Program-made: the position numbers and the translations under genes | The notes under the pieces: generated by a model | What the model saw: the letters and a program-made list of their open reading frames with translations, nothing else | What the model was told of the DNA's origin: nothing | Databases searched by the model: none | From: Daucus carota subsp. sativus | Lineage: Eukaryota > Streptophyta > Magnoliopsida > Apiales > Apiaceae | Length of the DNA stretch: 64,000 nucleotides | Reading direction: 5' to 3' | NCBI RefSeq assembly: GCF_001625215.2 | Contig: NC_030381.2 | Location: forward strand, 46,932,689 to 46,996,688 | Shown here: positions 1 through 64,000 of the stretch, one piece after another | Layout of the letters: each line of letters starts with the position of its first letter | Position numbering within the stretch: the stretch's first letter is position 1

Positions 1-102
1 AATTAATAATATTTGTTACTTATTTTATGTTCTTAAACACTGCGCATGAGTGCGCACCGAAAGTTTTGTTACATCATATTTTTCTGAATGTTTTGTTTGG
101 TA

Positions 103-361
103 CTCCCTCCCTCCCCCTTTTACATGTTCATTTTGACTTTTGACCAGACAAATTGATTATATTTTGACTGAACTTTACACGTATCAGATAATTGAGAAAA
201 ATAATAAAAATTATATTATTAGAAAGTATAATTAATCTATTTTAATATGCAACTTTCAGATTTTAGAAATGATGAGTAGATAATTTATAATATTTAGTCA
301 AAAATTGATCAATTTGACTTCTCGAAAATCAAAATGAACATGTAAAAAGGTACGGAGGGAG
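103..361. mobile_element. Stowaway-type MITE
   Basis: A 259-bp element flanked by TA dinucleotides at 101-102 and 362-363, the target duplication typical of Tc1/Mariner (Stowaway) MITEs. The left end starts CTCCCTCCCTCCCCC and the right end, read on the other strand, starts CTCCCTCCGTACC. Both continue into TTTTACATGTTCATTTTGA, so the terminal inverted repeats pair over about 35 bp. The interior is AT-rich with no coding capacity. Confidence 0.85.
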
Positions 362-363
362 TA

Positions 364-3300
364 TTAATATGATGATTTAAATAAGTTTTAATGATATTTG
401 GCTATAATCTTATTGCTTTTTTAAGATCCTTTGATATTCAACCTAACCTCCATTAAAGAGTTTTGAGAGGGTTTCATCAGTTTTTACTTGTAAAAAACCC
501 CAATTTCTTTTCGGTTTTCCTGTTATCACATCTTTATTTTTTCAATAAAACTCTCAATTTATTTAGATTTCAATAATTTCCCAATTTATTTGGGTTGTCT
601 TAGTCTCTTCTTGTGTGAGAGTTTGATTTTTGTTTGATTGGGATTTGATGTTTCTATAGCTGAGGTTATAGATCGCAAGATTTTCATGATTTTGATTCAG
701 AGATTCTGATGGAATTGCATATACATCTACAAAGATTTATTTCATTTTAAAATGTATATTATATAATCGAAAGAATAAAACTACTCTGAATATTTAATTA
801 ATGGAATTTTTATTATAAGATTACAAATAAATATAATCGAGCCGAGTCAATCTCAAAATTTGTCTACAACAATAGAGTCAATCTCAAAATTTTTTTAACG
901 GAACACAAAGTTGTGTAACCGAGTACGAATTTATTTATGAATTCTGAGTTGAACAAAACTGTAGTCAAATTTGAATAGAGTCCGGTTATTTATAAGTATA
1001 TCGTATATATTTTTTACTTGACCAATTTTAGAAAATAATTTATATTTTTACAAAGTATATTTGATCATATCTTAATATCCATTTTACCTTCAAATACATA
1101 TAAAAATTAATCTTTTAAATTATAATATTTGTTAATTTAGGCAAACTAGAGTGAAAAAAACAAAGCAAAATTAATTTAGGCTACAATTTTAAGCACACGC
1201 ACAACATCCAATTTTTCAAAATAACTTAAGAAGATTTAGGAAATTGTTAATTTGAATTCAGTTATATTAAATAAATAATTATTCATATTACTTTTTAATT
1301 TTACGATCAATATTACTAACTTTTATAAGACTTAAATTTTTTTTTGATATTTTTTTTGTTGTGTTAAAATGTAATCTAAAATTATAAATATTAAAACTAA
1401 TAAATGAAGATTGTTGACCACAAAAAATATTAATACATATTGAATTAAACTATTTTTCTTGTTACTTTCTGAAATAATTTAATAAATATGAAGTGTTAAG
1501 TATTATAATTTTAAATATGTTTTTATTATGTTCCTATAAAATTGATCCAAATCATGTTAAATATAACAATTAATTATAATAAATAAATAACATATATCAA
1601 GTAAATTTATAAAATTTTATGTCATAATCACCTGCAAAAAAAAACAAGTACGAATTAGTTAATATATATTTCATAATACATATAATACATTTTTTACTTT
1701 AATATCATATTTTAATCTTTGAACTAATACTTATTAACAACAAAATTGAAAATAGATTAGTCAGAATTTTTATTATAATTTTAATAATAAAATAGATTAT
1801 TTGTTTGAATTCAATAGACGGTATATTTTATTATTTAATTTTATATAAAATTATATGTGAGATCGGGACATTTTGCTGAGAGAACATTAATATCATTCAA
1901 CCCCTGATTTTCATATTAATTTTTCATATTATTAATATTTTATTTGATATATTATTCTCAGTAATAAAAAGATTCTTAATCCTCATCCTGAGTGAGACTT
2001 GTGGGATCAGACGTGCGCCAGAAATTAGAACGACCCCCTCAGATTATAGGTTTTAGAAAAAATTGTGCCAGGTCTCGAGACTGACCACATATTTCGATCA
2101 CATGTAATTATCGATTTTATAGCTTCTGTAGAGTGGGTAAATTGTCACAAAGATGCTACAAGTCTGTAACTATTAGTCAAATTAAATATATCAGAATTGT
2201 TACGCAATTTACCAATAATTCATATATTCCGCCTTTGTTTGATTTTTCAAACTAGATTAACTATAATATATATGCATATATATTTATTATTTAAATTTGT
2301 ATCTTAGAAAATATATATAATACTTAATAATATATATATATATATATATATATATTATTTTTTAAATTTATTTAATATATATAATTAACTTGTGAGCAAA
2401 TTTTGATTAAGTTTATTATAAAACATTATAACTATTATACATGAAAAACAACTCATACATACATATATATACATATATACATGTATACAAGGAGATCAAA
2501 TGACAATAAATCATGCATATGAATATAGAGAAGATATAAAAGATTTTTCGACATTTGAAGCTAGTAAATGGAGGGAGATATGATTATATGTCTTTGTAAC
2601 AAAAACTACGATTTAGTTTGATATTTGCAAGAATGATAGGGAGAGTTATACCGTTTACATTGTACATGATGAGATTTTACAAAAAAAAATATTATCAAAA
2701 ATTACATCAAACTCGACAATTTTCAAGGATGGAACAATTATCAACACTATGTTAGACGATTTTATCAAATCATTCAAATCAAGTGATTGAATTTTACGAT
2801 ATCATGGATACTAGTAATATTGAAGAAGCTGTAAATGACAATGCTAAAGAGTTCTATGAGATGATTGATAAAAATGATATTCTTATTTAAACCGCCAGAA
2901 AAAACAATACGAGGATAAGAATGATATTATCACATCTAGTTTCATGATTGGTTTATAAAATAGATTATATATGTGATATGGTACAAAAATATAAATATGT
3001 ATAAAAAAATCAGACACCCCGTCGATAAAACAAATGGAAGAATTTTGATCTTCATTATTTGTCATTTGCTTAAAAGACTTGTGACAAATATGATTATAAT
3101 TTAATTTTTCATTTAGAAAATATTAGAATTTGACATTTGGTTAAAAAGGTGTATCGACCCAATTCACTTGGGGGAAAAGAAAACTAACCTCAACATATTT
3201 TACATGTTTAAAACGAACCCCGCTAAACACTGCCAGCAAACTTTTCTCTTTCTGTGTGTTTGAAAGAGTGAAGAAAAATTCATTCGTTACCACAAGTCTA

Positions 3301-3445
3301 TATAAAACAACACAGTCTAACCTCATAATAGAGTCCTCTCGGGACACTCGAAATCTCAAGCACTGATTTGTGTGACCTAATACGTTAATAGCATAAAAAC
3401 CGTTTATTTTTTACACTACTAGCTAGCCTGCCCCTCCCTTTTCGT
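364..3445. other. AT-rich intergenic DNA
   Basis: About 3 kb with no convincing gene. It is dense in A/T runs and stop codons in every frame. A (TA)n tract lies at about 2330-2356. A short open stretch at 2804-2890 (23 codons from ATG, acidic) looks slightly coding-like, but has no recognisable domain or splice partner. I see no RNA gene. Confidence 0.6.
2330..2356. repeat. (TA)n microsatellite
   Basis: An uninterrupted run of about 13 TA units in the AT-rich region upstream of the first QRT3-like gene. Confidence 0.9.
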
Positions 3446-3449
3446 GTCC

Positions 3450-3456
3450 TATATAT
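3450..3456 (+). promoter_or_regulatory. TATA box of the first QRT3-like gene
   Basis: TATATAT about 137 bp upstream of the ATG at 3593, in a pyrimidine-rich context. It is the only good TATA motif close to this start. The inferred transcript would begin near 3480-3490. Confidence 0.5.
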
Positions 3457-3592
3457 TCACACCCATAAAGATATCTCTTACTATTTCTTTATAAGTCATT
3501 TCTTCAAGGTTGCAAGATCAGCCCTTCTCTTCCCATGACCTAGTTTTTCTCTTTTATTAATAGAGAGAATAAACAAAAAAAAAGGTTGCAAT

Positions 3593-6139
3593 ATGGCGAG
3601 AAGGGCTCCAGTGTTAGTGTTAGTGCTCATCGGCATAGGACTGCTGATGAATTGTATGATCACAGTTGATGCATATCATGAATTTTCAGCTGAGCATTAT
3701 TTTCCAGGCAGCCGTTTCGGCGAAAATAAAAGAAGGGTGCAATTTTATAAGGCCCCGTCGATTGCTCAAGTTGACGGTACATTTCGTCCTCCTAGCCCTG
3801 TAATTCTTGATTCATCGGCGCCAAGCTCGCCTGCTCCGTCGTCGTATGTTCACGCGAAAGCTCCACAGCTGAGAACTCATTCAACAGCCCCATCACCATC
3901 AGTAAGTAAGCTTTTTGGTTTTTTGAATACAAATCAAAAAAATTGATTTAAAATCGATTTTTGTATCATAACATTCCAGTGGCTAGTTAAAATGTATAAC
4001 TATATTTGATTTCATTAAATAGCTAGAGGTTGAATAAATTTAAATCAGATTTGTGAACTTGTTAGATGTTGGATACATGCAGATTAAAAATGGGGTGGCA
4101 AGGATACGTGAGTATCACGTGACGGCCTACGGAGCAGACCCGACCGGACAATCCGACAGCACGGATGCAATTCTGAGAGCCATAGCAGATGCAGTGCGAG
4201 GGCCAGGCAATGGGGAGATGATGAGAGGAATAGTGAATCTTGGCGGCGTTAGGATCGATCTTGAGGGTGGAATTTACAAGATCAGCCGCCCTTTGCGCCT
4301 TCCTGTTGCTGGCCGAGGTAACCTAATGGTAAATTTGCTTATTCCCATTTTTTTACCGCTTATGTAATTCTCACAAGTGTCAGATTGGTGTCAAGTTTCG
4401 ATGTTTTTTGTGTGGTAAAACATGACATGTGAATCGTTTGTAAAAATTGCAATATAATTACTGGTGTAATTTTGGTAATTTTGGTTAGAGCCGATGGAGA
4501 AATAGTTCGGCAAAGACTAGAATATAGAGTAGTATACAGACCACTCAATGATTGACTGACATTATTCTAATTTAGACAATTTAGTAGATTTCTAAATATA
4601 CAGTAGCAGTAGGTGATTTAAATGTGTGTAATAGGAAATCTTAGTCATGGTGTGGGTGGGGAGTGATGTTTAAGGGAGCCATTGCACCGGATTAATTATG
4701 GTACTTGTTATCAAAGATCTGATCAATCTGAGCACAGTTGGATAGCTCAAGTAGTTCAGAGTTTATCCTCTCGTCCTAGGTCTCGGGTTCTCAAGAATAT
4801 TTGCCAAGAAATTACATGCTCCATATATAGGCTCTCTGTTTTGGCTGCTGCTGGTGCTTCTTCTTCTTCTGATTCTGCTGCATGTTTTTCATTTTCTTTT
4901 ACCATGCTTGATTTACATGGAAAATTATTTAAAATTGTACAAAGTCAATAAGCATCATATATCGTTAATCCTTATGATATTCTCTTTTTCTCTTTCACAC
5001 AATCCAATTATTTATTTCAATGCCCCACATTTACAATTATCAGTCATGATTCGGGTAATACTCAGGAAAATTAATCAATTATTTAAAATTCATGGCCTGT
5101 CATGATTCACAATATAGTGCTGATTGTGATTTTTGCTGGAAATAAACAGATTCACGGAGGGACCTTAAGAGCTTCTGATAACTTCCCAACAGATGGCTAT
5201 CTGATTGATCTGTCAGCTTCATCTGATCTCGAATACATCTATGAATTTGTGACACTAAGAGACTTGATGCTGGACTCCAATTTCAGGGGAGGCGCAATTC
5301 AAGTTGTGGACTCACTCAGAACCAGCATTGACAATTGTTACATTACACACTTCACTACCACTGGTATCAGGGTCCAGGCTGGCCACGAGACGTACATTCG
5401 TAACTGCTACATGGGGCAACACATCACGGCGGGTGCAGATCCTGGAGAAAAAGATTTCTCTGGAACAGCCATAATTCTAGGAGGCAATGACAATGCTGTC
5501 ACCGATACTGTGATTTTCTCAGCTGCCATCGGCATTGTCATTGAGGGTCAGGCTAATACGCTCTCTGGAGTACATTGTTACAATAAGGCCACGCCTTTTG
5601 GCGGTGTGGGGGTTTATTTAAAAGTCCCTGGCTTGACACAAACAAGGATTGTGAATTGTTATCTTGATTACACAGGCATCGTCGCTGAAGATCCTGTACA
5701 GCTCCACATTTCTAGTAGCTTTTTCCTGGGAGACGCGTTTGTTCTCCTCAGGTCAATTAAAGGAGTCGCGAATGGAGTTAATATTGTTGATAACATGTTT
5801 TCGGGGTCAGATCAGGGGATTGAAATAGTCCAATTGGATGAAAAAACAAGCAAATTCAAGGATGTGAAGCAAGTCATAGTTGATAGAAATAATGTGAATG
5901 GAATGAAAATCAAATCCACGATTGCTCGCGCGACTGTGGAGGGCAATGATAGCTCCTGGACAGTTGATTTCAGTCGAGATTTATTATTCCCGAATTTAAT
6001 AAAATCGGTGCAATATTCATTGCAGGCCACTGGCAGCCAATTTCCTAATCATGCTCTGCGTAGCGTGACAGATAATCGTATCGTTATCACGACGGACAGG
6101 GTGGTTCCTGCCAGTGTTACTGTCACGGTGGATCAGTGA
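3593..6139 (+). CDS. QRT3-like: QRT3-like polygalacturonase-family protein, copy A
   Basis: Three exons spliced by hand: 3593-3901, 4083-4328 and 5150-6139. All junctions are phase 0 with GT-AG introns, giving 514 residues. Residues 1-27 form a signal peptide (MARRAP, then a Leu/Val/Ile core ending TVDA). A Pro/Ser-rich linker follows to about residue 103. Exon 2 opens the pectin-lyase-like fold with YGADPTGQSDSTDAI, the start pattern of the Pectate_lyase_3 (PF12708) group. Exon 3 carries the parallel beta-helix, including DFSGTAI, GNDNAVTD and GVHCYNKAT. QUARTET3 in Arabidopsis is a divergent polygalacturonase that degrades the pollen mother cell wall so that tetrads separate. The classical GH28 catalytic motifs are not obvious here, as in QRT3 itself. 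The protein is probably secreted. Copy B at 11.2 kb has the same exon plan, so the two are local duplicates. A SINE-like insert lies in intron 2. The family is sure; pollen function is inference. Confidence 0.88.
4728..4905 (+). mobile_element. tRNA-derived SINE candidate in intron 2 of copy A
   Basis: The head contains GGATAGCTCAAGTAG, which resembles a Pol III A box, and about 40 bp later GGTCTCGGGTTC, which resembles a B box. This is the spacing of a tRNA-related SINE promoter. It is followed by a pyrimidine-rich tail with CTTCTTCTTCTTCTG. A related head occurs at 17663-17720. No clear target duplication was found, so the ends are approximate. Confidence 0.45.
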
Positions 6140-8700
6140 GTGCCAGGTTTGTGGCGACTATAGACCAAGTTTGCATATGACATTGGGACCTTTTTGGGAT
6201 CCAGCTGCTTGTGCAGAGCTGATGGAGTTAAATTTACATACAATTTTCTTGATTTATTAAGTGTATATGATATACTATTGGTGAAAAGAAGTATAAAAAC
6301 TATTAAGATGAATCTGATACCGGAAATGAATGGATATTTTAAATTTATGTGATTGCTGAGAAGCATGGCTTTTATGAAATTGGATCGGATAGTTTTACAT
6401 ATATATTTTAAGAAAAACTTAAAGAACGTTGCTGAACTGTTTAAGCTGTGAATTCGACCCTTGTTCATCCGAATCGAGAATCATAAATATCAGAACAAAT
6501 ATTCGTTACAAAGACATATAAGAGGTTAAATCGTGAGAAAAAGAAAAAAATTAAGTATAGAATTATGGGTACAATTTACATAAGTAGGCAGATGTACATT
6601 TTACAAGACATGTAAATGTTAGAGATGCGAGCATGACTTCCGTAAAAACACATCACATCGGAAGCTGATGCTACGTACAATACATGCTTTATGCGTTTTT
6701 CATCATCTATGAATTGTAAGTTGCAATTGACTATATGGGCCCTTTGGTACCCTTTCAAACGGTCTTGACAACAGTCAGTCGTACCAAATTTCAATTCAAA
6801 ATTTCTCTTAAGTCAATTATATTAAATCATGAGTTTTGTTAGCAAGCTAGGATACCGCTCATCTATGCTATAGCTTGCCTAATTTTTGGCAAGGTGAGGA
6901 GCTAACTGACAGGTCTCTCTTCTCGCTTTCCAGTAGAATGCGAAATTCAATATTGATCTGAGATTCAATTCGTCAGAAATTGGAAAGTGTGGTGATTAGA
7001 CGATGTTGTTATATAATTATTGATGTCTTAACATATTTTTCTTTTGCTTTTTCTTATTTTATGAATGCTTGTTGTGTGTCTTTATGCCACAATTGAGGTA
7101 TGTTATCTCAAATTTTTGAAAATTTACTGTTATATTAATTTTGTTAAGTTAGATGAAGATGTGAATATACCTGTTACTTGTTATTTTTTCTCAATTAGTA
7201 TCGTAGTTGTTTTGGTTAATTGTTATAGTTTTTGGACTCTATATTTTATTGTATTATTTCTTGGTTAGAATTTTAAGTTTCTTGTTCACTATTTATACCT
7301 CAAGATCATTGTTTGATTTGATTGGTTTTGTGATCATTTGTTGTTTCTTTTTTATCAAATTTGTCCAATAAGACGAGTGAATAAATTTTTAGTCAAGTCT
7401 TAAATCATGTGAATATTTAAGTTTTCGGTAAATGATTAATAAAAAATTATATTACACCTACAAAAATAATTAAAACGGACAAATATATAGTAAAATTAAT
7501 TAAATCAGGATTTGAATCATCAAAGTTGTGATGGGTGAGCATAATTTGAAATGTAGTACATCCACCAACCACTTATTTTGGAGATAATCTTAACCATTTG
7601 TTATAGCCTTGACAAATATATATACACTTGTTTGGTGCAAACGAATTCAAACAATCGACTATAACTATGACACCGGACAATCTAACTAATGTGACAAAAT
7701 AAAATTTCATAGATTTGCGATTCAGGATACGGAGAAAATAAGACAAACACTTACAACGAGAAAAAATAGGTCCAATATATGGGTAGAAAAATCTATCAAT
7801 GAGGTACTAAACTCTCATTAGAGAGAGAAATTTAGTGAAAAACCAAACAAAATTAAGAGAGAATAAGGAAATTATAGAATAGTAAGTGATAATCAAAAAA
7901 AAGATAAATATTTCAAGCACTTTACTCCTTGGTTAATGCCAGTGTTTTAGCTTCTCCTGAAGCAGCAGTCTCCTGTGCTACTCCCACTGCTTCTGAATTG
8001 TATACGCCAAGACTTAATGGTAAAATGCTACACATATTTTAAAATTTTTGTAAAATATAATTTTATAATTTTTTATATGATTTTTGTTTTGAATAAAAAT
8101 CTTGATATATTTTAAAAATTAAATATAGAATTATATTTTATAAAAATATTAAAATACGTAACAAACAGTAAAAAAACGTATAAAAATGAGTGGGATAAAG
8201 TAAGTAGCAAACTAGAAACGTATAAAATACAAGGATTCCCTTATATAAAAATATTTTTATGTTAGGATTTAGTATTATATAATTAAAAAAATGTTTAATT
8301 ATATTAAATTAGGAAGCAGAATAAAAAAAATGATAAAGATGAACATAAAACAAAGTAATGGCATACACAAAATAATATAATAAATTCGTCCCTCTAATTT
8401 CTTTAACATTTTCTCACGCTTCATAAGTATTTGACCGTATAGAAAATATAATTTAAAAATATATTTTAAAATTTTATTTTCTGTATAATTTATTATTAAA
8501 ATTATATAAATAATTAACTTATAAAATTTTATTTTATTAAAATTTTAAAATCCATAACTAACCACCCTTCTCAATGTAAAGAACAAGAACCAGGATTATT
8601 TTTTTTTTATCAGAAACTGGAAACAGACTCGAATCTTATTCCAGAAAAGAAAAACTAATAAATGTGACAAACTGCTAATTTATTCTTGACTTTTTTATTT
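6140..8700. other. intergenic, no gene seen
   Basis: This stretch holds the 3' UTR of QRT3-like copy A and then AT-rich DNA. Short open frames here (for example 7065-7268) have hydrophobic, AT-driven composition and no domain. I see nothing that supports a gene or RNA. Confidence 0.55.
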
Positions 8701-9076
8701 TCCTTTTTTCTTTCTGAAGCTCGCATACAAAACAGCAGGTAACTCTCCTCCTAGCTTCCTCTTCACTATGCTGCTATACTCTTGATATATTTCATCGTTT
8801 GTATGTTTATATGTTTTATTTGTTTACTTTTATGATGGCCATATCAAACTGATGATGCCCAATTGAGGAGGGTGAACATTTTTTATTGATGTCTGCTATC
8901 TGTTTGATCAAAGTATCCTGAGAACCAAATTCCCTAGTTGTGTTGTATCAGGACTTCACGTTAATCTTTACAGGTGCTCTGCTCATTGTTGTGGGAATGT
9001 TGCTATTCGAAATTTTGTTTAACCTAATAGTAAAATTTCATTGTTTGAAAATTCAGGTGATTGGGTTGAAGGAAAT

Positions 9077-10170
9077 ATGCTTAAGCAAGTGCACAACAAG
9101 CTATTTGCTCGTGGAAGTGATAAAATTTTGCCTGCCTTGTATATGTTAAGAAAAGGTCTACATTGTGGACAGGTACACGCTGTAATGTCTACTTTATTTA
9201 CAGACAGTTTTAGAACAACTGATAGTTATTTATTCCACTTTCAGAAGCAAAACTTCATGTCTTTGATGAACAGCTGAGTTTGATTAAGAAAGGCTTTCGA
9301 GAACCTACTTGTATATCTACCGTGATCCTTGACCATCAATTGATTATATATTACTTCATATTTGTATCTAACGATGTAGAACAAGTGTAGAAAAACATGA
9401 ATGTAGATGAAGATGATAGTGAGGGTGGATGTAATCCTTTTGCAAAAAAAGTGAAGTCCGGAAACAAACTGTAACTTTAGTATAGAGTATTTGAGTTTAG
9501 CTGTAGGTGAATTCAATATTGCATCTCCTTATACTGTATTACCTGACTGAACTTTATTATCGGCTTCAATATCCAGTCATTTGTCAAATAGGATATAATT
9601 CATCCACCAGCAACAAATTATCGGCTTTTGGTAAAAAGAAAATAGATATTGTTTGCTATAATTCAGGGAATCATTAGCTTCGAATGCTCCTAACCATCTA
9701 TTCTGTATAACTTGCAGCCTCGTTTAGCACCCAGGAGCTTTTTTGGAGTAGAGGATTTCCTTGATGATAACAATAGTCGACCGTACACATACCAGAAGGA
9801 GAAAAAGTCCAAGAATCCAAACAAACATGTATCATTCAAACAGCGCACTGTAGCTTATATGGAGCCTTTTACATTAGATGTGTTCATTTCAAAGCGTTTT
9901 GTCTCAGCCTCCATAACTCACAGAGTAACAAGCAAGCAAGTTGCTGTTGCCGGTACAAACTCCAAAGACATTAAAGCTGCACTCAAATCGCGATCAGATA
10001 TTCCGGCATGTTTGTCTGTAGGTAAGATTTTATCGGAGAGGGCTAGGGAAGCGGATGTCTACACAGCTTCTTACACTCCAAGAGATAGGGACAAGTTTGA
10101 AGGGAAAATCAGAGCAGTTGTGCAATCCTTGATTGATAATGGAATTGATATTAAAGTCTACCTGGATTAG
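9077..10170 (+). CDS. Ribosomal L18p/L5e family protein (organellar type)
   Basis: Two coding exons, 9077-9172 and 9718-10170, join in phase 0 to give 182 residues. A probable non-coding first exon ends near 8740 (AACAGCAG before GTAACT), and the coding first exon begins after the AG at 9055-9056. The ATG at 9077 is the first in frame. The first 32 residues are Lys/Arg-rich without acidic clusters, compatible with an organelle presequence. The C-terminal domain carries an L18-like core (VSASITHRVTSKQVAVAGTN, then ILSERAREADV) and ends FEGKIRAVVQSLIDNGIDIK before the stop. Bacterial-type uL18 binds 5S rRNA in the large subunit. Plants have several such nuclear genes; this one resembles the longer, less studied group rather than the short plastid L18. 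It sits between the two QRT3-like genes, with no functional link evident. The family is firm; the organelle is inferred. Confidence 0.78.
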
Positions 10171-11128
10171 CTCATTTTTCATTTTTTGCTGGCATTTTTA
10201 AGAACTCTTGCTAGGTTTAGTATCCCTTGGACAATCTTTTGTAGTTATATTGTTGTGTGAAACATCATAATCAATGGTTGTGCTGTTTATTCCCTTATGC
10301 AACTCTTCTGACGTACATCTAAGGACTTCGTCTGCAAAATATACAATTTTGTTAAGCTATATACAGAATTTATGTTAAGAAACCTTTATTAGTTATGAAC
10401 TTATGATACAGTAATTTCATGTACGATACAGGTAATTTTCATACATGTATTCTTGTATATATGGATTTTAATATACCAAATTATTGTTCTGTTTTGTAAT
10501 TTGCCATAAGACGTTAACAAGAGGAGAGAATACACATGTACAATTGAACATGACTAACATATATATTAATCTAGGGTTTGTTTGAATTCAGGCCTTTTAT
10601 GTTGCCTTTTTTAACAAAAACGGTGGCTTAAAATCCTTTTTTAAGTGGTCAAGTCAAGTGACCCACTTTACAACAATACAACTTATCAAACTTCAAATTG
10701 TGGGAATATATAATAATCTAATGGAAAAAACAATTTACCTTAAATTTTTCCCTATAAAACCTCCTAATAGTTGAGTCTTTCTTCATTATATTAATTTTTT
10801 AAATATAGTCATTAGGTAGAGGAATATAAATTATATAATAACAATTATCATTTTTTTGACAAAGGGTAGATGAATATAATTTGAACACTTTCCCCTCTAG
10901 AAAAGTTAAAAGAAAAAAATATGTGCACGAGTTAAAGGCCTAAAGCAAGCACTGCAGGCTAATTAATCAAAAACTTACAGCATAACCGCAATGTTTGACA
11001 AGCTGGAGAAATTATTTTACCATTACTTTTCATCCCCCAACTCTTTCTTAGATCTTACGTGCATGCACTTGCACCAAATAGCAATGCATGTAGTCTCTTA
11101 CTACACTTCTCTATGTGCACTTATCATC
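10171..11128. other. intergenic between the L18 gene and QRT3-like copy B
   Basis: This contains the L18 gene 3' UTR (to roughly 10.5 kb) and the AT-rich upstream region of copy B. No additional gene was seen. Confidence 0.55.
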
Positions 11129-11136
11129 TATAAATA
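11129..11136 (+). promoter_or_regulatory. TATA box of the second QRT3-like gene
   Basis: TATAAATA lies 69 bp upstream of the ATG at 11198, in a context (ATCTATAAATAAGCCCC) that matches a strong plant TATA box. It implies a short 5' UTR of about 35-40 nt. Confidence 0.7.
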
Positions 11137-11197
11137 AGCCCCTCAACCAAGCACTCAATATAATTCTCTTGCCTTGTTAACTTAATATTATCAAACA

Positions 11198-12914
11198 ATG
11201 AGAATATCTTCAGTAGTTTACATCTTTGTCATGTTTCTGTTTGTAAACCAAGCATCGTGTAAGTTTCACAAACAGAAGAAATTATATGATTTCGAAACCA
11301 AGCTGCTTCGCAAGACCTCAGGAGGCGCAGCAGCAGCTCCATTGCCTAGCCAGGATTCCTCCTTTTCGATGCCTTCAAGCGCCCCAAAGGTGAACTAATT
11401 GTTACTAATTGTTACATGCATGCATGCTATTGCTATCTCTTTGTTTTCTTGTCTGTGTTAATTGCTTTGTTTACCAATTTTCTTGTTTGCATAACGTGAA
11501 CAGAGTGTTGGCAGAGTGTTTTACCCTATAGGATACGGAGCTGACCCGAGTGGGGAGCAAGATAGCAGCGATGCAATACTTGAAGCAATGGAAGATGCAG
11601 TGAGGAGTGATAAACAAGGACTGGAACTAATGCCTGGAATTACAGACATGGGAGGTGTTGTTATTGACTTGCAAGGTGCTAGTTTCAAGATCAATAGACC
11701 AATTAGGGTCCCTGCCTTTACTGGCAATCTCGTGGTACCTAATTTCATTTCTTTTTATGAATGTTGATTCCTAAAACAGTGTGGCCATGGCGCATGTTAA
11801 AACAGTGTTAAACTTGATCAATAATATTTGGTTTTAATAGATTCAAGGAGGAACATTTCGCGCATCAGAGTCATTTCCAACTGATCGCCATCTAGTTGAG
11901 CTTTGGTCTCCAAACTCAATAAAACTTGACAGTACAGAGATTGCTCAACTTGATGGATTTTCTGACCAGAAAGTCCAAACTCATGGAATATACTATGAGG
12001 CCATTACTTTTAGAGACATTCTCTTCGATTCAGCTTTCCGAGGAGGAGGCCTTTTTGTGGTTGATTCAGCTAGAATCCGAATAGTAGATTGCTTCTTTCT
12101 CCACTTCATGACACAAGGCATTCTGGTACAAAAAGGGCATGAAACTTTCATTTCTACTTGTTTTCTAGGTGAACATCCTACAGTTGGGGGTGATAGACGT
12201 GAACGCGATTTCTCAGGCACAGCCATTGATCTTGCTAGCAATGACAATGCAGTCACTGACGTCGCCATTTTCTCAGCAGCCATTGGAATTACTCTAAGAG
12301 GCCAAGCTAATATTGTCACAGGTGTACATTGCTATAACAAAGCTACATATTTTGGCGGTGTGGGGATTTTGGTTAAGGCAGGACAGACTAGAATTGATAA
12401 TTCTTACTTGGATTACAATTCTATAATCATTGAAGACCCTTCTCAAGTTCATGTCACTAATGGATTCTTCCTTGGAGAAGGAAACGTTGTGCTCAAAGCG
12501 ATTAAAGGTCGGATATCTGGATTGACTGTTGTCAACAATATGTTCACAGGGAATGCAAAAAGTGCAAAACCAACCATTTGTTTAGATGGGAAGTTTACAA
12601 AGATTGATCAAGTTGTGATTGATCACAACAATGTGAATGGAATGAAACTGAAATCGACGGTTGGGAAGATGGTTGTGGCTGGAAAGGGGGCAAAATGGAC
12701 GGCAGATTTCTCCTCACTCTTGGTATTTCCAGATCAAATAAATCATGTTCAGTACTCAGTTTATCAGGGACCAAGAGAAGTTTCTACAGGGCATGCATTG
12801 ACAAAGATTTCGAAAAATGCTGTGGTTGTTGAAAGTGAAAAGGAGATTGAAGGGGTTGTTTCTATTGTAGTTGATCAGTATAGCCTGGATGGAGAACAAT
12901 ACTTATTCATGTAG
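11198..12914 (+). CDS. QRT3-like: QRT3-like polygalacturonase-family protein, copy B
   Basis: Exons 11198-11389, 11504-11734 and 11841-12914 all join in phase 0 and give 498 residues. A signal peptide is clear (MRISSVVYIFVMFLFVNQAS, cut near Cys21). A short basic and Ala/Pro/Ser-rich linker precedes the fold, which opens with RVFYPIGYGADPSGEQDSSD in exon 2. Exon 3 holds the beta-helix, with the same DFSGTAI, NDNAVTD, IFSAAIGI and GVHCYNKAT blocks as copy A. Compared with A the linker is shorter, and exon 3 has about 25 extra residues near its start (around EIAQLDGFSDQKVQ). Introns are short (114 and 106 bp), whereas copy A has an 821-bp second intron that gained a SINE-like insert. The protein is likely secreted to the cell wall or apoplast and acts on pectin. 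Which copy is the functional QRT3 orthologue cannot be decided here. Confidence 0.88.
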
Positions 12915-13895
12915 ATTGCAGGAATTATTTATTCTTGGACACAAAGAAGCCAGATAGACAGATTTTCTAGGATGGTATTATTGTTCGATTTCAATTTCAG
13001 TATAAAACCACACCGATGACTAGAACTACCATTAAACAATCCCCACCTAATCCTTGACAATTCATTTTGCATAACATGTATTACTTTCTTTCCGGTCCTT
13101 TCATCCTATTTTACATTATACGAAAGAAATTAGAATTTTGTCTAAAGAAATAAAATCGCATATTTCCTATCTCTATTTTACCTCAGATGTATGACATGTT
13201 ATTATTTTTCTTGTAAGATAGAAATATAAGATGCATATTTCACATCTCCATTTTGGATCACATGTATGACCTGTGACCATCTTTCTGATGATAATATCAT
13301 TGCATCACATGTACAATATATAATCATCTTTCTGGTCATGGTCATGGCATCCTAGTTTATATGAGATGTTTTGCGAAACATATTGTAGAAAACATGTTAT
13401 ATTGCTACTAAAAACTAACTAATTTTGCTGAAAACAGGAAGACGCAAGTGCATAGCTCATCACCATTAACCATCTTTATTACAGACGTTGCCATCTTGCA
13501 GGAGAAGTGAAGATTACAAGAGAGAAAAACTAATTCTATCATTTAATGGGCATCTAAGCAAATTTAATATTTAACTCTGGCTAATATATCAGGACACAAG
13601 TAAATTCCAACTATTTTACTCCAGCTTAAAAGTAAAGAGCTTTCAGTTTGTTTACTACAAAAGGTACAAACAAAACAACACAACAGGTATAAATTTGCTA
13701 TATTTACATTGAACAAACAATGCAACACCACCACCACCACCACATTGACCTATTACAGCTGTGTGCTGTGAAGCTCGGAGAAAGAAATATAGTACAAAAT
13801 TGGATGCTAGGAAGCAGTCAACATTCATTCCAACACCACCTCGTATATGACTTGGTTAATCCTTCTAATTTGGCTTACTTTCTGGTTTTCCCTAG
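12915..13895. other. convergent intergenic region
   Basis: This separates the 3' ends of QRT3-like copy B (+) and the copper ATPase gene (-). At 13135-13350 there are diverged direct repeats of roughly 90 bp around CATATTTC and ATGTATGAC. No gene was seen. Part of it must be the 3' UTRs. Confidence 0.5.
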
Positions 13896-16800
13896 CTAAG
13901 TTTCTACAGTTATTTCCAGAATATCCGTAAGTCTTGGTTTTCTGTATCTCCTAAGAAGCAAAGAAGAGCACACGACACTTACAGATGACATAGCCATACA
14001 GGCGCCAGCTGCCCACGGTGGCAATTTAAGCTTTACAAGCGGAAAGAATACACCAGCAGCGATAGGGAGGGCAGTTAAATTGTAAGCCATAGCAAACACA
14101 TAATTCAATCTGATGCGTGAAAACGTCTTTCTTGAGAGATCGATCGCTGTTATAACATCTTCCAAGTTGCTCTTCATCAACACATAATCGGCAGCCTCAA
14201 TTGCAATATCTGTTCCAGCTCCAATAGCCATACCAACATCAGCAGCAGCTAGAGCCGGTGAATCATTGATACCATCACCCACCATAGCCACTATCCTTCC
14301 ATTTTTCTGAAATGAACGGATGACATCAGCTTTCTCAGCTGGCATTACCCCTGCCCTTACGTCATGAATACCTACCTGCATGTAAAGTACATATTAATAT
14401 TTGCTACATTTTTTATGTAATTATGTTTTAACAGACACTACTAGAGTAGCTGCTGCTGCCGCCATTGTCTTAGCAATCGTCACTCAACATTGAGCGAATC
14501 AGCTTAATAAGAACAGTTGCAATTTTAATCTTTACACTATATGGACATGCAATTCTTGCTTATCCTGCCAAAGATGCTCAAATCAAATAAAGATACATGT
14601 GGTTGGTGACTACAACATATTTCTATTAATATTTTTAAACCAGAATCTTTGATATCTAGTTACTCCCACATAAATTAGGTCGATCAATCCCAAAAATAAT
14701 GTCCACTTACTTAATAATAGAGTATGGGCTAAATATTATATCCGTTTTCATCTTTATAGTTACTTTAAACTCCACTTTCCGACCTACATTGTTGGCTTTC
14801 TTTTCCTAAATTAAATGAGGTTCCATAGGGTCCCACTAAGAGTTAAAAACCAACGTCAACTCTAATGGCAACTTCCTCAGTTTTCAGTAAAGCATACTGG
14901 GAATCTATTCAGAAAATTTCATGCCCTGAGCATAAGATCAGAGGGGTTCAAGTTTAACTAATTAACAGGGCGTTAGTACCAATGCTTGTTATACAAGGTG
15001 AAAGCAACCAATTGAGCATTTAAATTGTGGGAATTGATTTAACCCTGACATTTACTCACCTCTTTAGCAACAGCTTGAGCCGTCCTCCAGTTATCCCCAG
15101 TAACCATCACAGGTGTGACACCCATTTTCAAGAGGGCTTCTACAACTACAGCAGCTTCTCTCTTTAGTGAATCTGCTACACCCAAGACACCAATAAAGAC
15201 CGAACCATATGCCACAAGTATGCCCGTCTTAGCACTTTCTTCCAGCTCCACCACAAATTTCTCAGCATGAGTTGGGATATTAACTCCACTTTCTGTAAGC
15301 AAACTACGATTACCAACCTGTTAAATGCGCATGATTTAGTTAAAGCAAAAAAACAATAATTATGAGTTATATTTGGCATTAGAACACACTTCTGCTTATT
15401 TATCTTTCGTCACTATAATATAGTATGAACATGCAAGCAAAGTCTCAGAAACTCACCAAAACCTGTTTTTCATTTATAATGCACTGGATGCCTCTTCCAG
15501 GTAGAGCACAGAACTCTGATGCATCAAGAAGCCATCCAGAATATTTGGGGTCTTTTTCAGGGTATTGAATATTGGAGGTAGTAGAAGGCTCCTCAAAGAA
15601 GTGGAAATGGCGTGCATACTCCAGTATAGCTTTTGCCAAAGGATGTTCACTGCTAGCCTAAACGAAGAAAAGATGAATTTATCAAGTTTAATGGAATATT
15701 ACAATCGATTATATACACTATACAAGGACAGCCAAATACATTAGCTGACATGTGTGGAGCCCTTCTTTTACTTCATGTCTAGCTCTATCATACTTTATAA
15801 TACATGGGGTACGCTCGTCTTGAAGTTTAAGAATTGAACCTTACCTCAGCTGAAGCTACCAACGTAAGAAAATCCCCACGCTGCATTTCTGTGAAAACTT
15901 TAGCTGTTGTAACTGTAGCCTTTCCTTGGGTTAAAGTGCCTGTTTTATCAAATACAACACAATTTACCATCTGAGCTCTCTCCAATGCATCTCCACCTTT
16001 GATTAACACTCCATTATTAGCTCCGACCCCAGTTGCAACCATGACAGCAGTTGGGGTAGCCAAGCCAAGTGCACATGGACACGCAATCACTACAACTGAT
16101 ATTGCAAACATGAGAGCGAAAACAAAGTGATTTCCATTTTCAGGAAGCCATTGTTCTGAATAAGAACCAGTAACTCCACCAATATACCTACAGAATATTA
16201 TATTAACATGCAAGTATATTAGAATTTTCAATGAATAGAATAGTAGTATAGTACTATCAGTTATCTACAACACTATTTACAGTATAAAATGTACTTACCA
16301 ACCAGAAAATGTCAACAATGAAAATAGAATAACGGTAGGAACAAAAATGCTCGCAACCTGCAAGTAATAGAGATAAAATGATGAGGATGATGATAGAGTT
16401 ATGATTCAGCGGAACAGTGACATATTCTGGAGAACACAACAAAAACCACTCAGACTCTCTGCTGATTTATGTTACCATCAGAAATCATCAAGAAGATAGT
16501 ATAGATCCAAGGATAATGCTATATAGACCGAAGCTCATCTTATAGACGGGTATATATAACTGTTAATTTTATGTAGGAATATCTATCCTCATATATAAAA
16601 AAGAGTCCAACAAACAGAGGAATATTAGCTAAACACGTCGGTCCACTACTCGGCTTTTATATATATTCACCGACTGCAAAGGTTGGTCCGTATATATTTC
16701 CCTAGAACTTTCAGGCAACAAAAAAAACGTTTATTAATAAAGCATATGCTATAAACCATAAACTTGTCTGTTTCACTGGTAACAAGTTTTAGCTTTTAAC

Positions 16801-19800
16801 ATTTATTGGTGAAATTAGTTAACGAATTACAAACCAGCTTAAAGGATGAGTGCTTTCTTACGATTTTATGAGGCAGAAAAGAGAAAATTTGTTTCAGAAA
16901 TGCAGGATTCATTTTGTCCATGTTTAGATGATCTAGCAAAAACTTGATCTATCAATTCTATCAAGGGATATCACAATCAAACTTATTCAAATGGGATTGT
17001 CAAAGCTCCTTTTAATTTCCCCCAATTTCAGTTGCAATAAGTGCCTTTAATTCCAAGCGGAAAAAAGTCTGCTACGACAAGGTTGTTCGACTTGTTTAGT
17101 GGTGAGAAGAGAAATAAAGGGACTATTAAAAAACATTAACCTGAAGCAGTAGCCAAAAAGGTGTAAACATATACTGAGTCTCTTTAAGCATACACTCCTT
17201 CTCCACTATCCATCCCCTTGGATTTTTCATATTGATCACTATTCTCTCAATACTCACTTCAAAGTTTAACTCAAGGATTGCCAGAGTTCTTACAATATAA
17301 GATTATAACTTGTTTCAAATAGGCATGGACACTCCTGAAAAGTGTTCAGGATGGTAAATGATGGATTATGCTGATAGAAATTGGCACTACAATGCTTTTC
17401 TTCTGTTGATGTAATCGACATGCTTTTAGAGTAAACCGATGTTAATATTATACTATGCTTACACCAAGAGGTTTGTAAACTTGCAGAGAATTTAAAAATG
17501 GGTTTCATTATATTTCCTTGATCAGTGAACTTCTAAACCTGCATCAGGTCACGTTGATAAAACTTATTTAACCTAGAGTAGTTGATAAGACCCATATTCC
17601 GGTACATAGTATTAAAATGCCACTATGTCCTTCATCTTGAATTTCTAAGATGTTAATTACTAAATTCTGAGCACGATTGGATAGCCCAGTGGTGGGTTTG
17701 ACTTCCCCTAATGTACTGTCTCTCAATATGAAAATCAATATATTACAGAATTCTAGAACGGAAGTTACCAGCAAAAAAAGGTTGACTACAGGAACCTTGG
17801 AAAGGAAATTCACAAAAAGAGTCAATTGCTCAATAAGCATGTCATTTCACTAGAGATCACTACTTATGGAACTTGTTACTTGTCATCTATGTGTTTTAAT
17901 ATGTAATGTGTATTCAACGAACAAGCACCACAAAAAATTATATCAACAAAGCATGACCAAATAGGATGGAGGAAATGAAAGGGAAAACAATTTATAGAAT
18001 AATTAGCAAAGAAATAAATGACTAATAAAAAGAACAATTTCATGACCTTATTTGAATTCAAAAATAATGAAAAGTTGCAACTTGTTCCTAATTTATAATT
18101 ATTACTTACATAATCTGCAAATTTCTGAATAGGAGCTTTGGACATTTGTGCCGTCTCAACCATAGATACTATTTGGCTTAAAACTGTGTCTGAGCCTACT
18201 TTGGTAGCTTGTATGTGAAGCGAGCCACGTAAATTTATGGTGCCACCAATAACTGAACAATTGACCTCCTTGGAAACTGGTATAGCTTCACCAGTAACCA
18301 TACTCTCATTGACATAGCTTGTACCCCAAACAACCAAGCCATCCACTGGAATTTTTGTTCCAGGAAGAACTTTTAGGACATCACCAGGATAAATCAGCAG
18401 AGCATCAATTTCCTTTTCTCCAACAATTTTGCCACCTGGGATCCAGTAGATTAAATAATCACAAATTTAATAGAAATTACAATAATGATATGTGAGCTTT
18501 AAAAGTGTGTGAATGGGCTTAGGAATAGCCGAACAGAATTAACGAAGTTAATTAAAATTTATAAACTATTTCGTTAATTAAATTTATAAACTATCAATTG
18601 TCTTTAAAACAATACATTGTTTTAGTCATACTGATGTGCAGACCACTATTAACTTCTCAGAGAAGACTTAAATTTTAACCTCCTGACATTGAGGGGAAAG
18701 GGATGACCAAAATGGCAACGCCTTGACCCTATGCTCAACGCTTTTTTTTATAAATTCTTCTATCATCTCATGGATTATGTGTAGCATACAAGAAAAGATA
18801 AAAGTAAAACCACAACTAGATAAATATCAAAAATCAAATAAACTGGTCCTCAATTTTTTTTTAAACAGGGTCAGAAGCAGTGTACCCTTGTCTTTAAGAA
18901 GCAGAATTGCTGTTGCCGGTGCTAATTCCACCAACTTCTTTATAGCATCTGAAGTTTTTCCTTTAGCAAGAGTTTCTAAGTACTTCCCCAGCAATACAAA
19001 TGTTATCAGCATTGCACTTGTCTCAAAATATGTAGGTGACCAAAACCCAGTTACTGCACCATATAGCAGCGCGCAGACGGAATAAAAGTAAGAAGCAGAA
19101 GTTCCCAACGCCACCAGAACATCCATGTTTGTTGAACCATTTTTTAGGGCTCTCCAAGCTGCAACATAAAAACGCTTCCCAATAACAAATTGCACAACAG
19201 AGACTAATGCCCACTTCAACCAATCACCCATTATGAAAGGTCCACACTGCCGGAGCAACAACGAGTACAGTAGAGGAATGCTTGGACAAACAACTCGCAT
19301 GAAAAAGAGAGGAATCTGGTGACAGCAATTGAAGTCAAAACTGAGTTAATTACAAAAATCGATAAAAATGACAAGAAATGTGTGTTAGGCATACAGAAGA
19401 GGAATGCTTGGACTAACAACTCGCATGGAAAAAAAAAAAGAGGATCTGGTGAAAGTGATTGCAGTAAAAACTGACTAAATTATAAAAAAAATGAAAATAA
19501 ATGATAAAAATGTCTGTTAACCGTTCATGCAAAAGAATTCTTAACCTTCTGGTCGGTTGACTTTACAATAAATATATTCCACAATATTATGAGTCGGTTA
19601 TGTTTTCGATTAAACAAAGATGTCTTCCCGATCAAAATACATAAAAAAGGCAGAAATATGGTGGTTATATACTCATATGAGTATTATATAAAGAAGTCCC
19701 AGCCTATCTGCTAGTATATATTTATACATAATTAAAAAGCCGCGGATAATATTTGCCGCATAATTTTGCTCCTTCGTCTTTTAGCCTTGTCAAATAAAAT

Positions 19801-22796
19801 CCCATTCAATTTCTTACATATACATACAATAAAAACATTTATTATATTTACTGTGGAGAAATAAATATTTCAGTGTTCGACTCCTAGCTAAAATCAATAT
19901 TATCGGCTCTTTTCATTGCAAAAAGGCAAAACACAATCACTTTTTTACTACCTACTTGTGGTTGTGCGTACAGCTTAGCATGTCATGAAATTTTAATATA
20001 TATTCACGTGCACAAACACTTCAGCAGACTCCCTTTATATATATTTCTACTAACTCTATGTCTATATATAAGTATAACTCCTATTCATGGTTATTACGGC
20101 GCCAAGTCGAGCCTCGACGCCCGAGTACCTTCGAGAAGACTAGTCGACAAGTCGCCCGACTAGTCGTAAAAAGTCGACAAAGTGTTCATTATACATATAC
20201 TTACCAGATTTAATATATAGTATAACTAAACACATCAGTTTCATAATTTATATCAAAGGTACTAGAATAATTAGTTCAAAATTTGCATAGGTACTACATA
20301 TAACATCAATATTCCAAATATCAAACATATCCAAGCAAATAAAAACATATATATGACTAATATCAAGCAAAGTCATCTATCTTACATTCTTAATATCATT
20401 TTCATCTCCATCTTTTTCTTGTGTACTGTCATTTGGTTCATGGTACACCACAATTATGGTTATGAAGGTCCTAAGTCAGGTTTCGAGACTCTCGGGCGAC
20501 CTTCGCGTCAACTAGTCGGCGACAAGTCGGCCTTCGAGATTCTCGGCGCCCGAGTACCTTCGCGTCGACTAGTCGGTGACTAGTCGTCTTCGTGATAACA
20601 ATGCTCCTATTATAGTTCGTGTGCTCTTTAAATCACACATAATAACAGTATTTCCCTTTTAAACATTTTACAAGTAAATAGGATTGGAAATACGACTTTT
20701 CACTTTAGATATACAGATATTAAAGTTCCAGGTAAGGATTATGGGCTTATGAAGTCGATACAACATAGGACAAAGCTGCTTACATAAACAGGAACAAAAT
20801 GAGAACAACAAAATGACAATTGTACCCAGAAAGATAGAAAAAGCTACTCCCTCTGTTCCTATATATAGGTTGTTTGACTATTTGGACCTAACTTTAGGTG
20901 TTTTGACCATATAACAAAAAATAAAATTCTTATAAAAAAAATTCTGAATAGAAATATTACATAAGTATTTTTATTTAGGAAAAGAAAATATTAAATTCTA
21001 ATTTTAGATGTGGTCAAAACTTCTTAAGTTTCATGCAAAAAATCAAACGACCTATATAAAAGACCAGAGTGAGTAATACTATTTTCACTTAGATTCGGTG
21101 TCAGAAGAAAGGCATATACTTACACTGAGAAAGAGACTAGTCATGAAGAGACGAAACATGTTAGAGGTTTCTTCAAGATCCTTGGAGGTCATTCTCGTGT
21201 AAGGGTTTTTGACATGTAGCTTAATATTTCCAGAGCTTCCTTCTTCAATCCCATCAACTAATGCTCTTGAACTAAGAACTAGTGGATCAAATAAAACTTC
21301 TAATTCTTTTGATGTCCTGTTGAAATAAAATTGTCTCACTCCCTTCAAATTGCACAGTATTCCTTCTAGAAGCTTTACATCCATTTCGCTCAATATACCT
21401 TTCACATCGAGGATGATTTTATCCTGTTGGCTGCTTTGTAGGAGTGAACCTTCAAAACCAGCATCTTCAATTGCTTCTACTATCTCATCCTTAGTAATTA
21501 AAGTAGGATCATACTCTACCTCTCCTAAAGATGTAGCCAACGCAACAACTGCTCTTTTTACTCCAGGAAGTTTCCTCAGGATACCTTCAACAGAATTTAC
21601 ACATGCTGCACATGTCATACCTCCAATCGAAAACTGGCCCACTAATGTGCTGCTTGAACTTTTTTTAGTTGAACTGGCTTCTGGTACAATCTCAGCCTCA
21701 AAACCAGCATCTTCAATAGCATTTTTTATGTCATCATCCTGAACATAGATTGGAAATGTAAATAAATAAAAGTAACATCAGTATGCAACAGACAATTATG
21801 TAAGATCCTCCAACATATCTCATTCAAATTTTATTAGTGTTTTAACATATAAGCATCATTAAACATATTTAAACATTTTCATTTTTTGTTCTTTCTTTTT
21901 TACTAACACAACAGTTCTGCTCGAGATTAATCATAACAAACCCTGATCAACATCAGAATAAGATTCAACAACTGTATACATATATAGGTGACATTTCAAA
22001 GTTAGACTCTAATTAAAGTTTAAGCATCTACATAATGGTCATAACCAAAGATATATAAACATAACACATTTCCATTTTTAATTAAATTACCTTGTTACTT
22101 GAGCTTGATCCTAACTAATCACGATTAGATACAGCAACTATATATATGTAGAAAAGAATTTAAAAAGTTCAATTAAAGTTGATGCATTTATAATATATAA
22201 TCATAAATTAATGTAGCTAGCAGCTACGAATATTAGTATTTGTTTCATTTTGACTTGGATCGCAGTTCTACTCAAGCTTACTCTAATAAATCGCAAACAT
22301 AGACAACTATATATAGACACACACATAAATACTCCCAAACTAACGTAGCTTAACACGAAATTCTATTTCATATTACCTGATTCAAAGTTTCAACAGAGCT
22401 TAATCCTACCAAATTATGATCAACATCAGAAACAGATACAACAATGATAAAACAACAAAAGCCCAATAAAAAGGTGAGGAGGAAAAGAAGACTAACGTTG
22501 ACCGAAGCGGAATCGAAAACGACGTCGGCTTTGTTCTGAAGAAGCGAAACCGAAGCCCTAACAACGCCGATTAAGCTCTTCAAAGCTCCTTCGACGGAAT
22601 TAGAACACGCCGAACAAGTCATCCCGGTAATTCTGACCTGAATTCTCCGATGATTGGAAGAAAGGCTATAATTAGCATCTTCATTCTCACCGTCCTCGTC
22701 GTAGGAATCGAGGAGTCGGACGTCTTCGAGCTCGTCGCCGTCCGGCAAGTTTCGATCGGCGCCGGTCAATTGGATGTTCTTTTGAATTGGCGCCAT
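13896..22796 (-). CDS. RAN1: Copper-transporting P1B-ATPase, RAN1/HMA7 type
   Basis: Nine exons on the minus strand (22796-22497, 21738-21124, 19315-18886, 18435-18110, 16357-16299, 16187-15845, 15657-15457, 15317-15060, 14375-13896) keep frame through every GT-AG junction and give 1003 residues. Arabidopsis RAN1 has about 1000. Two heavy-metal-binding domains are seen (GMTCSAC at 58-64, GMTCAAC at 140-146). Further marks are TGE at 496-498 (actuator), CPC at 613-615 in the transport helix, DKTGT at 657-661 (phosphorylated Asp657), SEHP at 694-697 and GDGIND at 877-882. The late helices carry YN and SS motifs of Cu(I) pumps. The start [12 protein letters not shown] and an acidic LLDSY segment match RAN1 rather than HMA5. 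RAN1 pumps Cu(I) into endomembrane lumen and supplies copper to ethylene receptors. No residue expected for activity is missing. Intron 2 is enlarged by repeats. Confidence 0.95.
17663..17720 (+). repeat. SINE-head-like fragment in ATPase intron 4
   Basis: The block CTGAGCACGATTGGATAGCC then CAGTGGTGGGTTTGACTTCC resembles the head of the SINE candidate at 4728. Both share GAGCAC, then TTGGATAGC, then a GTRGT block. It looks like a short, 3'-truncated or decayed copy, inserted antisense to the host gene. Confidence 0.3.
19272..19523. repeat. 126-bp tandem duplication across the exon 3 acceptor of the copper ATPase
   Basis: 19272-19397 and 19398-19523 are diverged direct repeats with a 126-bp offset. 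Shared landmarks are AGAGGAATGCTTGGAC, AACAACTCGCATG and ATCTGGTGA. The first copy includes the 5' end of coding exon 3 and its AG acceptor. The second lies wholly in intron 2 and carries a decoy acceptor next to a long T run on the coding strand. Using the decoy would shift the reading frame. Confidence 0.8.
20091..20599. mobile_element. GC-rich flanked insert in ATPase intron 2, unclassified
   Basis: Two GC-rich modules (about 20096-20180 and 20465-20595) bracket an AT-rich core. They share CGCCCGAGTACCTTCG and several copies of the perfect palindrome CGACTAGTCG. The outer ends show a weak inverted match (GTTATTACG against GTTATCACG). This suggests a non-autonomous DNA element, but no target duplication could be recognised and the class is unknown. 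Confidence 0.4.
20847..21073. mobile_element. Stowaway-type MITE in ATPase intron 2
   Basis: A 227-bp element flanked by TA at 20845-20846 and 21074-21075. The left end is CTCCCTCTGTTCCTATATAT; the right end read in reverse is CTCACTCTGGTCTTTTATAT. Both run into AGGT(T/C)GTTTGA. It belongs to a different subfamily from the MITE at 103-361. Confidence 0.8.
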
Positions 22797-22903
22797 CGAA
22801 AGCACCGGAGAGGCGACAATAGAACCGGAGGAGGAGGCTATGTATGAATAAATTATATGTATAGTGTATATATGCAGTAATAAATAAATCAATGAACGTA
22901 ACG

Positions 22904-22965
22904 AGAGAGATTTTTGTGGAGAGAGAGAGAGAGATTGACTTGAGAGAGATTCAAGAGAGAGAATG
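22904..22965 (-). promoter_or_regulatory. CT-rich 5' leader of the copper ATPase gene
   Basis: On the coding strand this is a (TC)n-rich stretch (GAGAGAGAGAGA on the plus strand) 108-170 bp upstream of the ATG. Such tracts are common in plant 5' UTRs and core promoters. A role in expression is inferred only from position. Confidence 0.45.
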
Positions 22966-22989
22966 AGTTGGTTATAAATGGATGTGAGG

Positions 22990-25200
22990 GATGATTATAC
23001 AACAACTACCAATTACCAAACTTATTGAAATTAAAATATTGATGCGTATGAGCTGAGGTAATAATATATTAAAAATATGGTAAATGTATTTTGGCAGCTG
23101 GTCATGATATTAATATCAGCATATATTCAATCGAAAAGGTATGTGAATAATTTTAGAATAGTATAATATATTACTGAATAACATTTTAGCACTCTTTTTT
23201 ATATATCAAAATTTTAAAATTTTCGAACTCATTTGTTCCACATTTTTTTTTCGATTCAACATATGATACTAACATACGTATGTCAAGAATCCGGAGATTC
23301 ATGTAATTTTGCTTTCTTTTTCCTAGCTCTAAATATAATTCCCATAATCGTGTTTTTAATATATAGATTATTGTTTAATAATAGTGTCTTTAGTTTGGTT
23401 GGATTAAAATAAACTTATCTTTGGGTAGTGGCAAACGCGGCAGCCGTCGAGGAATGTGTCTGCATTGTAAGCAAACAAGCCTGCTTTTATTACACTATAT
23501 TTCCGGTTATAGCCGACGCTTGCAATTGTAGTACTGGTCGTTTTATCTCCGATGTTTCAGCGTGTTGACGACCAAATACAATGTTTGGAGTTCGGTAGAC
23601 GTTAGACTTTCCTGCATAGTATATGTTTTTACAAATCAAAATAATTAATCTCTGTCATTTGAAAATTTTGGAGTACCTAACACTCCTCATATATAATAGA
23701 TACTATTTTAATAATACATAAATCTATAATATTTTTTACATTATTAATTAATATAATCGGTAGCATTGAAATAAAATATTTTACAGATTCAGCAAAATTC
23801 ATGATATGTATTTATAAGTCTAATTTATCCACCCATTTCAGCAGACGCGTTTTATATGCTCTAAGACAATTAATCTATATTATATATAACATAAATTATA
23901 TATAATTTTGGAGATAATATTGGATTGATTATGATTAATCATTCAAAATAATTTTTGATTATTTTGATTATTTTTATTAATTTCTAATAATTATTTAATT
24001 TTATTAATTTCTAATAATTATTTAATTAATTTATGAATGATGTACTCACCATCTAATTTACACTTTTTATAGTAAATTGTTTATAAACATTGGCTGTAAT
24101 TTATGATACATAGATTATCATCCAATGTAATTATCATCAAATATTTCTCACGTGAATCGATAATTTTGAACAACATATGCCTCAACATAAAAATATAATG
24201 TCACTGAGCCACTCGAATATAACAACACAAGATACTTGGATCGTGAAACAGAAACAATTATTGGGTTTTCCTTTTTGTCTCGGGGAGAATTATCACTTAA
24301 ACAAGTGGAATCCGATATCAATCCCAACAATTTTTGTCTTCTTCATTTTGTGTCCATTATGTAACTAAAGTGATATGACTTGTGTTCATGCCTCATATAG
24401 TGTTGTCATATTATTTTCTTATTCGTTGTCCAATTCACCCAACGCAACTCAACCATTTGGCATTTTTTGGTTCATTTAACACCTCATGCTAAAATACGTA
24501 AATGACTTGTCATTTGAAAGCATAATTTTGAAATTTTTTTATTTGACAGAGTAATTATAAGTTATTTTATCATTTCAATTTTTAAATTTAATTAATCACA
24601 ATGTGTTTTAAAAATAATACAATAAATTTAAGAAATTAATTATTAATGCACTAATTTAACATATCTAATTAATATCCGATTCATCATTTCGATTAATCTC
24701 CTGTCATCTGATTTTAGTCGCATTTTAGTAGTTTCATTGTGACTCCGCGGACTACTGGACTAGTAACCATTCTCGTTTTTAAATTGAGTAATAGTAATAA
24801 ACCCTTTTCGCTAAGTTTTAGCTTTATGACCTGTGCAGCAATGTCATAAGGATCCATATTTTATGTCATTTGGATAAATGTAGCTTTGGAAGTCTACTAG
24901 CTAGCTGACTGTTCGGTGCATTACATAATTTCCCCTAAATTTGGCTGATCTTGATAGATATACCACAGCGATCACCAAGGGCCAGAGAATACCAACTTCT
25001 ACAATCCAAAGCAACTATAATCCTCAAGATGCACGATGACCATATTTTCTGAAAATTCTCACATGAAATTGGATCTGTTTGCATTTTAGTTTATGTAAGA
25101 TGAAAAAGGCAATAATATATACTTCACAATCAAAACACCTCTAACCGGGAACTGGATTTTTATCCAGATGGCATAGTATTGGAAGCATCTTATAAGCTTT
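22990..25200. other. intergenic, no gene seen
   Basis: AT-rich DNA between the ATPase promoter and the retrotransposon-bearing region. It includes a short direct repeat at 23975-24030 (TTTCTAATAATTATTTAATT twice). No domain, splice pattern or RNA gene was seen. Confidence 0.55.
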
Positions 25201-25561
25201 CTTTATCAGAATATGAAGGAACTTGCCCTTTTAAAAATTGATATACTGTACTTTCCTGATCGAGAGTAAACTGCACGGTCACAGTGGATGAGTTTAGCTA
25301 TTTTTGAGGCAGAACGAGTGCAAGGCATAATTTTTGTATTGCATATGGCCCTAAAAGGGATTGAAAGTATTATCAAAATGAAAATCAGAAATCCACTGTT
25401 TTCTTCCGAAGTAGCCATAGGAAACTGCTGTCTGCCTGGAAAAGTATATGCTTACTGACTTACTCTATATCTGATATGAAATGTCAAGCGATGATCAGCA
25501 GGATCAATAACAATGTGCGAGTATAACAGAACCAACATACATATCCGATGCAAACGCCATC

Positions 25562-25959
25562 TGATGGACTTGGTTTCTGTCCCTTTCTCTCTCTAGAATG
25601 TGAGAGCAATTCTTGTGTTTATGTATATGTGTGTATTTTTGTGTCCCTCCCAGATGAAGATTAGGGTTTTTCCTTTTATATCTTCTTTTTGCTGAGTCAT
25701 TCCTGCTTCTCTTCCCCTTGTGCCATCTGGGTGACTCTACTACTTATAGAGCAGGTGACTGTTTGAAGCTACTATACAGGCAGGCAGGTGAGTCAACAGG
25801 GATTAGGGGGCAGGTGTTCCTACGGATGGAAGGCACGTGTCTTCGTCGTAGGCTAAGCAGGCGTGATAGGGATCGCAGGGTAGGCTGGGTTCCTAGGGGA
25901 AACGGCCTCAGACCCTACGGTCCTTTGGCTACTTATAAGGTTGATTTTTGAGTCTATCA
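25562..25959 (-). repeat. 3' LTR of the retrotransposon
   Basis: 398 bp, TGATGG...CTATCA on the plus strand. It matches 30138-30535 with no difference seen. On the element's own strand it begins TGATAGACTC and is the downstream LTR. Confidence 0.95.
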
Positions 25960-25970
25960 TTTGCCCTCGT
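25960..25970 (-). other. polypurine-tract-like site
   Basis: On the minus strand ACGAGGGCAAA lies immediately upstream of the 3' LTR start, the expected position for plus-strand priming. It is short and not purely purine, so the call rests on position. Confidence 0.5.
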
Positions 25971-26687
25971 GGTCGAGGAGCCTTCTTTAGGAGGCTCTAA
26001 TTGCGGTTGGAGATTTAGGTGGAGAAAGTATGAGTTGATTCGTAAGAAGCCTTCAATCACATGGGAGAAGCAAAAAATGAGGGAGATTTCAAGGAGTAAA
26101 AGGAAAGGGAAAGTAGTGGAATTGGAAGGTTCTGTTTTGGAGAGGGTGAAAGCTTTGCAGGTACCTACACGGAGTGGTCTGGGCGATGCTTCAGGTTGGG
26201 CTACAGTAGATCTGAGGGGTTGTTTAGGTTGTAGGATAGGGGTCGGTTTTTTAGGACCCTGTGACATCATTGGGGGTTTCGGCTGTAAAGCCTACGGTCT
26301 ATCAAGCCATGCGGGTGGGCTGGAAACTGAAGGGAAGTTGTAGCTATGGGGCCTTGACACGTGTCCAGTTGGTCGGACCTTAGGTCGTTGGGTTGTAAGG
26401 TTGAAGGGTTGGAGGATAGGTCAATCCTGGCGTTGGTGTGTTTGGGGAGAGTTCTCCAAGACTATGATTCTACGGATCCGTAGCCTGCTGTGATATGACC
26501 GTTAAGGGGTCAAGAAGAGTGCCTTCGGCGTGTTAATGTCTAAATTATGGTCTATCTATTCGGAGGAATTTTTCGTTTCTTCTCATAGATTTTCTTTGAA
26601 TGTGTGAGTTTTTTAGAGATTAATGGGTTCATTTTGGGGATTATCAACGTGTCTTTGGTTCTCCTGTAGATATTGCAGGGAGAAGAC

Positions 26688-27250
26688 ATGGTTAAAAGTA
26701 GGAGGGAAGTTGGGGAAGACGTTGAAGCTGGTGCTACTGATTCAGAGAAGTAGTCGTTGTCTGCGTCCAGTAGTGTAGGGGAGGGTTCAGACGGGGATAG
26801 TTCGGAGACGGAGAGTAGTGAGAGAGTATTTAAGTTATATGGAGTGGCTTGTTATTATGAGCCTCAGTGGGATGTAGTTGCAGATGACTTTTTGAGCGAG
26901 GAATTGGGAGAGCTGGAACATATAAACATGTCGTGCAATTTTGATCCAACTTATTTCCTAGTGATGAAAGCAGCTTTTCAGATACCCGAGGCTTATGAGG
27001 TGAGGTTGCCGGAAGTGGGTGAAATGATATGTGGGTTGGGATTCCCTTGGAATACTTTGGAGCAGGCTTACAGTTGCCTTTACATAGGTTCATTCATACA
27101 CTGTTTGTTAATATGAGGTTAGCTTTGGGGCAGTTAAGGCCGAATTCTATTCGGAAGATATGTGCTTTTATAGCTAGGTGTACAGGGTTTGAGCTTGGAT
27201 CCGACTTTGTCTTTGTTTTGATCTCTACATCGGTTGCAGGCATCTCGTGA
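26688..27250 (+). pseudogene. Broken antisense ORF of the retrotransposon, 'putative gypsy type transposon' domain
   Basis: The frame opens at ATG 26688 (MVKSRREVGED), meets a TAG at 26748-26750, then continues open from 26751 to 27116. It contains the blocks FQIPEAYEVRLPEVGEMI and later, in the +1 frame (27029-27250), GAGLQLPLHRFIHTLF and LGQLRPNSIRK. This order and spacing fit the plant domain called Transposase_28 (PF04195), found in Ty3/gypsy-related elements. At least one stop and one frameshift near 27030 break it. It reads opposite to the element's LTR-PBS orientation, as described for extra antisense ORFs near the 3' LTR of some Tat-lineage elements. Function of the intact protein is unknown. 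Confidence 0.6.
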
Positions 27251-27361
27251 TTAATATCCACTTTTCGAACTACACTGAGTGAGTAAGAGTTTGGGGGAAT
27301 TTTAGTGGAGTTTGTGCTATTCTTTTTCGTGTTTGTTGGTGAGAACCGTGGCAAAATTTTT

Positions 27362-27615
27362 TGTAAGGATCGTAGGCGTGTAAACCTTTGTATGAATCGT
27401 GGTAGATTTTTGTAAGGATCGTAGGCGTGTAAGCCTTTGTAAGAATTGTAGGTGTGTAAGCCTTTGTAAGAATCGTGGTAAATTTTTGTAAGGATCGTAG
27501 GCGTGTAAGCCTTTGTAAGAATTGTAGGTGTGTAAGCCTTTGTAAGGATCGTGGTAAATTTTTGTAAGGATCGTAGGCGTGTAAGCCTTTGTAAGAATCG
27601 TAGGCAGGGTATGTG
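27362..27615. repeat. Tandem repeat with 27/49/76-bp periods
   Basis: The core AGGATCGTAGGCGTGTAAGC or close variants recur at 27366, 27415, 27442, 27491 and 27567. Steps of 49, 27 and 76 bp show a 76-bp higher-order unit built from 27- and 49-bp parts. It lies inside the LTR element. Confidence 0.8.
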
Positions 27616-28055
27616 TACCGCCAACAGGGGTGGAGTAATCTTTTAGGTTACTCCTGAAGTTGGAATAGAATGTTAGGTATATGGGTAAAGCCCGGGGGCT
27701 GTGGTGAGCCTGAGGGCCGTAGTGATTGGCCGTTGGGTTAGAGTCGTAGGGTTTTCTGGGTTGCGGTGAACCTTAGGGCCGTAGCGAAGGTGGGCTACAT
27801 ATGTTGGCCGTTTGGTTAAATCCATAAGATTGTGTGGGTTTTATGACTTGGTCCCAGATGGTTTGTGCAATCGTTTCATCAGGATGTTTTTATATTTAAA
27901 TTGATTATGTTGATTTTATTGAGCTTATGTTGTACTGGTGGGATTATCATTCATAGTTCCCTCGATGGAGGAATTAATCTTTTAGGTTACCCCTGAAGTT
28001 GGAATAAAGTGTTTATTATAACGGGCCGTAGCTATTGTAGACTGCTCAGGTTGGA

Positions 28056-28060
<5 letters not shown>

Positions 28061-28093
<33 letters not shown>

Positions 28094-28101
28094 TTTTTTT
28101 T
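28061..28101. repeat. (TTA)n and poly(T) microsatellite
   Basis: About nine TTA units flanked by T runs, within the LTR element. Confidence 0.9.
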
Positions 28102-28559
28102 TCAAAGGAGCCATAGCAAGGGTAGGGCTATGTATGTTGGCTCTTTGTTGAAACCCGTAAGGTCGTGTGGGTTGCAGTGAATCCTATGGCTGTAGCGAAA
28201 GTGGAGTGGCATATATGGGTGAGTTGCTCAATGTGGCAGAAAACGTAGATTAAGTGATGGATATTTTACAAGCAGAGGTGTTAGGTATATAGAAAGCTGA
28301 TAATCACCTAATACATACTTCGGGGGCAGGGAGGCGTCTTCATTGGTAGAAGTGGCCAAGGTTGGAGATATGCCAAGTGTTGGGGACGGGGTCTGTTCGA
28401 AGTTTTTGTGTGTTCCTTCCATGTGATGGGTATAATATTCTGTTTTTGGGTCGTAAACGCGCAATGGTGTTCCCTTTGTTGTTATTTAGGCAGCCTATTA
28501 TCGTGATTCAGGCTGTTTGGTATGGATTTTATGTTTTTCATATGTATGTAGGCTGTCTG

Positions 28560-29480
28560 CTGTTGGGCCGTAGCGATTGTAGGGCTACGTATGATGGCCT
28601 TGTGGTAGAGTAGCCATAGCGAGCGAATGTGCGATGTATGTAGGCTCTCTGCTGTTGGGCCCTAGCGATTGTAGGGCTACGTATGATGGCCTTGTGGTAG
28701 AGTATCCATAGCGAGCGTGTAGAGTTGTAGCTATTGTAGGACCGTAGCTGTTGTATGGCTATATACGTAAGCCTTTTGGCGAATGAGCTTTATGTGTAAG
28801 GGGGCTCCTCGCTGTTGGGCCGTAGCTATTGTAGGGCTACTTATGTTGGCCTCACGCATAAGGTGGCTCTTAGATGTAGAGTTGTAGCTATTGTAGGGCC
28901 GTAGCTATTGTAGGGCTACTTATGTTGGCCATTTGGCGAATAAGCCCTGTGTGTAAGGGGGCTTTTCGCAGTTGGGCCGTAGCTATTGTAGGGCTACTTA
29001 TGTTGGCCATTTGGCGAATAAGCCCTGTGTGTAAGGGGGCTATTCGCAGTTGGGCCGTAGCTATTGTAGGGCTACTTATGTTGGCCATTTGGCGAATAAG
29101 CCCTGAGTTGTAAGGGGGCTCTTCGCAGTTGGGCCGTAGCTATTGTAGGGCTACTTATGTTGGCCATTTGGCGAATAAGCCCTGAGTTGTAAGGGGGCTC
29201 TTCGCAGTTGGGCCGTAGCTATTGTAGGGCTACTTATGTTGGCCATTTGGCGAATAAGCCCTGAGTTGTAAGGGGGCTCTTCGCAGTTGGGCCGTAGCTA
29301 TTGTAGGGCTACTTATGTTGGCCATTTGGCGAATAAGCCCTGAGTTGTAAGGGGGCTCTTCGCAGTTGGGCCGTAGCTATTGTAGGGCTACTTATGTTGG
29401 CCATTTGGCGAATAAGCCTTGAGTTGTAAGGGGGCTCTTCGCAGTTAGGCCGTAGCTATTGTAGGGCTACGTATGATGGC
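28560..29480. repeat. 79-bp tandem array inside the LTR retrotransposon
   Basis: GGGCCGTAGCTATTGTAGGG starts units at 28896, 28974, 29052, 29131, 29210, 29289 and 29368 and a variant (AGGCCGTAG) at 29447, so the period is 78-79 bp. Looser units with a longer step extend left to about 28560. Each unit also contains TTGGCGAATAAGCC. Internal tandem arrays next to the coding remnant are typical of Tat/Ogre-type elements and can seed satellite DNA. Confidence 0.9.
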
Positions 29481-29561
29481 CTTGTTTCATTCTGTGTTAG
29501 ATAACGCTTAAGGAAAATGTGAGATATATGGGGTGATAGAAAAAATTTACATACAGATGTG

Positions 29562-29999
29562 TTATTTGTATACTAACTGAAAGTCGCTGTATACCTGTAT
29601 GCAATCAGCCTTGAGATCGTGAGCTAGGCGGAGGCCGGCTAGAAGGGCTTCGTATTTAGAGCAATTGTTAGTGGCGGAGAAGCCGAATCTAATGGATTGC
29701 TGAATTTGAAAGCACTCTTCAGTGGTCGGAGGACCTGGACCTTGCTTTTCGTCCATGTCGGGGACTGCGGTTGCCATATGGGTAGTGGTGGGAGTTTGCT
29801 GAGACTCGAGACCTAGAGAAAAAGCGGTTTGGCCGATGAAGGTGGTCATCTGGGAGGCCAAATTATCCACCTGCTCTTGTAGATGTCGTTGTTGAGTTTC
29901 ATATTCGTCGAATCGATCGAAATTCGGGAAGTGAGATGATGAGGGAGTGATGCTATACGGGTGGTGAGAAGACTGAGATGGTGAAGGTGGTGAAGGTGC
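29562..29999 (-). pseudogene. gag-like N-terminus fused to RNase H remnant
   Basis: An open minus-strand frame, without a clear ATG, runs from about 29999 to a stop at 29562. Its first part is gag-like and coiled (DEYETQQRHLQEQVDNLASQ). Its end is a partial RNase H domain (RFGFSATNNCSKYEALLAGL, then QVYSDFQLV). It retains the Glu of the KYEALL block and the Asp of the YSD block, but the first catalytic Asp segment and the C-terminal part are missing. The junction implies a large internal deletion that removed the rest of gag and pol. It cannot encode a working RNase H. Confidence 0.65.
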
Positions 30000-30117
30000 T
30001 ATACGGGAGTGATGCTATACAGGTGCTCGATTCTTCGCTCACCTTTCTTCGTTTAGAGTTTTCTTTCTAGTCGTTGTGGTATGGCGGTGAATTTCACGGG
30101 TTTCTCTTTTTTCTCGA

Positions 30118-30135
30118 TCCCCGGCGGCGGCGCCA
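30118..30135 (-). other. primer-binding site
   Basis: TGGCGCCGCCGCCGGGGA on the minus strand, two nucleotides inside the right LTR. It resembles the TGGCGCCGTTGCCGGGG primer-binding site widespread in plant Tat/Ogre elements (tRNA-Arg is the primer reported for Ogre). It fixes the element's orientation. Confidence 0.75.
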
Positions 30136-30137
30136 TT

Positions 30138-30535
30138 TGATGGACTTGGTTTCTGTCCCTTTCTCTCTCTAGAATGTGAGAGCAATTCTTGTGTTTATGT
30201 ATATGTGTGTATTTTTGTGTCCCTCCCAGATGAAGATTAGGGTTTTTCCTTTTATATCTTCTTTTTGCTGAGTCATTCCTGCTTCTCTTCCCCTTGTGCC
30301 ATCTGGGTGACTCTACTACTTATAGAGCAGGTGACTGTTTGAAGCTACTATACAGGCAGGCAGGTGAGTCAACAGGGATTAGGGGGCAGGTGTTCCTACG
30401 GATGGAAGGCACGTGTCTTCGTCGTAGGCTAAGCAGGCGTGATAGGGATCGCAGGGTAGGCTGGGTTCCTAGGGGAAACGGCCTCAGACCCTACGGTCCT
30501 TTGGCTACTTATAAGGTTGATTTTTGAGTCTATCA
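30138..30535 (-). repeat. 5' LTR of the retrotransposon
   Basis: 398 bp, same sequence as 25562-25959 by eye. It adjoins the primer-binding site on the minus strand and the target duplication CCATC at 30536-30540. Confidence 0.95.
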
Positions 30536-30700
30536 CCATCTTAAAAGGTGGGCTCTCACCCACCTCATTGGTCTTTACTTGAAGCTCTATAAAATTGTAG
30601 TAAGCATATCCTTGTACCTTGCTCCAATCTAATAAATGCCAGTCTCTTCTGGTTTCTGCATAAAGATGATTGAATGCTTCAGAAGCGTTTAGTGGCTTTT

Positions 30701-32040
30701 ACATTCGTAGAATTATTCAGAACCGCAGGAGAAATCCAGGAGAAACTACAAAACATATAAATGTCAGTAACACGGACAAATAGTTCAACAAGATTAACTT
30801 TTAATGTGCTTAATTTATAAATAGCAGGATCATCTATCAAATAAACTTTTATTAAAACTATAGTCGCATCATCTATCCCAGACTGGGTTACATACATATA
30901 TGCATTGTATTTAACAATATCACTGACAAAATAAATATGATCTACTTCTTGCAATACTCTTTCCTTTCAATTGTACATTGTATATTGTACACACAAGGCA
31001 GAAGGCAATGCATTATGCATGCATAAGTTACAGATTTCATTTACGGCCTATAGCCATGTCAAAAGGATAGCTTCTCGCCATTGTGAAGGACAAATAACTC
31101 ACGGTAGTGTGGATTTAAAACAAAATAACACAATATGCGGCAGCAGATTCAAGATTTGGAGAATTGGGTATCGGGACATCAAAAGGATTTGCTTCATAAG
31201 GATCCCGCACTAAACTTGAGATCTCAAAATTAAGGATTTTTTTCATAAGAAACCAAACCATGAATGCCGCCTTCAGTTTGTGCAGCTCCAGTTCGAATTC
31301 GAACCTGATCAATCAGTAGAAGAATCAACTGACTTCCTGGATGGTTATAATAGTAAAATTATTTCATTTGTTGGTCATCTTTGCCAAAACTATTTGGTCT
31401 GGGCGAATGTGTACATGCATACATTTCGGAAGGTGAAATCAAATCTAACTCGTATGACATTTCATTTGTTTGGTTCATCGTTAATGAGTTTGGTTAACGC
31501 CTTAACGGGAATCCTGAAAACCCTGTTTGACTGCAAGCGTTGTGTATGAAATAAATCATGATAGTTTTGTAGGACATGTTACACAATTATGTTAATCAGA
31601 TATTTACAGTAATTTCGTGATTATCGAGTATAACATACACGACAAGTGAATGAATCTCTCAGAAATTGTGAATTTTTTTTTGGAACTAGATTTCAATTTT
31701 TTAAATGATTAAAGTGGTTAAGAGTTTATTCTTTTGCCATTTTGGTATTCATTTTTGCTTTCAAAGTATTTTCATTAATCATTGAATTAAAATATCAACC
31801 GTATAAATAATGTTAATTAATAATAACGAATATGGCAAAAATATAAATCAAATCTCATCGATGATGACGCATAATTAATCAAATTAACTAAAACTTATAG
31901 TAAAAAAATTAATCACCACAATCTATATAACATCATTAAGCAGTGAACTATTATCAATTTCCAGAAGAATGATAAAATTAAAAGTGGAATAAAAATTCAA
32001 TATATTTTATTGCTCGAGTCGAAACTAAGCTGAGTGAACA
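30701..32040. other. intergenic with coding-like minus-strand pieces
   Basis: No confident gene. Minus-strand stretches near 31360-31475 (MSYELDLISPSEMY) and 31115-31312 (NPFDVPIPNSPNLESAAAY) look like coding DNA with frame breaks. They may belong to the same decayed locus that the LTR element interrupts. The last 100 bp are the probable VPS3-like promoter and 5' UTR. Confidence 0.35.
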
Positions 32041-32094
32041 AAACAGTCTCCAATAACTAAGCTATACATACACACAACTCTCTTTCTTGTTCAA

Positions 32095-35000
32095 ATGGTG
32101 GTTAACGCCAAGTCCACTTCAATGGCGAAACCCGACCCGCCAAAATCCACAACCATAATCGAACCATTCGCAGAGTTCAAAGGCCCATCCACTTCTTCCC
32201 CCTCCTCCCAAATCAAATCTCTCGCCATCTCTACTCTCTCCGATCCTCAAACCCTAATTTACGCTGGCACTAATTCAGGTAATCTCCTCTTACTTTCACT
32301 CGACATTAATCAGCCAAGCAATGATTCTAAGCTTAAAAATGTTAAATTGTTGAAGTATGTTAAAGTTAGTACTGGCCCAGTTGATTCAATTCATGTGATT
32401 GATCATGTTAAGAGGGTTTTGGTTGTTTCCGAGGGCTTTTTGTATTTTGTTGACCTGTTTTTAGTCGAGGCGGTTAAAAAGTTGAGTTCTTTGAGAGGGG
32501 TTTGTTGTGTTGGGAAGAGAGTTAGGAGCGGGGGGAGTGAGTTTACTGATTTGGAGGAGTTGGGGAAGACGGGCGGGTCGAGTTTGTTGAGGAAGTTGGG
32601 GAATTTTCGGTCGAACGGGGTTAAGGAGGGGAGTGCGAAGGAAGGGGGGGTTTTGGATGTGGAGCGGAGTTGTGTGTTTGCGGCTGTGTGTGGGAGGATG
32701 TTGATGTTGATTGGGTATGATTCGAGTGAGAGTGTGTTGGTTTTGAAGGAAATGCAGTGTGTGGAGATGGTTAAGACGATTGTTTGGGTAGATGATTGTA
32801 TTTTTGTTGGGAATCATAGTGGGTATTATTTATATTCCTGTGTTACGGGGAAATGTGATTTGTTGTTTTCATTGCCTGATCCGATATCTAGTCCTCCACG
32901 TATTAAGTTGTTGAGGAAAGAGTGGAAGTTGCTTTTGTTGGTTGATAATGTTGGGGTTTCAGTAAATTGTCAAGGTCAGCCGGTTGGGGGGAGCTTGGTA
33001 TTTCGTCATGCTCCTGATTCTGTTTCAGAGATGGGCAGATATGTGGTTGTTATGAAGAATGGTGAAATGGACTTGTATCACAAAAAGTCGGGGTGCCGTC
33101 TTCAGACAGTTTCTTTTGCTGGGGAAGGAATTGCCCCTATTGTAGCAGATGATGAAGATGGCAGCAGGGAGATTGTTTCTGTAGCAATTCAGTCCAAGGT
33201 ACATGAACCAAATAACTGAGCATTTAGTATAGTCAGGTGATGGAGAATAATAAAATTAATAAAACTGTAACAATTTTGGGTGATTGAACCGCAGAACAAT
33301 CACCGTGGTAGTGAAGTTTTTCAAAAATTAACTTCAGCAGTAAAATTTTAAATTCTGATATATATATTTAATAGGCAATATGAATAATAACTTACAGATA
33401 CACTTTATATATAGAATAATAATAAATATAAAATGTGAAATCTTGTTATCTCTTGCTCAGCCTTATAAATATTCTTGCATATGCTTGTCATACATTTTTA
33501 AGCTTTGAGTTTCATGCGTCACCTTGTCTCTGCGTGTCTAATCTATTTTTTTTTCTTTCTCTAAAGTTTAAGGTAATATAATTTACATTTGAGCTGAACA
33601 TAATTAGATTCACAAGGCACAAGTTCTATGGCCCTAGTTTCTGAATGTTGTCACAAAATATCACCACCCCAAGAAAATGTAGGTGTATTTTTACAGCATA
33701 TTTCTTCATGTTTCAGGTTTTTTGCTATAGTCATGTGCCTTCTGAAGAACAAATTAAAGACCTCTTGCGAAAGAAAAACTACAAGGAAGCCATCTCCTTA
33801 GCCGAGGAGCTTCAGGGTGAAGGTGAAATGACAAATGAAATGCTGTCCTTTGTCCATGCCCAGGTGGGATTTCTCCTGCTTTTTGACTTGCATTTTGAAG
33901 AAGCAATAGATCAATTTCTGCTCTCTGACACCATGCATCCTTCAGAAGTATTTCCATTTATTATGCGGGAACCAAATCGATGGTCACTGCTGGTATGTGC
34001 AACATCATCTTTGGTCTACATTCTTCGTTTCTTCATTTTTTTTAGTTTCAACAGAAAGTTACAGATATAGTGAACTAATATGTGGGTTAATTATAATTTT
34101 TGCACATAAGTTTGACATAAGAGCATCTCCAACAACATCCCATGAACAATGGGGTTTCCTTAAATATATAATAAAAATACAACTCCTAGTAAACTAGGAC
34201 AATATATCCAGGACAACTCCAACAACAATCCTTATTTGTGTTCCCTATTATTATTATAATATTAAATATAAAATCCATCAGGAGGGAATTAATGTGAAAG
34301 AAAAGGAAAAGAGTGTGAAAAAAGAGAGAAGTTAATATGCGAATGCTAGAATATAAACTGAGGAATGGTTCCCATTCCTCATAAATATATTTATATTGAG
34401 GAATATAAACTGAGGAATGGTTTCAATTCTGAGGTTCAATTTTGTCTCACACCTTAAATGGAATATTTACAATAATTTGACAGCGAGATCTTTGGAACAT
34501 GATAGCAATGAACCTTAATGGCCTGCCGGCTGCCATGCATAGTTGCATACTGCATGTTTGTTTTTTGGTACTTCCTTATGGCCTTGCATAATACATGTTG
34601 CTTTAGGTGTAAGACAGAATTGAACTTCCCCTTCACTTTAAATGTTTTACCTATTGTAATCCGTAACCCAAGAATTTCTGAACACCGTCACCATGTAGTC
34701 AGAGAAGGTCTATATAGGAAGTTAAATGCAGTAGGTACTATCAGCTGAGTATTGGGTCATGGGTTTGGTAGGTAATTTGCTCTGTTTAATACAATGTCAG
34801 AGAATAATATGTTCATGTCTATGCTGTATGTGAGACACCTCTTGGTTACAATGAGCTATCCTTCACAGCTTCTGTGGAGCAAATATTTCTTATGGTTACA
34901 AGTGTTTCCTTTTTAAATATTTGGGCTTCTTCCCAATTGTAGGGTTACTCATTAAACCGCAAAAGCCACCCCGCCCGCCACGCCCTGCATGTTTAAATTT

Positions 35001-35530
35001 TTTGTGGTGCTGTGTAGTTTGTATATTATCCAAACTGGGCGGTGCGGTTTAAAACCTTGAATTGCTTTTCAAACTGGACATATTAATATGAATACACACA
35101 CACACACAGGTAGCACTTCTCAACATACCCTCTTATATGGAGTTCCGTTGTACACTACTATAATTATATATACATGATGCATATATTTTTTACAAAATAT
35201 AATTACAAATTTTAATTAGTAAATCAAAAACAAAAGTATACAATTTTTTATTATAAAAATAATTGAAAACTATGCAATATTCCAACATGATTCTACATCA
35301 GAATGATAATTTCCAGAATTAGTGTTCAGTATAACTGGTTTCAAAAATATCTTTTTTGTTCAAATTTTAAGTGTTAAATTATCTATTATATGTGTGTGTG
35401 TGTGTCGTGGTATTCTGTATTAGAATCACATTTTATATGTATTCTATGATAGAATGTATAATAAAAGTAATAATTTATGATGGTGTACTACGGAACTCCA
35501 TATCAGAAGGACCTTCATGGAATGTTGGCC

Positions 35531-35577
<47 letters not shown>

Positions 35578-38500
35578 CACACACACACATATATTATACA
35601 TTTGCAACCTTCAGTGTCCTCTCTAATCTTTACACTCTATTGTCATGGCCTCTCCACAATCACGCAGAGAAAATTATCTGATTGTATCAGATAATTAATT
35701 TAGTCAACCTGATTACATGACTTTATGCATCAACTGAATAATAATACATGCTTATTTATGAGACAAGGCCTCCCAGAAATACTTTCATCGTCAAGTACAC
35801 TTTTTTACAGAGGACCCTTGCAATAGTGATTGTTTATGCCGTTATATTCTATCACCCAATTTCTTATCAAGTTAGTGTATACTCTGATTTCCTTTATCTC
35901 TTCCATATTGAGTAGTACTGCATAGCATTATTGTGTGCCGAGATCTGTATATTTTTACATAGATTTTGTAACAGTTGCATTTCTTAGGTACCAAGGAACC
36001 GCTATTGGGGGTTGCATCCTCCCCCCACAATTCTTGAAAATGTTATTGACGAAGGATTGATGGCTATCCAGCGAGCTATTTTTCTTAAGAAGGCAGGTGT
36101 AGAGTCTGGTTTAGATGATAAGTTTTTACTGAATCCTCCAAAGAGAAGTGATCTGTTGGAGTCAGCTATCAGAAATATGATTAGGTTCGGTTAATACATT
36201 TTGTAGGTTTTAAATTTGCTTTCTTCAGATTCTAATATATACTACTTCTGTTGTGCTAGCGCCTGGTGTTTCTTTCTGTTGTAATATATTAGAGGCTATT
36301 ACCTTTCAGGTTTTTGCAAGAATCTCGCCGAAAAGATCCAAATCCTTCTGTAAGAGAAGGTATGGACACTCTATTGATGTACCTTTATAGGGCAGTGAAC
36401 TGTGTAGATGAGATGGAGAAACTTGCTTCTTCGGAAAACAGTTGCGTTGTGGTACGCGTCATCTAAGTTTTGTTCACTTGTTATTTATTATCTCTACAAG
36501 TAGATAACAGCGTGACTTTCATGTTTACGTAGGTAAGGCATATTAAAGAATTACAAGTCCATCCAAGCGGTGCCCAGTCTTGGGATTTTATCTTTTGCTT
36601 GAACTGTAATGATTATGCTTGCAAGATCTTTTACCCATCAGTATCAAACAATTTGGATCACCTTCTTACTTGTTGACAGTTGACACAACTATATTCCACT
36701 ACTAACAAAAGAACCGTAATAGTAATTAGAGAAATAATGAAAAACTTTTCTCTTAGTTATAAATTATGTGACTTTGTTACTTTTGGAACTCACCTACTTG
36801 GTAGATCAGGGAACAGTCAAGTAAGATGTGCACATTCTTTGCTCAATAAAATTCATTGGACAAGTCAATTAACTACTACCTGAGCCTGTTGTCTTGTACC
36901 TAAAGATATAATAATTATCCATATTAGTATAGCAGTGAGCCTAAGGTCACAATTTCCAGAAAAGAAGTTTTCTGGCCTTTGAGCAATGTAATTTCTCAAT
37001 GTTTTTTGAGTTACTAAAATAGTTAAGTACTTACTTTAGGGTTTTAGTCATCTCTGTATATAGCCTCGCTATATATGCACTGTGCAATTTTTGGTCAATA
37101 GTAGCTTAGAATTACAATTAATTTAAAAGCAGAGAGAATAATGAGAAGACTGCTTGAAGGATGACCATACAACTTTTGGGTGGTGCAGGAGGAGTTAGAA
37201 ACTTTATTAAATGACTCTGGACAATTACGGACACTCGCTTTCTTATATGCCAGTAAAGGAATGAGCTCGAAGGCCCTTGCTCTATGGCGTATTCTTGCTA
37301 GAAATTATTCATCTGAATATCGGAGAGAGTCAACAGATGTAAATAATCAGCAGAATGCTACCAGATTGGTTATCTTTGGGAAGGATTCTGCTGCAATTGA
37401 GGCTTCCAGGATTCTTGAGGAGTTGTCTGATCAAGATTTGGTTCTGCAGCATCTAGGATGGGTATGATTGTTGTCGAAGTATTAATAGAAACCCAAGTTT
37501 AGTGGCATGTAAGTTAGCTTTATATGCTATTTCTCTTTCTTAGATTGCAGATACTGACCAGCAACTTGCCGTTCAAATTTTAACGTCTGATAAAAGAACT
37601 GATCAGCTATCACCTGGTAAGCTTCATGGTCTGGAAAAATTTCTTGATCAGGGTATATTATTTATCTTCTGTCTGCTGCTTTGTAAATTCCACCTTAATT
37701 GTATGCAGTTGCTTGAGTTCGTTTCAATCTGTATCACGGCTTCTCAAAAATAATTGTAGATTTGCTATGTGATGACAACATAATTTGATTATTGGTAACC
37801 AATGTAACTGTTAGATATTTAAATAATTTAAACTATGGATTATTGTATTTGTTATTATTAAATAATATCGATAATCAATAAAGCATGATGATGGGTTGAA
37901 AAATTCCATATACAGTAGAGTCAAGGAATTTCTCAGGGTGTCAGTGTCGACAAGACCAGTGTTATTAAAGGCAAAAAGCGAAGCGAAGCATAAGGGGTCT
38001 CTTTGAAGGCTTTTGTAAATGAAGCACACTATATACATACATACATACTTACATACATACATAAATACATACCTATACATACATACCTATATATATGTGT
38101 GTGTAGGTCATTCCTCTGTAGAGAACCATGCTGTGTAGAGTCCTTTAAAAAACCATTTTATATAATTCATGTAGAGAACTATTTGGTTCTACTTTAACAT
38201 CTCATAGATAATTTAAAATTAATCATGCTTATGCATAAAATTTGATTCTAATGTGGTTTACTGATTATACATAACATGCATAAATGATTTATGCAAAAAT
38301 TTGATTTTTAAATTTGGTTCTACTGCAGGACCACTTTGGACGACTATGGTTCTACTGTAGAATTAATTTAGATATTATGATTACTCCGCAAATTCCGCAA
38401 ATTCAGTCTTTACCTCATTCTCATACTGAATATCCTCAACCTCGATCTCATTAATTAGCTGCCTTGTAGATGATCCACTGTTGTATGCACTGGCCACTCT

Positions 38501-41496
38501 TGATTGCTATCTTGATCTATATAATGGGTAGGTTTTAAAGTGCATAAACTCTTGTTTGTATAACGTATTGGGCTTTAAAAAAAATCCAGCAAAATAAAAT
38601 ATTGGTCCACCCTTTAATCCATATCTCATTAAAACACCCATTTACACAAAATCGCACTTTTTATAGTTTTTTTGTGCGTTGGGCTTCAGCATTAAGAGCA
38701 CTTTTTGCACGTTGGGCTTCAGCATTAAGCGCACTTTTTATAACCATATTCACAGCCATACTTGTAATATATAAGGGAATCTTTTTCGTGCAATATAGGG
38801 ATGAGATAAATTTGTCTACTTAAAAATATAATTATAAATCATATGATCTTATAAAAGATTGCTTTCTATCCACTTATAAAAAACAATCTTTGTGCATCAT
38901 GTTAATAAATTGCCAACTTTTCACTTTGAAATCCGTCTTTTTCTTTCTATTTTTTTGCTAAATTGTTTGCTATATTGTTTGTTTTCACTTTCTAGAATGC
39001 AAGACTATATTTTTCAGTCTTTTGTTTCAAGTTGTACTCCGTTAATCTATTAGATAATAGGTTTCAACCAATAATTTTCTCTGTAATTGAATTTTACAGG
39101 ATATTGATATAGTTGTATGAGTCTCTTTAAGTTGCATACACTTTCCAGTTTTGGTTAGTAGTGTCCATCACAGGACAATTTGGATTCACTTGTCTTCAAG
39201 CCATTCTTGTTTTATCAATAACATATGCTTTTATGGGTATTCTCTAAACAGATGAAGTCATAGCTGCAATTGATCCAAAAAAAGTTGAAATCCTCCAAAG
39301 GTATGTCCATTCCAGTTGCTCTTTTGAAGTATCAACCAGATACATGAGTATAGTATAATTTATGCACAAAGGCGATGATAATTCTTGAAGTCCATATATT
39401 TTCGTGTTGAAAACTTATTCTTACTTTCCTTGCTATCAATAAGGCGGAACCCTAGTTAGTAACTTCTCCATGTAATATTTTGACCTTTTTAATGGTCTAA
39501 TCTATATATCATATTGGTTTCTGTTGGTGTTACAATATTTTCGTTTTCTCTTTTATTGACGCTTCTGTTCTGTATAGATTGAATAACTTGCTAAATTTGA
39601 AATTTGTATTCTAGTTATCTACAGTGGTTGATTGAAGATCAGGACTCTGAAGATGCTCAATTCCATACATCATATGCAATCTTGCTTGCGAAATCCGCAC
39701 TTGAAAGTTTTGATGAAGAACATGTCTTTCAAAATTCAAGTACCAAAACAATAGGGGAAACAGATACCACCGTTTCTGAAAGGCCGTCAAGTCTTCAATA
39801 TTCTGTAAGAGAGAGGCTGCAGATATTTTTGCAATCTTCGGATCTGTATGATCCAGAAGAGATTCTTGATTTGATAGAAGGATCAGATTTGTGGCTTGAA
39901 AAGGTCCGCTAGCACTATTATCTTTAACCTGGTATCTTCTTTGTTTACTTGTGTACAATTGCAATAAATTCGATATTCGATTATTTCCACTCTTGAATCT
40001 CTGGGAAGATCAATCTTTCCTTTCAGCATGATATCAGCTAAAGTATCGGTACTTGACTCTGATTTTTGGAACAGGCAATACTTTATAGGAAACTTGGGCA
40101 GGAGACATTAGTACTCCAAATTTTAGCCTTGTAAGTTTGAATTGCTTTTGACATAGTTGTATTTGTACCACTAAAAAGCCTTCCTCCATCATGTTAGCTA
40201 CACAGTAGAGGATGGATGTCTTCCACTTCCCCCCCAAGCCTTGCATCCCTATCTACCTATATATTTATGTATCTGTAGAGGAGCTTCACTTGCTAAAAAA
40301 CAATTAGTGATAATTAAATCTGGCTTTTGCACAAATTGATAAAGGGAAAAGGATTAGTATGTTGGTCATTACATTTAGTCGCTCTTCTTTCAGGAAACTA
40401 GAGGATAGTGAAGCTGCTGAACAATATTGTGCTGAAATTGGTAGACCAGACGCCTATATGCAGTTCGTTCCTCTCTCACTTTGTCTCTTCTGTTAATAAT
40501 AGTTTGAATACTTATTACTGGTGGTCTATATTATATACTCAGGTTGCTTGACATGTATCTGAATCCAAAAGATGGCAAAGAGCCCATGTTTAGAGCTGCT
40601 GTTCGACTTCTTCACAATCATGGAGATTCTCTGGACCCATTGCAAGTTTTAGAGGTTTTTCCCATCCTTATCTGCTTTATTGGATTATATAAGTATATAG
40701 TAACAATATTTTATATTAATGTGCAAGGCGGACTTCTATTCCTCAAGTAGATAGAACTAAATAGAGAGCTATGCTATTTTATTTACAGCGATTGTCCCCA
40801 GATATGCCTCTACAACTTGCCTCAGAAACAATATTAAGAATGCTTCGAGCTCGCATTCATCATCACAATCAAGGGCAGGTAAGATATTTTACGTATATCT
40901 TATACCATTTCTAAATCATCTTAGGACCTATAAGTTCTAAAACATTAAAATTCTCTTTCAGATTGTGCACAATTTATCGCATGCTGTGGATGTTGATGCA
41001 AGTTTAGCAAGATTTGAAGAAAGGTCAAGACATGTGCAGATTAATGAAGAGACCCTTTGTGATTCTTGTCATTCCAGACTTGGTACTAAGTTATTTGCAA
41101 TGTATCCAGATGATTCAGTAGTTTGCTACAAGGTTAGTGTTACAGGTGCCTCGCCTTTAAGGCCACTCTATCTTTTTTTTGTCACTAATATTAGTACATA
41201 TGTTTTGATGGTATTAGAGGATTCCGAGTATGAACTGAAATGTTAATGGCATGAATAATAACTCGCTATCTTGAATATTGCACACATCTTCAATGTGGTT
41301 GCAGAAGAGTGCACACATTTTCAATATAGTTGCAGAAGAATGAAAATAGTTACTTAATCATAATGAAACCAATGTACAAGACATTTTTGTTTCCCTTATG
41401 CAGTGTTTCCGACGGCAAGGCGAGTCCACATCTGTAACAGGTCGGGATTTTAGAAAGGATATAATTTTTAAGTCGGGCTGGCTCGTAACACGATGA
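32095..41496 (+). CDS. VPS3: VPS3/TRAP1-type vacuolar sorting protein (CORVET subunit)
   Basis: Fourteen exons (32095-33198, 33717-33992, 35988-36184, 36310-36451, 37189-37461, 37544-37616, 39252-39300, 39615-39903, 40075-40130, 40394-40462, 40543-40654, 40789-40878, 40962-41132, 41404-41496) splice into one 997-residue frame. Residues about 20-300 form a CNH-type beta-propeller (IKSLAISTL, LIYAGTNSGNLLLL), all in exon 1. A long alpha-solenoid with clathrin-repeat character follows (KNYKEAISLAEELQ, FLYASKGMSSKALALWRILA). The C-terminus has the VPS39/TRAP1 zinc finger: CDSC at 943-946, CYKC at 965-968, then FRRQGESTSVTGRDF. In plants this family includes VPS3, the Rab5-side tether subunit of CORVET used in endosome-to-vacuole transport. 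Introns 2 and 6 are enlarged by repeats. No damage is seen. A VPS39-like role is the main alternative. Confidence 0.92.
35128..35510. mobile_element. MITE candidate in VPS3 intron 2
   Basis: Inverted ends of about 27 bp: CTTATATGGAGTTCCGTTGT on the left matches, in reverse complement, ACTACGGAACTCCATATCAG on the right. The interior is AT-rich and non-coding. No target duplication is obvious, so the superfamily is unknown (hAT- or Mutator-like are possible). Confidence 0.6.
35532..35592. repeat. (TA)n and (AC)n compound microsatellite
   Basis: About 18 TA units then about seven AC units, in VPS3 intron 2. A short (TG)n lies at 35391-35405 and (AC)n at 35095-35108. Confidence 0.9.
38030..38100. 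repeat. (ATAC)n microsatellite
   Basis: Imperfect CATACATA/TTACATAC repeats followed by a short TATATGTGTG tract in VPS3 intron 6. Confidence 0.8.
38110..38366. mobile_element. MITE candidate in VPS3 intron 6
   Basis: The left end ATTCCTCTGTAGAGAACCAT pairs imperfectly with the reverse complement of the right end (ATGGTTCTACTGTAGAATTA). GTAGA and GGTTCTACT blocks recur inside. It is AT-rich and about 257 bp long. No clear target duplication was found, so boundaries are approximate. Confidence 0.35.
38674..38739. repeat. 33-bp tandem duplication in VPS3 intron 6
   Basis: Two copies of GTTGGGCTTCAGCATTAAG with flanking GCACTTTTT, offset by 33 bp. Confidence 0.85.
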
Positions 41497-42399
41497 CCTG
41501 TGGAAGAACACGTAAGTGTAGATGTCCGATATGTTAAGTTTGTTTCTGGCCAAGCCACTCATTTAATGTTTGAGATCAGTACAATGAAAATATTTTCCTT
41601 TATTGCAGATGAAATGTGCGATATACCATCCCTTTTTTCCTAGCTTTACAGAGTAGCATTAATACCTTCTTTGTTCCCGGATGTTTTTTTGTTCGTTCTT
41701 TAGAGATGGGTGCCCTCCCCAAGTGTACATAAACAATGACAAATAGTGTATAAACCATATACAATTGTTACCCCTCATGGTCATGTAACTAACAGAAGTA
41801 GAGATATTTTGTATCAGGTTCCTGCCTTTATTTTGTTTATACAAGATTATCATGTTATAATGTATCATGGTCCATTGCATGTATATTTATATTAAATGTT
41901 ACATTCTCAACCTCTTACTAAAATAACCAAGTGTTGAGGATAACAGCAGTTTGGTTGCCAATACTATGCTCCTGGAATTTCCCGGGAGGCTACAATAATA
42001 ACGTTTGTTACAGGTTCCTTCACATTTCTGGATACCTGGTCCTGGACGTTTTGTTTACAAACAATGGTATTTTTGGACGGCTGGATAGCCCAAGTTAGCA
42101 TAAACAGTTGCAGCCATGGTTACAAGAAACGGGAATCGGAGCTAGTCAGACAAAAACTGTTCAGGGATTAAATTGATTAATGGAGTTTAATCAGAACGAT
42201 TGATCGGACTATTAATGGGAATCAATTTTATATTACTTTTTAATTATACATATATAATATAGATTTATGATTTCATTATATAATTAAAAAAAACAAAATA
42301 TATATCAAAAAAACGCATGATGTATACTTTTTAAGTATTTTACATAATTATAATACATAATCTAATAAAAAGTTGTATATCGTACATGATTATATTTTT
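41497..42399. other. 3' UTR and intergenic, no gene seen
   Basis: This is the VPS3-like 3' UTR followed by AT-rich DNA up to the LINE target site. Short frames here overlap the last VPS3 exon or are AT-driven. Nothing else is supported. Confidence 0.5.
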
Positions 42400-44296
42400 A
42401 AGTAAAAGTCCAAACACAGCTGTAACAACTCGTGAGACAATTTGTGGAATTCTGGAAGTCAAGGAAAGTACAACACCTGGAAAGTATCTTGGATTACCAA
42501 TGTCAGTAGGACGAAGAAAGTGTGAAGTATTTAATTTCTTAACAGATCGAGTGCGACAGAAACTGCAGAACTGGCAAAACGCAAAAATATCCAAAGCTGG
42601 TAAATGTATATTGCTGAAGAGTGCTGCACAGTCCATTCCAAATTTTTGGATGAATCTTCTGCTTATTCCAGATGAAGTTTGTAAGGTGATCCAACGTCAG
42701 ATGAACAGATATTGGTGGGGTAATAGCAACAATAGTAGAGGGGTATGTTGGATGGCATGGGACAGGCTCTGTACTGTTAAAGAAGCAGGAGGGCTGGGAT
42801 TTAAAAACTTACGTCAATTCAACGTTGCAATGCTAGCAAAGCAAGGTTGGCGTTTTGTAAATAATTCAAATCCTCTTGTTACGAATATTATGAAGGCAAG
42901 ATATTTCCCAAACACGGATTTCTTGAATGCAACATTGGGAGACAATCCGAGTTATATGTGGAGAAGCATACTTTCAGCCAAAGATGTGATTAAACAAGGT
43001 TGTCGGAGAGGTATTGGTACAGGAGTGGACACAAATGTGTGGAATATACCCTGGCTACCTTGTAGTGATAATGGGTATCTTACATCAACTATGCAACCGG
43101 AATTAGCCCATATAAAAGTCTGTGACTTGATGGATACGCAGGAGAAAAAGTGGGACGACGACATACTAAGGGATCTTTTTAATGAAAGAGATGTTCAGCT
43201 GATACAAAATATTCCTCTGTCTTCACGAAGAACAAATGATACATGGATGTGGTTATTTGATGGAAATGGGGAGTTCACTGTTAGAAGTTGCTACCGTCAG
43301 TTGGTTGGGGAATGCAGTACAACAGATGCAACTTTCTGGAAGAAAATATGGAGCTTAGAACTGCCAGGGAAGGTTCGTTTCTTCTTATGGAGAACTTGTA
43401 GGTTCTGTTTACCAACGAATGTAGCACTCATAGAGAAAAGAGTGAATGTACCTAGTACATGTTCCTGGTGTCAAGTAGAGGATGAAACTGAGAAGCATAT
43501 TCTTTTTGAGTGTCAATTTGCAAAGGCGGCATGGGAATCCATAGGCCTGGCACAGTGGAGTCACACTATACCAGAAGAATCAATTTTAGATCACTTTAGA
43601 AGGCTGGTAACAAATGCGACAAAGGAACAGTGTGTTTTGGCAGCAAGTCTATGTTGGAGTCTATGGAATCGACGTAATAACTGGGTGTGGAATCGGATTG
43701 CAGCTTCTGTATTTGGAACAACAAGTGCAGCAAATAGTTTATTGGTGAGTTGGAATTTGGCTCATCTAAAACAGACTAGGAGCACTTCGGGAACAATGAG
43801 GACGAGTATACAGCGATGGCAGCCACCACAACCGCAGTGGGTGAAGATTAATATAGATGCAGCCATATTTACGGATTTGAACAGCATAGGTGTGGGTGGA
43901 GTAATCCGAGACGAGAGGGGTCAGTTTGTGAAGGCAATGTGCAAGCAGAAGCAAGGGACGTGGTCACCTCGAGAGGCTGAAGCACTAAGCTTTAGGGAGG
44001 TTCTGTCTTGGATGAAGGAACATAGTTTCACACGATGCGTCTTCGAAACAGATTCAAAATTGTTGGCAGATGCATGTAATGGTAACCCTGGTCGATCATA
44101 TTTTCATTCTATTGTTGGTGATTGTGTTGAGTTGATTAAGCAATTTGAAGATGTGCTAGTACGTTTCGTACCTAGGTCTGCGAATGAGGTCGCTCACTTG
44201 TTAGCTAGAGTGTCTCGTTCTATGTCAGATCTTAAGGAGTGGGATAGTGTTGCTCCCAACTTCCTATCAGATGTACTTTCAAGTGATTTGATTTAA
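42386..44296 (+). pseudogene. LINE ORF2 C-terminal part (RT end, zf-RVT, RNase H)
   Basis: A continuous 636-codon frame. From residue 9 it matches the C-terminal half of a plant non-LTR retrotransposon ORF2: the region after the RT palm (GKYLGLPMSVGRRK, NRYWWG), a zf-RVT domain at about 315-385 (FWKKIWSLELPGKVRFFLW, then CSWCQ and HILFEC), and an RVT_3-type RNase H at about 485-612 with NIDAA, REAEALSFRE, FETDSK and RSANEVAHLLAR. The catalytic YxDD part of RT, the endonuclease and ORF1 are missing, so it is 5'-truncated and inactive. No stop codons interrupt it, which suggests youth. The ATG at 42386 lies in host DNA, so any start there is accidental. Confidence 0.85.
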
Positions 44297-44328
44297 TGCA
44301 AGTACAAGTATTTCAAAAAAAAAAAAAA
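42410..44328 (+). mobile_element. 5'-truncated LINE with poly(A) tail
   Basis: The element runs from about 42410 to a poly(A) run ending at 44328. AGTAAAAGT at 42401-42409 is repeated at 44329-44337 as a target-site duplication (10 bp if the preceding A is counted). A poly(A) tail, 5' truncation and short direct repeats are the signature of target-primed reverse transcription. Confidence 0.88.
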
Positions 44329-44599
44329 AGTAAAAGTTTCATAATTGATAAAATTCCAATGGAATAATTTTGATATTTTTTTAGTGTTAATTATTCTTTT
44401 AATTTTTTATAAAATTAAAATTGATAAATTCAATAAAAAATATTTTTTATATAATAAATTGAGTTTTGTCTGATGAAATCGATTTTTGACTGATTTTATT
44501 GATTTTTTTTTTAAAAAAAAATATTATTCAGGACGTTTCCGTCTGAACATTAATCCTGAATAATTATCGATTTTTAGAACAGTTGGTTAACGATTTTTA

Positions 44600-44890
44600 T
44601 ATGCAAGTGTGGACAATAGAGCCGGGGAAGTATGTTTGGAAAAAGCATCTTCTACATGAGATTTGAGCTGATCAACCTTGGAATGAACAACATTGACATT
44701 CTGGGAAACAGAGAACAGACTAAAACACAATCACAAAAGACTTCATGACAGCTTGATTTCTGTGAATATATCAGTCTTGTGAAAAACAGGCCTAGCAATG
44801 TCAGGAGATACATCAGGAACAATCTCAGCAATCAGCATGAAGATCAGCCTCTTCTTGATTTCAGATGCGACTACTACGAGGTTCTAAGCA
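44600..44890 (-). pseudogene. Coding-like remnant, possibly gag of a retroelement
   Basis: On the minus strand the stretch includes HSKVDQLKSHVEDAFSKHTS, an amphipathic coiled-coil-like segment, but the frame is broken by stops on both sides. The composition is less AT-rich than its surroundings. This is suggestive of an old transposon or gene fragment; no domain is recognised. Confidence 0.25.
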
Positions 44891-44899
44891 TCCCTGGTT

Positions 44900-45394
44900 A
44901 CTATGTTCTTTTGTAGTGAACAAACCGTTTCTAACATGCACTAGGAGATAAAAATCTCCTTTCTTATATCCATCTCTCCTACTATTTTTTTTTAGTCTCT
45001 TTGATATTTTTATTTTTTAGTAGGCTTTGCTACACTTAGAATTTGAACAATCTTCATAAGCAGACTTATGTTTGAATTTGAAGAGATATAATTAACAGGA
45101 TCCTTTTGCTTCGTGTCATATCGTAGAATTCTTTCCGGATGCTATTAGTACCTAGTTCTGAGTCTGTTTACCCGAATTATATATCCTTAAGTCCGATTTT
45201 CTTATTTTATTTTTCAAAGAATTTCATACTTCTCATTCATAACTGTTTGCAGATGGTTAGCACGAGCACATTCTTTCTAAATTTCTAGCATGATTACTGG
45301 TTCAACTTCTAAAAAATCATGTCTTTTCTTTGGCTCAGTCATTTCATTTATCAATCTCGCATCTTCTAATGACTAACTCTTAGAGCTTACATGC
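44900..45394. other. intergenic, no gene seen
   Basis: AT-rich DNA between the decayed fragment and the left edge of the PMD array. No feature is supported. Confidence 0.5.
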
Positions 45395-45782
45395 AATGAT
45401 TTAACTCTTTGTCAAATACTTTGAATTTATTTGCGTCTTTAATGATGTTCCCAATTAACTTAAATCTAAATAATATTTTGGTACTTTAATTTTATATTAT
45501 TTAAATATTTGAAACTTTTTTTTCATATAAACATATTTCAAATTAAAAGGCAGTTAACTATATTTTTTAAACATATAAAAAGGATGGTAAAATAATTTTA
45601 CACGAATATGAGAATATATGTGTAGTTTTAGTAAAACATAGTTGCTATATATTTTACTCCAAAAAAAAAAAGTCTCCATACTAATCATAATCTAATTACA
45701 TCCTATTTTATCAAAAAATATGTCATGTATAACTCTAAATTCAAAATGTTTTATTATAAGATGTTTATATTATAAGCCTCGG
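45395..45782 (+). repeat. Partial spacer copy at the left edge of the PMD array
   Basis: This block matches the array spacer at 48950-49210 and again at 49975-50030, for example ATTTAAATATTTGAAA, ATATGTCATGTATAACTCTA and TTTTATTATAAGATGT. The parts between are missing. It then joins directly to CGGCAGTTATGTCTACATGC, which starts the gene-bearing unit. So an earlier unit once lay upstream and was cut down by deletion. Confidence 0.7.
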
Positions 45783-45973
45783 CAGTTATGTCTACATGCA
45801 AAATCCCAGCAGATAGATACATTTCATATTTTGTATGCTTATGTTTATACATTCAATAAGTTACCATTTGACCCCAATTCAAACTTCACAACTTCAAAAA
45901 GCAAAACAAAGCTTCAAAAACCTTCACAAATCACAACATCAAACACCAGAAACAAGCTTCAACCTTTTCTGCA

Positions 45974-47818
45974 ATGGAGGCCGGTAACACATCTGCTGTT
46001 GTTGCTGCTGGAGATGCCCTTGTTGAACAAAGTGAAGAGGTGATGGTCCCAACTGGCGGGGGGAATCCAACATTAGGAATGGCCCATCTCATGAAACCCT
46101 TGGTTAGTGAGGACATTCTTTATTATCCTCCACCACCAACTGTACTGATAGCCTCAAACCCCAATTCTCAGAACTTGAAGAAATGGTGTTTAAAAGGGAG
46201 CAAAACAAGCCCCAAAGCAAGATGGAATCTTTGGGTGAATTCTTTGGAGCCGAGGTACGGAGAAATCTGGAGGAGAAGTGGGATCTACCAAGCAATCAAG
46301 GCCTCCACATATAGTGTCCCGAGGGACAAGATGTTGCTCTTGGGCTTTGCAGAGTTCTGGTGCTGTGATACCAATACTTTCGTTTTTCCTTGGGGTGAGG
46401 TAACCATAACTCTTGAAGATATTCTTCATTTAGGGTCTTTATCTGTTATAGGTTGCTCAATATTAACTCCCTGTGATAATGATGAATGTGGTCATGTCTA
46501 TAAGTGTCTGAGAAAAGAAATCAAGCAAGTTAAACGTGATCGTGGTGGATCTGTGACTCCTTATATGTGGATAGATCATTTTGCTGTGAATACTGGTAAG
46601 GAGGTCGAGCATGAAGCCTTTCTCTTATGTTGGCTGTCAAAATTTGTGTTTGTACGCACTCAGATACTCGTGCAGGATCTAAATGTGGCGATTCATTTGT
46701 CTAGAGGCACTAGGGTTGCCCTTGCCCCTGTTGTTCTTGCTTATATTTATAGAGATATGAGTGTGCTACATAATGCAATGGGTAAGCCTGTTGAATCAGG
46801 GTCTAGAATTGGTAAGAAGTTCTTTATGTGGCACTATGATTTAGTGCAGATGTGGGTTTGGGAGAGGTTTCCGGAAATGAGTCCAAATCCTAAAGTCATA
46901 GAAAGCGGAGACCCTAGAGCAGCACGGTGGAATGGAGTCACAAAGCTGAACTTAAGTGATTACAGGACGGCCTTAAACAATGACAGCATTTTATTATTTT
47001 GGCGCCCTTATTCTCTGATTCAGAGCGGAAGTATGTTGAGCAACTTGTACAAAGATAAAGAACAGTGGGTAGTGGTGGAGTCTGATGCAGTAGAAGCTTT
47101 TGCTCGATGCTTGATAGCTTCTAACTTGAATGGATTGGGTTATACTGAACCGTATTTTCCCCAAAGAGTTGCTAGGCAATTTGGATTGGACCAAGATATT
47201 CCTCTGCTTGCTAGGAATATTGCTTTGGGCAGTTATGACAGACCTATTAGAGGTGTAAAAGTCTATATACCACCTCGAGATTTTCAGTCTGATGTCACTG
47301 CCCGATACAGTTCTTGGTGGAAGGGCCTTTTGGCTGTCAATGAGAATTATGTGAACAACAGCAACCATGAACAACAACTTTTAGCGTTGCTTCCTTGTGA
47401 ACACCAGAGCAATGCAGAATCCTTCGAGGCTCCTGGTTCTCTTTCTGGTTGTGTTATGCAAAGCCTAGAAGCTGGTCCTTCAACTGCTCAACTTAATAGT
47501 CAATTGGGAAAACCTGATGGCTTTGATAAAAGGAATGATCCTGGCAATGATTCAGTATTGAGCAGTGATGATGATGTTGATGAAGATAGTCTTACAATTA
47601 CACAACTTCTCAGTCGAACTAGAAAGAGAGAGAATTTTGAGAATGCAAGGGATGTTGGTAATGAGCATGTACTGAATACTGGTACTTCAAATTTGATGGC
47701 ATTGGCAATATGCCCTGACACTACTAATGGCTTAACTTGCACAAGCGAACCCCTGGAAATGAGTGTGCCTTCTTTTAAAGGTAAGAAGAGTAAATTGTCA
47801 AGTGATAAGCAAGCATGA
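45974..47818 (+). CDS. Plant mobile domain (PMD) protein, copy 1
   Basis: A single-exon frame of 614 residues from MEAGNTSAVV. The PMD (PF10536) lies at about residues 45-400: IYQAIKASTYSVPRDKMLLL, FWCCDTNTFVFPWGEVTI, TLEDILHLGSLSVIG. Later blocks include HLSRGTRVALAPVVLAYIYR. The C-terminal 170 residues are Ser/Asp-rich (SSDDDVDEDSLTI) and end in a basic KGKKSKLSSDK. PMD proteins occur in retroelements and MULEs and as domesticated genes such as Arabidopsis MAIN and MAIL1, which affect transposon silencing and meristem integrity with PP7-like phosphatases. The role of this copy is not known. It has the longest unit, is most diverged from copies 2-4, and its sequence is open throughout. A downstream out-of-frame extension at 47813-48005 looks like a lost C-terminus. 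Confidence 0.85.
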   Translation: MEAGNTSAVVAAGDALVEQSEEVMVPTGGGNPTLGMAHLMKPLVSEDILYYPPPPTVLIASNPNSQNLKKWCLKGSKTSPKARWNLWVNSLEPRYGEIWRRSGIYQAIKASTYSVPRDKMLLLGFAEFWCCDTNTFVFPWGEVTITLEDILHLGSLSVIGCSILTPCDNDECGHVYKCLRKEIKQVKRDRGGSVTPYMWIDHFAVNTGKEVEHEAFLLCWLSKFVFVRTQILVQDLNVAIHLSRGTRVALAPVVLAYIYRDMSVLHNAMGKPVESGSRIGKKFFMWHYDLVQMWVWERFPEMSPNPKVIESGDPRAARWNGVTKLNLSDYRTALNNDSILLFWRPYSLIQSGSMLSNLYKDKEQWVVVESDAVEAFARCLIASNLNGLGYTEPYFPQRVARQFGLDQDIPLLARNIALGSYDRPIRGVKVYIPPRDFQSDVTARYSSWWKGLLAVNENYVNNSNHEQQLLALLPCEHQSNAESFEAPGSLSGCVMQSLEAGPSTAQLNSQLGKPDGFDKRNDPGNDSVLSSDDDVDEDSLTITQLLSRTRKRENFENARDVGNEHVLNTGTSNLMALAICPDTTNGLTCTSEPLEMSVPSFKGKKSKLSSDKQA

Positions 47819-48005
47819 GTTTGAAGAATATGCAGTTGTGAGTCTAGAGGATAACATTATTAATCTTGAAGAAGAACGCGGTGAGGAATCACAACACCTG
47901 GGATTCAAGGCTCGTGGTTGCAGGCTCGAAATGATTTTGGATAAGCATGGAGCAGTAGATCTGCCGGTGCTAGTTCTGCAGCCTGCAGGAAATCCTGAGA
48001 AGTAG
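47813..48005 (+). pseudogene. Out-of-frame C-terminal extension of PMD copy 1
   Basis: Directly after the copy 1 stop, the +1 frame stays open and reads HEFEEYAVVSLEDNIINLEE and then HLGFKARGCRLEMILDKHGA to a TAG at 48003-48005. It is acidic then basic, like a protein tail. A one-base change near 47811 would have shifted the main frame into the stop. In copies 2 and 3 the same extension is interrupted by TAG after the KAR codons. Splicing across the join is possible but no good intron is seen. Confidence 0.45.
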
Positions 48006-48761
48006 TTCTCATTATTAAATTACTTAGCAATTAGCATTCGTTACTTTATTGCTCTCTTGGTGTATTGTTTGGAATTTTAAAAACATTGTTTTTAAAAGAT
48101 TTTACTTTGCTTGTTTATGCTTGAGCATGACATCAAATTGTATCTTGCCTACATCTGGTTGAATTTAACACCCAACTTATACCATTAAGATTTCGGAATA
48201 ATAGTGACTTTTAAATATGTGATAAGGTCAATTGTGATGTTAGATTTCTGAACAATAATTTAATAATAACTTTTAAGTATGTGATAAGGTCAATTGTGAT
48301 GTTCTCCTTTCTTGTGGTGCAATTTGGATCGTTTCTAATATCTCTCATTTAATTTTTAGCTTATGTATCGGTTGGGAGTTTTTCCGGACGGTTAATGAAA
48401 GGGGTTTTGTTTGAGAAAAAAAAAACATTTACTTCAAGAATTTTTAAAAATTGCAGTAGTGTACTGATTTATTGTACCATATGTATTATTTTCATTTTTC
48501 GATTTTAAAGCCGAAACCGGTCTCATTAAAATCGAACCGAGATCTTTGAAAACGAAACCATAATGAAAGTTTAGTTGCGTTTGCGATTTTTAATTTTTCA
48601 AATCGAAGATCTATGGTTCCTATTTTACCCAAAAACCGAATCAAACTTACCCGTACTCTCCCCTAAATATATGTATATTTATAAAAAAATATACATATTT
48701 GTATTCAAAATAATACTTGATATTATTAAAATAATACCTGATATCATAATGTTGTATATAA

Positions 48762-48802
<41 letters not shown>

Positions 48803-51613
48803 ATATTTATCTAAAAATGTTATATTTTATTTTTCTTTATTTAATAAAATTTAAATAATTAATTAATTTTGCAAGAAAATATGACATGAAATATTTTGCA
48901 TGTGAAAATACTAAAAAGTTTTAAGTAAGTTAAGTGAAATTGTTTTTTGATTAACTCATTGTCAAACTCCTTGAATATATATTTATTCTTTATATCCTAA
49001 TGAACTTAATTTTAGATAATATTTTTTGTATTTTCAGTTTTATTTAAATATTTGAAATCTATTTTCATATAAATATATTTCAAATAAAAAGGTATTTAAA
49101 TTTATTTTCTTAACATACAAAAATGATGATGAAATATTTTTACATTATACAAGAATTTGAGAATATATATAATTTTAGTAAAACATAATTGTTATATCTT
49201 ACACCAAAAGACTTGGGGAATACATTATCAAAAAATATGTCATATATATTATAGGATATACTTTATTTTGAGATTGAATATACTTTAATACTAAATGTAT
49301 AATTTAATATTTTAATACATTTTTCAATATATATGTCATGTATTTATAGTCATCAATTCGTAACCTAATAATCTAATATAGTAATATATGTCCATCCTAA
49401 ACATAATACGCACACCGTAATTGACCCAATATATCATGTACATACCAGCCTTAAATCTGATGTACATCGTCTTAATTCTATTATATCAATTTATGTGTTC
49501 TCTTGCATATTTTTAATATTTTACTTCTTTAATATGAATGTCCTAATACATCATGCATCTCAGTGTAATTATATATCTTGGATGCTGAGCATCTGTTTCC
49601 TCTGAACTTTCATATATTTTTCATATATATAATTTTAGTAAAACATAATTGTTATATTTTTCAATATATATGTTATGTATCTGTAGTCATCAATTCGTAA
49701 CCTAATAACCTAATATATATACTATATGTCCATCCTAAACATAATATGCCCACCCTAATTAATCAAATATATCATGTATATACCAGTCTTAAATCTGATG
49801 TACATCGTCTTAATTCTATTATATCAATTTATGTGTTCTCTTGCATAATTTTAATATTTTACTTCTTTAAGTATGAATTTTATAACAGATATGTCCTAAT
49901 ACATCATGTATCTCAGTGTAATTATATATCTTGCAGGTGAGCATCTGTTTCTTCTGATGTTCTTTGTATTATCAAAAAATATGTCATGTATAACTCTAAA
50001 TTCAAAGTGTTTTATTATAAGATGTATAAATTAATATCTTATAATATTTTTCATATATCGCTATGCACGTTCTATCATCAATTCTGGCGCCATCATCAAT
50101 TCTAAACCTAAGATATCATCCTAAACTAATTTATGCGCCCCAAACCTAATATGTCATTCGACCCTAATATATGATTCTGTTTTAAACCTAATATATTATC
50201 CTAATCCTGCCATATCAATTTAATTATGTTCTCTCTAGAACATCAATGTGTATTTTATATCTTTAATATATATTCTATATTGTGATCGGTTCTAATACAT
50301 CATGTATCAGTACATATATGGATCTTGGATGCATAAGATTTGTTTTTCTAAACTTTCTTTCTTGCTCCTTTGTTTGCACTAAAGCACACTTTCTGACACT
50401 CTATATTCACCTTCAGACATATGTTACAACTTGTGCTTAGAAAAGTTTTTTTCAAAACGGTTTTTCGAAAAATCTTTTAAATTCTCTTCCAACCACCAAT
50501 TAACCAGTACGTATAGAAAAACGTAAAATATATTTCACATTATTTATACAATGGTATACAAATACATTCACATGATAAACCTAATTTCTTTGTAAGCCTC
50601 TAGTGGTTGCCCCAATAATTCTTGACCCAGAAACATGCAGGAGTATCCATATATGTCTTTTTTGACAAATACAAACAAAACTAATTAATTACTGCTAAAT
50701 TAATTAGCTAACAAATTTATTTTTATTTCATAAATGTAAACAAATAAATTATTCATTTCTGTATATTAAAAAACTTAAAATTCAATTCCTTTTATTAAAA
50801 GGTAGATATGTATCATTTTATTTCTTTAATATTATAAAAAAAAATATGAGAGATGCTAAAGAATCAAAAATATACCCCAAAATTTTTTGAGATCATCATT
50901 TAAATATTTAAAAACACACAAAAATTATCAATTATTAAAACACATCTTCATGCTAGTATTTGTGTGTATATATAATGGGTCCCACATAGTTATATATTTC
51001 TTCTGCATCTGTACATACGTACATATAAACACATACATATAAACAACAGTTGCAGAATCTCACATAATGAACTTACACCAAACCAGTGAAGGAAGAAATA
51101 ATAAATATAATTGGTCCCACATCCATTTCACGAAATAATTCATCACGTAAATACTGAATTTTATGAATTTAGCTTGATTACCTTAATTATACTAAAACTG
51201 TTCCAATTAAAATAAACAAAATTTACATATAAAATTTAGTCACAAGCACACAATACAAATTCAACGTTGATGTTAAAATAACATATAATATCTAGTTTGT
51301 TTTGTGAATTTAACACTTCTAGTTAATGCACCTAAAAAGTAAGATTATATAATTTCCAAACTATATATGTCCTTTTAATTTCCAAATGAAGAAGTTATAA
51401 ATTTAATTGGTCTGTATTTGTGAATTGTTTGGAACCTCTGATTAATGCACCTACAAACTAATATTGTATAATTTTCCAAACTGCAAACTGTATGTGTCCT
51501 TTTAATTCCTAGATGGAGAAGCCATAAATTAAATTAAAATGAAATTAATGTGAAAACGAGTAAAGCCAAATCAGTAAGCTGTAAGTTGGTTTCATGCACA
51601 TCACTGGCCTGGG
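48006..51613. repeat. Spacer of PMD unit 1
   Basis: AT-rich spacer homologous to the spacers of units 2 and 3. It contains an (AT)n tract at about 48765-48797 that is shortened in the others, and a 337-bp tandem duplication at about 49317-49990. No gene was seen; short frames are AT-driven. Confidence 0.8.
49317..49990. repeat. 337-bp tandem duplication in spacer 1
   Basis: CATCAATTCGTAACCTAATA starts at 49351 and again at 49688, with long shared sequence after each (for example ACATCGTCTTAATTCTATTA). Units 2 and 3 have this block once. The duplication accounts for most of the extra 392 bp of unit 1. Confidence 0.85.
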
Positions 51614-51811
51614 CAGTTATGTCTACATGCAAAATCCCAGCAGATAGATACATTTCATATTTTGTATGCTTATGTTTATACATTCAATAAGTTACCATTT
51701 GACCCCAATTCAAACTTCACAAATCACAACTTCAAAAAGCAAAACAAAGCTTCAAAAACCTTCACAAATCACAACATCAAACACCAGAAACAAGCTTCAA
51801 CCTTTTCTGCA

Positions 51812-53660
51812 ATGGAGGCCGGTAACACATCTGCTGTTGTTGCTGCTGGAGATGCCCTTGTTGAACAAAGTGAAGAGGTGATGGTCCCAACTGGCGGGGG
51901 GGAATCCAACATTAGGAATGGCCCATCTCATGAAACCCTTGGTTAGTGAGGACATTCTTTATTATCCTCCACCACCAACTGTACTGATAGCCTCAAACCC
52001 CAATTCTCAGAACTTGAAGAAATGGTGTTTAAAAGGGAGCAAAACAAGCCCCAAAGCAAGATGGAATCTTTGGGTGAATTCTTTGGAGCCGAGGTACGGA
52101 GAAATCTGGAGGAGAAGTGGGATCTACCAAGCAATCAAGGCCTCCACATATAGTGTCCCGAGGGACAAGATGTTGCTCTTGGGCTTTGCAGAGTTCTGGT
52201 GCTGTGATACCAATACTTTCGTTTTTCCTTGGGGTGAGGTAACCATAACTCTTGAAGATATTCTTCATTTAGGGTCTTTATCTGTTATAGGTTGCTCAAT
52301 ATTAACTCCCTTTGATAATGATGAATGTGGTCATGTTTATAACTGTTTGAGAAATGAAATCAAGCAAGTTAAACGTGATCATGGTGAATCTGTGACTCCT
52401 CATATGTGGATGGATCATTTTGTGATGAATCCTGGTAAGGAGGTAGAACATGAAGCCTTTCTTTTATGTTGGCTTTCTAAGTTTGTGTTTTTACGCACTC
52501 AGATACTAGTGCAGGATGTGAATGTGGCTATTCATTTGTCTAGGGGTACTAGGGTTGCCCTTGCCCCTGTCGTTCTTGCTTATATTTATAGAGATATGAG
52601 TGTGCTACATAATGCAATGGGTAAGCCTGTTGAATCAGGGTCTAGAATTGGTAAGAAGTTCGTTATGTGGCACTATGATTTAGTGCAGATGTGGGTTTGG
52701 GAGAGGTTTCCCGAAATGAGGCCAAATCCAAAAGTCATAGAAAGGGGAGACCCTAGAGCAGCAAGGTGGAATGGAGTCCCAAAGCTGAACTTAAGTGATT
52801 ACAGGACGGCCTTAAACAATGCCAGCATTTTATTATATTGGCGCCCTTATTCTCTGATTCAGAGCGAAAGTATGTTGAGCAACTTGTACAAAGATAAAGA
52901 ACAGTGGGTAGTGGTGGAGTCTGATGCAGTAGAAGCTTTTGCTCGATGCTTGAGAGCTTCTAACTTGAATGGATTAGGTTATACTGAACCGTATTTCCCC
53001 CAAAGAGTTGCTAGGCAATTTGGATTGGACCAAGATATTCCTCTGCTTGATAGGAATATTGCTTTGGGCAGTTATGACAGACCAATTAGAGGTGTAAGAG
53101 TCTATATACCACCTCGAGATTTTGAGTCTGATGTCACTGCCCGATACAATTCTTGGTGGAAGGGCCTTTTGGCTGTCAATGAGAATTATGTGGACAACAG
53201 CAACCATGAACAACAACTTTTAGCGTTGCTTCCTTGTGGACACCAGAGCAATGCAGAATCCTTCGCGGCTCCTGGTTCTCTTTCTGGTTGTGTTATGCAA
53301 AGCCTAGAAGCTGGTCCTTCAACTGCTCAACTTAATAGTCAATTGGGAAAACCTGATGGCTATGATAAAAGCTGGAATGGTCTTGGCAATGATCCAGCAT
53401 TGAGCAGTGATGATGATGTTGATGAAGATAGTCTTACAATTGCACAATATCTTAATCGATCAAGAAAGAGAGATGTTTTTGAGAATGCAAGGGATGTTGG
53501 TAATGAGCATGTACTGAATACTGGTACTTCAAATTTGATGGCATTGGCAATATGCCCTGACACTACTAATGGCTTAACTTGCACAAGCGAACCCCTGGAA
53601 ATGAGTGTGCCTTCTTTTAAAGGTAAGAAGAGTAAATTGTCAAGTGATAAGCAAGCATGA
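51812..53660 (+). pseudogene. PMD protein gene, copy 2, with a one-base frameshift
   Basis: The same gene as copy 3, but the G run at 51896-51902 has seven Gs where copies 1, 3 and 4 have six. This breaks the frame from MEAGNTSAVV after about 30 codons. The rest, from an internal ATG at 51918, stays open for 580 residues to the same stop and retains the whole PMD. Either translation starts at the internal ATG, or the copy is dead, or the extra G is a sequencing error in a homopolymer. Apart from the G run, no difference from copy 3 was noticed in the coding region. Confidence 0.8.
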
Positions 53661-56600
53661 GTTTGAAGAATATGCAGTTGTGAGTCTAGAGGATAACATT
53701 ATTAATCTTGAAGAACGCGGTGAGGAATCACAACACCTGGGATTCAAGGCTCGTTAGTTGCAGGCTCGAAATGATTTTGGATAAGCATGGAGCAGTAGAT
53801 CTGGTGCTAGTTCTGCAGGAAATCCTGAGAAGTAGTTCTCATCATTAAATTACTTAGCAATTAGCATTCGTTACTTTATTGCTCTCTTGGTGTAATTGTT
53901 TGGAATTTTAAAAACATTGTTTCTTGCTGCTACATCCGGTTGAATTTAGCACCCAACTTATACCAATTGTGACTTTTAAATATGTGATTAGGTCAATTGT
54001 GATGTTGGGATTTCTGAACAATAGTCTAATAATAACTTTTAAGTATGCGATGAGGTCAATTGTGATGTTCTGCTTTCTTGCACGTTGGTGCAATTTTGAT
54101 CGGTTCGAATATCTTTCATTTAATTGTATCGGTTGAGAGTTTTTCCGTCTGGTTAATGTAAGGGTTTTTTTTTTAGAAAAAAAAACATTTACTTCAAGGA
54201 CTTTTAGAAATTGCAGTAGTGTACTGATTTATTGTACCATATGTATTATTTTCAATTTTTCGATTTTAAAGCCGAAACCGGTCTTATTAAAATCGAACCG
54301 AGATCTTTGAAAACGAAACCAAACTAAAAGTTTAGTTGCGTTTACGATATTCGATTTTTCAAATCCAAGATCCATGGTTCCGATTTTACCCAAAAACCGA
54401 ATCAAACTTACCTGCGATCTCCCCTAAATATATGTATATTTATAAAAAAAATACATATTTGTATTTCAAATAATACTTGATATTATTAAAATAATACTTG
54501 ATATCATAATGTTGTATATAAATATAATACATATATAATTAATATTTATATAAAAATGTTATATTTTATTTTTCTTTATTTAATTTAATTTATATAATTA
54601 ATTAATTTTGCAAGAAAATATGACATGAAATATTTTGCATGTGAAAATACTCAAGTTTTAAGTAAGTTAAGTGAAATTGTTTTTTGATTAACTCATTGTC
54701 AAACTCCTTGAATAATTTTTTTTTCTTTATATCCTAATGAACTTTATTTTAGTTAATATTTTTTATATTTTTAGTTTTATTTAAATATTTGAAATCTATT
54801 TTTATATAAATATATTTCAAGTAAAAAGGTATTTAAATTTATTTTGTTAACATATAAAAATGATGATGAAAATTTTTTACATTATACAAGAATTTGAGAA
54901 TATATATGATTCTCGTAAAACATAATTGTTATATCTTACACGAAAAGAATTACGGAATACATTATCAAAAAATATGTCATATATATTATATGATATACTT
55001 TATTTTGAGATTGAATATACTTTAATACTAAATGTATAATTTAATATTCTATTATATTTTTCAATATATATGTCATGTATCTGTAGTCATCCATTCATAA
55101 CCTAATAACCTAATATATTAATATATGCCCATCCTAAGCATAATAAGCCCACCATAATTAACCCAATATATCATGTATATACCAGTCTTAAATCTGATGT
55201 ACATCATCTTAATTCTTTTATATCAATTTACGTGTTCTCTTGCATATTTTTAACATTTTACTTCTTTAATATGAATTCTATAACAGATATGTCCTAATAC
55301 ATCATGTATCTCAGTGTAATTATATATCTTGGATGCTGAGCATCTGTTTTTTCTGAACTAACTTTCTTTCTTTTGTGTTCTTTGTATTATCAAAAAATAT
55401 GTCATGTATAACTCTAAATTCAAAGTATTTTATTATAAGATGTATAAATTAATATCTTATAATATTTTTCATATATCGCTATGCACGTTCTATCATCAAT
55501 TCTGGCGCCATCAATAATTCTAAACCTAATATACCATCCTAAACTAATTTATGCGCCCCAAACCTAATATGTCATTCGACCCTAATATGATTCTGTTTTA
55601 AACCTAATATATTATCCTAATCCTGCTATATCAATTTATGTTCTCTCTAGAACATCAATGTGTATTTTATATCTTTAATATATATTCTATATTGTGATCG
55701 GTTCTAATACATCATGTATCAGTTTAATCGGACATATATGGATCTTGGATGCATAATATTTGTTTTTCTGAACTTTCTTTCTTGCTCATGTGTTTGCACT
55801 AAAGTGCAAACACACTTTCTGACACTCTATATATATTCACCTTCAGACATATGTTACAACTTGTGCTTAGAAAAGTTTTTTTCAAAACGGTTTTTAGAAA
55901 AATCTTTTAAATTCTCTACCAACTACCAACCAGCATGTATAGAAAAACGTAAAATATATTTCACATTATTTATACAATGGTATCCAAATACATTCACATG
56001 ATAAACCTAATTTCTTTGTAAGCCTCTGTTGGTTGCCCCGATAATTCTTGACCCAGAAACATGCAGGAGTATCCATATATGTCTTTTTTGACAAATACAA
56101 ACAAAACTAATTAATTGCTGTTAAATTAATTAGCTAACAAATTAATTTTTATTTCATTTAGACGGACTAAATGTAAATAAATAAAATTTTCATTTATGTA
56201 TATTTAAAAAACTTAAAATTCAATTCCTTTTATTAAAAGGTAGATATGTATCATTTTATTTCTTTAATATTATAAAAAAAATGTGAGAGATGCTAAAGAA
56301 TCAAAAATATACCCCAAAATTTTTTGAGATCATCATTTAAATATTTAAAAACACACAAAAATTATCAATTATTAAAACACATATTCATGCTAGTATTTGT
56401 GTGTATATATAATGGGTCCCACATAGTTATATACAGTATTTCTTCTGCATCTCTACATACATATAAACACATACATATAAACAACAGTTGCAGGATCTCA
56501 CATAATGAATTTACACCAAACCAGTGAAGGAAGAAATAATAAATATAATTGGTCCCACGTCCATTTCACGAAATAATTCCATAACGTAAATACTCAATTT

Positions 56601-57052
56601 TATGAATTTAGCTTGATTACCTTAATTATACTAAAACTGTTCCAATTAAAATAAACAAAATTTACATATAAAATTTAGTCACAAGCACACAATACAAATT
56701 CAACGTTGATGTTAAAATAACATATAATATCTAGTTTGTTTTGTGAATTTAACACTTCTAGTTAATGCACCTAAAAAGTAAGATTATATAATTTCCAAAC
56801 TATATATGTCCTTTTAATTTCCAAATGAAGAAGTTATAAATTTAATTGGTCTGTATTTGTGAATTGTTTGGAACCTCTGATTAATGCACCTACAAACTAA
56901 TATTGTATAATTTTCCAAACTGCAAACTGTATGTGTCCTTTTAATTCCTAGATGGAGAAGCCATAAATTAAATTAAAATGAAATTAATGTGAAAACGAGT
57001 AAAGCCAAATCAGTAAGCTGTAAGTTGGTTTCATGCACATCACTGGCCTGGG
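53661..57052. repeat. Spacer of PMD unit 2
   Basis: AT-rich, almost identical to the next spacer (59099-62489). It differs from spacer 1 by the single-copy 337-bp block and many small changes. No gene was seen. An inverted TTTGCACTAAAGTGCAAA lies near 55793-55810. Confidence 0.85.
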
Positions 57053-57104
57053 CAGTTATGTCTACATGCAAAATCCCAGCAGATAGATACATTTCATATT
57101 TTGT

Positions 57105-57320
57105 ATGCTTATGTTTATACATTCAATAAGTTACCATTTGACCCCAATTCAAACTTCACAAATCACAACTTCAAAAAGCAAAACAAAGCTTCAAAAACCT
57201 TCACAAATCACAACATCAAACACCAGAAACAAGCTTCAACCTTTTCTGCAATGGAGGCCGGTAACACATCTGCTGTTGTTGCTGCTGGAGATGCCCTTGT
57301 TGAACAAAGTGAAGAGGTGA
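57105..57320 (+). promoter_or_regulatory. Upstream ORF overlapping the PMD start (copy 3; also 51666 and 62542)
   Basis: An ATG 146 bp before the main ATG opens a 71-codon frame that runs past the main start in a different frame. Identical uORFs sit at 51666-51881 and 62542-62757. Copy 1 lacks 8 bp (AAATCACA) in the leader, so its uATG frame ends right after the main ATG. If the transcript begins upstream, this arrangement would reduce main-frame translation. The transcription start is unknown. Confidence 0.4.
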
Positions 57321-59098
57321 TGGTCCCAACTGGCGGGGGGAATCCAACATTAGGAATGGCCCATCTCATGAAACCCTTGGTTAGTGAGGACATTCTTTAT
57401 TATCCTCCACCACCAACTGTACTGATAGCCTCAAACCCCAATTCTCAGAACTTGAAGAAATGGTGTTTAAAAGGGAGCAAAACAAGCCCCAAAGCAAGAT
57501 GGAATCTTTGGGTGAATTCTTTGGAGCCGAGGTACGGAGAAATCTGGAGGAGAAGTGGGATCTACCAAGCAATCAAGGCCTCCACATATAGTGTCCCGAG
57601 GGACAAGATGTTGCTCTTGGGCTTTGCAGAGTTCTGGTGCTGTGATACCAATACTTTCGTTTTTCCTTGGGGTGAGGTAACCATAACTCTTGAAGATATT
57701 CTTCATTTAGGGTCTTTATCTGTTATAGGTTGCTCAATATTAACTCCCTTTGATAATGATGAATGTGGTCATGTTTATAACTGTTTGAGAAATGAAATCA
57801 AGCAAGTTAAACGTGATCATGGTGAATCTGTGACTCCTCATATGTGGATGGATCATTTTGTGATGAATCCTGGTAAGGAGGTAGAACATGAAGCCTTTCT
57901 TTTATGTTGGCTTTCTAAGTTTGTGTTTTTACGCACTCAGATACTAGTGCAGGATGTGAATGTGGCTATTCATTTGTCTAGGGGTACTAGGGTTGCCCTT
58001 GCCCCTGTCGTTCTTGCTTATATTTATAGAGATATGAGTGTGCTACATAATGCAATGGGTAAGCCTGTTGAATCAGGGTCTAGAATTGGTAAGAAGTTCG
58101 TTATGTGGCACTATGATTTAGTGCAGATGTGGGTTTGGGAGAGGTTTCCCGAAATGAGGCCAAATCCAAAAGTCATAGAAAGGGGAGACCCTAGAGCAGC
58201 AAGGTGGAATGGAGTCCCAAAGCTGAACTTAAGTGATTACAGGACGGCCTTAAACAATGCCAGCATTTTATTATATTGGCGCCCTTATTCTCTGATTCAG
58301 AGCGAAAGTATGTTGAGCAACTTGTACAAAGATAAAGAACAGTGGGTAGTGGTGGAGTCTGATGCAGTAGAAGCTTTTGCTCGATGCTTGAGAGCTTCTA
58401 ACTTGAATGGATTAGGTTATACTGAACCGTATTTCCCCCAAAGAGTTGCTAGGCAATTTGGATTGGACCAAGATATTCCTCTGCTTGATAGGAATATTGC
58501 TTTGGGCAGTTATGACAGACCAATTAGAGGTGTAAGAGTCTATATACCACCTCGAGATTTTGAGTCTGATGTCACTGCCCGATACAATTCTTGGTGGAAG
58601 GGCCTTTTGGCTGTCAATGAGAATTATGTGGACAACAGCAACCATGAACAACAACTTTTAGCGTTGCTTCCTTGTGGACACCAGAGCAATGCAGAATCCT
58701 TCGCGGCTCCTGGTTCTCTTTCTGGTTGTGTTATGCAAAGCCTAGAAGCTGGTCCTTCAACTGCTCAACTTAATAGTCAATTGGGAAAACCTGATGGCTA
58801 TGATAAAAGCTGGAATGGTCTTGGCAATGATCCAGCATTGAGCAGTGATGATGATGTTGATGAAGATAGTCTTACAATTGCACAATATCTTAATCGATCA
58901 AGAAAGAGAGATGTTTTTGAGAATGCAAGGGATGTTGGTAATGAGCATGTACTGAATACTGGTACTTCAAATTTGATGGCATTGGCAATATGCCCTGACA
59001 CTACTAATGGCTTAACTTGCACAAGCGAACCCCTGGAAATGAGTGTGCCTTCTTTTAAAGGTAAGAAGAGTAAATTGTCAAGTGATAAGCAAGCATGA
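57251..59098 (+). CDS. Plant mobile domain (PMD) protein, copy 3
   Basis: An intact single-exon frame of 615 residues from MEAGNTSAVV, the first ATG in frame (the frame is open upstream to 57101, but without an ATG). The domain layout matches copy 1: an Ala/Val/Glu-rich start, the PMD with RNEIKQVKRDHGESVTPHMW where copy 1 has a changed segment, and a Ser/Asp-rich tail ending KGKKSKLSSDKQA. The first 170 residues are the same as in copy 1; later residues differ at scattered sites. It is the best candidate for a working gene of the young subfamily. As for the other copies, a function in silencing or transcription is only a family-level guess. Confidence 0.87.
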   Translation: MEAGNTSAVVAAGDALVEQSEEVMVPTGGGNPTLGMAHLMKPLVSEDILYYPPPPTVLIASNPNSQNLKKWCLKGSKTSPKARWNLWVNSLEPRYGEIWRRSGIYQAIKASTYSVPRDKMLLLGFAEFWCCDTNTFVFPWGEVTITLEDILHLGSLSVIGCSILTPFDNDECGHVYNCLRNEIKQVKRDHGESVTPHMWMDHFVMNPGKEVEHEAFLLCWLSKFVFLRTQILVQDVNVAIHLSRGTRVALAPVVLAYIYRDMSVLHNAMGKPVESGSRIGKKFVMWHYDLVQMWVWERFPEMRPNPKVIERGDPRAARWNGVPKLNLSDYRTALNNASILLYWRPYSLIQSESMLSNLYKDKEQWVVVESDAVEAFARCLRASNLNGLGYTEPYFPQRVARQFGLDQDIPLLDRNIALGSYDRPIRGVRVYIPPRDFESDVTARYNSWWKGLLAVNENYVDNSNHEQQLLALLPCGHQSNAESFAAPGSLSGCVMQSLEAGPSTAQLNSQLGKPDGYDKSWNGLGNDPALSSDDDVDEDSLTIAQYLNRSRKRDVFENARDVGNEHVLNTGTSNLMALAICPDTTNGLTCTSEPLEMSVPSFKGKKSKLSSDKQA

Positions 59099-62000
59099 GT
59101 TTGAAGAATATGCAGTTGTGAGTCTAGAGGATAACATTATTAATCTTGAAGAACGCGGTGAGGAATCACAACACCTGGGATTCAAGGCTCGTTAGTTGCA
59201 GGCTCGAAATGATTTTGGATAAGCATGGAGCAGTAGATCTGGTGCTAGTTCTGCAGGAAATCCTGAGAAGTAGTTCTCATCATTAAATTACTTAGCAATT
59301 AGCATTCGTTACTTTATTGCTCTCTTGGTGTAATTGTTTGGAATTTTAAAAACATTGTTTCTTGCTGCTACATCCGGTTGAATTTAGCACCCAACTTATA
59401 CCAATTGTGACTTTTAAATATGTGATTAGGTCAATTGTGATGTTGGGATTTCTGAACAATAGTCTAATAATAACTTTTAAGTATGCGATGAGGTCAATTG
59501 TGATGTTCTGCTTTCTTGCACGTTGGTGCAATTTTGATCGGTTCGAATATCTTTCATTTAATTGTATCGGTTGAGAGTTTTTCCGTCTGGTTAATGTAAG
59601 GGTTTTTTTTTAGAAAAAAAAACATTTACTTCAAGGACTTTTAGAAATTGCAGTAGTGTACTGATTTATTGTACCATATGTATTATTTTCAATTTTTCGA
59701 TTTTAAAGCCGAAACCGGTCTTATTAAAATCGAACCGAGATCTTTGAAAACGAAACCAAACTAAAAGTTTAGTTGCGTTTACGATATTCGATTTTTCAAA
59801 TCCAAGATCCATGGTTCCGATTTTACCCAAAAACCGAATCAAACTTACCTGCGATCTCCCCTAAATATATGTATATTTATAAAAAAAATACATATTTGTA
59901 TTTCAAATAATACTTGATATTATTAAAATAATACTTGATATCATAATGTTGTATATAAATATAATACATATATAATTAATATTTATATAAAAATGTTATA
60001 TTTTATTTTTCTTTATTTAATTTAATTTATATAATTAATTAATTTTGCAAGAAAATATGACATGAAATATTTTGCATGTGAAAATACTCAAGTTTTAAGT
60101 AAGTTAAGTGAAATTGTTTTTTGATTAACTCATTGTCAAACTCCTTGAATAATTTTTTTTTCTTTATATCCTAATGAACTTTATTTTAGTTAATATTTTT
60201 TATATTTTTAGTTTTATTTAAATATTTGAAATCTATTTTTATATAAATATATTTCAAGTAAAAAGGTATTTAAATTTATTTTGTTAACATATAAAAATGA
60301 TGATGAAAATTTTTTACATTATACAAGAATTTGAGAATATATATGATTCTCGTAAAACATAATTGTTATATCTTACACGAAAAGAATTACGGAATACATT
60401 ATCAAAAAATATGTCATATATATTATATGATATACTTTATTTTGAGATTGAATATACTTTAATACTAAATGTATAATTTAATATTCTATTATATTTTTCA
60501 ATATATATGTCATGTATCTGTAGTCATCCATTCATAACCTAATAACCTAATATATTAATATATGCCCATCCTAAGCATAATAAGCCCACCATAATTAACC
60601 CAATATATCATGTATATACCAGTCTTAAATCTGATGTACATCATCTTAATTCTTTTATATCAATTTACGTGTTCTCTTGCATATTTTTAACATTTTACTT
60701 CTTTAATATGAATTCTATAACAGATATGTCCTAATACATCATGTATCTCAGTGTAATTATATATCTTGGATGCTGAGCATCTGTTTTTTCTGAACTAACT
60801 TTCTTTCTTTTGTGTTCTTTGTATTATCAAAAAATATGTCATGTATAACTCTAAATTCAAAGTATTTTATTATAAGATGTATAAATTAATATCTTATAAT
60901 ATTTTTCATATATCGCTATGCACGTTCTATCATCAATTCTGGCGCCATCAATAATTCTAAACCTAATATACCATCCTAAACTAATTTATGCGCCCCAAAC
61001 CTAATATGTCATTCGACCCTAATATGATTCTGTTTTAAACCTAATATATTATCCTAATCCTGCTATATCAATTTATGTTCTCTCTAGAACATCAATGTGT
61101 ATTTTATATCTTTAATATATATTCTATATTGTGATCGGTTCTAATACATCATGTATCAGTTTAATCGGACATATATGGATCTTGGATGCATAATATTTGT
61201 TTTTCTGAACTTTCTTTCTTGCTCATGTGTTTGCACTAAAGTGCAAACACACTTTCTGACACTCTATATATATTCACCTTCAGACATATGTTACAACTTG
61301 TGCTTAGAAAAGTTTTTTTCAAAACGGTTTTTAGAAAAATCTTTTAAATTCTCTACCAACTACCAACCAGCATGTATAGAAAAACGTAAAATATATTTCA
61401 CATTATTTATACAATGGTATCCAAATACATTCACATGATAAACCTAATTTCTTTGTAAGCCTCTGTTGGTTGCCCCGATAATTCTTGACCCAGAAACATG
61501 CAGGAGTATCCATATATGTCTTTTTTGACAAATACAAACAAAACTAATTAATTGCTGTTAAATTAATTAGCTAACAAATTAATTTTTATTTCATTTAGAC
61601 GGACTAAATGTAAATAAATAAAATTTTCATTTATGTATATTTAAAAAACTTAAAATTCAATTCCTTTTATTAAAAGGTAGATATGTATCATTTTATTTCT
61701 TTAATATTATAAAAAAAATGTGAGAGATGCTAAAGAATCAAAAATATACCCCAAAATTTTTTGAGATCATCATTTAAATATTTAAAAACACACAAAAATT
61801 ATCAATTATTAAAACACATATTCATGCTAGTATTTGTGTGTATATATAATGGGTCCCACATAGTTATATACAGTATTTCTTCTGCATCTCTACATACATA
61901 TAAACACATACATATAAACAACAGTTGCAGGATCTCACATAATGAATTTACACCAAACCAGTGAAGGAAGAAATAATAAATATAATTGGTCCCACGTCCA

Positions 62001-62489
62001 TTTCACGAAATAATTCCATAACGTAAATACTCAATTTTATGAATTTAGCTTGATTACCTTAATTATACTAAAACTGTTCCAATTAAAATAAACAAAATTT
62101 ACATATAAAATTTAGTCACAAGCACACAATACAAATTCAACGTTGATGTTAAAATAACATATAATATCTAGTTTGTTTTGTGAATTTAACACTTCTAGTT
62201 AATGCACCTAAAAAGTAAGATTATATAATTTCCAAACTATATATGTCCTTTTAATTTCCAAATGAAGAAGTTATAAATTTAATTGGTCTGTATTTGTGAA
62301 TTGTTTGGAACCTCTGATTAATGCACCTACAAACTAATATTGTATAATTTTCCAAACTGCAAACTGTATGTGTCCTTTTAATTCCTAGATGGAGAAGCCA
62401 TAAATTAAATTAAAATGAAATTAATGTGAAAACGAGTAAAGCCAAATCAGTAAGCTGTAAGTTGGTTTCATGCACATCACTGGCCTGGG
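59099..62489. repeat. Spacer of PMD unit 3
   Basis: Nearly the same as spacer 2. The only differences noticed are in mononucleotide runs (for example the T/A run near 59604-59622 is 2 bases shorter). No gene was seen. Confidence 0.85.
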
Positions 62490-62687
62490 CAGTTATGTCT
62501 ACATGCAAAATCCCAGCAGATAGATACATTTCATATTTTGTATGCTTATGTTTATACATTCAATAAGTTACCATTTGACCCCAATTCAAACTTCACAAAT
62601 CACAACTTCAAAAAGCAAAACAAAGCTTCAAAAACCTTCACAAATCACAACATCAAACACCAGAAACAAGCTTCAACCTTTTCTGCA

Positions 62688-64000
62688 ATGGAGGCCGGTA
62701 ACACATCTGCTGTTGTTGCTGCTGGAGATGCCCTTGTTGAACAAAGTGAAGAGGTGATGGTCCCAACTGGCGGGGGGAATCCAACATTAGGAATGGCCCA
62801 TCTCATGAAACCCTTGGTTAGTGAGGACATTCTTTATTATCCTCCACCACCAACTGTACTGATAGCCTCAAACCCCAATTCTCAGAACTTGAAGAAATGG
62901 TGTTTAAAAGGGAGCAAAACAAGCCCCAAAGCAAGATGGAATCTTTGGGTGAATTCTTTGGAGCCGAGGTACGGAGAAATCTGGAGGAGAAGTGGGATCT
63001 ACCAAGCAATCAAGGCCTCCACATATAGTGTCCCGAGGGACAAGATGTTGCTCTTGGGCTTTGCAGAGTTCTGGTGCTGTGATACCAATACTTTCGTTTT
63101 TCCTTGGGGTGAGGTAACCATAACTCTTGAAGATATTCTTCATTTAGGGTCTTTATCTGTTATAGGTTGCTCAATATTAACTCCCTTTGATAATGATGAA
63201 TGTGGTCATGTTTATAACTGTTTGAGAAATGAAATCAAGCAAGTTAAACGTGATCATGGTGAATCTGTGACTCCTCATATGTGGATGGATCATTTTGTGA
63301 TGAATCCTGGTAAGGAGGTAGAACATGAAGCCTTTCTTTTATGTTGGCTTTCTAAGTTTGTGTTTTTACGCACTCAGATACTAGTGCAGGATGTGAATGT
63401 GGCTATTCATTTGTCTAGGGGTACTAGGGTTGCCCTTGCCCCTGTCGTTCTTGCTTATATTTATAGAGATATGAGTGTGCTACATAATGCAATGGGTAAG
63501 CCTGTTGAATCAGGGTCTAGAATTGGTAAGAAGTTCGTTATGTGGCACTATGATTTAGTGCAGATGTGGGTTTGGGAGAGGTTTCCCGAAATGAGGCCAA
63601 ATCCAAAAGTCATAGAAAGGGGAGACCCTAGAGCAGCAAGGTGGAATGGAGTCCCAAAGCTGAACTTAAGTGATTACAGGATGGCCTTAAACAATGCCAG
63701 CATTTTATTATATTGGCGCCCTTATTCTCTGATTCAGAGCGAAAGTATGTTGAGCAACTTGTACAAAGATAAAGAACAGTGGGTAGTGGTGGAGTCTGAT
63801 GCAGTAGAAGCTTTTGCTCGATGCTTGAGAGCTTCTAACTTGAATGGATTAGGTTATACTGAACCGTATTTCCCCCAAAGAGTTGCTAGGCAATTTGGAT
63901 TGGACCAAGATATTCCTCTGCTTGATAGGAATATTGCTTTGGGCAGTTATGACAGACCAATTAGAGGTGTAAGAGTCTATATACCACCTCGAGATTTTGA
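62688..64000 (+). CDS. Plant mobile domain (PMD) protein, copy 4, cut by the window end
   Basis: It starts at MEAGNTSAVV and stays open for 437 codons to the window edge, ending in the VYIPPRDF region. The G run near the start has six Gs, so the frame is intact. One coding difference from copy 3 was noticed: an ACG to ATG change near 63681 (Thr to Met in SDYRTAL). The missing C-terminus lies outside the window. Confidence 0.85.
   Translation, partial: MEAGNTSAVVAAGDALVEQSEEVMVPTGGGNPTLGMAHLMKPLVSEDILYYPPPPTVLIASNPNSQNLKKWCLKGSKTSPKARWNLWVNSLEPRYGEIWRRSGIYQAIKASTYSVPRDKMLLLGFAEFWCCDTNTFVFPWGEVTITLEDILHLGSLSVIGCSILTPFDNDECGHVYNCLRNEIKQVKRDHGESVTPHMWMDHFVMNPGKEVEHEAFLLCWLSKFVFLRTQILVQDVNVAIHLSRGTRVALAPVVLAYIYRDMSVLHNAMGKPVESGSRIGKKFVMWHYDLVQMWVWERFPEMRPNPKVIERGDPRAARWNGVPKLNLSDYRMALNNASILLYWRPYSLIQSESMLSNLYKDKEQWVVVESDAVEAFARCLRASNLNGLGYTEPYFPQRVARQFGLDQDIPLLDRNIALGSYDRPIRGVRVYIPPRDF

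Follow-up and report, generated by a model that had tools for sequence, protein, structure and literature searches.

A tandem cluster of plant mobile domain genes in carrot, four of which share a premature stop codon

The plant mobile domain (PMD) occurs as a stand-alone domain in PMD-B, described by Ikeda et al. (2017), as encoded by ordinary genes and present across angiosperms (PMC5418596). In Arabidopsis, MAIN and MAIL1 take part in silencing and in the expression of genes, as described there and in a second report (PMC5418596, PMC7156037). Expansions of the family are reported for rose, tea, Oryza granulata, cupuassu and Datura (PMC8213826, PMC6123737, PMC11152179, PMC7806989, PMC10673657); one orthogroup contains 0 PMD genes in one of two roses and 48 in the other (PMC8213826). 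In the sections of these reports that treat the family, the expansions are given as counts or as enrichment, whereas here the recombination history of a single array can be followed. A homogenized cluster of another kind is the ELOA3 tandem cluster of primates, in which, as its summary states, genes for a nuclear regulator were homogenized by concerted evolution (PMC10664989). It resembles the carrot array in being made of homogenized tandem genes but, as described in that summary, encodes an unrelated protein and consists of retrogenes, whereas nearly all rows of the carrot clade are uninterrupted over the PMD. The PMD gene number differs sharply among related plants, and a recently amplified cluster of tail-less genes bears on the function of the domain.

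The genes of the carrot array, numbered U1 to U5, resemble PMD-B, the genic PMDs outside the MAIN/MAIL group, in possessing a stand-alone PMD, and their clade presumably is PMD-B, a name assigned by elimination. A C-terminal tail of the type ARIxRLExIF is common in this clade. Among 7 open frames taken from beyond U1 to U4, it was found in 6, including U5; U1 to U4 lack it. MAIN, MAIL1, and MAIL2 (PMD-C) share the same Pfam domain with the array genes. By analogy with MAIN and MAIL1 through this shared domain, the PMD of the array may act in transcription or in transposon silencing.

The window, the whole stretch of 64,000 nucleotides that was analyzed, contains the array at its right end (Table 1). 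Self-comparison of the window and the unit alignment bore out the head-to-tail arrangement of units of 5.44 to 5.83 kb that the initial annotation had described, and the array is real. It also runs beyond the window, as had been stated, by one further, older gene, U5, which matched at C1:47000418-47002187 of the same assembly, just outside the window. No additional copy was found past U5 in the contig stretch up to C1:47024700, so that the cluster comprises five genes, U1 to U5, spanning about 24 kb. The diverged spacer copy on the left flank is perhaps a remnant of an earlier unit, as judged from its partial similarity. The window contained no Rfam families and no tRNAs. Among the genes that neighbor the cluster are one for a heavy-metal P-type ATPase and one that is VPS39-like.

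Table 1. Coordinates of the features of the PMD array in the window (position 1 is the first nucleotide of the window)
Feature	Position	Strand	Details
Left-flank sequence similar to part of the array spacer (diverged)	45401..45772	+	75% (about 250 bp); last 65 bp, 94%
Unit 1 (U1)	45776..51606	+	5831 bp, PMD gene and spacer; self-comparison, unit alignment
U1 PMD gene	45974..47818	+	614 aa; PF10536 E 4e-84
U1 premature stop	47816-47818	+	Tail comparison
Unit 2 (U2)	51607..57045	+	5439 bp; self-comparison, unit alignment
U2 PMD open frame	51918..53660	+	580 aa, starts at Met36
U2 premature stop	53658-53660	+	Tail comparison
Unit 3 (U3)	57046..62482	+	5437 bp; self-comparison, unit alignment
U3 PMD gene	57251..59098	+	615 aa; PF10536 E 2.7e-85
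U3 premature TGA and decayed relic of U5-type tail	59096..59270	+	Tail comparison
U3 spacer	59099..62482	+	3384 bp
Direct repeat inside U3 spacer, about 410 bp per copy	60398-60816 / 60823-61231	+	67%
Unit 4 (U4)	62483..64000	+	Cut by window end; self-comparison, unit alignment
U4 PMD gene	62688..64000	+	First 437 codons inside window, E 1.5e-80; 615 aa in genome

The initial annotation had proposed a search for PF10536, and all four open reading frames of the array in the window matched this profile with 271.5 to 287.3 bits (E 1.5e-80 or better), as did U5 with 275.6 bits; membership was defined as a score above the curated cutoff of 34.9 bits. Profile positions 1 to 347 were covered without a break in three of the frames, and positions 1 to 293 in U4, which is cut by the end of the window. 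The expectation that each unit carries a full-length PMD gene held for U1, U3, and U4, which are open over 614 to 615 codons, but not for U2 as assembled: an extra G at position 51896 (G7 instead of G6) leads to a frameshift, and the codons ahead of Met36 are out of frame. Relatives were found neither in the viral nor in the prokaryote contigs searched, and PF10536 had no match in 14 control genomes. A search of solved structures with U3 alone gave no match up to an E value of 1, and with a profile of 7 rows the two best matches had E values of 0.65 and 1.1. An AlphaFold2 model from the window's own copies reached a mean pLDDT of 29.6 and was set aside as a query for fold searching.

U2 and U3 agree in 5437 positions without any substitution and differ by two one-base homopolymer indels (G7/G6 and T10/T9). 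Such a difference in homopolymer lengths only, with 0 substitutions in 5437 bp, would also be expected if the assembly had duplicated a single unit, or had joined two haplotypes in series, and the array in truth contained four genes. The chance of this is small, although appreciable: the window contains no N, and U4 carries the same head as U3, as crossing-over predicts. U1, U4, and U5 are each distinct by sequence, and the tandem duplication is therefore real whatever U2 and U3 are.

The statement that units 2 to 4 are almost identical, including the spacer, was correct for U2 and U3 but only for the beginning of U4. Inside the window, U4 differs from U3 by 1 substitution in 1518 positions. 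When followed beyond the window, U4 agrees with U3 over its first 1658 bases except for 1 substitution, and 15 more fall within the next 650, with the count comprising 16 sites within 2318 alignable bases; past these, its spacer aligns to that of U3 in short pieces only. Of the 15 differences, 6 are shared with U5 alone and 3 with both U1 and U5, the other 6 being private. The switch at about 1.65 kb is a crossover-like break, and U4 is a hybrid. U1 and U3 differ by 211 substitutions over 5368 aligned columns (96.1%), yet two runs of 692 and 450 aligned columns are free of substitutions, against a maximum of 297 in 2000 shuffles. Gaps were ignored for these run lengths, and one 7-bp indel is located within the 692-column run. 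Both runs flank the unit junction. The units at the edges are the oldest, with an identity of 96% for U1, and for U5 of 86% at the nucleotide level over its first 2 kb and 78% at the protein level. Near-identical central units, older edges, and conversion or crossover tracts are the features of a concerted tandem array, and this array shows all of them. The near-identical units and the homogenized tracts at the junctions support the recent amplification and homogenization that had been proposed. With assumed rates, the age would be at most about 18 to 39 thousand years for U2/U3 and about 1.8 to 3.9 million years for U1/U3, and conversion would bias these dates toward too young an age.

Very probably the array consists of PMD genes of the host, U1 to U5, arranged as a tandem cluster that is being lengthened and homogenized by unequal crossing-over and gene conversion. 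The homogenized tracts, the hybrid U4, the older edge units, the constrained PMD, the position of the genes in the PMD tree, the lack of transposon domains in the spacer frames scanned, and the gene neighbors all favor this reading. It would have started from a duplicated PMD gene that was uninterrupted over its domain; misaligned units may then have undergone unequal crossing-over and gene conversion, resulting in a longer and more uniform array. We infer that the crossing-over itself took place and that the copies are expressed. Each intact copy would most likely yield a PMD protein, with the copy number setting the dosage. The product of U1 to U4 would be shorter, lacking the C-terminal tail that U5 retains. 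Several observations speak against a host cluster: U2 and U3 differ in homopolymer lengths only, U2 is frameshifted, the C-terminal region is without detectable constraint, U1 has only 198 bp upstream of the ATG in common with the other units, and a LINE fragment adjoins the array.

The LINE fragment could also point to a PMD-carrying transposon of the Gypsy or Mutator type that was inserted or multiplied in tandem. PMDs are often transposon-borne according to two reports (PMC5418596, PMC9289625), this genome contains many dispersed, near-identical PMD copies, and Mutator-type domains are located near 3 of 10 dispersed PMD loci examined. However, a Pfam scan of the U3 spacer, covering 10 of its 13 stop-to-stop frames of 50 amino acids or more, yielded no match, and thus neither the reverse transcriptase or integrase of a Gypsy-borne PMD (PMD-A) nor the MULE transposase of a Mutator-borne one in the frames scanned. 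Comparison of the left flank with the right side revealed no inverted repeat, so that terminal inverted repeats of a Mutator element were missing from the outer flanks, and inside the unit the inverted repeats were short, with no arms above 31 nt. Long spacer matches occurred only at the array locus, and elsewhere the pieces measured about 280 bp at most (40 of 146 candidates scored). A tree was built from a selection of 22 PMDs of this genome, among them U1, U3, U4, and U5 but not the near-identical U2. It placed these four with other non-dispersed PMD genes in a clade of 13 rows with a support of 100/100, far from the 9 dispersed PMD rows. Scan, spacer matches, tree, and missing flank repeat together disfavor a transposon unit, which is extremely improbable. 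The initial annotation had located PMD genes between transposons and silencing factors (MAIN/MAIL1); the array genes instead belong to this separate clade, with about 16 to 24% identity to the dispersed rows over the PMD. Nor is the absence of introns, which it had noted, peculiar to the array: all clade rows but one, 12 of 13, carry the complete PMD profile within a single open frame, and the remaining row is a broken copy. For the same reason, an origin of the array by retroposition is unsupported.

The PMD is under purifying selection. The dN/dS ratio was 0.29 between U1 and U3 (21 synonymous and 24 replacement changes; Fisher p 1e-4), 0.37 between U3 and U5, and between 0.29 and 0.38 in 5 of 6 within-array pairs, those in which the ratio was defined. 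This constraint needs to be considered for the possibility that the array serves chiefly as a source of small RNAs (phasiRNAs) regulating PMD genes in cis and in trans, rather than of protein. In tea, 175 PHAS loci are reported at PMD genes, with phasiRNAs that target other PMD genes (PMC10673657). In carrot, at least 37 near-identical PMD fragments on another contig, C2, are oriented antisense relative to the remaining frames of the amplicon that carries them, and 41 of 365 21-mers of one C2 copy match U5 exactly. Only 4 of these 365 are shared with U3 and U4, however, and none with U1; the short arms of the inverted repeats in the unit also disagree with such a role. RNA alone would not need a constrained reading frame, and a predominant function in small-RNA production is quite improbable.

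Apart from the loss of the tail, this is standard tandem gene evolution in an ordinary cluster. The new detail, which is mildly unusual, is a premature stop common to U1 to U4, removing the tail that U5 and most paralogues keep. In U1, U3, and U4, the tail is lost behind an in-frame TGA, and U2 stops at the same residue. The stop is common to these four units, and therefore the truncated form was amplified. In the C-terminal region, U1 and U3 differ by 2 synonymous and 17 replacement changes, and positive selection on this region was rejected since the ratio of 2.36 was not significant (p 0.39). The region is without detectable constraint, and a part of each protein may therefore be decaying. 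Decay might extend to the cluster as a whole if the truncated copies were pseudogenes multiplied by chance, which would agree with the shared stop and decayed tail, the frameshift in U2, the C terminus without detectable constraint, and broken relatives elsewhere. The open frames of U1, U3, and U4 and the low dN/dS ratios of the PMD argue against this, and it is unlikely. The recent multiplication of a tail-less form beside a full-length sister amounts to a natural experiment on the PMD acting alone. There is a slim chance that U1 to U4 are tail-less competitors, dominant-negative forms or decoys, of the full-length paralogues U5, C8, C5, and C4, with a copy number tuned by recombination, to which the antisense C2 fragments could add a small-RNA brake.

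The tandem array of plant mobile domain (PMD, Pfam PF10536) genes proposed in the initial annotation was borne out and extended. Four units, each a PMD gene with its spacer, follow one another head to tail (see table), and the array leaves the window as claimed: U4 is completed outside as a frame of 615 aa, followed by one further PMD gene, U5 (match at C1:47000418-47002187; 78% protein identity). No more copies were found as far as C1:47024700, so that the cluster comprises five genes in about 24 kb. PF10536 matched all four frames in the window, with E values of 4e-84 (U1), 2.3e-85 (U2), 2.7e-85 (U3), and 1.5e-80 (U4, cut). The assumption of a full-length PMD gene in every unit held for U1, U3, and the completed U4 but not for U2, the start of which is broken as assembled: an extra G at 51896 puts the codons ahead of Met36 out of frame.

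Coordinates of the array units, of features left of the array, and of related PMD fragments (units from the window self-comparison; window positions unless a contig is named)
Feature	Position	Strand	Length	Remark
U1	starts 45776	+	5831 bp	
U2	starts 51607	+	5439 bp	
U3	starts 57046	+	5437 bp	
U4	starts 62483	+		cut by window end
LINE fragment	42386-44296			zf-RVT and RNase H domains, then short A-run; between VPS39-like gene and array
VPS39-like gene				left of array
Heavy-metal P-type ATPase				left of array
Ribosomal L18 frame				left of array
Two frames with beta-helix matches of pectin-enzyme type				left of array; one below Pfam cut-off
PMD fragment copies	C2: 0.59, 3.4, 5.7-5.8, 11.4, 13.57-13.99 Mb	both		fetched loci L037, L038, L039

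Inside the window, units 2 to 4 are almost base-identical, as had been noticed. The alignment of U2 with U3 gave 5437 matches, no substitution, and two 1-base gaps that each lie in a homopolymer run (G7/G6 at 51896 and T10/T9 at 54165), and U4 differed from U3 at 1 of 1518 bases inside the window. The U2/U3 pair may represent an assembly duplication. Across 5368 aligned columns, U1 and U3 showed 211 substitutions. None of these falls in a run of 692 columns at the head of the unit or in one of 450 columns at its tail (gaps uncounted); 2000 shuffles of the same substitutions yielded no run above 297. Because a unit tail adjoins the next head, both runs form one homogenised stretch at the junction. 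These tracts and the substitution-free U2/U3 pair support the claim of a very recent expansion or homogenisation. Over the first 1658 bases, U4 departed from U3 by 1 substitution, and over the following 650 by 15, the pattern a crossover within the U4 gene would leave, and further on its spacer aligned to that of U3 in short pieces only. The oldest units are at the edges (U1, 96%; U5, 86% nucleotide identity over its first 2 kb), and a diverged fragment of array spacer makes up the left flank, 45401-45772. Unequal crossing-over with conversion, an event we infer from these alignments, would have produced the homogenised junction, the hybrid U4, the old edge units, and the spacer-like flank, and would account for all of them.

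In a search of the assembly (441 Mb, 11 contigs), in which the window occupies C1:46932689-46996688, long spacer matches were confined to the array locus; a small dispersed repeat at 59431-59582 (about 75-150 bp, 74-84% identity, on all nine large contigs) made up 28 of the 44 spacer matches (40 of 146 candidates scored). On its left, the array borders on a neighbourhood of genes that also holds some remains of transposons. A 405-bp direct repeat at 25555-25959 and 30131-30535 (99.75% identity, starts 4.6 kb apart) encloses two minisatellites (27358-27605 and 28542-29481) and resembles a recent insertion of retrotransposon type, although the inspected flanks showed no target-site duplication.

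At least 158 PMD matches were counted in the genome. In a tree of 22 chosen from these, with U2 omitted as near-identical, U1, U3, U4, U5, and genes on contigs C4, C5, and C8 formed a 13-row clade (support 100/100). The other 9 rows came from nine of the ten fetched loci L019-L028, the L022 copy being unused. In the subset of frames scanned there, Mutator-type domains occurred at three loci (L019, L022, L027); L025 had a SWIM finger only and L020 a tnp2-type transposase, and no such domain was seen at the remaining loci. The full PMD profile lies in one open frame in 12 of the 13 clade rows, so an uninterrupted PMD is normal in this clade; the thirteenth (C4, 406 aa) breaks at profile position 245. 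Scoring of 71 of 358 candidates also turned up shorter, mostly broken relatives on C2, C4, and C7. Judged by elimination rather than by comparison with reference sequences, the clade is consistent with PMD-B of Ikeda et al. (PMC5418596), the genic PMD proteins outside the MAIN/MAIL group. Two frames on C4, C4:30578043-30581414 (1124 aa) and C4:30582275-30585991 (1239 aa), each contain two consecutive PMDs, as if tandem genes had been fused in frame.

A tail of the type ARIxRLExIF ends 6 of the 7 other frames compared (U5, two on C8, one on C5, two on C4), with just a faint likeness in an 837-aa frame on C4. U1, U3, and U4 have an in-frame TGA at the point where U5 continues, and U2 terminates at the same residue. 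The tail relic behind this TGA remains in frame for about 45 codons in U4, is shifted in U1, and is shifted and interrupted in U3. That the stop is shared suggests an origin before the U1-U4 split, unless conversion spread it. Changes between U1 and U3 numbered 21 synonymous against 24 replacement in the PMD (dN/dS 0.29; Fisher p 1e-4) and 2 against 17 in the C-terminal region, where neutrality was not rejected (ratio 2.36, p 0.39); the two regions differed (p 0.009), and the whole frame gave 0.48 (bootstrap 0.29-0.81). Among seven genes, the PMD ratio was 0.29-0.51 in 20 of 21 pairs (those where defined), and by these ratios the truncated, tail-less genes still look like protein genes.

Most likely, the array is a product of ordinary tandem gene evolution. 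Lineage-specific PMD expansions are already known. A cluster of PMD genes is present on Arabidopsis chromosome 1 as well. Mildly surprising is that the amplified form is the tail-less one; neither this form nor a homogenised PMD array appeared among the open-access titles and abstracts listed.

A fragment of a PMD, covering roughly residues 237-330 and sharing 73% identity with U3, occurs at least 37 times on the single contig C2, the copies being 94-100% identical (40 of 126 candidates scored). Several lie in tandem at a spacing of about 5.9 kb and run antisense to further open frames; a scan of two such frames gave no Pfam match. Three older copies (86-87%) are located at 42.6 Mb.
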